A DNA stretch of 64,000 bases. Origin: Cymodocea nodosa. Lineage: Eukaryota; Streptophyta; Magnoliopsida; Alismatales; Cymodoceaceae. The first letter of the stretch is position 1; each line of letters opens with the position of its first letter. The stretch is taken from the NCBI GenBank assembly GCA_036874045.1, contig CM072341.1:6956501-7020500 (forward strand), read 5' to 3'. Below the pieces are notes generated by a model. It ran no database searches, was not told the DNA's origin, and worked only from the letters and a program-made list of their open reading frames with translations. Below are positions 1 through 64,000 of the stretch, one piece after another. Position numbers and translations under genes: made by a program.

Positions 1-590
1 ACTCGTTAAGCTAGAGTGTTATTTTATATAGAGATCACGTGAGAACTCATTAAGTTAGAGGCTTAAAGGTTAAAATAGGTCATGTGAGAACTCGTTAAGT
101 TAGTGAGTAAAAGAAGAGATGAACTTGTTAAGTTAGTGTTGTACATGTGGTGAATTAAAAGTTACGAATATTATATTGTATCACGTGAGGTGCACATGTT
201 TAACTCGTTAAGTTAACATAACTAAACGTGTTGAGTTGCTATATTGAATACTAAGGCAACGCATTAGGTTAGCGTTATAAAACTTAAGTTGTTATTTTTG
301 CACGTTGTTTAGAATGAAAAAGTGCATAATATTAACAGTTAAATGATGGTTAATTACATTATATTTAGCTTATCATATGAGAATTAAGGCATTATGTTAT
401 AATTGTACTGTTATATGCTTTAATGAAAGAATTTGCATAATTTCAGGGAATTAATGTTAATTTAGTACATTTTTGAATTGTTAGTAAATTGCAGGCTGTA
501 AAATTCTTAAGTATCCGAATTTTCTATTATTTCAGAGAGTTATATTTAAAGTACTGGACAGTTATATTTTAAACGCTAAAAGAATATTCA

Positions 591-839
591 GGTACATAGT
601 AACAACTCGTTAAGTTAAAGGCTTAAAGATGTAAAAGGTATAGTAACAACTCATTAAGTTAGTGAGTAAAAATCATAAGTTGTATATCTAAACTCGTTAA
701 GTTAGAATTATGCACGTGTTGAATTTAAATGCTTTAGTAGATCACGTGAGGTGCACATGTTTAACTTGTTAAGTTAGCATAACTGTACGTGTTGAGTTAC
801 ATGAATACACAATAAGGTAACGCGTTATGTTAGCTGCTT
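591..839 (+). promoter_or_regulatory. Copia-like U3 module inside the gypsy LTR
   Basis: Repeated units of the type ACTCGTTAAGTTAG, two G-box-related sites and the stretch around TCACGTGAGGTGCACATG occur here in the same order as in the copia family-A LTR (1-290 and 42969-43236). On either side the gypsy LTR is alignable with F's LTR (which has an unrelated block at about 15682-15823). Boundaries are judged by eye and may be off by some tens of bases. A role as an enhancer/promoter-proximal block is inferred from its place upstream of the TATA box. Confidence 0.72.
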
Positions 840-1090
840 ATTTCTTTATTACACGTGTTTTATAGTTAAATCAACGAAATAAGTCTGTTGAGTTATCTGT
901 AACTCCACGGACCATTTATTTTCTAATATGCCACTGTAGTGGCTACAGAAACAGGACAATTGAAGGAAAACCACAATTGCACGTATCACGTAGGAATTCA
1001 CTTGTGGAAGGAAGAAGAAATCACCATCGTTGATATGAATGAAGGAAATCCAACCGATCATCTAAGCAGAAGTAGTTACTACTGAAGAAA

Positions 1091-1098
1091 TATAAAAG
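1091..1098 (+). promoter_or_regulatory. TATA box of the solo gypsy LTR
   Basis: TATAAAAG, conserved at the equivalent place in the other gypsy LTR (minus strand, 15421-15428). It follows the U3 repeat region, as expected for an LTR core promoter. Confidence 0.6.
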
Positions 1099-3263
1099 AA
1101 GAGGAGAAAAAATGAAGAAAGTGTGGTTGGTAGTGTGTGTGCAGAGGTGGAGGATCGTGCTAACTGCAAGTAGCATCGGAAGTTCCCTGAAGCTCCACAC
1201 CAACATCACCACCATCACCATAATCACCAACCATCGGAGGTCTATGATGATACTTTCCTAATGTCGGGTCAATTCCGAGCCAAACATGGTGCCTGACAAC
1301 CATTGTGAGGAGTGATCGCGTCGCAGGAAGGGAAGCCATTTTCACCAAGCACTGAATCATATCTCAAGAGATCATAAAGCTTCTAGCCTTGGTTTCGGGT
1401 TGATGCTAGTATGCTGAAGAGGAGATCATCTTGCAATTCTAGACTCGCAATTCTATAGGGAGAGGAGACAAGATTGTAAGTGATTAAGTTTTCAGTGGTG
1501 TAATCACGTCGCATGTAGTGACAGAAGTTTTTACTATCGATAGAGATTTTTACATTTGACCTTTCACCCATTTTCATGGACATATCAAAACAAAAATACC
1601 AAAAACAATAACTTATCTGTGTTTACATTTAGTATTTAAGTGTTGTACTATTTGTTCTGTATTGTGATTAATGTTATCATTGTCAGTATTGTGAATGTTT
1701 TATGTTTGTTTGATTCAGAAAATAGAAAATAGTTTTACAGTTTACTGAAATTGATTCGTACCAGATACTTAAAGATTTTAATTATTACTATTTGAAATGT
1801 CTGAATGTTAGTGTTGCTTAATGATAAATCTAATATTAACTAGCATTAAAGAGCTTAATTGATGTTATTTACAATTTATGGAACTGCCCAATGGTTGGCT
1901 GGATTCCTCTATAAGTAGTAGTATTTAACTGGAAAAATAAGCTCGTGGAGTTAACTTAAGTCCACGAGGTTAGTCCGTTGAGTTAGCCATAACTCTATGA
2001 ACTTAGTCTGTTGTGTTAACTGTAACTCAACGGAGTGCTTAACTGAACACATAAACTCTAATATAAAAATCAGGACAATATACAATTCTTACTCAATCTT
2101 TGTGGGATCGACCTGTACTTGCACACAAATACAATATACACTGTGCACTTGTAGTTAAAATACAAATTAGAATTAATATCTAATTTGTGTGAAAGGTTGT
2201 TTGTTTACTTCTAAAAGTAATTATTGATATAAACATAAAGACAAAGTAAACAAGTTGTTTGATCTAATCTTTCACAACCAATACACACGCGGTAAAATTC
2301 TTATTATAAAACATTTGTTTATTACTGGTTCATTGAGTTATCTATAACACAACAGAGATGGTTCGTTGAGTTATTGTAACACCACGAAGCTGGTTCGTTG
2401 AGTTAGCGTAACACCATAGACTTAGTTTGTTGAGTTAGCTATAGTACTTGTCATGTGAGTTGGCACATGAGGAACTCGTCAAGTTAGAAACGTTAAGTTA
2501 TATATATACTTGTTTTACTCGTTTAGTTAACATTAAAGTAACGACTACTTATTACACCTGATGAAAAACTTTTGGATGAGAAAGTTTATTTTGTAGGAAA
2601 ATTTTCAAAGATCTAGGATTAATGATTAAAAAAAATTCGAAATGTAAATGTGGGTTAGAACATGTGTATTTCGATGAAGGAAAAAGAGAAGACGTGAAGA
2701 AGTGGAAAACTAGTAGTGATTAAACGTGGAGGATATGTATGAAATGAAGATACAGTATAAAAGGCATAGAATTCTCATTGATCAATTATCCCTACACACC
2801 AAACGAAAAATCTTTTCAGGGATCAAAAACACTTTTCGGGGAAAAGCTCTCAAGTGGAAGAAAATTCAGTGAAGTAGAAGAAGGTAAGATCTATGTCATT
2901 GAAGATCTGAAGTATCAAAAGAAAGCAAATTTGGTGAAGCAAAAAAAGATAAGATATTTGTCACTGAAGAAGAAAAAGTAGAAGAAGAAAGATCTCAAAC
3001 AAGGAGAAATGTTTTAAATTCCGCAAATTAGTTTTCTTTGTTTGTAGTTATGAAATTGTATAGATGAAACATAGTATCGATATATAATTGCATCTACAAT
3101 TTCTAAGGAGAATTAAATTGTATATTGTAATTAAAACCTTGAATAAAAATAATTTTATGAAAATAGTGTTTCTACCTATTTTTAAGTTTTGAAGTTTCAA
3201 TTATAATAAAAAATGTTGAAATACACAATTCACCCCCCTCTTGTGTAGCCATACGATCCTACA

Positions 3264-3967
3264 AATGCAATTGATATATCTGATACTAAATATATATATC
3301 TATCAAGTATGACATGTATGTTGTTAATTAATGCTTTCTGTCCTAGATATATCATAGTATTTTCAGTCTAAGATCTATTTAGAAAATCATACACACATAA
3401 ACATAAATCTTCATCCCAATTTCCAATTGGTCTCTATGAATACAATTTTTCAGGAATGATCAAATTTTTATCAAAAAATGTTAAAGCTGACCCACAATTT
3501 TCAGTTGGTACTTCAAATGTATTAGGCCTTCCTATATTCCATTCTTCTCTAGTGATAGGATTTCTAATCAAAATATCGGGTAACAAAATTGCATACCTTG
3601 GTTTGGTTCTGTATATAATTAATCATTCATCTATCCCCATAATATGATCTATTCCTTCTAATGTCTTAGGTGGAATTCCAGCATTTTCTTCCATATTCAG
3701 ATATTCATAGTTGATTGAACTACGATTAAATGACTTCCCTAAATATCCATCTCTAATCTTAGTCATTTTTGCAGCTTGTAGTCCATGAAAATATTTTTCT
3801 CTAACACAGTCTTTAATTTCTTTTGATACACAACACAATTTGCATAGATCTTTAGCTGATAAGTTACTTAGTACTTCCCTCAATGCATCTAGTGGTAATT
3901 TCATTAATTTCATCTGTTGTGATTCTATATAACACAAACAAAAATTTAACAAAGATAAAATTAACAT
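3264..3967 (-). pseudogene. F-box-like reading frame, truncated
   Basis: The first 115 codons (3967-3623) hold an F-box-like segment: KLPLDALREVLSNL, then SAKDLCKLCCVSKEIKDCV, which follows the LP..L...LS.L..KDL....CVSKEW pattern that binds SKP1 in plant SCF ubiquitin ligases. The better start is the Met at 3913, because the upstream stretch reads as an intron end (see findings). After a stop at about 3623 the same frame stays largely open for another 60 codons (RYAILLPDILIRNPI..., then W, C and aromatic residues), and two further stops precede the copia LTR at 3263. It lies sense to element F, downstream of its gag-like frame. It may be a captured host gene fragment or an accessory gene of the element. 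No recognisable substrate-binding repeats are present. Confidence 0.6.
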
Positions 3968-4142
3968 ATCTACTTACATACCCTTGTGGAGTTAGGTCAT
4001 AACTCAATGGACTAAGTTTGTTGAGTTAAGTAGCTACTCTACGATATTACTAACTATAATTAAACTTATATATATATATTTTTTCTTTTTATATTTTTCT
4101 TGTACTTACTATATTATACATAGTTGCTTCAGTTATACTGCT

Positions 4143-5491
4143 TCATTTAGCTTCCCTTACATAAGAGGTATCAATTTCATTAATAGTTCTATTGACAAGG
4201 TTAGGTACTACTTGCATTGGCAGTCCTCTAGTAGGTCTAACTTCTATTGATTCCTTCTGTCTAAGGGGTGTATTTCTATTCATATTTTGATTTTGAATGA
4301 CAACATTTCCAAATACAAGATCTAGACGATTGTTTAATTCTTGAATTATCTTTTCTAACTTCTCTATTCTAGATCCTTGTTTAATTAATGCTTCATAACT
4401 TATATTTTTGTCATTTATATTTTCTCCTCCCTGGAAATTGTTATTTCTCCAAGATAGATTCGAGTGATTTCTCCAATTAGGGTTATAAGAATTTCCAAAG
4501 TTATCTTTCTAGTTTCTAGTATAAATAATATCTAAATCATTAATGTTTGCATTCTTTTCTGCTAGCTTTTGATTTAATGATAACTCTTCTATTTTCTTTG
4601 TTAACTCAATTAATTTAACTTCAAGCATAGTGCTTGAATCTATTTCATGCATTCCCCTTGGCAATATTTTTTTATCTATAATAGCTTTAGCTGAGTTTTC
4701 CTATTGTGTAGTTCTTTTTGCAAAGTTTTCTAAGTATGCCTATGCTTCTTTACTACATAGTTTTAAAAATCCATTTTGACAAGTAGATTCTAATAAAGAT
4801 TTCATTGAAACATCTATGCCTTCATAAATTATACCTATTAATTATGCTTTACTCATTGTATGATGTGGACATTGAGTCAGTAAATCTTTAAATTTTTCAA
4901 AATATTTCCAAAATGATTCTCCCTGTTTTTGGCTACACATTAATATTTCCTTTTTCTTTTTAATTGTTTGATGTGTTGGATAATATTTTTCTAGAAAAAT
5001 AGAGTAAAATTCAGTCCATGTAGAAATTGAATCCGGCGATAGAGTATATAACCATCTCTTAGTTGTGTCTTTTAAAGCAAAATGGATATATCTAAGTTTA
5101 ATAACATCAATACTCATGTTCGGTATTTTCATCATTTGACAAATTTCGTTAAATTCTCTAAGGAAATAATAGGCATCTTCTCTTTCTAGTCCATGAAAGT
5201 GTGGCAATTGACTAATATAATTAGATTTCAGTTCAAACCTATCTCCCTTAAAGTTTGGCAATCGAATACATGAATGTTCATCAACTAGTTCAGGATATAG
5301 AATTTCCCCTAATGATTTTTCTAGTGGAACAACCATATCTTTATTCTCTTTTAAAGAAAGGTTAGCTACACCCCTAAGGATTTCATTAAAGTCCATTCAG
5401 AAAATATTTCAGTACGCCTCTGTGTTAAATAATCCTGTGTAGGTGTTCTTACTAATTGTTTAGTGTTAGGAGAACGAATCCATGTGCTCAT
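4143..5491 (-). pseudogene. Gag capsid-like ORF (Retrotrans_gag type) located after ORF3
   Basis: From ATG at 5491 (MSTWIRSPNTKQLV...) a one-base shift at about 5396 leads into 184 codons typical of Athila/Tat gag: FELKSNYISQLPHFHGL, then HFALKDTTKRWLYTL, FYSIFLEKYYPTHQ and a closing LLTQCPHH. Beyond a stop at about 4840 the same protein continues with short interruptions through a coiled-coil-like stretch, the gag hallmark NPNWRNHSNLSWRNN, a second coil and an end at 4143. No CCHC zinc knuckle follows it and no protease, which is unusual. A TATA-like sequence (5669-5676, minus) and palindrome repeats lie upstream, so it may be a separately transcribed unit. The alternative is the remnant 5' part of another gypsy element. 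Confidence 0.8.
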
Positions 5492-5668
5492 AAACTCTTA
5501 ATATAAAGTAAAATAGTAGAAGATTAATTACATACCAGTCTGATGCTTTGTTTTCAGTAAATAGTTATTGATAGATGAAGTTGAATCAGTTTCTTCTCGT
5601 TCCAGTTTCCCAACGAATTTTCTTTCCTTCCTCAAGTGCTGGTAACTCGTAAATAATATTCTATTCTA

Positions 5669-5676
5669 TATTTATA
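5669..5676 (-). promoter_or_regulatory. TATA-like box upstream of the gag-like ORF
   Basis: TATAAATA on the minus strand, downstream (in minus sense) of the palindrome array and before the ATG at 5491. Function is inferred from position only. Confidence 0.4.
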
Positions 5677-5857
5677 ATGCACGTCCATAAGGCAAATGAA
5701 TCTCGTTGCAAGAACGTGTCTTGTAACATCTAGTATGGTTCCTATTTTTATGGATACATGTTTCACTTCTAATTTCAAATTTCAGTAACCGCTGAACTCA
5801 TGAAGTTTTGTTCGTGGCTAAAAGAATAACCGTTCAGCTTAATCCAAGAACTAACCT

Positions 5858-6065
5858 CATTGAGTTACAGTTAACTCAATGGACTAGCTTCAGTTACTAT
5901 TTCTAAATCAACAAACTAACCTCGTTGAGTTACAGCTAACTCAACGGACTAGCTTTGTCGCCTATTTGCTAACTCCACGGACTAACTTCGTTGAGTTATA
6001 GATAACTCAATGGAGTGACCTTATATTTTATTATTGACCTCATGGAGTTAAGGTTATCTCAACGG
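5858..6065. repeat. Tandem array of about 65-bp units, each with a 24-bp palindrome
   Basis: Two perfect inverted repeats with 10-base arms and a four-base centre lie at 5858-5881 and 5923-5946, a near-perfect one at 5989-6012, and a weaker one near 6045. Starts are 65 and 66 bases apart. Arms are of the type CGTTGAGTTA and TAACTCAACG. The same arms appear in the copia family-A LTRs and near the F LTR and ORF3 leaders. Confidence 0.85.
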
Positions 6066-6545
6066 ACTTATTTCCTTGAGTTAACACTTAGAAAATTTCT
6101 AAAACTTACTCCTCATATTAACTTCTATATATATATATTTTTTCTCTCCTACATTTTGTCAACTTAAATAAAGTTAAATATATGTCATTAATGCAGTTTC
6201 TAATTTAAACTCATTAAATCTAAACATTATATGCATATTTAACTTACAGTTCATTTCCTGTTGTGCAAAATTTACATTTTACTTTTCAAAATGCAGATAT
6301 ATTCAGGCATTAACCAATTATCGTGCATTTAACCATGTCATTCATAAAATTTGTAAATCTTTTAAACATTCTTGCACATCTTTTAAACAATTATATAATA
6401 TTCAATACAGTTCTCAATTATATCATTCATTCTCAAACACAAATGCAAAAACATCTGAAATTAAAACATTCATTTATATGAATAGTTACATTTACATACA
6501 ATCAGATATTTTTTCAATACAAATATAAGTAGACGAACAATACAA

Positions 6546-8721
6546 TTAGTCCTTATTCCTAAGTTTATCTACTTCCTTCTAGAGCTTTTCTAGTTGTTGT
6601 TCTAATTGATTTATCCTCTCAACAGCTCCAATAATGTCTCCAAAAGGTCTAGATATTTCAGTAGTTGCAGCATTGTAATTTCTACATTCCTTCACTGAAA
6701 TGGCTCTTGATCTTATCCTTTTGGATGCTCATTTTGTGAAGTCAATACAATCCACCATTAGTAGTGGAATCAGATCTCCATAAAATAATTTGTTCTTTAC
6801 TACTCTCAGTTTGGAGATAAATACCTTGTACCAATTAACCTAAATTTTGTTCAAAACTACATATGTGGTCCACTTGACAAATTGACTAAGTTCAATGTCG
6901 TGGCCTTGTCTTTGATAAATAGTTTTAACCAGTATGGTTGCAACCATGTGTGCCTTTTCATTTAAGTACTTCAGTCTGTTTAATAATGACACACTAGGGT
7001 CGATGGCTATGCACTATTTCATTTCCTGTTCAGCCCATTCCACTACAGTTGTTTCTTCCAGAATTTCAATTCCTTCATTTCTCAGTCCGAAAATATTGTG
7101 GAGAAGCTCTGGTGTTATCTATACATCAGCTTGCTCTACGTTGGAAATTAATCCACTTTCTTCTTCTCTTAAATTGGCATAAAAGTAGGGCACTAGATTT
7201 TCATATATTGCATGCCCTCTCTACTAAGAAATAAATTGCAGTAGACCTTGGAACTCAAATAAGTCCTTAATTTCTTGCATACCGTCCTAGTTTACTAGTC
7301 TACTGTAAATAATATCATACCCCTTCATCTCTTGATATTTATTATAAGCTTCCTAACTCCAAAAGTGTACTTCATTTAGAATGGTAGCTTCAGTTCGATC
7401 AGAAATTTGCATTTGTTGCTCCAAAAGTGTTTGTTCTTGAATTTCTTCTTGCATATGCTGAACTTTAATTTGCTAGAAATGCTCAGAAGATTCCTACATT
7501 TTTGTTTTTGCTTCTGTCTATAGTGGAGAGCTGACAAAACTCTCCACTCTTCTTTCTTGAATCCTCTCTAAAATTTGCTAAAGAGTCTCTCCCTCTTCAG
7601 TGGAATATGTCAAGTCATTTCTTTCTTGTTCCTTTTGCTCTTGTTCAGTTTCTGTTCTTTCTTCTTCCTCTTGACTACCAATCTGCATTGTTATTGTTCT
7701 TTCTAATTCTGTGGTATATTGGGATGGAGTTACGGGCAAATCAGCTTTTGACCTAATTTCAATTTCTTCTCTTTGTATAGGTTGTAGACTAATTTCAGCC
7801 TATTTTTCTTCTTCTCTTTGCTTTTGCTACTACTGCTCCTGCTCCTCCTCAGATTCGGATAGCAGGTCTACAAAAATTGGCTCTACAGGCCCTTCTGATA
7901 TTATAGGTTTAGGTTTAATCTCTTCTAGAGCTTCAGACACTATCTCTTTTCCTTTCTTTCTTCTAATTAGCTGTGTCTGGTCTTCCTCTTCCTCCTTTGA
8001 GATTAAATCTACAAAATTGGGCTCTACAAGCCCTCGAGCTACAGGTACTAGCTCTTCCTATTTCACTTTTTCTATAACTACTGGTCTCGAAGGACTAGCT
8101 TTAGCTTCTCTTGCAACCCTTGATCTAGTTGCTTCCTAATGTTGCTCTACTTTAATTTTGTATTGGGCCTTCAACTTTTCTTCAGCCCTTCTTTTCTTTA
8201 TGGCATCATACAGAATATGTGCCTTGGCCATAGCCATTTCTTCATCATCTCCTTGGTCTTTTTCTATTTTGACCAAGCTAGCAAACTCTTTATCCTTTTC
8301 TTCAGTTCTCAACCAAGCAAATGTTACTCATGGTAATGGCTCTATTGGTAGAACTAAAGGTCCTAGCTGTTGTTCCTCAATAATTGGTCTTTCAACAATT
8401 GGCTCTGCAACTATAGGTTCTTCAGCTACTTTCCTCTATTACTCCCGCCTAATTTCACCTCTTGCACAACCAGCAATTTCTCGTAGGAACCATAATCTGG
8501 CCTTGCATTGGATCAATTCTAGGGCAACTTCCTTGTTTGGCTTGATTCTTCTTTCTCTATTTACTACCACTTCTGTTGCTACTTTTATCCTCATCTTTAC
8601 AATTTGAGGTATTGTAATATTTAAATCTACTAAGACTTTCCTCTAGTAGAAAATATCAGATTCTACCTTTTAGAGTTCTTTTTCCCTCGTCGTGTTCCTG
8701 ATCTTTTGTCACGTGTGCCAT
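6546..8721 (-). pseudogene. ORF3 of gypsy element F (putative plant transposon-protein type)
   Basis: Start taken at ATG 8721 (MAHVTKDQ...), end at TAA 6546; many stops and shifts. An alternating acidic/basic middle (EEEEDQTQ, EEQEQ, REEEK, near 7600-8000) precedes a core that aligns with the copia ORF3 proteins: IKDLFEFQGLLQF (about 7271-7233), YENLVPYFYANL, then GLRNEGI (about 7085). Further on come LNEKAHMVATILV, VNWYKVFISKL and LFYGDLIPLL (about 6790-6763). A C-terminal coiled coil (INQLEQQLEKL) closes it. Lies between integrase and the gag-like ORF. I see no signal peptide or membrane segment, so an envelope role is not supported. Function unknown. The antisense Ser-rich open frames at 7711-8607 are shadows of its acidic codons. 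Confidence 0.75.
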
Positions 8722-9429
8722 TCTTCTAATTCTCTGAGAAATCTCGTCGTGTCTATTTCCTCTTAGAACTCTGGAGTTATCTTGTCTTCATGGTGTGACG
8801 GAACGGAACGGAATCGCTCTGATCTCTACTATTCTAAGTTCTAAATGATTCTGCGGATAATGCCCCCAAATCCTAAGTTTTAGTATAAATAAACCCTAAG
8901 TTTTAAGCAAGTAATCGGGTCATTTTCCTGTGCAAACTCTCGTTCTCTCACTCACTTCTCCATGAAGTTATGGCTAACTCCATGGACTAAGTCTGTGGAC
9001 TTAACTACAGTACTCCATTGAGTTATAGTTAACTCAACTGGGTAAGTTAGTTAACTTATCCTAGACTCAATGAAGTAAGTTCATTGAGTTAAGCGTAACA
9101 CAACAGACTTTTCGTAAAGTTATAACTAATAAAAATACTTATAATAATAATTTTTACTTCGGTCAAGATCGAAGAATTTCCGATCTAATCGACTCTTAAT
9201 TTTTTAACATTTTAGAATTTCGGTCAAATCGTTATATTCCTCGATTGAACCGAAATTAAATACTTTTTTTTTCTTCTACCGGTTGAACCGATACCATGCT
9301 TTGGTAAAATCGACATTTTTACTTAATATAATATATAGATTTTTTATGTTTTTATGTTTCGGTCAAACCGATAGATCTTATCGGTTGAACCGCAATGATT
9401 TTTTTTTTTTTTTGAATATTTAGATAATT
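8722..9429 (-). other. Spacer between integrase and ORF3 of element F
   Basis: No coding signal. Holds the CGGTT-type inverted repeats (9160-9415), GTTGAGTTA/TAACTCAAC-type palindrome remnants at 8960-9110, and a TATAAATA (plus-strand reading) at 8884-8891 near the ORF3 start. Probably the leader/promoter region of ORF3; this is inference. Confidence 0.5.
9160..9415. repeat. Cluster of CGGTTNAACCG-type inverted repeats
   Basis: Sites reading CGGTCAAATCG, GATTGAACCG, CCGGTTGAACCGAT, CGGTCAAACCGATA and TATCGGTTGAACCG lie within about 250 bases. The last two form a 33-base near-palindrome at 9360-9392 centred on AGATCT. A poly-T run of about 17 follows at 9399. Unlike the GTTGAGTTA palindromes elsewhere, this motif is seen only here. 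Confidence 0.75.
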
Positions 9430-10662
9430 TCTTACTAAGTAAAGCTCGAGTAGTCCTCTACTCTTACTTCTTCTATAATTCCAAATGAACTTTTTGGAAT
9501 CTTCAAAATATGACTAAGTCTTTGTCCATTTACTTTGAATATATTCTAATTTTTAGGATTTTCAATTTCAATAGCTCCATAGGAATAAATATTTCGAATT
9601 ATATAGGGTCCTGCCCCCTTAGATCTTAATTTTCCTAGATGGTTATGGAGTTTAGTCATGTAAAGATATACTTCTTGTCCTATTTCAAAAGTTTTTGATA
9701 TATTTTCTTGACATGCCAGAACTTCATTTTCTCTTTTTCTCTTATAGTTTTCAAATAAGCTTAATTCCTAAATTCTTCTAATTCAATCAATTACATTTTC
9801 CTATTTTCAACAGCTTGATTTAAATTAGTATTCAGAGTTTTTAATGCCCAAAAAGCTTTATGTTTAATTTCAGCTAGTAAATGACAACTTTTTCCATATA
9901 CTAGCCTAAAAGGTGACATACCTAAGCTTGTCTTATAAGTAGTTCTATAAGCCCAAAGTGCATCTATTAATCTATTAGCCCAATCTTTTCTAGTAGGATT
10001 TACTACTTTTTCTAAGATTAACTTAATTTGTTTATTTACACTTTCTACTTATCCACTTGTTTGCAGATGATATGATGTTGCAATTTTATGATTTACTTCA
10101 TATTTATTCATTAAGGCTTCAAAACTTCTATTACAAAAATGAGTTCCTCTATCTCTGATAATAGCTTTAGTATTCCAAATCTGGCAATTATATTAGTTCT
10201 TATAAAATGTATTACCACTTTGTTGTCATTAGTTTTTGTAGGAATAACTTTTATCCATTTAGATACATAATCCACCCCCAACAATATATAATTAAATTGA
10301 TTAGACATAGGAAATGGACCCATAAAATCTATTCCCCACACATCAAAGATTTCAACCTCAACAATAGGATTCAGAGGCATCATATTCCTCTTTGATATTC
10401 TTCCTATTTGTTGACATCTTAAACAACTTAAGTAGTATTTATAAGCATCTTTGAATAGTGTTGGCTAGTAAAAGCCACATTGTAGAATTTTGGTCGCAGT
10501 TTTCCTTAAACCAAAATGCCCTCCACATGCTTGGTCATGGCAGAAAGATAATATGCTTCGATATCTAGTTTTTGGAACACACCTCCTTAAAACCAAATCA
10601 GGACATTTCTTAAATAAGTATAGGTCTTCCCAATAGTAATATTTTACTCTTGAAAAGAACAA
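9430..10662 (-). pseudogene. Integrase of gypsy element F
   Basis: Reading from 10662: the HHCC zinc region (SFCHDQACGGHFG, then CLRCQQ), the catalytic core beginning VWGIDFMGPFP with first Asp, LGVDYVSKWIKVIPTKT, a decayed second Asp region (SEIEEL in place of SDRGTHF) and a frameshift near 10111. The rest continues in another frame: [15 protein letters not shown] with the catalytic Glu, [33 protein letters not shown] in segments, and a C-terminal part to about 9430. The order RT-RH-IN identifies Ty3/gypsy. The protein is inactive as it stands because of stops and the damaged DDE centre. Confidence 0.88.
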
Positions 10663-10779
10663 TTTCTTATCCTATCTATTCCAATCCTTAAGTGTTAAAT
10701 CAATAACTAAGTAATTAACTATGTCTGCATACCAAGGCATTGTGTTGATGATCATTAATTGTTCATCAGGAAAATTATC

Positions 10780-12249
10780 CTTAATTTTAATATTTGATTT
10801 TTCTATTTGTAATCTTGATAAATGATCTGCTACTACATTCTCATAACCTTTTTTATCTTTAATTCCTAGATCAAATTCTTGTAATAATAATATTCATCGG
10901 ATCAATTTAGGTTTAGTCCCTTTCTTTGCTATTAGGTGTTTTAAAGCTGAATGATCTGTGTATACTATCACTTTAGATCCAATCAGATATGATCTAAACT
11001 TTTCCAAGGAAAACACAATAGCTAATAGCTCTTTTTAAGTAGTTGTATAATTAACTTGAGCATCATTTAAAGTTTTGCTTGCATAATGAATCACTCTAGG
11101 AGATTTTTCTATCTTCTATCCTAGCACTGCTCCTACAGGAAAATCAGATGCATTGCACATTAATTCAAATGGATGGCTCCAATCAGGTGCTTGTATTATA
11201 GGAGTTGAAATTAAGCCAGTCTTGAGCTTGAAAAATGCTTCTTTGCAATTTTTATCAAAGTTAAATGGGACATCTTTTAATAGATTAGTTAAAGGTCTAG
11301 CTATTTTGCTAAAATCTTTAATAAATCTTCTATAAAATCCAGTATGTCTTAGAAATGATCTAATATCTTTTATTGATTTAGGTTCTGGTAGATTAGAAAT
11401 TACTTCTATTTTAGCTTTATCTACTTCCAACCCTTTCTTTGAAACAACATGTCCCAAGACTATTCCCTGTTTAACCATGAAGTGACATTTTTCCCAATTT
11501 AGAACTAGACTTTTTTCCACACAGTGTTTTAATACTTGGACTAAATTGTTTAAACATACTTCATATGAAGTTCTATATACAGTAAAATCATCCATAAATA
11601 TTTCTAAAAAATCTTCAATTATTCTAGTGAATATACATTAGATACACTTTTGAAAGGTGGTTGGTGCATTACATAATCCAAATGTCATTCTCTTAAAAGC
11701 ATAAGTTCCATTAGCACAGGTGAAAGTTGTTTTCTCTTGATCCTCTAATGCTACTAGAACTTGGTTATATCCTGAATACCCGTCTAGGAAACAAAAATAT
11801 TCTTGCCTTGCTAATTTCTCTAGCATTTGATCTATAAAAGGTAAGGGAAAATGATCTTTCTTAGTCACAACATTCAGCTTTCTATAGTCTATACACACTC
11901 TCCAGCTTGATTGAATTCTAGTAGGTATTAAGTCTTGACTTTCATTCCTAATAACTATTAATCCTGATTTCTTGGGAACCACATGAATTGGACTAACCCA
12001 TGAGCTATCAGAAATCGGATAAATTATGTCATTATCTAACCATTTCACTATTTCCTTCCTAAGTACTTCTTTGAGGTTTGGATTTAATCTCCTGCCAGGA
12101 ATTCTAACTGGTTTAACATTCTCTTCTAAATATATGTGGTGATAGCATAAAGTTGCACTTAACCCTTTTATATCAGTCATAGTCCATCCTATTACCTCTT
12201 TATAAGTTTTTACTACATCTTTTAATTTAGCAATTTGATCCTCTTTCAA
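10780..12249 (-). pseudogene. Reverse transcriptase-RNase H of gypsy element F
   Basis: One frame from 12249 with stops near 11637, 11115 and in the RNase H. RT landmarks in order: WVSPIHVVPKKSG, WRVCIDYRKLN, DHFPLPFIDQMLE, FLDGYSGYNQ, TTFTCANGTYAFKRM, FGLCNAPTTFQ, then FMDDF (the catalytic YxDD box, Athila form) at about 11590 and the LNWEKCHFMV and GFYRRFIKDFSKIARPL segments of the connection. RNase H follows ([38 protein letters not shown]). This is the best uninterrupted reference copy for the broken RT of element E. Confidence 0.92.
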
Positions 12250-12363
12250 ATCTGAAGCAATAATGATTGGACATGTTCGTTTTTCTTCTAGAAATATATA
12301 GGTTAATTCAGGAGGTAAAGGTTTTAAATCTAAATGTTGACCATCAAAAGCTAGAGCTCCTAA

Positions 12364-13160
12364 TTAAACATTTTCATTTTCTATATAAATCTCTTCTTGA
12401 TCTCCTTCTACATTTATGCTTTCACTTTCTTCTAAAGTTTCAGAATTTAGTTGCCTATTTAGTTCTTCTTGAATCACATCATCTAGTATATCTCCTTCAT
12501 CCTCTAAAAAGTCTATAGTATATAAGGACATTTTTAACTTCTCAAACTTTTCTAGTTTGAAAATGTTTAATTGAGTATCCTCATTATCATATGCTAACTT
12601 CATTACTCCAATTTTACAATTTATAACAACCCTTGATGTTGCTACGAATGACCTTCCTAAAATTAAAGATGTATCATGATTTTGATGCTTAATTTGTTGG
12701 GAATCTAAAATTACAATATCAATAGGATATATGAAGTTTTTGATTTTAATTAAGACATCCTCTATTTTTCCTCTAGGATATCTTATACTTCTATTAGCTA
12801 ATTGAATAACAGTCCTAGTAGGGATTAAGCCTTCTAATCCTAAGGACATAAATATATCACTTGGCATAACATTTATACCTACACCTAGGTCTATTAAGGT
12901 TCTTTCTAGAATAGTATTTCCTATGGTACATGATATAACAGGGATTCCAAGATCAGATAACTTTTTAGGAATTTGTGGCAGAAATAGGGAACTACTTTGC
13001 TTAGTTAAAAAGACTTTCCTTAAAACTTTTCGCTCTCTTTTCTTAGTACACCAATCCTTAAGAAATTTAGCACAAGGTGGCATTTTTTGCAATAAGTCTA
13101 ACAAAGGAATGTTAACTTGTACTTTTTCAAAAATTTCTCTAATTTTTTCTTGCTTTTCAG
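12364..13160 (-). pseudogene. Aspartic protease region of gypsy element F
   Basis: Typical Athila/Tat gag-protease junction: LLDLLQKMPPCAKFLKDW, then ISCTIGNTILERTLIDLG (catalytic D-L-G), VGINVMPSDIFMSLGLEGL, VIQLANRSIRYPRGKIEDV and VIILGRSF-like tail SLILGRSFVATSR. An acidic linker follows (VEGDQEEIYIENENV) and a stop near 12363 before the RT frame, which is otherwise the same frame. The protease active site reads DLGVG rather than the more usual DSGA/DLGA. Confidence 0.88.
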
Positions 13161-14047
13161 GAATGTTTATTGTAATCTTTCAAGATAGGGTGCTAATGAT
13201 TGTGATTTAAAAGATTTTTTTTCTTTCATTTCATTTGTTTGATCATTTTTAGTCTCATTTTCAGATTTAGATTTTTCTTCATTGATTTCTACATTTTCAA
13301 ATATTACATTTTCATTATCATTTTGATTTTTATTCTTATCCACCTTCATATTACTTTCTTTTTGAATTCTTGGTGGTATATCAGTTCCAGATCTTAATGT
13401 TATACATACATCTTCCAAATTTTTATTACTTTCATGATGTTCTTGTATTTCATTTTCATAATTTTGATCTTCAACTATTTTTAGTTTTAAATTGCATTCT
13501 TTAAATTCTATTGCATTGGTATTTTCTTTTGTTTGTATGTCTTGCAAATTATGCAAATCTGTAACATTAAAATTTTCATTTATGTTTTCCTGTTGCATAA
13601 CTTGTAATTTCATTGTAAATTCATCCAATGCTTTTAGTTTTCTTTTTAGATCATCTAATCTCATTACATTCAATTTTTGATCAATTTTCATTATGGTTTT
13701 TTCAGTTTCGTATATGATATTAATTTTAGGTTTTGTATATTCTTCCCTATAGTTTAATTGGTTGACTTCTTGTTGCTGACACATGTATTTTTCTAGTTTG
13801 TCTATGATTTGCTCTAAGCTACGTTCTAGTCTGTCATACCTATCCCAAACTTCCTTGTCTCTCGACATATTACACATTCTAAACTAACCATCAGCTGGGT
13901 AAACTATAGGATTCTCGTACTCAGCTTTATTATATTGAATATAATTCATTTGTTGTTCATGTGATCTAACAATTTGCAATCGTCTCATTTTCAAACAATC
14001 AGAGATGTCGTGACCTTCCAAATTGCAGAATTCACATATGCTAACTA
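13161..14047 (-). pseudogene. Gag C-terminal part with zinc knuckle, gypsy element F
   Basis: A CCHC zinc knuckle, CEFCNLEGHDISDC (C-X2-C-X4-H-X4-C), is encoded at 13995-14036, then a Gln/Asn/Glu-rich stretch with coiled-coil character (LERSLEQIIDKLEKYM, DDLKRKLKALDEF) ending APYLERLQ, the junction with protease. A one-base shift near 13165 separates it from the protease frame. Only about 120 bases lie between the zinc knuckle and the primer site, so the capsid domain that should precede it is absent here; a capsid-like ORF is instead at 4143-5491. Confidence 0.85.
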
Positions 14048-14165
14048 CAAGTTTTAGAAATCTTTGAGCCTAAACATATCCCATATTCTCAATTATAAAA
14101 TGAAACATACAACACTCCTTCTTCTATTAAAACAAAACAACACTCATAGTTGCTTAGCTTCTCAA

Positions 14166-14183
14166 TCCCCGACAATGGCGCTA
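14166..14183 (-). other. Primer binding site of F (tRNA-Asp type)
   Basis: Plus-strand TCCCCGACAATGGCGCTA matches the 3' end expected for tRNA-Asp at 15 of 18 positions; all three differences are transitions. It starts about 64 bases from the LTR end inferred at 14248, farther than usual. The stretch 14184-14247 contains a duplicate (GCTAGAAAACTTATTT) of LTR sequence at 14284-14299. Confidence 0.7.
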
Positions 14184-14247
14184 GAAAACTTATTTGGGGT
14201 TGTTAAGTTAATTCTTAAACTTGTTTATAGAGCGGCATTAGAAGACT

Positions 14248-16101
14248 TGTATTGGATTTGTGAACTTATATTTGTTAAATAGTGCTAGAAAACTTATTTA
14301 ATTTGCTTTTATGCTTATATAAATAATTACTTTTAGAAGTAAACAAACAACATTTCGCATAAATTAGATATTAATTCCAATTTGTATTTTAACTGTAAGT
14401 GCATAGTGTATATTGTATTTGTGTGCAAGTACAGGTCGATCCCACAAAGATTGAGTAAGAATTGTGTATTGTTTCGATTTTTATATTAGAGTTTATATAT
14501 GTTCAGTTAAGCACTCCATTGAGTTACAGTTAATACAACGGACCTAGTTCATAGAGTTATGGCTAACTCAATAGACTGACCTCATGGACTTAAGTTAACT
14601 CCATGAGCCTATCTTTCTAGTTAAATATTGCTATTTACAAAGGAATTCGGCCAACCATTGGGCGGTTCCACAAAATGTAAATAACATCAATTAAGCTCTT
14701 TAATGTTAGTTAATATTAGATTTGTTATTAAGCAACACTAACATTCAGATATTTCAAATAGTAACCATTAAAATCTATAAGTATCTGGAACAAATCAATT
14801 TTAGTAAACAATAAAATTATTTTCTGAATTAAACAAACATAAAACATTCACAATACTGACAATGATAACATTAATCACGATACAAAACAAACAATACAAC
14901 ACTTAATGCTAAATGTAAACATAGATAATTTGTTGTTTTTGGTATTTTTGTTTTGATATGTTCCTGAAGATGAACGAAAGGTGAAAGGTAAATATCTCTA
15001 TCGACAGTAAAAACTTCTGTCACTACATGCGATGCGATTACACCACTAAAAACTTAATCACTTACAATCTTGCCTCCTCTCCCTATAGAATCGCAAATTA
15101 AGAATTGTAAGATGATCTCCTCTTCAGCATATTGGCATCAACCCGAAACCAAGGCTAGAAGCTTTACGATCTCCTGAGATATGAGTTAGTGCTTAGTGAA
15201 AATGGCTTCCCTTCTCACGACGCAATCACTCTTCACAGTGGTTGTCGGTCACCATGATTGGCTCAGAATCGACTCGACATCAAGAAAGTATCCTCACAAA
15301 CCTCCAATGGTTGGTGATTTTGGTGGTTTTGGTGGTGGTGTGGAGCTTCAAGGAACATCTAATACTTTTTGCAGTTAGCGCGGTTCTCCTCCAACACACT
15401 TTTTTCGTCTTTCTCCTCTTCTTTTATATTTCTTTTAGTAATAATTGCTTCTACTTAATTGACTAGTTGGATTTCCTTCATTCATATCAATGATGGTGAT
15501 TTCTTCTTCATTCCACAAGTGAATTCCTGTGTGATACGTGTAATCGTGGTTTTCCTTCGAATGTCCTATTTCTACAACTGCTACAGTAGCATATTAGAAA
15601 ATAAATGGTCTGTGGAGTTACAGATAACTCAACGGACTTACTTCCTTGATTTAACTATAAAATACGTGTAATAAAGAAATAACTAGTTCAGATGTTTTGG
15701 ATACTTACAAACCTTAACTATTCGATGCTTAGATGCATTTTGGATAGTTACCAGATAACTTACGGAACATTCATTTAAGTCATGTATTATGGTTTCAACA
15801 CGTGTATTCTAGGAAATAAAATATTCTTTAAGCATTTAAAACATAACTATTCGGTACATGCAATATAACTCTCCGAAGTAATAGAAAATTCAGATACTTA
15901 GGAATTTCAAACCTGCAACTTACCAATAGTTCAGAAATATACTTAATTAACGTTAATTCCTTGAAATTATGTAGATTCTTTCATTAAAGCATATAACAGT
16001 GCAATTATAACATAGTGGCTTAATTCTCAAATGATAAGTTAAATATTATGCAATTAACCATCATTTAACCCTTAATATTATGCACTTTTTCATTCTAAAC
16101 A
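14248..16101 (-). mobile_element. 5' LTR of gypsy element F
   Basis: 1854 bases, TG...CA on the minus strand, homologous to the solo LTR at 306-2285 over both ends. TATAAAAG on the minus strand at 15421-15428. The run ACAGGTCGATCCCACAAAG near 14431 (plus strand) lies at the position common in Athila/Tat LTRs next to the primer site. The right edge meets element E at 16102. No matching duplication can be tested because the other end is outside the window; the bases after 16101 are GATAT. Its U3 block 15682-15823 differs from the solo LTR and resembles copia D sequence at about 25730-25990. Confidence 0.82.
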
Positions 16102-17543
16102 GATATCATATATGAAGTAGAAAAAAGCATAATGAAGATTGATCAAAATTTAAATGCAATGAGACTAGATGATCTTGAAAGAAAGATAAAAGCATTGGAT
16201 GAATTAACAATGAAATTTCAAGTTATGCAATAGGAAAACACAAATGAAAATTTTAATGTTGAAGATCTATATAATTTGCAAGACATATAGACAAAAGAAA
16301 ATACCAATGAAATAGTAGTTAAAGAATGTAATTTAAAACTGGAAACAATAGAAAATCAAAATCAAGAAAATGAAATACAAGAACATCATGAAAGTAATGA
16401 AAATCTAAAAGATATATGTATAACATTCAGATCTAGAACTAATATTTCGCCAAGAATTCAAAAAGAAAGCAAAGTGGAGCTAAGTAAGAACAAAATTCGA
16501 AATGACAATGAACAAGTAATATCTAAAAACTTGGAAATCAATGAAGAAAAATCTTAATTTGAAAATGAGACTAAAAATGATCAAAAGAATGACTTAAAAG
16601 AAAAAGAATCTTGTAAGTCACAATTATTACCACCCTATCCTGAAAGATTACAACAAACATTTCCTGAAAAATAAGAAAAAATTAGAGAAATTTTTGAAAA
16701 AGTACAAGTTAATATTCCTTTGTTAGACTTATTGCAGAAAATGCCACATTGTGCTAAATTTCTTAATAATTGGTGTACTAAGGAAAGTGAGTGAAAAGTT
16801 TTAAGGGAAATCTTTTAGCTAAGCAAAGTAGTTCTCTATTTCTACCACAAATTCCTAAAAAGTTATCTGATCTAGGAATCCTTATTATATCATGCACCAT
16901 AGGAAATACCATTATGGAAAGAACCTTAATAGACCTAGGTGCAGGTATAAATGTTATGCCTAGTGATATATTTGCATCCTTAAGATTAGAAGGCTTAATC
17001 TCTACTAGAACTGTCATTCAATTAATAGATAGAAGTATAAGATACCTTAGAGGAAAAATAGAAGATGTCCTAATTAAAATCAAAAACTTCATATATCCTA
17101 TTGATATTGTGATTTTGGATTCCCAACAAATTAAGCATAAGAATCATGATGCATCTCTAATTTTGGGAAGGCCATTTTTAGCAACATCAGGGGCTATTAT
17201 AAATTATAAAACTAGAGTGATGAAGTTGGCATATGGTAATCAGGATAATTAAATATTTTCAAACTAGAAAAGTTTTAGGAGTTAGAAATGTCCTTACATA
17301 CTACAGACTTTTTAGAGGATGAAGGAGATATGCTAGATGATGTGATTCAAGAAGAATTAAATAGGCAATTAGATTCTAAAACTTTAGAAGTAAGTGAAAG
17401 CATAGATGTAGAAGGAGATCAAGAAGAGGTTAATATAGAAGATGAAAATGTTAGATTAGGAGCTTTAGCTTTTGATGGTCAACATTTAGATTTAAAACCT
17501 TTACCTCCTGAATTAACCTATATATTTCTAGAGGAAAAATGAA
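16102..17543 (+). pseudogene. Gag C-terminus and protease of gypsy element E
   Basis: Starts mid-gene at the F boundary. Decoded pieces follow F's protein: MKIDQNLNAMRLDDLERK, then PPYPERLQQTFPEK, LLDLLQKMPHCAKFL, and an open stretch 16791-17252 with ISCTIGNTIMERTLIDLG, GAGINVMPSDIF and SLILGRPFLATSG. The acidic linker (17288-17542) carries VEGDQEEVNIEDENV. The protease motif DLGAG is better preserved than F's DLGVG. Stops include several at codons that read CAA/CAG or TGG in F. Confidence 0.87.
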
Positions 17544-17862
17544 CATGTCCAATCATTATTGCATTAGATTTAAAAGAGGATCAAATTTCTAAATTAAAAG
17601 ATGTAAAAACTTATAAAGAGGCAATAGGATGGACTATGGCTGATATAAAAGGATTAAGTGCAACTTTATGTTATCACCATATATATTTTGAAGAGAATGC
17701 TAAACCAGTTAGAATTTCTGAGAGGAGATTAAATCCAAACCTTAAAGAAGTTGTCAGGAAGGAAATAGTGAAATGGTTAGATAATGACATAATTTATCCA
17801 ATTTATGATAACTCATGGGTTAGTCCAATCCATGTAGTTCAGAAGAAATTAAGATTAACAGT
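17544..17862 (+). pseudogene. N-terminal reverse transcriptase of element E, cut by copia D
   Basis: Encodes the start of the RT (DIKGLSATLCYHHIYFEEN, LNPNLKEVVRKEIVKWLD, IIYPIYDNSWVSPIHVV) and stops at the ACAGT duplication 17858-17862. The rest of the domain resumes at 29781. F shows the uninterrupted order. Confidence 0.88.
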
Positions 17863-19090
17863 TGTTAGGAATTTAATTTTGATGATATATGCTTTATTAA
17901 CATTTTTAAATAAGTCTACATAATATTCTCTAAGTATATTTCTCTAAGTATAACAGTTAACAGATTATCGAAAAGTTTCATTTTATGTTGGATAAATTAA
18001 AGATTTCCGAAGAGTTAGATTTGTAATAGTTAAACTTTCGGATAGTTAACGTCTCATTTTTGTCGAATACTTTATGTCAAAAACTCGTATAGTTAAGTTA
18101 TCTACACGTGTGTTTTTAATGTTTTAAGTTGTGACATGTTTTGCATGTGCGTTTGGTAATGAAAAATTGAATAATTAGATAAATCGAATAATTAGATAAC
18201 TGTTCGAGTTTTTATGCGCATGGATAGATAACTATTCGAGTTTTATAAAAGGACTAACGAACAGATAAGTTTCCTTGTTTAGTCACGTGTTTTGCAGGTG
18301 CACAAAAACTCGAAGAGTTAAAGGATAAGTGTTCGAGTTTTTACAGGACTTAAAGGATAAGTGTTCGACTAAATCGAAAACTTAGAAGATATTCTACAAG
18401 ACTCCAGGAAGATAAAAGTTTCGATATATCTACGAGTGGAGATCGTGTTAATTCCAAATGATTGTGAAGAAAGTGGAAACTCAGAAAGAAAGCAATTTGG
18501 ATTAAAGAGAAAATTAGTACGTGGATTATGGATTAAGTGGATGAACATGCTAAACGTGAAAGACAACAGAGTTCGACTACAAATAGAGAGTACGAGCTAC
18601 ATTACAACAAGGGATCCCAATCTCAAAAACCAAGTATGAATATTCAATCTGGATCCCTAACTGAAAAGTTAAGTTTGAATATTCATATTTTGAAAAAAAT
18701 TCTCCAACATCAGAAGAAGTTCAAAATTCCAAGCAATTTTAAAAAAGGAGCTGCAAATGCAAGAAGTCTAGAAATTCGACAACTAGAGAAGAAGAGATAC
18801 AGAAGCTGAGCAAAGAGAAAGAAAGAAATTGTGTTCATAAAGATCAGGTTTTATACAATTCAAAATTAGTTTTGAATAAGAGCTTTGTTTTTCTATTTGA
18901 ATTGTATATCAAACATTATTGTATCAAAACCTTTAAGAAGGGAATTGAGCTTAAAAGATATTGTAAATTCTATTTTTAAATAAAGAATAGAATCTCATTT
19001 ACGAGTGTTTTGTGCTCTTATTTTATCTGCTAGTATTTAATTACTAAAGACACAATTCACCCTCCCTCTAGTGATACAAACAATCCTACA
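17863..19090 (+). mobile_element. 5' LTR of copia D
   Basis: Begins TGTTAGGAATTT, ends CCTACA. Contains repeated elements of the type ACTCGAAGAGTTA and AACTGTTCGAGTTTTTA between about 18080 and 18370, which echo the ACTCGTTAAGTTAG units of family A. Short open frames around 18436-18809 are also seen in the 3' LTR and lie in the leader; I do not treat them as genes. Confidence 0.92.
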
Positions 19091-19092
19091 AC

Positions 19093-19104
19093 TAGTATCA
19101 GAGC
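19093..19104 (+). other. Primer binding site of copia D
   Basis: TAGTATCAGAGC, one change from the initiator tRNA-Met site TGGTATCAGAGC, two bases after the LTR. Confidence 0.85.
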
Positions 19105-19243
19105 TGTTTTTCACTTATTTTTGTTAGATTTACTATGCTCTGCTACAACTGGTATCAGAGCATTATTATCATAATTAAGAGCTTTTATTTCTCTATTTAG
19201 GAATCAGTTTTTCCTATCATTTTCTTAGGATTATCTATTTAAA

Positions 19244-21253
19244 ATGGATAATACTGAAATCTTAGTTATGACTGAAGGACAGACTACTAATCGTCCTCCT
19301 ATGTTCGAAGGTAGCAATTATGACTACTGAAAATATAGGATGAAAGTATTCTTTCAATCAATCAATTTCAAATTATGGCATATAATTAGCAATCCTATAG
19401 TGTTAGTTACAACTCCATATGATACCTGGACTTTTGATGAAAAGGAGTGAATGACACTGAATGCTAAAGGTTTAAACATCTTATTTTGTGCTTTATCTCA
19501 TGATCAATTTAATAAAGTTTCTGCATATCAAACTACATATGAGATATGGCATGCATTAGAAGTTGCCAACAAAGGTACTAACCAGGTCAAGGATTCTAAG
19601 ATTAATATGTTAGTACATAAATATGAGCTTTTTAAAATGCACGAAAATGAATGTATCTCTGACATGTTTTCCCGTTTTCTTGAGATTGTAAATTCATTAA
19701 AATCTTTAGGCAAGAAATTCGAGGAAAAAGACTTGGTAAGAAAGATCCTTAGATCTTTAACTAAAATTTAGGCTCGAAAGACATCTATTGAAGAGTCCAA
19801 AGATTTAAATACATATACTCTCAATGATCTCATAGGAAATCTGATAGCCTATGAAGTACAACATTTAGATCCAAAAGGGAAAAATCTTAGAAGGGATCTG
19901 GCTTTTGAAGTTGATAAAGTCTCAGAAGTCACTAGTAATTCTAACGATGATTTACTATTGTTAACTAGAAAATTTAGAAATCTGTTGAAGAAACGTAGGA
20001 ACTTCAGGTCAGCAAAGACATCTAGAGATATGGAGAAGAAGTCATTCATGAAAGACAAAATCATATGCTACAAGTGCAACAGACCAGGTCACTTTCAAAC
20101 TGATTGTCCGCTCAACAAAGATAAGAAGAATTCGAGGAGGAATTTTAAGAGTAAGAAATTCAGAAAGAGAATGGCACTTAAAGTGACATGGTATGACTCT
20201 TCAGCTTCACAAAGTGAAGAAACAAAGGATTCAACATCAAATAATGAATCCTCATCAACATCAGATTTAGAAGAAAATCTAGCAAACGTATGCTTCATGG
20301 CAAAATCCAGTGAGGTATCCTCTGATCAAAATGCTAACTTTGATTGTTTTGATGGATTACTTGTTGAATACAATAGACTGGCCAGAAAATAAAAGAAAGT
20401 AAAAATAGAAGGAAAGAACACTAGGAAAATGCTAGATAAATCTGAAAATAAGGTTGATTTTCTAAACTCTACATTGAATAAATTTAAAGAAGAAAATCAA
20501 AGGCATGCATAGGAAATTTTATAGTTTACTGCAATAGAAAGAAAATTGCATGCTAATTGTGAAAATTTAATTGCTGATAAGAAGAAAATGATCTGTGAAA
20601 TTGAAAAACTGGAATTGACTATTACTGATTTAAATTCAGAAATTGATATGCTAAAGATTAAGATCTGCGATCAAAAGGCTATATTAAGTAAATGGAATAA
20701 TAGTAAAACTATAACAAATGAACTTAGTAGTAAAATATCAAATATAGAAAAACATGGTATTGGTTTACACGATGCATCTTTTGAAAATTATATATTGCAT
20801 GATGGTACTGCTAAAAATAATGTCTTTATTTCCAGTACTAAGAATAGTAAGAGAAAAACTATTCTGTGTGTAATTAAAAAGGTAGAAAAATATGTGCAAG
20901 TTGATAAAATGCAGCATATAAATGATAGCACACGATGCAAGAATGTCAAAAGAAATTTTCAGAAAAATCAAGCTAAGTCATTTGAGAATCTTAATATTCT
21001 TGGTCAATTTTCTTCATATTTAAAGAATATCGGATATTGGAAATCAAATAATGTTAGAAATGAAAATTTCAACTCTGGTTTACATAGAGATAAATGTTCT
21101 GATAATTATAATGCTAAGAGAAAGAAATGAAAAAATAATTATCAGAAAATAGATAAGTTGAAGTCTAAAAGTACAGATTATTTTGATATGACTCTCTCTA
21201 AAATTCTTGGACCCACTCAAAAATGGGTTCCAAGAGATAAAATCTCTTTTTGA
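19244..21253 (+). pseudogene. Gag of copia D
   Basis: ATG at 19244 opens a frame that continues, with stops but no net shift, to TGA at 21251-21253. UBN2-type gag core (NILFCALSHDQFNKVSAY, EIWHALEVANKGTNQVKD, MFSRFLEIVNSLKSLGK), then a CCHC knuckle CYKCNRPGHFQTDC at about 20069-20110, an acidic/Ser-rich stretch and a long coiled-coil region (IEKLELTITDLNSEIDMLK). Ends QKWVPRDKISF, the family's gag terminus. Several stops stand at codons for Trp (TGG to TGA near 19329) or Gln. The long post-knuckle coiled coil is characteristic of this lineage. Confidence 0.9.
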
Positions 21254-24200
21254 CTATTTTGTAGGTACACAAATCAAAATAGATAATGAATAGTGGAGCA
21301 TCCAGCCACATGACTGGAGATATACGATTACTTACAGAAATAACAAAGACCAAGAACGGACAAGTTACCTTTGGAAATAAAAGCAAAACAAATATCCTTG
21401 AGTCTGGCAAGGTTTAGGTAACTGAGAAATGCTTTATAAATGATGTCTTATTAGTGGAAAACTTAGGTTTTAATTTATTGAGTGTTCCTATTTTAATGAA
21501 GTTTTACAGAGTAATTTTTGAAAAAGATTCCTATAAAATTATGGACATATCTACAAACAAAATTTTATTCACTACAAACAAGAAAGGATCCGTTTGTATT
21601 CTGAATTTGCCTTCTGATATTATTAAAGACAATGCTTGCTTAATTGCAAAAATAGATGAAGTTATTTTATGGCATAGAAGGCAAGGACACTCAAATTTAA
21701 AATTATTACAAAAGCTGTCTAAAAAGAATCTAGTTAGAGGTTTACCTAGTATTAAGTACTCGAAAGAGTTTATGTGTGATGCATGTCAACTAGGTAAATT
21801 ACATAAAACATCCTTTAAAAGTTTAAATGAAATAACAAGCAAAAGAGTATTAGAACTAGTGCATATGGATTTATTTGGACCTACTAGAACAACCAGTCTT
21901 GGAGGTAAACATTATGTTTTTGTACTAGTTGATGACTATTCTAGATTTACTTGGGTCTATTTTCTAGCTAATAAAACTAAAGTTTTTGAAATATTTAAGA
22001 TATTCTGTAATAAAGTTCAGAATGAGCAAAATGTTAGAATTCAAAAACTTAGGAGTGATCATGGTACAGAATTTGATAATGATCAAATGGACATCTTTTG
22101 TGAAGAATTAGGCATAGATCATAGGTACTCATTTCCAAGAGCTCCTTCACAAAATGGGATAGTAGAACGTAAAAACAGATCACTTCAGGAAATGTCTAGA
22201 ACCATGTTAAATGAGAATAAGTTACACCTATTTCTCTGGGTAGAAGCAATTCATACAGCATGCTATGTTATAAATAGAGTACATTTAAGACCAATTTTAG
22301 ATAAAACTCCTTATGAGATATGGTATAACAGGGTTCCCAAAATAAGTTATTTAAAACCCTTTGGCTGTAAGTGTTTTATTTTAAACACTAAGAACGAAGA
22401 GACAAATTTAAAGCCAAATCAGATGAAGGTATTTTTGTTGGTTATTCCATTAGAAGTAAAGCATATAGAGTTTGTAATAAATCAACAAAAACCATTGAGG
22501 AAACCCTACATGTAAAATTTCATGAAAATTCTCATTTGGATGTTAGACATGCTGAAAACTTTGATTCAGAAATTCTCCTAGAAATGGTATCAAATGATGT
22601 TGACAGAGAAATTGAGAGATTATTTGACGGAATAAGAAATATAAACTTAAATGATGAAAATTTAGAAGAAAATAATGTCATACGTATAGAAAATATGGAA
22701 CAACATAGAAATTGGCATTATGCTTCATCTCATCCTAACGATCAGATAATAGGCGATCCTAATCAAGGAGTTAGGACTAGGTCATCAGTAGTCAACATCT
22801 GTGGTGCTTATTCATTTGTTTCTTTACTAGAACCTAAGAAAATTGAAGATGCCTTAGAAGATGAATTTTGGTATTTAGTTATGCAAGATGAGCTAAATCA
22901 ATTTATAAGAAATGAGGTATGGGATCTAGTTCCACCACCTGAAAATCAGTCCATAATTGGAACAAGGTGGGTATTTAGAAACAAAGTAGATCAAGATGGA
23001 CATATAGTTAAAAATAAAGCTAGATTAGTTGCTCAAGGTTACAAGCAAGAGGAAGGAATTGACTATGATGAAACATTTGCTCCTGTTGCTAGACTAGAAT
23101 CAATACAAATTTTGTTAGCTTATGCTTGTTATATGGATTTCAAATTATATTAAATGGATGTTAAGACTACTTTTTTAAATGGATATATAAAAGAAGAAGT
23201 GTATGTAAAACAACCTCCAGGTTTTGAAGATTCAAAACATCCTAAGTATATTTATAAGTTTAAGGAGACACTATATGGCCTTAAACAAGCTCCTAGGTCT
23301 TGGTATGAAAGATTATCTAAATTCCTTATGGAAAAAGGGTATTCTATGGGAAAGGCGGATCACACTCTTTTTATCAAGAAGATCGAAAAAGATATATTGG
23401 TAGTTCAAATCTATGTAGATGACATCATATTTGGAGCAACAAATGATAAATTAGTTGAGTCCTTTTCGAAAGACATACTAATCAATTTGAAATGAGTATG
23501 ATGGGTGAACTATCATTTTTTCTAGGCTTACAAATTAAGCAATTAGATCAGGGTACTTTTATTTCACAAGAAAAAGATACTCAAGATTTATTAAAGAGGT
23601 TTGGTTTAGACAACACTAAAACAAAGAATACACCAATGAGTACTATCACCAAGTTGGATAAAGATGACTTTGGAAAAACTGTAGATGTAAAATAATATAG
23701 AAGTATAATTGGTTCATTACTTTATTTAACAGCTAGCTGACCAGATATTATGTTTAGTGTGTACTTGTGCTAGATATCAATCTAATCCTAAGGAATCACA
23801 CCTACTTACTGTTAAACGAATTTTTAAATATCCATTAGGAACCATCAATTTCAGATTGTTTTACTTTAAACACAGTTCTTTAAACTTAGTAGGTTATAGT
23901 GATGCTGATTTCGCAGGATGTAAATCTGAAAGAAAAAGCACCAGTGGCACATGTCAATTATTAGGAAATTCTTTAGTGTCATGGTTTAGCAAAAAGCAAA
24001 ATTGTGTAGCATTATCTACAACTGAAGCTGAATATATAGCTGCCGCACTTTGCTGTGCTCAAATCCTATGGATCAGACAAACTTTAAAAGATTTTAATTT
24101 AGACTATGAACCAACTAAGATTTTCTGTGATAGTAGTTCTACAATAAGTTTATCTAAAAATCCTGTCTGACATTCACGAGCAAAACATATAGAAGTTTGA

Positions 24201-24359
24201 CATCATTTTCTAAGGGATAATGTTATAAAAGGAAAAATATTATTAAATTTTCTTCCTACCATAGAACAATTAGCAAATCTATTTACAAAACCCTTAGATG
24301 AAAATACTTTTTCAAAATTACGATTAGAACTTGATATTTGTAAGTTATCTAATATTTAA
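21254..24359 (+). pseudogene. Pol of copia D (PR-IN-RT-RNase H)
   Basis: Protease motif reads [11 protein letters not shown] near 21284: the catalytic Asp is Asn. Pre-integrase WHRRQGHSNLKLLQKLS with CDACQLGK; integrase core with all three catalytic residues: [103 protein letters not shown]. RNase H: GYSDADFAG, TTEAEYIAA, FCDSSSTI, then LANLFTKPLDEN. Frameshifts occur near 22402, 23480 and 23700-23750, and stops near 23151 and 24168. The IN-before-RT order makes it copia. Confidence 0.92.
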
Positions 24360-24421
24360 ATGGTTCTGTTCATTGCTTTTTGGTTTGTTATAAAGGTAGT
24401 TTTAGAATTTAATGTCTTTAT

Positions 24422-24423
<2 letters not shown>

Positions 24424-24465
<42 letters not shown>
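24424..24465. repeat. (TA)n microsatellite
   Basis: About 42 bases of uninterrupted TA dinucleotide between pol and ORF3 of copia D. Confidence 0.95.
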
Positions 24466-24467
<2 letters not shown>

Positions 24468-24813
24468 ATTTTCGAATTACAGTTTTCTGGTAGTTAAGAA
24501 TTTATGAAATTCTGATTTTTATTAAAGTCAATTTATTTAAGAAAAATTCAAAAAAGATTACTTAAGGAAAGTTAAATTGATTCAATGTGAGTGCCAACTA
24601 TATTTTTGTTACTTATGTATATGCTATTATAGAGATTTTAATAGGAAAATACATAGAAAGTATGTACTTTTTATTAAAGAAAAGTTATTAACATTCTGTT
24701 AGAAAAATTAAGTCTTGTGGTTGCCTCTAATTTAATTTACTATCTTGTTTTATTTTTATTTTTTGTTTGTTTTTGTCTGCAATTACTTGAGTAATTAAGT
24801 TCGTTGGGGGATA

Positions 24814-24867
24814 TTAAATCCTAGTCACTTAAACCAACTCTTAAATCCTAGTCACTTAAACCAACTG
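24814..24867. repeat. Tandem 27-bp direct repeat
   Basis: Two exact or nearly exact adjacent units starting TTAAATCCTAGTCACTTAAA, at 24814-24840 and 24841-24867. Confidence 0.9.
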
Positions 24868-25519
24868 GTTTGGGATGTGCTGATTGAAAACTCATTTTGC
24901 AAGTAATTCAAATTACAATTAAAAAAAATAAAAAATTACCTGTTCTCTCTTGTCATTAAGTAACTGGTTATCTTTCTCCTAAGCAAGGGATTGTGATCAC
25001 GTAAAAAGATGATATTGTGGGAGGTAATACATAAAATATATATATGAATATAAACAAAAAAAAAAGGAAAAAGGGGCAATGTACTCAAGCTTAATTTATA
25101 TTTTAAGGTGTTGTAACAATTCTGCCATAATCTGTGCATATAATTTTTTTTTTTTCTTGTTATTATCTACTCTTTACACATAATGTATGATATTTATTGT
25201 CTTAAGTTTGTGTACTCATTATTGAATTCTTTTAAGTTCCTAAAGGTATATCTTTATGAATTATCTTTTGTAAACTAAATAAGATAAAAGCTAGAAAGTC
25301 TAAATTGTTAAATCTACTACTTCTTTTTGTATTTAATTCATAATTTTTTTAAAAAAAAAAAATTTAGAGAGACTCAAATCTATTTAAGGCTTAACATCCT
25401 TTTTAAGTAAACTATTTGACCTTTTAAAACCAAATCTATTGAAGAGCTTGGCAACCCAGTTTAAGTACGCCATAGATTCTTTACACTACATTTATATAGG
25501 AGGAGCAATTTCTCGTATG

Positions 25520-26020
25520 ATAATTCATCTCTTATGAACTATTATACGTTTTCATGAAAAAATCTACATAATTTCAGAAAATACACTTTAATTAAGTATA
25601 TTTCTAAGCTGTCGGTGACTTGCAAGCTTTTTAAATTCTTAAGTATCCGAATTTTCTATTGTTTCGGCAAGTTATATTGCAAGTATCGGACAGTTATGTT
25701 TTAAAACATTCAGTAGAATATTTTATTATTTCCTAAAGTACACATGTCGAAACCATAATGCATGACTTAAGTGGATTTTTAGTAAGTTATCTATAACTCT
25801 CTGAAATGCGTCTAGGCATCAGATAGTTAGATTTATAACTGTCTGAAACATCTCTTTATTATAAAACTGCTTAAGTACACGTGTCGTGATCTGGAAGATT
25901 GACTTACGTTATCTTTCGGAAGGTTATCTGTAACTCTCCGAATTGTGCCTACGCATCAGATAGTTAGGTTTATAAGTCTCTAAAACTATTTGAACACCTT
26001 AAGTTCAAATTATGCACGTG
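25520..26020 (+). promoter_or_regulatory. Gypsy-LTR-like U3 block inside copia D
   Basis: A 28-base stretch at 25633-25660 is identical to 501-528 in the gypsy solo LTR, and the neighbourhood (TACATAATTTCA, TTAATTAAGTATATTTCT, CGAAACCATAATGCATGACTT-like, CATCAGATAGTTAG) follows the order seen in F's 5' LTR read on the minus strand (about 16000 down to 15690). It ends with AATTATGCACGTG, also found in the solo LTR at 709-721. The block precedes ORF3. Homology is seen by eye; promoter activity is inferred. Confidence 0.78.
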
Positions 26021-26531
26021 CTGAATTTCATTACTTTATAATGTCTCAGTTGAAACTCGAATAGTTATGTTTAACTCTTCGACTTTCACACCTATCCATT
26101 CAAGAAACTCGAATAGTTAACTTAATATTATTATATTTTTTGAAAGACTTAATCTCTGATAATAACTATTCATGTTTGTCGTATATTTATGTGCTTTACT
26201 GTTCACAAAACTCGAATAGTTATCATAAGTCTTTGAGTTTTCTCACTTTTCACTTAGCCTGAAGTTATTTTCTTTATATGAACAGTTATACTAAGTATTC
26301 TGCATTTGTTGGTTGTAAAACTTGTATAGTTATTGCAAGCACTCGAGTTATTTATCGGTAACAGATCTTATAGTTCTGATTTCAATGATTGAATCTGTTT
26401 ATCCGTTTATAAACTCGAAGAGTTATAAATGTTTTACTAACAACCTTTCGTGTTTCTACCTTGGTAAAACCCTAGCTTCACAATCTTTCCTTCCACTAAG
26501 TTCTACAGTGCACAACGAAGATTAATCAACA

Positions 26532-28181
26532 ATGTCAGGACATGGAAGAGGACGTGGTAGAATGACAAAAGTGCAGAAAAGAGAGTTGGAATTACAGAAA
26601 ATACAAAGTGAAATCAACGACATCTACTTTAGGTACACTTTTTCAAACGAAGTACTACACGAAATCAAAAAAGCTATTCAAGATTAGAAAAATTTCTGTT
26701 GGAAATTTATTCACAATTATACTGAAATACAGTTTAGACTAAAACAGACTAAACTTTCCACATTGTATTTATGGAAAAGAAATTTACAACCTAACCCTAC
26801 GGTTGTAAGTTCTGGACATGTACAAGAGACATCGATACAGTCTATCACTTACTATGGAAAGAAGTGGGGGCCAATGATTGAAAATGCAAACAGGGAATTA
26901 CAATCCTTGTATTCTCAACATTATTTTCCCCCAACTATTTTAGATGACATTAAATAGTGTATAGATGAATAGAAAACTGCCATTAGCAAAATGGGCCTTC
27001 GAAGTGAAGGACAAAGAGTTTATCAACTTAAAATGGCAGAGATTGAGAGCTTAAAACTCTATATTCCATTATTACAACCTAGGCATCATGGTGAAGGACC
27101 ATCAAGACCCTAGGTGCCTTTAATAGGAGAAATTAAGACAATTTTAGAACCTCTTGAACAACCTGAAACACTGTAGACATATAGTCGGAAAAAGAAAAAG
27201 AAAATTGAATATTTTGGACTAACTGCAAGTGTATAAGGAATATTGCAACAAAAAGAAGAATTAGTGAAAAATGGAAAACTATTCTCCATTGAAGAAGCTG
27301 GATAGACATTTTTGTTTGGAATCCCAACAGATGTGACAAATATTGGCTTACAAGCATATACTCTAAGGTATTGTGTCACATTAGTGCATAATTTATCTTT
27401 TCATACAATGGACAGTTTTTCACACAATGCTGCAAGCACACATTCTTTTCCTACAGAAAGAGAGCATGTAGGAAATTTTGATGATACATATACAGATGAT
27501 ATCCAATTTGATGATATTTTAGATGACATAGACACTGAGTCTATGAATTTTGAAGATATTTCATTTGAAGAGGAATGTACAGATATTCTTCCTCTTACTA
27601 TATCTCGAACAGAGGTTTGGTCATGGGGCAGAAGTTGGCAGATGTTGTCTTTATGCTACATATGCATTAATTAACCATATACAAGTGAACTGGTATGATA
27701 TTTTTGTTTCTCATATCTTACATTTGCAGAGTAAATTATTTTATGGTAATACGATTTTGAGAATTGTGGCAAGTCAAATAGATATTACACCTTGGCCACA
27801 GAAAAGATTAAAATCAAGATCTTTCTCTACAAAGGAACTCCAAAAATACTAGGAAGCAGATACACCTGTCCTCAGACAACAACAACAACAGGATCGGCAA
27901 ACATAGTCACAGCAGCAACAATCAACAAAATTTACAGAACAACAACAACATACAAATATACAATGAGATATACATACAGATATACAAAAGGTATACATAC
28001 AGATACACATACAAGTATAGATACAAACATTCATACTGAATTTTTACAGCAACCATCACAAGTTTCTCAAAATGATTTAGATCAAGCATTACTTGATCAG
28101 ATAAACAGAGTTAGTATAGAAATTGCAAAGAAAATTTCAGATACTCTGATTGATATTTTTCGAAGGCATAGAGGCTTGTGA
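26532..28181 (+). pseudogene. ORF3 of copia D
   Basis: ATG 26532 opens a basic Arg/Gly-rich N-terminus (MSGHGRGRGRMTKVQKRE), followed by a helical charged stretch and an acidic middle (FDDILDDIDTESMNFEDISF). An internal deletion appears to have removed the central LFEFQGL core; what remains after about 27600 is CCLYATYALINHIQVNWYDIF, LQSKLFYGNTILRIVASQ and SFSTKELQKY, matching the C-terminal half of family-A ORF3. A Gln-rich tract and the closing ISDTLIDIFRRHRGL resemble the family-A end ISDILRRGR. Stops and shifts throughout. Function unknown. Confidence 0.78.
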
Positions 28182-28402
28182 TAATACAAATTATGTATTA
28201 CATGATTTATTTCTTGTAATTTGTAACCAAAAATATTATGTCAACTGTTTACTGAATTTAATGTTATGTGATTATTTTTCATAGTTTATGTTTAAACAGT
28301 TTATGCTTAATCCATAAATTTTATGTATGTTTGAAACTATCGTTTTGATTAATATATACTTAGTAAGATTTCTTTCCTTACATTTAACTTGCTTAACTAC
28401 CT

Positions 28403-28547
28403 AAAGGGGGAGAAAATAGTTTGTTTACTTTTTTATAATGCCAAAAAGGGGGAGAAAATAGTTTGTTTACTTTTTTATAATGCCAAAAAGGGGGAGATAT
28501 AAATTATGTGACTTATTAGGTTTTGACATCAACAAAAAGGGGGAGAT
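28403..28547 (+). repeat. Polypurine tract cluster with 42-bp tandem units, copia D
   Basis: Four A(3-5)G5AGA-type tracts start near 28403, 28443, 28485 and 28534. The first three are spaced 42 bases apart as a direct repeat (AAATAGTTTGTTTACTTTTT within each unit); the last abuts the 3' LTR and is the presumed priming tract. Multiple PPTs are a known trait of Sireviruses. Confidence 0.88.
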
Positions 28548-29775
28548 TCTTAGGAATTTAATTTTGATGATATATGCTTTATTAACGTTTTTAAATAAGT
28601 CTACATAATATTCTCTAAGTATATTTCTCTAAGTATAGTAGTTAATAGATTATCGAAAAGTTTCATTTTTATGTTGGATAAATTAAAGATTTCCAAAGAG
28701 TTAGATTTGCAATAGTTAAACTTTCGGATAGTTAACTTTTCGGATAGTTAACGTCTCATTTTTGTCGAATACTTTATGTTAAAAACTCATATAGTTAAGT
28801 TATCTACACATGTGTTTTTAATGTTTTAAGTTGTCACGTGTTTTCCATGTGCGTTCGGTAATGAAAAATCGAATAGTTAGATAACTGTTCGAGTTTTTAT
28901 ACGCATGGATAGATAACTGTTCGAGTTTTATAAAAGGACTAACGAACAGATAAGTTTCCTTGTTTAGTCACATGTTTTGTAGGTGCATAAAAACTCAAAG
29001 AGTTAAAGGATAAGTGTTTGAGTTTTTACAAGACTTAAAGGATAAGTGTTCGACTAAATCAAAGACTTAGAAGATATTCTACAAGACTCCAGGAAGATAA
29101 AAGTCTCGATATATCTACGAGTGGAGATCGTGGAAATTCAAAATGATTGTGGAGAAAGTGGATACTCAAAAAGAAAGCAATTTGGATTAAAGAGAAAATT
29201 AGTACATGGATTATGGATTAAGTGGATGAACATGCTAAACGTGAAAGACAACAGAGTTCGACTACAAATAGAGAGTACGAGCTACATTACAATAGGGGAT
29301 CCCAATCTCAAAAACCAAGTCTAAATATTCAATCTAGATCCCTAACTGAAATGTTAAGTTTGAATATTCATATTCTGAAAAAAATTCTCCAACATTAGAA
29401 GAAGTTCGAAATTCAAAGCAATTTCAGAAAAGGAATTGCAAACACAAGAAGTCTGGAAATTCGACAACTAAAGAAGAAGAGATATAGAAGCTGAGCAAAG
29501 AGAAAGAAAGAAATTGTGTGCATAAAGATCAGGTTTTATTCAATTCAAAATTAGTTTTGAATAAGAGCTTTGTTTTTCTATTTGAATTGTATATCAAACA
29601 TTACTGTATCAAAACCTTCAAGAAGGGAATTGAGCTTAAATGATATTGTAAATTCTATTTTTAAATAAAGAATAGAATCTCATTTACGAGTGTTTTGTGC
29701 TCTTGTTTTATCTGCTAGTATTTAATTACTAAAGACACAATTCACCCCCCCTCTTGTGATACAGACGATCTTACA
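28548..29775 (+). mobile_element. 3' LTR of copia D
   Basis: Same length as the 5' LTR. Begins TCTTAGGAATTT (one change at the terminus) and ends CTTACA. A short duplication containing TTTCGGATAGTTAAC near 28725-28750 is absent from the 5' LTR. Confidence 0.92.
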
Positions 29776-29780
29776 ACAGT

Positions 29781-30957
29781 TATTAGGAATGAAAGTTAGG
29801 ACTTGATACCTACTAGAATTCAATCAAGCTAGAGAGTGTGTATAGACTATAGAAAGTTGAATGCTGTGACTAGCAAAGATCATTTTCCCTTACCTTTTAT
29901 AGATCAAATGCTAGAGAAATTAGTAGGGAAAGAATATTTTTATTTCCTAGATAGGTATTCAGGATATAACCAAATTCCAGTAGCATTAGAGGATCAAGAG
30001 AAAACAACTTTCACATGTCCTAATGGAACTTATGCTTTTAAGAGGATGTCATTTGGATTATGTAATGTACTAGCTATCTTTCAAAGGTGTATGTAGGGCA
30101 TATTCACTAGAATGATTGAAGATTTTTTAGAAATATTTATTGATGATTTTACTATATATGGAACTTCATATGAAGTGTGTTTAAACAATTTAGACCGAGT
30201 ATTAAAACATTGTGTGGAAAAAAATCTAGTTCTAAATTGGAAAAAATGTCACTTCATGGTTGAACAAGGAATAGTCTTGAGACATGTTATTTCAAAGAAA
30301 GGTCTAGAAGTAGATAAAGCTAAAATAGAAGTAATTTCTAATCTACTAGAACCTAAATTAGTAAAAGATATTAGATCATTTCTAGGACATGCAGGATTTT
30401 ATAGGAGATTTATTAAAGATTGTAGCAAAATAGCTAGACCTTTAACTAATTTATTGAAAGATGTTCCATTTAACTGTGATAAAAATTGCAAAGAAGCATT
30501 TTTCAAGCTTAAAATTAGCTTAATTTCAACTCCTATAATACAAGCACCTAATTGGAGCTATCCATTTGAATTAATGTGTGATGCATCTAATTTTGCTGTA
30601 GCAGTAGTGCTAAGATAGAAGATAGAAAAATCTCCTAGAGTGATCCATTATGCAAGCAAAACTTTAAATGATGCTCAAGTTAATTATACAACTATTAAAA
30701 AAGAATTATTAACTGTTGTGTTTGCCTTAGAAAAGTTTAGATTATATTTAATTAGAGCTAAAGTGATAGTATACATGGATCATTCAGCTTTAAAACACCT
30801 AATAGCAAAGAAAGAGACTAAACCTAGGTTGATTTGTTGGATATTGTTATTGCAACAATTTGATCTAGAAATTAAAGATAAAAAAGGATGTGAGAATATA
30901 GTAGTAGACCATTTATCAAGATTACAAATAGGAAAATCAAATATTGAAATTAAGGAT
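29781..30957 (+). pseudogene. Reverse transcriptase-RNase H of gypsy element E, middle part
   Basis: Resumes exactly where 17862 stopped. RVCIDYRKLNAV, DHFPLPFIDQMLEKL, FLDRYSGYNQIPVAL, TTFTCPNGTYAFKRM, then FIDDFTIYG for the catalytic box, LNWKKCHFMVEQGIVL, IRSFLGHAGFYRRFIKD. RNase [51 protein letters not shown]. Stops near 30096 and 30618. Ends at the AGGAT duplication 30953-30957, where copia C entered. Confidence 0.92.
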
Positions 30958-32571
30958 TGTAGGATCGTATGGCTACACAAGAGGGGGGTGAATTGTGTAT
31001 TTTTAATATTTTCTGAAATATAATTGAAACTTTAAAACTCAAAAACAAGTCGAGACATTGTTTTCATAAAATCATTTTTATTCAAGGTTTCAATTACAAT
31101 ATACAATTCAATTCTCCTCAGAAATTGTAGATGCAATTATATTTCGATACCATGTATCATCTAAACAATTTCATAACTACAAACAGAGAAAACTAATTTA
31201 CGGAATTTAAAACTTTTCTCCTTGTTTGAGATCTTTCTTCTTCTTCTTTTTCTTCTTCAGCAATTCTTCAATGACGAATATCTTGTCTTTTCATGCTTCA
31301 CCGAATTTGCTTTCTTCTAATACTTCAAATCTTCAGTGACGAAAATCTTACCTTTTTATGCTTCACTAAACTTTCTTCCACTTGAGAGATTTTTCCCGAA
31401 GAGGTGTTTTTGATCCCTGAAAAAGATTTTTCTTTTGGTGTGCAGGGATGGTTTGATCCTTGAAAAGATTTTTCGTTTTGCGTGCAAGGATAAATTGATC
31501 AACAAGAATTCTATGCCTTTTATACTGTATCTTCATTTCATGCATATCCTTCACGTTTAACCACTACCAGTTTTCCACTTTTCCACGTCTTTTCTTTTTC
31601 CTTCATCGAAACACACACGTTCTAACCCACGTTTATATTTCGAATTTTCTTTAATCATTAGTCCTGGATCTCTGAAAAATTTCCTGAAAGTAAACTTTCT
31701 TGTCCAAAAATTTTTCATCAGTGTAATAAGAAGTCATTACTTTAATATTAACTAAACGAGTAACACAAGTATATATATATAACTTAACGTTTCTAACTTA
31801 ACGAGTTCACCATGTGCTATTTCACGTGACAAGTACTGTAGCTAACTCAACGAACTAAGTCCGTGGTGTTATGCTATCTCAACGAACCATCTCCGTTGTG
31901 TTATGATAACTCAACGAACCATCTCCGTTGTGTTATGATAACTCAACGAACCAGTAATAAACAAATGTTTTTATAATAAGAATTTTACCACATGCAAAAA
32001 TAACAACTTAAGTTTATAACGCTAACCTAACGCGTTGCGTTAGTGTTCAATATAGCAACTCAACGTGTTTAGTTATGTTAACTTAACGAGTTAAACATGA
32101 GCACCTCACGTGATACAATACAACATTCGTAACTTATAATTTTACCACGTGTATAACACTAACTTAACGAATTCGTCTCTTCTTTTACTCACTAACTTAA
32201 CGAGTTATCACGTGACCTATTTTAACCTTTAAGCCTCTAACTTAACGAGTTCTCACGTGACCTCTATACAAACAAAACTCTAACTTAACGAGTTGTCTAA
32301 ACGTGCACTATTCATGATATAGAAGATATAACATTAAAACATATCATGCTTTTCAATAAAAGCACACGTTAACTTAACGTTTAGCTAAATGAGAAATTAA
32401 TGCAACGAAATGACTAGTTATTAACTTCAGATCCAATACAGACAAGTATTTATATTAGTAAGCTTTTTCTGTATTAATTGATGATTTTAATTTCTTTTCA
32501 CAAGCAATAGTAATTGAGGAAATATGATTATTTTCATTCAGCACACATCATCAAAACAAAAATACTCAACA
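30958..32571 (-). mobile_element. 3' LTR of copia C
   Basis: 1614 bases. On the plus strand it reads TGTAGGATCG...ACTCAACA. It has one more copy of a 32-base palindrome unit (31886-31949) than its partner, which accounts for the whole length difference. Confidence 0.93.
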
Positions 32572-32585
32572 ATCTCCCCCTTTTT
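32572..32585 (-). other. Polypurine tract of copia C
   Basis: AAAAAGGGGGAGAT on the minus strand, abutting the 3' LTR. A second PPT-like site about 300 bases inside is damaged (ACCTTTTTGTC at 32884). The sequence 32586-33052 between PPT and ORF3 has no coding signal. Confidence 0.82.
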
Positions 32586-33052
32586 GATGATGACAAAATC
32601 ATATTAAATCAATTATGAAATATGTTTAACTCAACAAAGCACCTTCGTTGGGTTAACTTTTAATTCAACAAACTTGTTTGTTGACTTAAGTTCACTTAAG
32701 GTTATTTCTATTGTTTGTGTAAATTTTACCTCTCAGAACTAAAACTCTCAGATGTCAATAATTATATAAGTATCAATTTTCTAATTATCATCTGTCAGAT
32801 TACAATAACCATTTAAATAGCATCTCCTTTTATAATATATATATGCAATTAAGATCATAATCATCTTTTTATAATATTTCTCCACCTTTTTGTCATTAAT
32901 CAAAAAGATAATTACAGAGAATATAAATATATTTATAAGAGATATAATTACAACAACTCTTTCTGTAAACAAGAATAATAATAGAAGACATTTACATAAA
33001 AATGTATTGTTCAATCAAATCAAACAAGTAATACAAACATTACATTTTGTAT

Positions 33053-35044
33053 TCAGAAACCCCTCCTAAGTATATCACTTATGGCATTACATATTTTATC
33101 TCCTAGATGCCTAATATCATTTCTGATGTCGTTAAGCACTACATCTAAGTCAGGAGGTAGCTGGGTTTGCTGTTCTGCTTGAACTGAATAACTTTGTTGT
33201 AGTTGTTGTATATGGTCTATATCAGGTTGTTGTTGTTGTTGTTGTTGAGGTTTATGCATGGCCTGGAATTTTTGCCTCTGCATTCAGATTTTCCATTAAT
33301 CTCATTTCAGAATATACATCTGGAATTTTTGATAAAGACTGAATGTTCCATTCCAGTTGTCTTATTATGTCAAATCTGTTGGTAACAACACCTTCATTCT
33401 TTAATCCTAAAACTTCAAAAATTAACTCAGGAGACAATATAAACTCCTATTCATTTATTTGAGTTTTCAGAAAATTTCCATTCTTGACCAGATTGCTATA
33501 AAAAGCTGCAATAAGCTTTGTGTATTGCTTCCAATTCGTTCCTACTGGCAAGAATTTAATGAGGCATTGAAACTCAAACAGATCTCTTATTTCCATCAAA
33601 TTTCTGAATTTTATTGGACGAGCATGCAGTGACATGTAATCAGATTATTGTATTTCTGCAATGCTTCTTCAGATCTAAAATGAATTGCATTACCTTGAAT
33701 TTGTAATATTGTACACAAAGAAGGTGATACCTGAAGCCGTGATTCAGAGTTTAATTCATCTTCAAGAACCTCTTCTTCAAAATGAATGTCATGTTGTTCC
33801 TCTTCCAAAATATTATCTTGAAGCTGCTCAGGTAAGCTTGATTCTTCAACTTCAACAGTGATAGGAACATTGTCAATATGCTCAACATTCATCTGTTCAG
33901 TCTCTATAGAATGTTCAGAGTTCAATTTTTCCACAAATTCTACAACCAATGTATCTGTCTGTAATTGTTCATTTTGTTCAACAAATAATTCCATTGATTC
34001 ATGCTGTGAATTCTCAGACTCTGCTTCTATAGATTCCGTAGAAGGCTGGTTAACTTTTAGCTCTTCTGGAGTCTTAACAATTTCAATATCTGCTACTCCA
34101 AACAATTCAACCTTTGAACTAGTTACTGCTTCAACATTGTCAATTATATTTGCAATAACTTGTTCAATGTTAGGTGCCTGATGCTCTGATTTGTCAATTT
34201 CTGCATCATCAGGACTTGTACTAATAGAAAAACTTGAGCTCATATTTGACTTGGATTTCTTCTCAAGTTTTCTAGCAAGGGAAAATAAAGTCTCATTATC
34301 TTCATCAGTTTCAATGTGTTCGGAACTGATGAGTTTATCAGATGCACAATAAGGTACAATGTCTAGACATACATTGTCCTTTGGAAATAAATTTTCATTT
34401 GATTTTCCTTTGTCAATAGACTTTGTTTCCTTAGACATAATTTTTCTGACTTTCCTTCTTCTATAACATTTTTGTTTCTCCTTTTCAAATATTGCTGTTT
34501 TCTTTTCAAATTGCTCCATAAAAGTTTTCTACTTTAATTCTTCTAAGGCACTTTCTATTGCAATGGCCTTTCGAAGACTATCAACTTTTGTTTTGTCTAC
34601 AGCAATATCTGATTCTACTTGTTTTGAATATAAAGGAGTAGGGATAGTTGATTCATGCTCTTCCTCAAATGCATGTAGTCTTGTACTGTTTATAGGAGTT
34701 TGAGGAGTTCTATTTGATGAACCTACACCTTTTTCCAAATATTTTGCATACTGTTCAAAAAATGCAATCTCAGTACATTTCATTCTATATTCTCTATCAT
34801 ATTTACTTTGAATACCCATGTATGTAATACTTGCATCAGTATGTTAAAGTTCTTGTCTAACTTCATCTAATATATCCTGAGAAAAGAAGTAATCTCTATA
34901 AAGTTCTTCTAACCTTTTGTCCACTCAAAATATTTTCTTGAACCAAGTACGTGGAACTTCATCATTATCTATTTCTTTTCCTTTTGCATCTCTTCTGCTT
35001 TTGCCTTTTCCTCTGCCACGACCTTTGTAGAACTTGGAGACCAT
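33053..35044 (-). pseudogene. ORF3 of copia C
   Basis: ATG at 35044 (MVSKFYKGRGRGKGKSRR), basic N-terminus, long open stretch 34519-33611 with Lys/Glu-rich then acidic sequence (EEEQHDIHFEEEVLEDE) and the start of the conserved core (LFEFQCLIKFLPVGTNW, LSPELIFEVLGLKNEGV). A deletion joins NLNAEA to the KFQAMHKPQ region out of frame near 33280, removing the CLYATYSLL and LFYGD segments present in A1 and B. Ends with a Gln-rich stretch and DKICNAISDILRRGF. Stops at about 34528 and 34820. Function unknown; no signal peptide or membrane helix visible. Confidence 0.8.
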
Positions 35045-36631
35045 CGTCGCAGGTTGTAACAGCAACAAGCGGGAAAGATTTTCTTGACAAAGTTTACAAA
35101 TAACCTAAGTCCCCGTGTTATAAGTGTTTAAATAGGGTTTTTAGGCGTATAACTCAACGTGAAGATAAGTCAGGTTTAGAAATTAAATAAATATTGAATA
35201 AAGCTTATTCAATCAAAGTACCCGAAATATTCAAGTATAACTCATTAAGTTAACTAACCTAACGAGTAAAACGTTGTCTAGAGGCAATTTTACACGTTAC
35301 CTTATCTAATATAACGTCTAGTTAGTACACTTAAACAAGTTTTGGATGCTTCCAACTAAAACCTTCCGAAAACAACACACATGCTAAACTTAACATTTTC
35401 TTGAGAACATTGTAAACTATTTGAACAATTTGTCTTTTGAATCTAGAATAGTTTATTTGTCTTTTTAAATTATTTCATCAAGATTTTAAAAGGACATTAA
35501 TTCAGATTAACTAAGATTTGTATTTTAAATTATATTAATCTGTTTTTCACATTGTTAATGCTCCCCCTACAAATATACTTCAAATATATTCAATCAAAAT
35601 ACAAAATATACTTGTAGTGACAATAAATGTTAAGTATAACTATACTTTTACATTTTATTTTCAGAGACTTCCGTTATCCTGACATCATCAAAAATGATTT
35701 CCAGAATCAATTCCTACTGTATATGAATCAAAACACAACCTTGAACTCAATTCGATTAATTCAAGGAGAATAAAAGAATGTATCTCAAATAAACGTTTTC
35801 AAAAGTACTAATGTTGATTCAATAAATTAGTAGTCATATTGGTATAAACTATATGCGATTCAAAGATATCTGTAATTAATGAAACAACTTTTTCTTTTCA
35901 AAACAGTAAATATTGATAATTCTCTTTAAAAGTTAGTTTGAAAAGCTTGAATCATACAAGAGCTTTCTAATGTACCCGTGTAATGAGCTTTCAGTCAACA
36001 ATCCCAGATCTAATCAGGACCTTAGGTTGCTAGATTTAAAGAATCCTTTTTTAGGACAACAATCCTTACATACCTATCTACTCAAGTACAAAAGGCTCGT
36101 GATCAAACTGATCAATAAACTCTTAAAGATTTTCACTTTGTAAGCACTTTTCATTTTAAGCACAGTATATATGTATTCCATTAATACAGATGCAATAAAA
36201 CATAAATCTCATATAATTTTTACTTCTATGATTGTACTGAGAATATGAATCAGTTTCAATAAGCTTATACTTTTGATTAACAGTTTAAGATGAGTTACAT
36301 ATAACTTATTCTACAAGTTTAATCAATTAAGTCAAATTTATGCATGATCATATGCATTTTCCTTGATTCAAAGAAAACATTTAATCAAAATTTCAGAATG
36401 TCAGAAGCATTTAATGTTTTTCATTTACACTTCCACTTAAAATCGTAAAAACTATTAAAATTGATAAACTACTTAAAATCAATAAGATACTACTATGATT
36501 TTACAATAAATACATAGTATCTTAAGCAGTAGTTTAGATATTACTTTAGATATTTACAATAAGTATATAATATCTATGAGGTGAACAACATCATCAATAA
36601 TATTTATCTTTTTATGTGGAGTTTAAGCATT
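35045..36631 (-). other. Spacer between pol and ORF3, copia C
   Basis: No coding signal. Corresponds to 49870-51458 of A1. Near ORF3 (minus sense) it carries an inverted repeat ACTCGTTAGGTTAG-type and a TATTTAAA before the ATG at 35044, as in A1. Confidence 0.6.
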
Positions 36632-37450
36632 TTACACATCACATAGCTTACAAATACTTAAATTTAGTCTAATGTTGCAGAATGTATTTTCGTCTAGAGG
36701 TTTTGTAAAGATATCAGCTAATTGATTTTTACTAGACACAAATTCTAATTTAATTTTTCCTTTAATTACGTTATCTCTTAGAAAATGATGTCTAACCTCT
36801 ATATGCTTTGCTCTTGAATGTAATACAGGATTTTTGGAAAGATTTATTGCAGAACTACTGCCACAATAAATCTCAGTTGTATCATAAGATAATCCAAAAT
36901 CTTCTAAAGTTTGCCTTATCCACAGAATCTGAGTGCAACATAGTGCAGCAGCAACATATTCAGCTTTTGTAGTAGAAAGTGCTACACAATTTTGCTTTCT
37001 ACTAAACCATGACACCAAATTATTTCCCAATAATTGACATGTGCCACTGGTACTCTTTCTATTAGATTTAGATCCTGCATAATCAGCATCAGTATATCCT
37101 ATAAGATCTATTGAACTATCCTTAGAATAATACAGTCCGAAATTTTTAGTTCCTTGTATATATCTAAATATTCTTTTAACTGCAATTAAGTGTGATTCTT
37201 TAGGATTAGATTGAAATCTAGCACAAACACACACAACAAACATAATATCAGGTCTACTAGCAGTCAAATAAAGTAAAGAACCAATCATACTTCTGTATTT
37301 TCTTTGATCTATAGATTTTCCTATGTCGTCAATATCTAACTTTAAAGTAGTACTCATAGGAGTTCCTCGAATCCATGTATCATTAAAATTAAATTTCTTA
37401 AGCATTTCATCTGCATATTTTTCCTGATTTAAAAATATACCTTTATCCAT
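36632..37450 (-). pseudogene. C-terminal RT and RNase H remnant of copia C
   Basis: Begins in the late RT (MDKGIFLNQEKYADEMLKKF), continues RKYRSMIGSLLYLTASRPDI, and the RNase H: GYTDADYAGSKSNRKSTSGT, STTKAEYVAAALCC, IYCGSSSAINLSKNPV, LADIFTKPLDEN. Two catalytic changes: the Glu motif reads TTKAEY (E retained in AEY) and the Asp of CDSSS is Gly. Joined at about 37450 to the protease remnant by a large deletion. Confidence 0.9.
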
Positions 37451-37691
37451 TTATGACACTTAGCAAATTAAATCCTAGGTTTTCTACATATAGTACATTC
37501 GAAATAACACAAGTAGGAGTTATTTGAACATTGCCCATACCTATGATTTTATCTTTGCTTTTGTTTCCAAATGTTACACTTCCTTTCATGGTATTTGTAA
37601 AATTTTGTAATAGACTTTTTTGTCTGGTCATGTGACTTGACGCTCCACTGTCCAAGATCCATTTTGATGTTGTTTCCTCTTGTAACACAAA
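37443..37691 (-). pseudogene. Protease remnant of copia C
   Basis: [16 protein letters not shown] with intact catalytic DSG, continuing to GFNLLSVI and then cut by the deletion at about 37450. In this copy gag and pol share one frame, separated only by the gag TAA. Confidence 0.88.
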
Positions 37692-39949
37692 TTAAGAAAA
37701 ACTTTTTCTTGGTACCCAATGTTGTTGAGGACCAAGTTCATTAAATGCATATTTCTTCTTTTTGTTTAAAAATAGTTTAACATTATCATTTATATTCTTA
37801 TTTGTTGTAAGTACTATTGATTTATCATTAGCTTCATACTCACATATAGCATTATTGCTTTTGCAATCATTCTTTTTGTTTTCAGATGTAGTATAATCAA
37901 GACCAAACATATTTTTATCAGATGTTAATTTATTTTGGTGATGCTTATACATTTCTGTAAGTTCATACCAAGATTTTGTACTTGTATTAACACTTTCCGT
38001 ACATACAAAATCTTTTTCTGCACAAGAAATTTTTGTTTTATCACATGCAGAATGAGTAATTGGTCTAATACCAGTGTATTGAATTACATGCTCAGGTTTC
38101 TGAATTTTCAGTTTACTACAATTGTCTGAAATTTTAGAAACATTAGAAACTGAATTTCCAGAATAACAAACAAGATTTTTAGAAACATTTATAGTCATGT
38201 TAGAAGTACAATTTGACAAATCACATTGATTTATATTATTACTGCATGATTCATCCCTTGAAGTACCTACTTCTACATATTTATTACCTTGTTTCATAAT
38301 GAAAGGAATTTTAGTCTTAGATTTACTTGAACTGCAACTAATAAATCCTTTATTGGCTTTAGATTCAGGATATTCAGGATAATCAAATCCTAAGCCAAAT
38401 TTATAAGACACTGCAGGGTACTAGTTAGTTTGTCTAACTTAGTTTGACTTAAATTCCATTTCTCAAAGGTAGAATTTAAATCTTGTTCTCTCAGTTTTAA
38501 TTTTTCTATCTCTAATTCAAGTTCATTTATATTATTTCTCAACATTTCATTTTCAGATTCTATCTTTAATTTTTCAGCATTTATATTCTGTATTTGTTCA
38601 CGCAAGATACATTCATTAAATCTAAATTTTTGAAAATCTCTAGCATTATTTTCATTATCACATTTAAACTTTTCTAAAGTAGTAGACAGGAAACAATTTT
38701 CTTCTTCCATAATGGATGAAGATTTTCTAATATTCTTATTTTCCAGTTTACATACTTTAAGTTTTTGTAATAATGCATGATAAGCACATAATAATTCATC
38801 AAAGTTGAAATCTGAATGACTTTTAGGATCAGATATTACCTCAGACTCATCTTCCATGAAGCACACATGAGCAACGTCTTCTAACTCTTGTTCTCCTTCT
38901 GAATGTGAAGATTTTGATGCTGATTCCTCAGATTCAGACTCTTCAGACGTGTCATCCCAAGTGACCTTCAAAGCCTTTTTCTTGTAAAACTTTTTCTGAG
39001 TTTTCTGAGCCGTCTTCTTCTAATTTGTCCTACTTTGCTTTTCATTTTTCCTCATAGGACAATCTGGAGAAAGATGTCCAGGTTTCTTACAGTTGTAACA
39101 TACATACTTTCTAGATGAAGAATTCTTGTCATTCAATGATTTTGACATTGAGGGTTTATCATTTTTGTTCCTTTGTTGTTTCCTAGCTTTCCATGCTTTC
39201 TTGAATTTCCTAGTCAGCAAAATCAAATCCTCGTCAGAATCAGTAGATATATCAGAATCTGAATTAATTACGAAGGCTATTTCTTTCTTCATTTTTTGTT
39301 TGTTGTGACTCAGTGATTCATTTAATTGAACTTCATAAGCTGTTAAATTTCCTATAAGTTCATTCATAGTATAAACATTTAAATCTCATGATTCCTCAAT
39401 TGATGTTACTTTCTGAGACCATTTAGAACTTAGGGATCTGAGAATTTTCTTCACCAAATCCTTCTGTTCAAAATTCTTTCCTAAACATTTTAAAGAGTTT
39501 ATGATATCAAGAAATCTGGAAAACATCTCAGAAATATTTTTGTCTTCATGCATCTTAAAGAGTTCATACTTATGAATCAACATGTTTATTTTTGTCTCTT
39601 TAACTTGAGAAGTACCTTCATGTGAAACTTCTAATGCGTGCCACACCTCATAAGCAGATTTATATGCCGACACTTTACTAAACTATTCATAACTCAATGC
39701 ACAAAATAAAATATTTAAGCCCTTAGCATTCAGAGTTTCATTTTCTTTTTCAGTAATTGTCCAAGTATTATAAGGAGTAGTTAACGGAGTATATGGTTTA
39801 GAAATCATGAACCACAATTTATGATCTATACTTTGAAGAAAAACAGTCATCCTATATTTCCAATATTCAAAATGTATTTCATCAAATAAAGGAGGACGAT
39901 TAAGATTTTGGCCTTCATATAAAGAAAAATTACCATTTCCAGTAGCCAT
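37692..39949 (-). pseudogene. Gag of copia C
   Basis: ATG 39949 (MATGNGNFSLYEGQ), UBN2-type core (FEYWKYRMTVFLQSIDHKLW, LNAKGLNILFCALSYE, INMLIHKYELFKMHEDK), CCHC knuckle CYNCKKPGHLSPDC at 39059-39100, a Ser/Glu-rich stretch (EESESEESASKSSHSEGE), a long coiled coil and the terminus LGPQQHWVPRKSFS followed by TAA. Stops near 39680, 39384 and 39017, and a frameshift near 38410. The protein is otherwise close to A1 and B gag. Confidence 0.91.
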
Positions 39950-40135
39950 TTTACCTTAAATTTTTCAACCTATTTGATTTTAAACAGTCTAAAAACTTTA
40001 AAACAACTTGAGCCTTAAATCAATAGAGTTAAACGTATGCTCAGATATTAATTTCCGTTTAAAAACAAGGAAGGTAGAATAAGCAATGATATTAAATTAG
40101 TTGGTATTGATTTTATATCAAAGATTATTCACAAA

Positions 40136-40147
40136 GCTCTAATACCA
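40136..40147 (-). other. Primer binding site of copia C
   Basis: Minus-strand TGGTATTAGAGC, one transition from the initiator tRNA-Met site, two bases from the LTR. The leader 39950-40135 has no coding signal. Confidence 0.85.
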
Positions 40148-40149
40148 CA

Positions 40150-41731
40150 TGTAGGATCGTATGGCTACACAAGAGGGGGGTGAATTGTGTATTTTTAATA
40201 TTTTCTGAAATATAATTGAAACTTTAAAACTCAAAAACAAGTCGAGACATTGTTTTCATAATATCATTTTTATTCAAGGTTTCAATTACAATATACAATT
40301 CAATTCTCCTCTGAAATTGTAGATGCAATTACATTTCGATACCATGTATCATCTAAACAATTTCATAACTACAAACAAAGAAAACTAATTTGCGGAATTT
40401 AAAACTTTTCTCCTTGTTTGAGATCTTTCTTCTTCTTCTTTTTCTTCTTCAGCAATTCTTCAGTGACGAATATCTTGTCTTTTCATGCTTCACCGAATTT
40501 GCTTTCTTCTGATACTTCAAATCTTCAGTGACGAAAATCTGACCTTTTTATGCTTCACTGAACTTTCTTCCACTTGAGAGATTTTTCCCGAAGAGGTGTT
40601 TTTGATCCCTGAAAAAGATTTTTCTTTTGGTGTGCAGGGATGGCTTGATCCTTGAAAAGATTTTTCATTTTGTGTGCAAGGATAAATTGATCAACGAGAA
40701 TTCTATGCCTTTTATACTGTATCTTCATTCCATGCATATCCTTCACGTTTAACCACTACCAGTTTTCCACTTCTCCACGTCTTTTCTTTTTTCTTCATCG
40801 AAACACATACATTCTAACCCACGTTTATACTTCTAATTTTCTTTAATTATTAGTCTTGGATCTTTGAAAAATTTCCTGAAAATAAACTTTCTCGTTCAAA
40901 AATTTTTCATCAGTGTAATAAGAAGTCGTTACTTTAATGTTAACTAAACGAGTAACACAAGTATATATATATAACTTAACATTTCTAACTTAACGAGTTC
41001 ACCATGTGCTATTTCACGTGACAAGTACTGTAGCTAACTCAATGAACTAAGTCCGTGGTGTTATGCTATCTCAACGAACCATCTCCGTTGTGTTATGATA
41101 ACTCAACGAACCAGTAATAAACAAATGTTCTTATAATAAGAATTTTACCACGTACAAAAATAACAACTTAAGTTTATAACGCTAACCTAACGCGTTGCCT
41201 TAGTGTTCAATATAGCAACTCAACGCGTTTAGTTATGTTAACTTAACGAGTTAAACATGAGCACCCCACGTGATACAATACAACATTCGTAACTTATAAT
41301 TTTACCACGTGTATAACACTAACTTAACGAGTTCGTCTCTTCTTTTACTCACTAACTTAACGAGTTATCACGTGACCTATTTTAACCTTTAAGCTTCTAA
41401 CTTAACGAGTTCTCACGTGACCTCTATACAAACAAAACTCTAACTTAACGAGTTGTCTAAATGTGCACTCTTCATGATACAGAAGATATAACATTAAAAC
41501 ATATCATGCTTTTCAATAAAAACACATGTTAACTTAACGTTTAGCTAAATGAGAAATTAATGCAATGAAATGACTAGTTATTAACTTCAGATCCAATACA
41601 CACAAGTATTTATATCAGTAAGCTTTTTCTGTATTAATTGATGATTTTAATTTCTTTTCACAAGCAATAGTAATTGAGGAAATATGATTATTTTCATTCA
41701 GCACACATCATCAAAACAAAAATACTCAACA
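40150..41731 (-). mobile_element. 5' LTR of copia C
   Basis: 1582 bases, TG...CA. TATAAAAG on the minus strand near 40705-40712, with the paired leader hairpins downstream. Right edge meets the AGGAT duplication and the integrase of element E. Confidence 0.93.
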
Positions 41732-41736
41732 AGGAT

Positions 41737-42377
41737 AATTTTCCTGATGAACAATTAATGACCATAAACACAATGCCTTGGTATGTAGAGATAGTCAATT
41801 ACTTAGTTATTGGTTTAACACCTAAAGATTGGAATATACAGGATAGAAATTATTCTTTTCAAGAGTGAGATATTATTATTTGGAAGACCCATACTTATTT
41901 AAGAAATGTCTTGATCTGGTTTTAAGGAGGTGTGTTCCAAAAATTGAGTATTAGAGCATATTATCCTTTTGCCATGACCAAGCATGTGAAGGACATTTTG
42001 GTTCAGGGAAAACTACTGCCAAAATTCTACAATGTGGTTTCTATTGGCCAACACTATTCAAGGATGCTCATAAATACTGCTTAAGTTGTTTAAGATGTCA
42101 ACAAATAGTAAGGATATCAAAGAGGAATATGATGCCTCTAAATCCTATTGTTGAGGTTGAAATCATTAATGTGTGGGGAATAGATTTTATGGGTCCATTT
42201 CCTATGTCTAATCAATTTAATTATATATTGTTGGAGGTGGATTATGTATCTAAATGGATAGAAGCTATTTCTACGAAAACTAATGACAACAAAGTGGTAA
42301 TACTTATCAAAACTAATATAATATCTAGATTTGGAATACCTAAATTTATTATTAGTGATAGAGGAGCTCATTTCTAT
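41737..42377 (+). pseudogene. Integrase of gypsy element E, 5' part
   Basis: Continues from the RNase H after the C insertion (DNFPDEQLMTINTMPWY). The zinc region is readable across frames (CHDQAC, GHFG, CLRCQQ). Then the core: VWGIDFMGPFPMSNQFNYIL with the first catalytic Asp, VDYVSKWIEAISTKTNDNK, IISDRGAHF with the second. The reading stops at 42377 where copia B inserted, so the Glu region lies outside the window. Confidence 0.9.
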
Positions 42378-42690
42378 TATAGGATCATATGGCTACACAA
42401 GAGGGGGGTGAATTGTGTATTTTTAATATTTTCTTAAATATAATTGAAACTTTAAAACTCGAAAACAAGTCAAGACATTGATTTCATAAAATCATTTTTA
42501 TTCAAGGTTTCAATTACAATATACAATTTAATTCTCCTCAGAAATTGTAGATGTAATTATATTTTGATACCATGTATCATCTAAACAATTTCATAACTAC
42601 AAATAGAGAAAACTAATTTGCGGAATTTAAAACTTTTCTCCCTGTTTGAGATCTTTCTTCTTCTTCCTTTTCTTCTTCAGCAATTCTTCA
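42378..42690 (-). mobile_element. 3' LTR of copia B, distal fragment
   Basis: Minus-sense end of the LTR, terminus TATAGG in place of TGTAGG. Broken at 42690 by A1; continues at 55809. Confidence 0.92.
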
Positions 42691-42965
42691 GTGAGTGTTG
42701 AGTATTTTTTTGATCATGTGTGTTGAATGAAAATAATCATATTGCCTCAATTACTATTGCTTGTGAAAAGAAATTAAAATCATCAATTAATACAGAAAAA
42801 GCTTACTGATATAAATACTTGTCTGTATAGGATCTGAAGTTAATATCTAGTCATTTCGTTGCATTAATTTCTCATTTAGCTAAACGTTAAGTTAACGTGT
42901 GTTTTTATTGAAAAGCATGATATGTTTTAATGTTATATCTTCTGTATCATGAACAGTGCACGTTT

Positions 42966-43441
42966 AGACAACTCGTTAAGTGAGAGTTTTGTTTGTATAG
43001 AGGTCACGTGAGAACTCGTTAAGTTAGAGGCTTAAAGGTTAAAATAGGTCACGTGATAACTCGTTAAGTTAGTGAGTAAAAGAAGAGACGAACTCGTTAA
43101 GTTAGTGTTATACACGTGGTGAAATTATAAGTTACGAATGTTGTATTGTATCACGTGAGGTGCACATGTTTAACTCGTTAAGTTAACATAACGAAACGCG
43201 TTGAGTTGCTATATTGAACACTAAGGCAACGCGTTAGGTTAGCGTTATAAACTTAAGTTGTTATTTTTGCACGTGGTAAAATTTTTATTATAAAAACATT
43301 TGTTTATTACTGGTTCGTTGAATTATCATAACACAACGGAAATGGTTCGTTGAGTTATCATAACACAACGGAGATGGTTCGTTGAGATAGCATAACACCA
43401 CAGACTTAGTCTGTTGAGTTAGCTACAGTACTTGTCACGTG
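42966..43441 (+). promoter_or_regulatory. U3 array of G-boxes and palindromes, copia A1
   Basis: CACGTG at 43005, 43050, 43113, 43152, 43270 and 43436, interspersed with ACTCGTTAAGTTAG units (42971-43110, 43170) and, at about 43315-43410, tandem units of about 32 bases each holding GTTGAGTTA, three bases and TAACACAAC. CACGTG is the known core for plant bZIP/bHLH factors; regulation by them is inference. Sireviruses are known to carry repeated palindromes upstream of the LTR core promoter. Confidence 0.82.
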
Positions 43442-43738
43442 AAATGGCACATGAGGAACTCATTAAGTTAGAAACGTTAAGTTATATATATACTTGTGTT
43501 ACTCGTTTAGTTAACATTAAAGTAACGACTTCTTATTACACTGATGAAAAACTTTTGGACGAGAAAGTTTATTTTGCAAGAAATTTTTCAGAGATCCAGG
43601 ACTAATGATTAAAGAAAATTCGAAATATAAACGTGGGTTAGAACGTGTGTGTTTCGATGAAGGAAAAAGAAAAGACGTGGAGAAGTGGAAAACTGGTAGT
43701 GGTTAAACGTGAAGGATATGCATGAAATGAAGATACAG

Positions 43739-43746
43739 TATAAAAG
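43739..43746 (+). promoter_or_regulatory. TATA box of the family-A LTR
   Basis: TATAAAAG in GTATAAAAGGCAT, kept in the other family-A LTRs (2756, 55242, and minus-strand copies in C and B). Confidence 0.8.
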
Positions 43747-43771
43747 GCATAAAATTCTCGTTGATCAATTT

Positions 43772-43849
43772 ATCCTTGCACACAAAATGAAAAATCTTTT
43801 CAAGGATCAAACCATCCTTGCACACCAAAAGAAAAACTTTTTCAAGGAT
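43772..43849 (+). repeat. Two tandem hairpin units in the LTR leader
   Basis: Unit 1: ATCCTT (43772-43777) pairs with AAGGAT (43802-43807). Unit 2: ATCCTT (43814-43819) pairs with AAGGAT (43844-43849). The loop is GCACAC-rich then A-rich and C/T-rich. The matching unit 2 in the 3' LTR is ATCCCT (55317-55322) with AGGGAT (55348-55353): both arms change together. They lie about 30-110 bases after the TATA box, so probably in the transcript leader. Confidence 0.78.
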
Positions 43850-44306
43850 CAAAAACACCTTCTCGGGGAAAATCTTTCAAGTGGAAGAAAGTTCAGTGAA
43901 ACATAAAAAGGTAAGATTTTCATCACTGAAGATTTGAAGTATTAGAAGAAAGCAAATTCGGTGAAGCATGAAACAACAAGATATTCGTCACTAAAGAATT
44001 GCTGAAGAAGAAAAAGAAGAAGAAGAAAGATCTCAAACAGGGAGAAAAGTTTTAAATTCCGCAAATTAGTTTTCTCTGTTTGTAGTTATGAAATTGTTTA
44101 GATGATACATGGTATCGAAATATAATTGCATCTACAATTTCTGAGGAGAATTGAATTGTATATTGTAATTGAAACCTTGAATAAAAATGATTTTATGAAA
44201 ACAATGTCTTGACTTGTTTTTGAGTTTTAAAGTTTCAATTATATTACAAAAATTATTAAAAATACACAATTCACCCCCCTCTTGTGTAGCCATACGATCC
44301 TACAAG

Positions 44307-44318
44307 CGGTATCAGAGC
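44307..44318 (+). other. Primer binding site of copia A1
   Basis: CGGTATCAGAGC, one change from the initiator tRNA-Met site, two bases after the LTR. The leader 44319-44504 has no coding signal. Confidence 0.88.
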
Positions 44319-44504
44319 TTTGTGAATAATCTTTGATATAAAATCGATACCAACTTATTTAATATCATTGCTTATTCTACCTTCCTTGTTTTTAAACGGA
44401 AATTAATATCTGAGCATACATTTAACTCTATTGATTTAAGGCTCAAGTTGTTTTAAAGTTTTTAGACTGTTTAAAATCAAATAGGTTGAAAAATCTAAGG
44501 TAAG

Positions 44505-46752
44505 ATGGCTACTGGAAATGGTAATTTTTCTTTATATGAAGGCCAAAATCTTAATCGTCCTCCTTTATTTGATGGAATACATTTTGAATATTGGAAATAT
44601 AGGATGACTGTTTCTTCAAAGTATAGATCATAAGTTGTGGTTCCTGATTTCTATACCATATACTCCGTTAACTACTACTTATAATACTTGGACAATTACT
44701 GAAAAAGAAAATGAAACTCTGAATGCTAAGGGCTTAAATATTTTATTTTGTGCATTGAGTTATGAACAGTTCAGTAAAGTATCGGCATATAAATCTGCTT
44801 ATGAGGTGTGGCATGCATTAGAAGTTTCACATGAAGTTACTTCTCAAGTTAAAGAGACAAAAATAAACATGTTGATTCATAAGTATGAACTCTTTAAGAT
44901 GCAAGAAGACGAAAATATTTCTGAGATGCTTTCCAGATTTCTTGATATCATAAACTCTTTAAAATGTTTAGGAAAGAATTTTGAATAGAAGGATTTGGTG
45001 AGGAAAATTCTCAAATCCCTAAGTTCTAAATGGTCTCAGAAAGTAACATCAATTGTGGAATCACGAGATTTAAATGTTTATACTATGAATGAACTTATAG
45101 GAAATTTAACAGCTTATGAAGTTCAATTAAATGAATCACTAAGTCACAACAAACTAAAAATGAAGAAAGAAATAGCCTTCGAAATTAATTCAGATTCTAA
45201 TATATCTACTGATTCTGACAAGGATTTGATTTTGCTAACTAGGAAATTCAAGAAAGCATGGAAAGCTAGGAAACAGCAAAGGAACAAAAATGATAAACCC
45301 TCAACGTCAAAATCATTGAATGATAAGAATTTTTCATCCAGAAAGTATGTATGTTACAATTGTAAGAAACCTGGACATCTTTCTCCAGATTGTCCTATGA
45401 GGAAAAATGAAAAGCAAAGTAGGACAAATCAAAAGAAGACGACTTAGAAAACTTAGAAAAAGTTTTACAAGAAAAAGGCTTTGAAGGTCACTTGGGATGA
45501 CACGTCTGAAGAGTCTGAATCTGAGGAATCAGCATCAAAATCTTCACATTCAGAAGGAGAACAAGAGTTAGAAGACGTTGCTCATGAGTGCTTCATGGCA
45601 GATGAGTCTGAGGTAATATCTGATCCTGAAAGTCATTCAGATTTCAACTTTGATGAATTATTATGTGCTTATCATGCATTATTACAAAAACTTAAAGTAT
45701 GTAAACTGGAAAGTAAGAATATTAGAAAATCTTCATCCATTATGGAAGAAGAAAATTGTTTCCTATCTACTACTTTAGAAAAGTTTAAATGTGATAATGA
45801 AAATCATGCTAGAGATTTGCAAAAATTTAGATTTAATGAATGTATCTTGCATGAACAAATACAGAATATAAATGCTGAAAAATTAAAGATAGAATCTGAA
45901 AAAGAAATGTTGAGAAACAATATAAATAAACTTGAATTAGAGATAGATAAATTAAAACTAAGAGAGCAAGATTTAAATTCTACTATTGAGAAATGGAATT
46001 TAAGTCAAACTAAGTTAGACAAACTAACTAGTACCCTTGCGGTGTCTTATAAATTTGGCTTAGGATTTGATTATCCTCAATCTCAAGCCAATAAAGGATT
46101 TATTAGTTGTAGTTCAAGTAAATCTAAGACTAAAATTCCTTTTATTATGAAACAAGGTAATAAATATGTAGAAGTAGGTACTTCAAGGGATGAATCATGC
46201 AGTAATAATATAAATCAATGTGATTTGTCAAATTGTACTTCTAACATGACTATTAATGTTTCTAAAAATCTTGTTTCTTGTTTTGGAAATTCAGTTTCTA
46301 ATGTTTCTAAAATTTCAGACAATTGTAGTAAACTAAAAATTCAAAAACCTAAGCATGTAATTCAATACACTGGTATTAGACCAAATACTCATTCTGCATG
46401 TGATAAAACAAAAAATTCTTGTGTAAAAAAAGATTTTGTATGTACAGAAAATTTTAATACAAGTACAAAATCTTGGTATGAACTTACTGAAATGTATAAG
46501 CATGACCAAAATAAATTAACAATTGATAAAAATATGTTTGGTCTTGATTATACTACATTTGAAAACAAAAAGAATAATTGCAAAAGCAATAATGCTATAT
46601 GTATGTATGAAGCTAATGATAAATCAATAGTACTTACAAATAATAAGAATATAAATGATAATGTTAAACTATTTTTAAACAAAAAGAAGAAATATGCGTT
46701 TAATGAACTTGGTCCTCAACAACATTGGGTACCAAGAAAAAGTTTTTCTTAA
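44505..46752 (+). pseudogene. Gag of copia A1
   Basis: ATG 44505 (MATGNGNFSLYEGQ). Two bases are missing near 44611 compared with B and C, which shifts the frame; then stops at 44986, 45445 and 45454, all explainable as CAG to TAG. Core INMLIHKYELFKMQEDE, CCHC knuckle CYNCKKPGHLSPDC at 45352-45393, Ser/Glu-rich part, long coiled coil, a Cys/Asn/Ser-rich segment and the terminus QHWVPRKSFS with TAA at 46750. Gag is the structural protein of the cytoplasmic particle. Confidence 0.92.
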
Positions 46753-46780
46753 TTTGTTGCAGGAGGAAACAACATAAAAA

Positions 46781-49700
46781 TGGATCTTGGACAGTGGAGC
46801 GTCAAGTCACATGACCGGACAAAAAAGTCTATTACAAAATTTTACAAATACCATGGAAGGAAGTGTAACATTTGGAAACAAAAGCAAAGATAAAATCATA
46901 GGTATGGGCAATGTTCAAATAACTCCTACTTGTATTATTTCGAATGTACTATATGTAGAAAACCTACAATTTAATTTGCTAAGTGTCATAAAACTAACTG
47001 AAAGTGGATATTATGTAGTGTTTGAAGATAATGTATGCAAAATAATTGATAAAAATACAGATGAAATTAAGTTTATTGCTAAAAGAAAAGGTTCTGTATG
47101 TATTTTATCTTTACCTTCTGGTGTAGTTGATTTAAATTCATGTTTGCTTGCTGAAACTAGTAATGCATATCTATGGCATAGAAGGATTGGGCATATAAAT
47201 ATGAGACTGTTACATAAACTATCTAGAAAACATTTAGTGAGAGGTTTACCAAAGATTAAATTCTCAAAGAACTTTATATGTGATGCATGTGAGTTAGGTA
47301 AACTTCACAAAAACTCTTTCAAATCCAAAACTGATATTTCAAGCAAGAGAGCCTTAGAACTTATACATATGGATCTATTTGGACCAACAAGAATCATGAG
47401 TCTTGGTGGTAAACGATATGTATTTGTTTTAGTAGATGACTTCTCTAGATACACTTGGGTATATTTTCTAGCATCTAAGACAGAAGTTTTTGAAAAATTT
47501 AAAATGTTTTGCAATTTTGTTCAAAATGAGCAAAGTGTCTCTATTCAAAAACTTATGAGTGATCATGGAACTGAATTTGATAATGATCAAATGGATAACT
47601 ATTGTAATGAGCATGGCATTGATCACAGATTTTCTTTTCCAAGAGCACCGTGTCAAAATGGTGTTGTTGAGAGAAAGAATAGATCACTTCAAGAAATGGC
47701 CAGAACTATGTTGAATGAACATAAGTTACCTCAAAATCTTTGGGCTGAAGTAGTAAATACAGCTTGTTATGTTATTAACAGAAGTCATTTAAGACCTCAT
47801 GTTAATAAAACATCTTTTGAAATTATGTTTAATAGGGTTCCAAAAATTTCCTATATGAAATCATTTGGATGCAAGTGTTTTATTCTTAATACTAAGGATA
47901 AAAAGGATAAATTTCAAGCCAAATCGGATGAAGGAATTTTTGTAGGTTACTCTACTAGAAGTAAAGCCTATAGAGTATATAACAAGACCTCTAGGACTAT
48001 TGAAGAAACCCTCCATGTAAGCTTTAATGAAAATTCTCTTAGAGAATCTCAATCTAAAGCTGATAATGATGATATGATCAATTTTCCAAATGAGTTAGAG
48101 ATCAATAGAGAGATTGATGATTTATCTGAGAAAATCAAAAATATGAACTTAAATGATCAAACTAATGATGAAAGTGATGGACTTTCAGATGTTGATGAGA
48201 ATATTGAGGAAAATCAGAGAAATTGGCGTTATTCTTCATCACATCCCATTACTCAAGTCATTGGTAATATTAATGAGGGAGTTAAAACTAGAGCTTTAGT
48301 AAATTTAAATAGTATATGTATGTTTGTTTCTATGGTAGAACCAAGGAATATACAAGAAGCATTATCTGATGAAAATTGGATAGTGGCAATGCAAGAAGAA
48401 CTAAATCAATTCATCAGAAATGATGTATGGGAATTAGTCTCTCCACTAGAAAATCAGTCCATAATAGGTACAAAGTGGATCTTTAGAAACAAAACTAACG
48501 AAACTGGTCAAATTATAAGGAATAAAGCTAGATTAGTTGCACAAGGGTATACACAGGAAGAAGGATTAGATTATGATGAAACATTTGCTCCTGTGGCTAG
48601 GTTAGAAAGTATTAGAATATTATTGGCCTATGCTTGTTATATGAATTTTAAATTATATCAAATGGATGTAAAGAGTGCATTTCTAAATGGTTTAATTAAT
48701 GAAGAAGTCTATGTAAAACAACCACCTGGATTTGAAGATATTAAAATCCTGACTTTGTGTATAAATTGAAGAAAGCCTTATATGGTTTGAAGCAAGCACC
48801 TAGATCATGGTATGAAAGATTGTCTACTTTTTTAATAGAAAAAGGCTATATCATGGGAAAAGTGGATCATACTCTATTTATTAAGAGAGATGGTAAAGAT
48901 CAGATTGTTGTTCAAATATACGTGGATGATATAATCTTTAGAGCAACCTTTGATAAGTTGATAGAAATATTCTTTAAAGAGATGACTAATCAGTTTGAAT
49001 TGAGTATGATAGGAGAACTTTCATATTTTCTAGGACTTCAAATTAAGCAAATGGATAAAGGTATATTTTTAAATCAGGAAAAATATGTAGTTGAAATGCT
49101 TAAGAAATTTAAGTTTAATGATATAAGGATTCGAGGAACTCCTATGAGTACTACTTTAAAGTTAGATATTGACGACATAGGAAAATCTATAGATCAAAGA
49201 AAATACAGAAGTATGATTGGTTCTTTACTTTATTTGACTGCTAGTAGACCTGATATTATGTTTGCTGTGTGTGTTTGTGCTAGATTTCAATCTAATCCTA
49301 AAGAATCACACTTAATTGCAGTTAAAAGAATATTTAGATATATACAAGGAACTAAAAATTTCGGACTGTATTATTTTAAGGATAGTTCAAAAGATCTTAT
49401 AGGATATACTGATGTTGATTATGTAGGATCTAAATCTGATAGAAAGAGTCCGAGTGGCACATGTCAATTATTGGGAAATAATTTGGTGTCATGGTTTAGT
49501 AAAAAGCAAAACTATGTAGCACTTTCTACTACAGAAGCTGAATATGTTGCTGTTGCACTGTGTTGCACTCAGATTCTGTGGATAAGGCAAACTTTAGAAG
49601 ATTTTGGATTATCTTATGATACAACTGAGATTTATTGTGATAGTAGTTCTGCAATAAATCTTTCCAAAAATCCTGTATTACATTCAAGAGCAAAGCATAT

Positions 49701-49869
49701 AGAGGTTAGACATTATTTTCTAAGAGATAACGTAATTAAAGGAAAAATTAAATTAGAATTTGTGTCTAGTAAAAATCAATTAGCTGATATATTTACAAAA
49801 CCTCTAGACGAAAATACATTCTGCAACATTAGATTAAATTTAGGTATTTGTAGGCTATGTGATGTGTAA
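46781..49869 (+). pseudogene. Pol of copia A1 (PR-IN-RT-RNase H), one frameshift
   Basis: Open from 46787 to 48769 and 48757 to 49869. Protease [13 protein letters not shown]; pre-integrase [19 protein letters not shown] with CDACELGK; integrase catalytic D, D, E at [16 protein letters not shown] and [10 protein letters not shown] with [38 protein letters not shown]. One A is missing near 48744 ([15 protein letters not shown] follows in the new frame), then YVDDIIF. RNase H GYTDVDYVG, TTEAEYVAV, YCDSSSAIN, LADIFTKPL. All catalytic residues are present; a TAA directly upstream (46775) closes the frame against gag read-through. Confidence 0.94.
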
Positions 49870-51458
49870 AATGCTTAAACTCCACATAAAATGATAAATA
49901 TTATTGATGATGTTGTTCACCTCATAGATATTATATACTTATTATAAATATCTAAAGTAATATCTAAACTACTTCTTAAGATACTATGTATTTATTGTAA
50001 AATAATAGTAGTATCTTATTGATTTTAAGTAGTTTATCAATTTTAATGGTTTTTTCGATTTTAAGTGGAAATGTAAATGAAAAACATTAAATACTTCTAA
50101 CATTCTGAAATTTTGATTAAATGTTTTCTTTGAATTAAGGAAAATGCATATGATCATGCATAAATTTGACTTAATTGATTAAACTTGTAGAATAAGTTAT
50201 ATGTAACTCATCTTAAACTGTTAATCAAAAGTATAAGCTTATTGAAACTGATTCATATTCTCAGTACAATCATAGAAGTAAAAATTGTATGAGATTTGTG
50301 ATTTATTGCATCTGTATTAATGGAATACATATATACTATGCTTAAAATGAAAAGTACTTACAAAGTGAAAATCTTTGAGAGTTTATTGATCAGTTTGATC
50401 ACGAGCCTTTTGTACTTGAGCAGATAGGTATGTAAGGATTGTTGTCCTGAAAATGGATTCTTTAAATCGGGTAACCTAAGGTCCTGATCAGATCTGGGAT
50501 TGTTGACTGAAAGCTCATTACACAGGTACATTAGAAAGCTCTTGTATGATTCAAGCTTTTCAAACTAACTTTTAAAGAAAATTATCAATATTTACTGTTT
50601 TGAAAAGAAAAAGTTGTTTCACTAATTACAGATATCTTTGAATCGCATATAGTTTATACTAATATGACTACTGATTTATTGAATCAACATTAGTACTTTT
50701 GTAAACGTTTATTTGAGATACATTCTTTTATTCTCCTTGAATTAATCGAATTGAGTTCAAAGTTGTGTTTTGATTCATATACAGTAGGAATTGATTCTGG
50801 AAATCATTTTTGATGATGTTAGGATAATGGAAGTCTCTGAAAAGAAAATGTAAAAGTATAGTTATACTTAACATCTATTGTCACTACAAGTATATTTTGT
50901 ATTTTGATTGACTATATTTGAAGTATATTTGTAGGGGGAGCATTAACAATGTCAAAAATAGATTAATATAATTTAAAATACAAATCTTAGTTAATCTGAA
51001 TTAATGTCCTCTTAAAATCTTGATGAAATAATTTAAAAAGACAAATAAACTATTTTAGATTCGAAGTACAAAATGTTCAAATAGTTTACTATGTTCTCAA
51101 GATAATGTTAAGTTTTAGCATGTGTGTTGTTTTCGGAATGTTTCAGTTGGAAGCATCCAAAAATTGTTTTAAGTGTACTAACTAGACGTTATGTTAGATA
51201 AGGTAACGTGTAAAACTGCCTCTAGACAGTGTTTTACTCGTTAGGTTAGTTAACTCAACGAGTTATACTTGAATATTTCGGGTACTTTGATTGAATAAGC
51301 TTTATTCAATATTTATTTAATTTCTAAACCCGACTTCTCTTCACGTTGAGTTATACGCCTAAAAACCCTATTTAAACACTTATTACATGGGCACTTAGGT
51401 TATTTGTAAACTTTGTCAATAAAATCTTTCCCGCTTGTTGCTGTTACAACCTACGACG
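49870..51458 (+). other. Spacer between pol and ORF3, copia A1
   Basis: No coding signal. Features near its end: a PPT-like GTAGGGGGAGC at 50931, a near-palindrome ACTCGTTAGGTTAG followed by TTAACTCAACGAGT (about 51236-51263), and TATTTAAA at 51369-51376, about 85 bases before the ORF3 ATG. It is conserved in C and deleted in B. Likely an internal promoter for ORF3 (inference). Confidence 0.6.
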
Positions 51459-53702
51459 ATGGTCTCCAAGTTCTACAAAGGTCGTGGTAGAGGAAAAGGC
51501 AAAAGCAGAAGAGATGCAAAAGGAAAAGAAATAGAGAATGATGAAGTTCCACGTACTTGGTTCAAGAAAATATTTCGAGTGGACAAAAGGTTAGAAGAAC
51601 TTTATAGAGATTACTTCTTTTCTCAGGATATATTAGATGAAGTTAGACAAGAACTTCAACATACTGATGCAAGTATCACATACATGGGTATTCGAAGTAA
51701 ATATGATAGAGAATACAGAATGAAATGTGCTTAGATTGCATTTTTGGAACAGTATGCAAAATATTTGGAAAAAGGTGTAGGTTCATCAAATAGAACTCCT
51801 CAAACTCCTATAAATGGTACAAGACTACATGTATTTGAGGAAGGGCATGAATTAGCTATCCCTACTCCTTTTTATTCAAAACAAGTAGAATCAGATATTG
51901 CTGTAGACAAAACAAAAGTTGATAGTCTTCGAAAGGTCGTTGCAATAGAAAGTGCCTTAGAAGAATTAAAGCAGAAAACTTTTATGGAGCAATTTGAAAA
52001 GAAAACAGCAATACTTGAAAAGGAGAAACAGAAATGTTATAGAAGAAGGAAAGTTAGAAAAATTATGTCTAAGGAAACAAAGTCTTTTGAAAAAGGAAAA
52101 TCAGATGAATATTTATTTCCAAAGGACAATGCATGCATCTGGTAAACTCATCAGTTCCGAACACACTGAAACTGATGAAGATAATGAGACTTTATTTTCC
52201 CTTGCTAGAAAACTTGAGAAAAAATCCACGTCAAATATGAGCTCAAGTTTTTCTATTAGTACAGTCCTGATGATGCAGAAATTGACAAATCAGAGCATCA
52301 GGCACCTGACATTGAACAAGTTATTGCAGATATAATTGACAATGTTGAGGCAGTAACTAGTTCAAAGGCTGACTTGTCTGGAGTAGCAGATATTGAAAAT
52401 GTTAAGACTCCAGAAGAGCTAAAAGTTAACCAGCCTTCTACGGAATCTATAGAAGCAAAGTCTAAGAATTCACAGCATGAATCAATAGAAATATCTGTTG
52501 AACAAAATAAACAATTACAGACAGATACACCAGCTGTAGAATTTGTGGAAAAATTGTACTCTGAACATTCTATAGAGACTGAACAGATGAATGTTAAGCA
52601 TATTGACAATGTTCCTAACACTATTGAAGCTGAAGAATCAAGCTTACCTAAGCAGCTTCAAGATAATATTTTGGAAGAGGAACAACATGACATTCATTTT
52701 GAAGAAGAGGTTCCTGAAGATGAATGAAACTCTAAATCACGGCTTCAGGTATCACCTTCTTTGTGTACAATATTAAAAATTCAAGGTAATGCAATTCATT
52801 TTAAATCTAAAGAAGCATTGCAGAAATACAATAATCTGATTACATGTCAGATTCTGCATGCTCGTCCAATAAAATTCAGAAATTTGATGGAAATAAGAGA
52901 TTTGTTTGAGTTTCAAGGCCTCATTAAATTCTTGCCAGTAGGAACGAAATGGAAGCAATACACAGAGCTTATTGCAGCTTTTTATAGCAATCTGGACAAG
53001 AATGGAAATTTTCTAAAATCTCAAATAAATGAACAGGAGTTTATATTGTCTCCTGAGTTAATTTTTGAAGTTTTAGGATTAAAGAATGAAGGTGTTGTTG
53101 TTACCAACAGATTTAATATAATAAGACAACTGGAATGGAACATTCAGTCTTTATCAAAAATTCCAGATGTATATTCTGAAATGAGATTAATGGAAAATTT
53201 GAATGCAGAGGCAAGGTTTATTGCAAATATATTGCATGCAAATTTATTTCAGAGAGTTGGACACAATATGGAAGTCAACAGAAGTTGTTTATATGCAACT
53301 TATAGCTTGCTGAAGAGAATTCAAATAAATTGGTTTGATGTTTTCACTTCTCAACTACAGCATATGAGTTCAAAGTTATTTTATGGTGATGCTGTATGTA
53401 GAATCCTTGAAAGCCAATTGACTTTATCCGACTAGCCCTCTGAAACTAAAGGCATGAGAGCATTTAGTGTCAAAGATTTGCAAAATTTCCAGGCCATGCA
53501 TAAACCTCAACGACAATAACAACAACAACCTGATACAGACCATATACAACAACAACAACGAAGTTATTCAGTTCAAGCAAAACAGCAAACCCGGCTACCT
53601 CCTGACTTTGATGCAATGCTTAACGACATCAGAAATGATATTCGGCATCTAGGAGATAAAATATGTAATGCTATAAGTGATATACTTAGGAGGGGTCGAT
53701 AA
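51459..53702 (+). pseudogene. ORF3 of copia A1
   Basis: ATG 51459 (MVSKFYKGRGRGKGKSRR). Domains in order: basic Arg/Gly/Lys-rich N-terminus; charged helical part with YRRRKVRKIMSKETK; acidic middle; conserved core LFEFQGLIKFLPVGTKW, FYSNLDKNGNFLKSQ, SPELIFEVLGLKNEGVV; then MRLMENLNAEARFIANIL, SCLYATYSLLKRIQINWF, LFYGDAVCRILESQL; a Gln-rich stretch; C-terminus DKICNAISDILRRGR with TAA 53700. Stop at 51732, a loss of about 22 bases near 52135 and one base near 52265, and stops at 52725, 53433 and 53517. The core resembles proteins annotated as putative plant transposon protein. No membrane or signal segment is visible. Confidence 0.82.
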
Positions 53703-54198
53703 CTGTTTTTGTTTGTTTCTGATTACAAAATGTAATGTTTGTATTACTTGTTTGATTCATTGAACAATACATTTTTCTATAAATGTGTTCAATTATTATT
53801 CTTGTTTACAGAAATCATTGTTGTAAGTCTCTTATATACATATATATATTCTTTGTAATTATCTTTTTGATTAATGACAAAAAGGGGGAGAAATATTATA
53901 AAAAGATGATTATGATCTTAATTGCATATATATATTATAAAAGGAGATGCTATTTAAATGGTTATTGTAATCTGATAGATAATAATTAGAAAACTAATAC
54001 TTATATAATTATTAACAACTGAGAGTTTTAGTTCTGAGAAGTAAAATTTACACAAACAATAGAAATAAGCTTAAATGAACTTAAGTCAACAAACAAGTTT
54101 GTTGAATTAAAAGTTAACCCAATGAAGGTGCTTTGTTGAGTTAAACATATTTCATAATTGATTTAATATGGTTTTGTCATCATCAAAAAGGGGGAGAT
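53703..54198 (+). other. 3' untranslated part with two polypurine tracts, copia A1
   Basis: AAAAAGGGGGAGAAA at 53879 and AAAAAGGGGGAGAT at 54185-54198, the latter abutting the 3' LTR. Two PPTs in one element are a Sirevirus trait. No coding signal. Confidence 0.82.
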
Positions 54199-55808
54199 TG
54201 TTGAGTATTTTTTTGAAGATGTGTGTTGAATGAAAATAATCATATTTGCTAAATTACTATTGCTTGTGAAAAGAAATTAAAATCATCAATTAATACAGAA
54301 AAAGCTTACTGATATAAATACTTGTCTGTATTGGATCTGAAGTTAATATCTAGTCGTTTCGTTGCATTAATTTCTCAATTAGCTAAACGTTAAGTTAACG
54401 TGTGTTTTTATTGAAAAGCATGATATGTTTTAATGTTATATCTTCTGTATCATGAACAATGCACGTTTAGACAACTCGTTAAGTTAGAGTTTTGTTTGTA
54501 TAGAGGTCACGTGAGAACTCATTAAGTTAGAGGCTTAAAGGTTAAAATAGGTGACGTGATAACTCGTTAAGTTAGTGAGTAAAAGAAGAGACGAACTCAT
54601 TAAGTTAGTGTTATACACATGGTGAAATTATAAGTTACGAATGTTGTATTATATCACGTGAGGTGCACATGTTTAACTTGTTAAGTTAACATAACTAAAC
54701 GTGTTGAGTTGCTATATTGAACACTAAGGCAACGCATTAGGTTAGCGTTATAAACTTAAGTTGTTATTTTTGCACGTGGTAAAATTCTTATTATAAAAAC
54801 ATTTGTTTATTATTGGTTCGTTGAATTATTATAACACAACAGAAATGGTTTGTTGAGTTATCATAACACAACGGAGATAGTTCTTTGAGATAGCATAACG
54901 CCACGGACTTAGTTCATTGAGTTAGCTATAGTACTTGTCACGTGAAATGGCACATGAGGAACTCGTTAAGTTAGAAACGTTAAGTTATATACATACTTGT
55001 GTTACTCATTTAGTTAACATTAAAGTAACGACTTCTTATTACACTGATGAAAAACTTTTGGACGAGAAAGTTTATTTTGTAGGAAATTTTTCAGAGATCT
55101 AGGACTGATGATTAAAGAAAATTCGAAATATAAACGTGGGTTAGAACGTGTGTGTTTCGATGAAGGAAAAAGAAAAGACGTGGAGAAGTGGAAAACTGGT
55201 AGTGGTTAAACGTGAAGGATATGCATGAAATGAAGATACAGTATAAAAGGCATAGAATTCTCGTTGATCAATTTATCCTTGCACACAAAATGAAAAATCT
55301 TTTCAAGTATCAAACCATCCCTGCACACCAAAAGAAAAATCTTTTTCAGGGATCAAAAACACCTTCTCGGAGAAAATCTTTCATGTTGAAGAAAGTTCAA
55401 TGAAGCATAAAAACGTAAGATTTTCGCCACTGAAGATTTGAAGTATCAGAATAAGGCAAATTCAGTGAATCATGAAACGACAAGATATTCGTCACTGAAG
55501 AATTGCTGAAGAAGAAAAAGAAGAAGAAGAAAGATCTCAAACAGGGAGAAAAGTTTTAAATTCCGCAAATTAGTTTTCTCTATTTGTAGTTATGAAATTG
55601 TTTAGATGATACATGGTATCGAAATATAATTGCATCTACAATATATGAGGAGAATTGAATTATATATTGTAATTGTAACCTTGAATAAAAATGATTTTAT
55701 GAAAACAATGTCTCGACTTCTTTTTGAGTTTTAAAGTTTCAATTATATTACAAAAAATATTAAAAATACACAATTAACCCCCCTCTTGTGTAGCCATACA
55801 ATCCTACA
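54199..55808 (+). mobile_element. 3' LTR of copia A1
   Basis: 1610 bases, TGTTGAGTATTT...CCTACA, TATA at 55242-55249. Leader hairpin unit 1 is damaged here (AAGTAT), unit 2 is ATCCCT/AGGGAT. Confidence 0.95.
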
Positions 55809-57110
55809 GTGACGAATATCTTGTCTTTTCATGCTTCACCGAATTTGCTTTCTTCTGATACTTTAAATCTTCAGTGACGAAAATTTTACCTTTTTATGCT
55901 TCACTGAACTTTCTTCCACTTGAGAGATTTTTCCCGAAGAGGTGTTTTTGATCCATGAAATAGATTTTTCTTTTGGTGTGCAGGGATGGCTTTATCCTTG
56001 AAAAGATTTTTCGTTTTGTGTGCAAGGATAAATTGATCAACGAGAATTCTATGCCTTTTATACTGTATCTTCATTTCATGCATATCCTTCACGTTTAACC
56101 ACTACTAGTTTTCCACTTCTCCACGACTTTTCTTTTTCCTTCATCGAAACACACACATTCTAACCCACATTTATATTTCGAATTTTCTTTAATCATCAGT
56201 CCTAGATCTCTGAAAATTTTATTGCAAAATAAACTTTCTCGTCCAAAATTTTTTCATCAGTGTAATAAGAAGTCGCTACTTTAATGTTAACTAAACGAGT
56301 AACACAAGTATATATATATAACTTAACGTTGCTAATTTAACGAGTTCCTCATGTGCCATTTCACGTGACAAGTACTGTAGCTAACTCAACGAACTAAGTC
56401 TATGGTGTTATGCTATCTCAACGAACCATCTCCGTTGTGTTATGATAACTCAACGAACCATTTTCGTTGTGTTATGATAACTCAACGAACCAGTAATAAA
56501 CAAATGTTTTTATAATAAGAATTTTACCACATGCAAAAATAACAACTTAAGTTTATAACGCTAACCTAACGCGTTGCCTTAGTATTCAATATAGCAACTC
56601 AACGCGTTTAGTTATGTTAACTTATCGAGTTAAACAAGTGCACCTCACGTGATACAATACAACATTCGTAACTTATAATTTCACCACGTGTATAACACTA
56701 ACTTAACGAGTTCGTCTATTCTTTTACTCACTAACTTAACGAGTTATCACGTCACCTATTTTAACCTTTAAGCCTCTAACTTAACGAGTTCTCACGTGAC
56801 CTCTATACAAACAAAACTCTAACTTAACAAGTTGTCTAAACGTGCACTGTTCATGATACAGAAGATATAACATTAAAACATATCATGCTTTTCAATAAAA
56901 ACACACGTTAACTTAACATTTAGCTAAATATGAAATTAATGCAATGAAACGACTAGTTATTAACTTCAGATCTAATACAGACAAGTATTTATATCAGTAA
57001 GCTTTTTCTGTATTAATTGATGATTTTAATTTCTTTTCACAAGCAATAGTAATTTAGCAAATATGATTATTTTCATTCAGCACACATCATCAAAACAGAA
57101 ATACTCAACA
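55809..57110 (-). mobile_element. 3' LTR of copia B, proximal fragment
   Basis: Resumes after the A1 insertion at GTGACGAATATC and ends at ACTCAACA (57110). Holds two copies of the 32-base palindrome unit near 56425-56495 and several CACGTG sites. The PPT follows at 57111-57124 as AAAAAGAGGGAGAT on the minus strand, one change from the family; a second PPT lies near 57418-57431. The stretch 57125-57608 has no coding signal. Confidence 0.92.
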
Positions 57111-57608
57111 ATCTCCCTCTTTTTGATGATGACAAAACCATATTAAATCAATTATGAAATATGTTTAACTCAACAAAGCACCTTCGTTGGGTTAACTTTT
57201 AATTCAACAAACTTGTTTGTTGACTTAAGTTCACTTAAGGTTATTTCTATTATTTGTGTAAATTTTACCTCTCAGAACTAAAACTCTCAGATGTCAATAA
57301 TTATATAAGTATCAGTTTTCTAATTATCATTTATCAGATTACAATAACCATTTAAATAGCATCTTCTTTTATAATATATATATGCAATTAAGATCATAAT
57401 CATCTTTTAATAATATTTCTCCCCCTTTTTGTCATTAATCAAAAAGATAATTACAGAGAATATATATATATATATATAAGAGAATTACAACAACGATTTC
57501 TGTAAACAAGAATAATAATTGAACACATTTACAGAAAAATGTATTGTTCAATGAATCAAACAAGTAATACAAACATTACATTTTGTTTTCAGAAACAAAC
57601 AAAAACAG

Positions 57609-59305
57609 TTATCGACCCCTCCTAAGTATATCACTTATAGCATTACATATTTTATCTCCTAGATGCCTAATATCATTTCTAATGTCGTTAAGCACTGCAT
57701 CTAAGTCAGGAGGTAGATGGGTTTGCTGTTCTGCTTGAACTGAATAACTTTGTTGTTGTTGTTGTATATGGTCTATATCAGGTTGTTGTTGTTGTTGTCG
57801 TTGAGGTTTATGCATGGCCTGGAATTTTTGCAAATCTTTGACACTAAATGCTCTCATGCCTTTAGTTTCAGAGGGCCAGTCGGATAAATTCAATTGGCTT
57901 GCTATGAGTCTACATACAACATCACCATAAAATAACTTTGAACTCATATGCTATAGTTGAGAAGTGAAAACATCAAACCAATTGATTTGAATTCTATTCA
58001 GCAAGCTATAAGTTGCATATAAACAACTTCTGCTGACTTCCATATTGTGTCCAACTCTCTGAAATAAATTTGCATACAATATATTTGCAGTAAACCTTGC
58101 CTCTGCATTCAGATTTTCCATTAATCTCATTTCAGAATATACATCTGGAATTTTTGATAAAGACTGAATGTTCTATTCCAGTTGTCTTATTATGTCAAAT
58201 CTGTTGGTAACAACAACACCTTCATTCTTTAATCCTAAAACTTCAAAAATTAACTCAGGAGACAATATAAACTTCTGTTCATTTATTTGAGTTTTCAGAA
58301 AATTTCCATTCTTGACCAGATTGCTATAAAAAGCTACAATAAGCTCTGTGTATTGCTTCCATTTCGTTCCTACTGGCAAGAATTTAATGAGACCTTGAAA
58401 CTCAAACAGATCTCTTATTTCCATCAAATTTCTGAATTTTATTGGACGAGCATGCAGAATCTGACATGTAATCAGATTATTGTATTTCTGCAATGCTTCT
58501 TCAGATCTAAAATGAACTGCATTACCTTGAATTTGTAATATTGTACACAAAGAAGGTGATACCTAAAGTCGTGATTCAGAGTTTAATTCATCTTCAAGAA
58601 CCTCTTCTTCAAAATGAATGTCATGTTGTTCCTCTTCCAAAATATTATCTTGAAGCTGCTCAGGTAAGCTTGATTCTTTAGCTTCAACAGAGTTAGGAAC
58701 ATTGTCAATATGCTCAACATTCATCTGTTCAGTCTCTATAGAATGTTCAGAGTACAATTTTTCCACAAATTCTACAGCTGGTGTATCTGTCTGTAATTTT
58801 TCATTTTGTTTAACAGATATTTCCATTGATTCATGTTGTGAATTCTCAAACTCTTCTTCTATAGATTCTATAGAAGGCTGATTAACTTTTAGCTATTCTG
58901 GAGTATTAACATTTTCAATATCTGCTACTCTAGACAATTCAGCCTTTGAACTAGTTACTGCCTCAACATTGTCAATTATATCTGCAATAACTTGTTCAAT
59001 GTTAGGTGTCTGATGCTCTGATTTGTTAAATTCTGCATCATCAGGACTTGTACTAATAGAAAAACTTGAGCTCATTTTTGACTTGGATTTCTTCTCAAGT
59101 TTTCTAGCAAGGGAAAATAAAGCCTCATTATCTTCATCAGTTTCAGTGTGTTCAGAACTGATGAGTTTATCAGATGCACAATAAGGTAGAATGTCTAGAC
59201 ATACATTGTCCTTTGGAAATAAATTTTCATCTGATTTTCCTTTTTCAATAGACTTTGTTTCCTTAGACATAATTTTTCTGGCTTTCCTTCTTCTATAACA
59301 TTTTT
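57609..59305 (-). pseudogene. ORF3 of copia B, N-terminus lost, otherwise one frame
   Basis: The best preserved ORF3 core: a single frame from the RT junction to TAA 57609 with only four premature stops (at about 58893, 58561, 58173 and 57950). Order: CYRRRKARKIMSKETKS, acidic middle with EEEQHDIHFEEEVLEDE, core LFEFQGLIKFLPVGTKW, LSPELIFEVLGLKNEGVV, SCLYATYSLLNRIQINWF, MSSKLFYGDVVCRLIASQL, MRAFSVKDLQKFQAMHK, Gln-rich RQQQQQPDIDHIQQQQQ and LNDIRNDIRHLGDKICN with the same C-terminal residues as A1. Each stop replaces a Glu, Gln or Trp codon. Function unknown. Confidence 0.83.
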
Positions 59306-61079
59306 GTACTTGTGCAACTAATCTAGCTTTATTCCTTATAATTTGACCAGTTTCGTTAGTTTTGTTTCTAAAGATCCACTTTGTACCTATTATGGACTGA
59401 TTTTCTGGTGGAGAGACTAATTCCCATACATCATTTCTAATGAATTGATTTAGTTCTTCTTGCATTGCCACTATCCAATTTTCATCAAATAATGCTTCTT
59501 GTATATTCCTTGGTTCCACCATAGATACAAACATACACATACTATTTAAATTTACTGAAGCTCTAGTTTTAACTCCCTCATTAATATTACCAATGATTTG
59601 AGTAATGGGATGTGATGAAGAATAACGCCAATTTCTCTGATTTTCCTCAATATTCTCATCAACATTTGAAAGTCCATCACTTTCATCATTAGTTTGATCA
59701 TTTAAGTTCATATTTTTGATTTTCTCAGATAAATCATCAATCTCTCTATTGATCTCTAACTCATTTGGAAAATTGATCATATCATCATTATCAGCTTTAG
59801 ATTGAGATTCTCTAAGACAATTTTCATTGAAGCTTACATGGAGGGTTTCTTCAATAGTCCTAGAAGTCTTGTTATATACTCTATAGGCTTTACTTCTAGT
59901 AGAGTAACCTACAAAAATTCCTTCATCCGATTTGGCTTGAAATTTATCCCTTTTATCCTTAGTATTAAGAATAAAACACTTGCAGTCAAATGGTTTCGTA
60001 TAGGAAATTTTTGGAACCTTATTAAACATAATTTCAAAAGATGTTTTATTAACATGAGGTCTTAAATGACTTCTGTTAATAACATAACAAGCTGTATTTA
60101 CTACGTCAGCCCAAAGATTTTGAGGTAACTTATGTTCATTCAACATAGTTCTGGCCATTTCTTGAAGTGATCTATTCTTTCTCTCAACAACACCATTTTG
60201 GCACGGTGCTCTTGGAAAAGAAAATTTGTGATCAATGCCATGCTCATTACAATAGTTATCCATTTGATCATTATCAAATTCAGTTCCATGATCACTCATA
60301 AGTTTTTGAATAGAGACACTTTGCTCATTTTGAACAAAATTGCAAAACATTTTAAATTTTTCAAAAACTTCTGTCTTAGATGCTAGAAAATATACCCAAG
60401 TGTATCTAGAGAAGTCATCTACTAAAACAAATACATATCGTTTACCACCAAGACTCATGATTCTTGTTGGACCAAATAGATCCATATGTATAAGTTCTAA
60501 GACTCTCTTGCTTGAAATATCAGTTTTGGATTTAAAAGAGTTTTTGTGAAGTTTACCTAACTCACATGCATCACACATAAAGTTCTTTGAGTATTTAATC
60601 TTTGGTAAACCTCTCACTAAATGTTTTCTAGATAGTTTATGTAACGGTCTCATATTTATATGCCCAATCCTTCTATGCCATAGATATGCATTACTAGTTT
60701 CAGCTAGCAAACATGAATTTAAATCAACTACACTAGAAGCTAAAGATAAAATACATACAGAACCTTTTCTTTTAGCAATAAACTTAATTTCATCTGTATT
60801 TTTATCAATTATTTTGCATACATTATCTTCAAACACTACATAATATCCATTTTCAGTTAGTTTTATGACACTTAGCAAATTAAATCCTAGGTTTTCTACA
60901 TATAGTACATTCGAAATAACACAAGTAGGAGTTATTTGAACATTGCCCATACCTATGATTTTATCTTTGCTTTTGTTTCCAAATGTTACACTTCCTTTCA
61001 TGGTATTTGTAAAATTTTGTAATAGACTTTTTTGTCCAGTCATGTGACTTGACGCTCCACTGTCCAAGATCCATTTTTA
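59306..61079 (-). pseudogene. Pol of copia B (PR-IN-start of RT), fused to ORF3
   Basis: Protease [13 protein letters not shown]; pre-integrase [27 protein letters not shown]; integrase with catalytic D, D, E ([24 protein letters not shown]) and an unbroken core; RT start [12 protein letters not shown] and KARLVAQ. At about 59306 the RT runs in frame into ORF3 (VQKCYRRRKARK), giving one open frame of 724 codons from 61067 to 58893. The RT palm (YVDD) and RNase H are deleted, so the element cannot reverse transcribe itself. Confidence 0.92.
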
Positions 61080-61101
61080 TGTTATTTCCTCCTGCAACAA
61101 A

Positions 61102-63360
61102 TTAAGAAAAACATTTTCTTGGTACCCAATGTTGTTGAGGACCAAGTTCATTAAACACATATTTCTTCTTTTTGTTTAAAAATAGTTTAACATTATCATT
61201 TATATTCTTAATAGTTGTAAGTACTATTGATTTATCATTAGCTTCATACTCACATATAGCATTATTGCTTTTGCAATTATTCTTTTTATTTTCAGATGTA
61301 GTATAATTAAGACCAAACATATTTTTATCAGTTGTTAATTTATTTTGGTCATGCTTATACATTTTAGTAAGTTCATACAAAGATTTTGTACTCGTATTAA
61401 AATTTTCTGTACATACAAAATCTTTTTCTGCACAAGAATTTTTTGTTTTATCACATGTAGAATGAGTATTTGGTCTAATACTAGTGTATTGAATTACATG
61501 CTCAGGTTTCTGAATTTTCAGTTTACTACAATTGTCTGAAATTTTAGAAACATTAGAAACTGAATTTCCAGAACAAGAAACAAGATTTTTAGAAACATTT
61601 ATAGTCATGTTAGAAGTACAATTTGACAAATCACATTGATTTATATTATTACTACATGATTCATCCCTTGAAGTATCTACTTCTACATATTTGTTACCTT
61701 GTTTCATAATAAAAGGAATTTTAGTCTTAAATTTACTTGCACTGCAACTAATAAATCCTTTATTGGCTTGAGATTGAGGATATTCAGGATAATCAAATCC
61801 TAAGACAAATTTATAAGACATCGCAGGGGTACTAGTTAGTTTGTCTAACTTAGTTTGACTTAAATTCCATTTCTCAATGGTAGAATTTAAATCTTGCTCT
61901 CTCAGTTTTAATTTATCTATCTCTAATTCAAGTTTATTTATATTGTTTCTCAACATTTCATTTTCAGATTCTATCTTTAATTTTTCAGCATTTATATTCT
62001 GTATTTATTCATGCAAGATACATTCATTAAATCTAAATTTTTGCAAATCTCTAGCATGATTTTCATTATCACATTTAAACTTTTCTAAAGTAGTAGACAG
62101 GAAACAATTTTCTTCTTCCATAATGGATGAAGATTTTCTAATATTCTTATTTTCTAGTTTACATACTTTAATTTTTTGTAATAATGCATGATAGGCACAT
62201 AATAATTCTTCAAAGTTGAAATCTGAATGACTTTCAGAATCAGATATTACCTCAGACTCATCTGCCATGAAGCACTCATGAGTAACGTCTTCTAACTCTT
62301 GTTCTCCTTCTGAATGTGAAGATTTTGATGCTGATTCCTTAGATTCAGACTCTTCAGACGTGTCATCCCAAGTGACCTTCAAAGTCTTTTTCTTGTAAAA
62401 CTTTTTCTAAGTTTTCTGAGCCGTCTTCTTCTTATTTGTCCTACTTTGCTTTTCATTTTTCCTCATAGGACAATCTGGAGAAAGATGTCCAGGTTTCTTA
62501 CAGTTGTAACATACATACTTTCTAGATGAAGAATTCTTGTCATTCAATGATTTTGACGTTGAGGGTTTATCATTTTTGTTCCTTTGCTGTTTCCTAGCTT
62601 TCCATGCTTTCTTAAATTTCCTAGTCAGCAAAATCAAATCCTTGTCAGAATCAGTAGATATATTAGAATCTGAATTAATTTTGAAGGCTATTTCTTTCTT
62701 CATTTTTAGTTTGTTGTGACTCAGTGATTCATTTAATTGAACTTCATAAGCTGTTAAATTTTCTATAAGTTCATTCATAGTATAAACATTTAAATCTCGT
62801 AATTCCTCAATTGATGTTACTTTCTGAGACCATTTAGAACTTAGGGATCTGAGAATTTTCCTCACCAAATCCTTCTGTTCAAAATTCTTTCCTAAACATT
62901 TTAAAGAGTTTATGATATCAAGAAATCTGGAAAACATCTCAGAAATATTTTCGTCTTCATGCATCTTAAAGAGTTCATACTTATGAATCAACATGTTTAT
63001 TTTTATCTCTTTAACTTGAGAAGTGCCTTCTTGTGAAACTTCTAATGCATGCCACACCTCATAAGCAGATTTATATGCTGACACTTTACTGAACTGTTCA
63101 TAACTCAATACACAAAATAAAATATTTAAGCCCTTAGCATTCAGAGTTTCATTTTCTTTTTCAGTAATTGTCCAAGTATTATAAGGAGTAGTTAACAGAG
63201 TATATGGTTTAGAAATCATGAACCACAATTTATGATCTATACTTTGAAGAAAAACAGTCATCCTATATTTCCAATATTCAAAATGTATTCCATCAAATAA
63301 AGGAGGACGATTAAGATTTTGGCCTTCATATAAAGAAAAATTACCATTTCCAGTAGCCAT
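61102..63360 (-). pseudogene. Gag of copia B
   Basis: ATG 63360 (MATGNGNFSLYEGQ); a 317-codon open stretch through the UBN2-type core and the CCHC knuckle CYNCKKPGHLSPDC to KKKTAQKT. Stops at 62407 and near 62005 stand at Gln codons (CAG to TAG, CAA to TAA); otherwise one frame to the terminus QHWVPRKCFS, TAA 61102. The Ser/Glu-rich part, coiled coil and Cys/Asn/Ser-rich segment are as in A1 and C. This is the least damaged gag in the window. Confidence 0.93.
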
Positions 63361-63546
63361 TTTACCTTAGATTTTTCAACCTATTTGATTTTAAACAATC
63401 TAAAAACTTTAAAACAACTTGAGCCTTAAATCAATAGAGTTAAATGTATGCTCAGATATTAATTTCCATTTAAAAACAAGGACGGTAGAATAGGCAATGA
63501 TATTAAATAAGTTGGTATCGATTTTATATCAAAGATTATTAACAAA

Positions 63547-63558
63547 GCTCTGATACCA
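63547..63558 (-). other. Primer binding site of copia B
   Basis: TGGTATCAGAGC on the minus strand, an exact initiator tRNA-Met site, two bases from the LTR. The leader 63361-63546 has no coding signal. Confidence 0.92.
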
Positions 63559-63560
63559 CT

Positions 63561-64000
63561 TGTAGGATCGTATGGCTACACAAGAGGGGGGTTCTGTACT
63601 ATAATTGAAACTTTAAAACTCAAAAACAAGTCGAGACATTGTTTTCATAAAATCATTTTTATTCAAGGTTTCAATTACAATATACAATTCAATTCTCCTC
63701 AGAAATTGTAGATGCAATTATATTTCGATACCATGTATCATCTAAACAATTTCATAACTACAAATAGAGAAAACTAATTTGCGGAATTTAAAACTTTTCT
63801 CCCTGTTTGAGATCTTTCTTCTTCTTCTTTTTCTTCTTCAGCAATTCTTTAGTGACGAATATCTTGTCTTTTCATGCTTCACTGAATTTGCTTTCTTTTG
63901 ATACTTCAAATCTTCAGTGATGAAAATCTTACCTTTTTATGCTTCACTGAACTTTCTTCCACTTGAGAGATTTTTCCCGAAGAGGTGTTTTTGATCCCTA
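63561..64000 (-). mobile_element. 5' LTR of copia B, partial
   Basis: U5/R end of the LTR, reading TGTAGGATCG on the plus strand, cut by the window edge. A short stretch just inside (about 63592-63602) reads GTTCTGTACT in place of about 30 bases found in other copies, a small deletion with filler. Confidence 0.9.

Follow-up and report, generated by a model that had tools for sequence, protein, structure and literature searches.

Retrotransposon families of the window

The window analysed here, a 64,000-nucleotide stretch of Cymodocea nodosa DNA (C13:6956501-7020500 of a 374.6-Mb, 28-contig assembly), is plant nuclear DNA in character and is packed with nested long terminal repeat (LTR) retrotransposons. 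Classification of plant LTR retrotransposons is based on pol, with which their control regions are commonly assumed to be inherited. Two families of the window have the Ty1/copia order, integrase before reverse transcriptase (RT): rve is followed by RVT_2 within one open reading frame (ORF) in copia family A (LTRs of about 1.6 kb), and the same two domains lie in successive ORFs in copia family B (LTRs of about 1.23 kb).

Copia A carries the PPT AGGGGGAG with an AT/TG attachment at its 3' LTR (54189 [+] and 32581 [-]). Ahead of the 3' LTR of copia B are four AGGGGGAG octamers (28405-28545), the attachment of the last being AT/TC. In both families, repeated units are present in the LTR as well as in the linker; AACTCGTTAAGTTA and CTCGAATAGTTA are without a CGG-CCG core, and TCCGTTGAGTTA..TAACTCAACGGA, which occurs in copia A and in gypsy, has CCG..CGG on the outside. 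Criteria for Sireviruses (PPT, attachment, and motif core) were taken from the part of a published description that was consulted (PMC2829016); because the repeated units differ in type from the CGG-CCG one given there, we call both families only ‘Sirevirus-like’. Exact-pattern scans of genome-contig and viral-contig collections returned 0 matches each.

The gypsy LTR family

A solo gypsy LTR (306-2285 [+]), starting with TG and ending with CA, is nested in a copia-A LTR, the left and right parts of which lie at 1-305 (+) and 2286-3264 (+). It is a single LTR with a 5-bp target duplication, its flanks reading CACGT and CACGC (four of five letters alike, one mismatch). The reverse nesting, a copia-A LTR inserted in a gypsy LTR of the layout that we call solo-type (see below), is found at locus L004.

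The second gypsy LTR of interest is the 5' LTR (14248-16101 [-]) of an element, F, that runs from 16101 to 3264 and is truncated there by the copia-A LTR, so that its interior is kept at 3264-14247 (-). In sense, this LTR leads into the C-terminus of gag with a zinc knuckle, a protease, and the start of RT (14069-11902 overall; RT start at 12363-11902 [-]). A search with the protease ORF gave 10 proteins, nine of which are named plant proteins (Cephalotus, Nicotiana). From 10992 down to 9337, F is colinear with two other loci of the genome, L039 and L045, with RT-RNaseH preceding integrase, which is the Ty3 order; the colinearity continues down to 3263 except for a change near 5900-6040. ORFs of both loci contain RT_RNaseH and rve above cut-off, with Integrase_H2C2 above it in L045 and below it in L039. 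The 5' LTRs of two further elements, E1 and E2, lead into the same protease and RT as that of F, and a PPT like AAGTATGGGGGAAG precedes six of the nine LTRs for which upstream letters were shown, including the solo-type LTRs of L005 and L008. From the style of its PBS and PPT (TAGCGCCATTGTCGGGGA; AAGTATGGGGGAAG before the LTR), its LTR length, and the likeness of its gag-asp protease, we tentatively take this gypsy family to be Athila/Tat-like.

A block shared by gypsy and copia-A LTRs

The first-pass annotation had described the solo and F LTRs as alignable at both ends, and had placed between these ends, at 591-839 of the solo LTR, a block following the U3 of copia A unit by unit. The ends do align (306-588 at 87.3% and 838-2256 at 86.6% to the F LTR read from 16101 to 14248, minus strand), and the block is real, although its extent is 604-834 (+). 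We refer to the 5' part of the gypsy LTR (306-588 [+]) as G5 and to the block as MS; positions 65-283 of G5 have a counterpart in the copia-B linker, to which MS is also partly common. MS is colinear with all six copia-A U3 copies found in the window, namely 43013-43243 and 54516-54746 (+), 32021-32251, 41181-41411, and 56560-56790 (-), and 44-273 (+) in the very LTR that hosts the solo LTR. Identity to these copies is 73.0-74.3% with gaps and 79.1-81.0% ungapped (E from 1e-41 to 3e-36). Sliding global identity of the solo LTR against F and copia A gives the same switch, but its loose gaps yield 42-75% to copia A outside the block, and we place no weight on it.

Chance or motif-only likeness was rejected by three controls. 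Local scores against copia A are 157-177, as opposed to 35 or less in dinucleotide shuffles (300 per copy); when the units of the copia copy at 43013-43260 are permuted, the native order is the best of 120 (177; next 160; median 96); and with units and CACGTG masked, the spacers alone score 64, compared with 28 or less in 500 shuffles. Spacers are identical in 100 of 139 columns and motifs in 79 of 82. A separate small insertion with its own duplication had been named as the reading that would undo the claim; inspected by eye, the edges of 604-834 have no matching duplication.

The divergence between MS and copia A (K2P 0.21-0.25; 0.214 against the copia-A majority letters, with 18 transitions and 23 transversions) exceeds that of the flanks between solo and F LTRs (0.138 and 0.126; 154 transitions and 39 transversions). 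By this measure, MS seems to have parted from copia A before the solo and F LTRs parted from each other, and a late arrival from family A is not supported. The copia-A copy next to the solo LTR was rejected as a recent donor, since 44-273 resembles MS no more closely than do the remaining copies.

LTR layouts across the genome

Four components were mapped in each sampled locus: G5 (306-588), MS (604-834), G3 (838-2285), and the module that lies between G5 and G3 in the F LTR (15683-15819 [-]), here called MF, which also occurs in gypsy LTRs of the mixed type and in the linkers of copia B. The best 40 genome places for MS have 90-100% identity to the query, and all eight loci cut from these matches (one being the window's own) have the solo-type layout, G5-MS-G3. 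For MF, 41 matches were listed, and the 30 loci cut comprise 29 gypsy LTRs and one copia-B linker (L011). Fourteen of these gypsy LTRs are F-type (G5-MF-G3), nine are mixed (G5-MF-MS-G3), and six are mixed with an additional copia-B LTR segment, MF thereby adjoining part of the copia-like block in 15 of the 29; each sample is biased by its MS or MF query. In mixed LTRs, MS is kept from its position 81 onward (in L015 only from 160). Junction patterns (two or fewer mismatches) occur genome-wide 403 times for the solo type and 414 times for the F type, with 0 and 1 matches, respectively, for reversed-pattern controls. Four of the F-type junctions are spaced 721-722 bp apart at C15:2876572-2878760, as in a tandem array of the gypsy LTR U3.

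The F LTR had earlier been said to carry an unrelated block in the place of the copia-like one, as the outcome of a swap. A different block is indeed there, but it is no substitute: judged by the sampled layouts, in which it co-occurs with MS in other gypsy LTRs, MF is an extra, second module. Because of this co-occurrence, loss of the copia-like block by deletion from a layout with both blocks is more likely for F than a swap. One locus, L019, retains the first letters of MS and then passes into G3 at the word GCACATG, an arrangement consistent with MS having been deleted between short repeats.

Segments of the copia linkers

The gypsy U3 has a second copia counterpart, located not in an LTR but in the copia-B linker (25535-26137 [+], between the end of pol and an ORF starting near 26534), that consists of G5 positions 65-283, MF (twice), and the start of MS. 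Its left part is 79% identical to the U3 of F, and at least 40 genome places match the whole at 90% or more; nine of these were read, as the bare stretch only, their flanks not included.

Another copia-B linker, L046, has flanks that are 75-89% identical to the window linker and less than 70% identical to gypsy, and a middle (8041-8430) whose identity to four gypsy LTRs of the mixed type is 76-98%, and 85-98% within 8221-8400. The tree of the linker segment puts L046 and 20 gypsy rows on one side and 10 copia-B rows on the other (100/100); L046 branches off immediately outside the gypsy clade (91/77, from an unsettled bootstrap), as if gypsy had received the segment from an L046-like copia element. 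Its distance to the window linker, 0.159 and 0.156 outside the segment, rises to 0.228 inside (computed without the duplicated module; 0.279 with it), as if the segment had come from a gypsy donor. The signs of direction at L046 thus conflict, the tree pointing to gypsy as receiver and the distances pointing to gypsy as donor.

Segment X, the last ca. 0.8-1.0 kb directly ahead of the gypsy PPT, is 74-78% identical to a part of the copia-A linker (36492-35485 [-]; 50009-51015 [+] in a second copy). Of 38 loci, 14 have X upstream of their gypsy LTR, the rest being 5' or solo LTRs or having other flanks; the seven loci fetched at length were picked for having X. Its depth to copia A (K 0.294) is similar to that of MS (K 0.25-0.28), and the two may therefore have moved in one period. 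As both are old splits (K 0.25-0.29), donor and recipient are only presumed for MS and X. An AGGGGGAG octamer is found within X of copia A (35568 [-] and 50933 [+]), distant from the 3' LTR.

A copia-B LTR segment within gypsy LTRs

The fourth shared segment, Bseg, lies in the 5' LTR (18031-18382 [+]) and 3' LTR (28733-29067 [+]) of copia B. Parts of positions 158-521 of the copia-B LTR are contained in six gypsy LTRs (L013, L014, L015, L031, L034, and L035), the main pieces being 77-88% identical to the two copia-B LTRs of the window.

The element E1 was assembled from its 5' LTR (L048), its interior with a nested gypsy LTR (L048 and L045), and its 3' LTR (L035). Its 5' LTR is at first 92-95% identical to the solo LTR, drops through a short unassigned stretch, is then for ca. 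320 bp mostly 78-100% identical to copia-B LTRs in sliding windows, and afterwards returns towards gypsy (67-90%). The same chimeric layout, Bseg included, is present in both LTRs, which differ by K = 0.085 over the 1911 sites held, and TCTAT stands on both sides as the target duplication (by eye; at the 3' end, the final letter of the LTR is altered). E1 reads as one single insertion. Since Bseg is in both LTRs and the target duplication matches, E1 already had the chimeric U3 before its last transposition.

Median K for Bseg is 0.128 between copia B and gypsy, 0.131 among gypsy copies, and 0.063 between the two copia-B LTRs of the window. Among the best 40 genome places for Bseg, 18 were read, and all 18 have copia-B LTR on both flanks (one being the window's own). 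An unrooted tree separates eight gypsy rows from 19 copia-B rows (97/95). The gypsy copies are more diverse than the copia-B copies, which makes for a poor fit with a late move from copia to gypsy.

The first-pass annotation had taken the solo LTR block as evidence of module exchange between the superfamilies, by a swap running from copia to gypsy. Sharing across the superfamilies holds, with the Bseg of both E1 LTRs, not the solo LTR block, as its clearest case; a simple swap at the solo locus gives way to the deletion suggested by the mixed LTRs. The direction was not borne out, as gypsy stands between the two copia families in MS: median K (ca. 64 sites) is 0.279 between gypsy and A, 0.328 between gypsy and B, and 0.619 between A and B, values that are nearly additive. 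In the MS tree, A and B are each a supported group; no bootstrap tree (0% of 200) has a branch with gypsy alone on one side. These relations weakly suggest that the gypsy family may have been the hub of the exchanges, a pointer drawn from ca. 64 sites and weakly supported forks.

Origin of the shared segments

By sequence comparison, four non-coding segments are common to the gypsy family and the two Sirevirus-like copia families: X (gypsy pre-PPT region and copia-A linker), MS (gypsy U3 and copia-A LTR U3), G5-MF-MS' (gypsy U3 and copia-B linker), and Bseg (U3 of some gypsy LTRs and copia-B LTR U3). The comparisons support the view that Ty1/copia and Ty3/gypsy elements share control DNA in pieces that would be explicable only by exchange, and in more than one place. 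The on-switch of one superfamily thus seems to be built partly from pieces of the other's.

We consider it probable that the modular gypsy U3 is homologous to control DNA of both copia families through template-switch chimeras that were later altered by deletions. Reverse transcriptase would switch template between gypsy and copia RNAs at short similar stretches, the switched U3 would be copied into both LTRs, and later deletions between short repeats would yield the present layouts. Template switching during reverse transcription appears to be the likeliest mechanism because the breakpoints lie within LTRs and linkers, not at LTR ends, and because a chimera is present in both LTRs of one element.

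The main rival is exchange at the DNA level, in which copia and gypsy elements nested in each other underwent illegitimate recombination or gene conversion, followed by transcription and movement of some of the hybrids. We hold this to be possible, with the odds against it. Nesting is dense (the solo LTR in a copia-A LTR, the copia-A LTR in the gypsy LTR of L004, the gypsy LTR in E1), and recombination after nesting would leave similar chimeras. A further element, E2 (C13; L049, L039, and L008), combines a 5' LTR of the mixed type, interrupted by a ca. 2.1-kb insert, with a 3' LTR of the solo type, and no target duplication flanks it; it was probably joined from two elements, and its unlike LTRs and missing duplication imply that DNA-level recombination occurs in this genome. 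Against this rival, no LTR ends or target duplications were seen at the segment joints, the copia copy in situ (44-273) has no special closeness to the solo block, and the presence of Bseg in both E1 LTRs and in six sampled LTRs would still require later transposition.

It is improbable that a third repeat, such as a small mobile element or a satellite, entered gypsy and copia LTRs independently. The evenly spaced F-type junctions on C15 indicate that U3 pieces can form a tandem array, but four different segments are involved, two of them contiguous with each other in gypsy; the edges of MS are without a matching duplication (by eye); and all 18 Bseg places read among the best 40 are whole copia-B LTRs, although any free copies of lower identity would lie outside that list. 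Convergence, by which both LTRs would have gathered the same short protein-binding motifs, could explain the recurrence of AACTCGTTAAGTTA units and CACGTG in all shared regions, but is very unlikely given the conserved unit order and spacers of MS, the ca. 1 kb of X at 74-78%, and the ca. 320 bp of Bseg at mostly 85-100% in sliding windows. Scarcely credible at all is that the solo/F LTR family is really copia and the sharing ordinary. The solo LTR lacks an interior, but the F LTR leads in sense into gypsy gag, protease, and RT and further on into a stretch colinear with RNaseH and integrase arranged as in Ty3; E1 and E2 have the same protease and RT behind their 5' LTRs; and the solo-type LTRs of L005 and L008 follow a gypsy PPT. 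A misassigned superfamily was rejected by the interiors of F, L039/L045, E1, and E2.

Control regions and known systems

Of 36 CACGTG sites in the window, 35 fall within 12.3 kb of U3 and linker regions, with 4.1 expected in the whole window from base composition; these regions were delimited manually with the sites already in view, and the copia-A copies do not count as independent. CACGTG and AACTCGTTAAGTTA units recur in all shared U3 and linker regions. The concentration of CACGTG is the only hint at common host regulation of both superfamilies, and the shared modules are putative enhancers that may place both under one host programme. A broader proposal, to which we would give an even chance, is that U3 enhancer modules form a shared pool, exchanged between the superfamilies through RT template switching with gypsy as the hub, and hence that control regions evolve as a network. 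Were such a pool to exist, control regions would cross a boundary that is taken to be closed in pol trees. If U3 modules do cross superfamilies, families with unrelated proteins could respond to the same activating signals of the host, the same small RNAs could meet both superfamilies, LTR-based grouping and dating would mislead, and the meeting of copia and gypsy RNAs in one particle would become testable.

U3 control regions have reportedly been replaced between subfamilies of Tnt1 and Retrolyc1, a replacement confined to one copia family, whereas the sharing described here is across superfamilies. In the portions of the literature consulted, other cases are likewise internal to families or lineages. 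Athila families of Arabidopsis (Ty3/gypsy) exchanged parts of LTR, gag, and env by recombination, the partners being other, distant Athila families, whereas here they belong to another superfamily and the segments are non-coding (PMC2410132). In the template-switch complexes of Triticeae, chimeric LTRs arose from switching between co-packaged RNAs and, as here, target duplications were used to prove one insertion; the cases in the part consulted join members of one family (Angela-like and others), none copia with gypsy (PMC1950507). Sireviruses bear repeated units both in the upper LTR half and upstream of an extra env-like ORF, together with multiple PPTs; units in the LTR and before an extra ORF, and several PPT octamers, also occur in the copia families here. 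Unlike in the consulted part of that description, AACTCGTTAAGTTA is without the CGG-CCG core, and the same stretches are also in a gypsy LTR (PMC2829016). ONSEN copies recombine during transposition bursts and are, by the title of the report, members of one family, compared with two superfamilies here (PMC5668417). Admixture within retrotransposon lineages is also in print, to go by the part consulted (PMC6527191). Searches of an open-access library, which lacks most subscription papers, listed no case of copia-gypsy exchange of LTR modules. Recombination within lineages is known.

Further features of the gypsy linker

Between integrase and the 3' LTR, the gypsy linker contains an F-box coding stretch (PF00646; L039:2296-3036 [-] and L045:2498-3034 [-]), the window counterpart of which lies within 9337-3264 (-); this stretch is a captured host gene. 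The linker with the F-box also has a weak second gag-like ORF, below the Pfam cut-off. The palindrome TCCGTTGAGTTA..TAACTCAACGGA is clustered in the gypsy linker, in the window at 4000-4030, 5849-6085, and 8975-9110, and the same unit recurs in gypsy LTRs and in copia-A LTRs.
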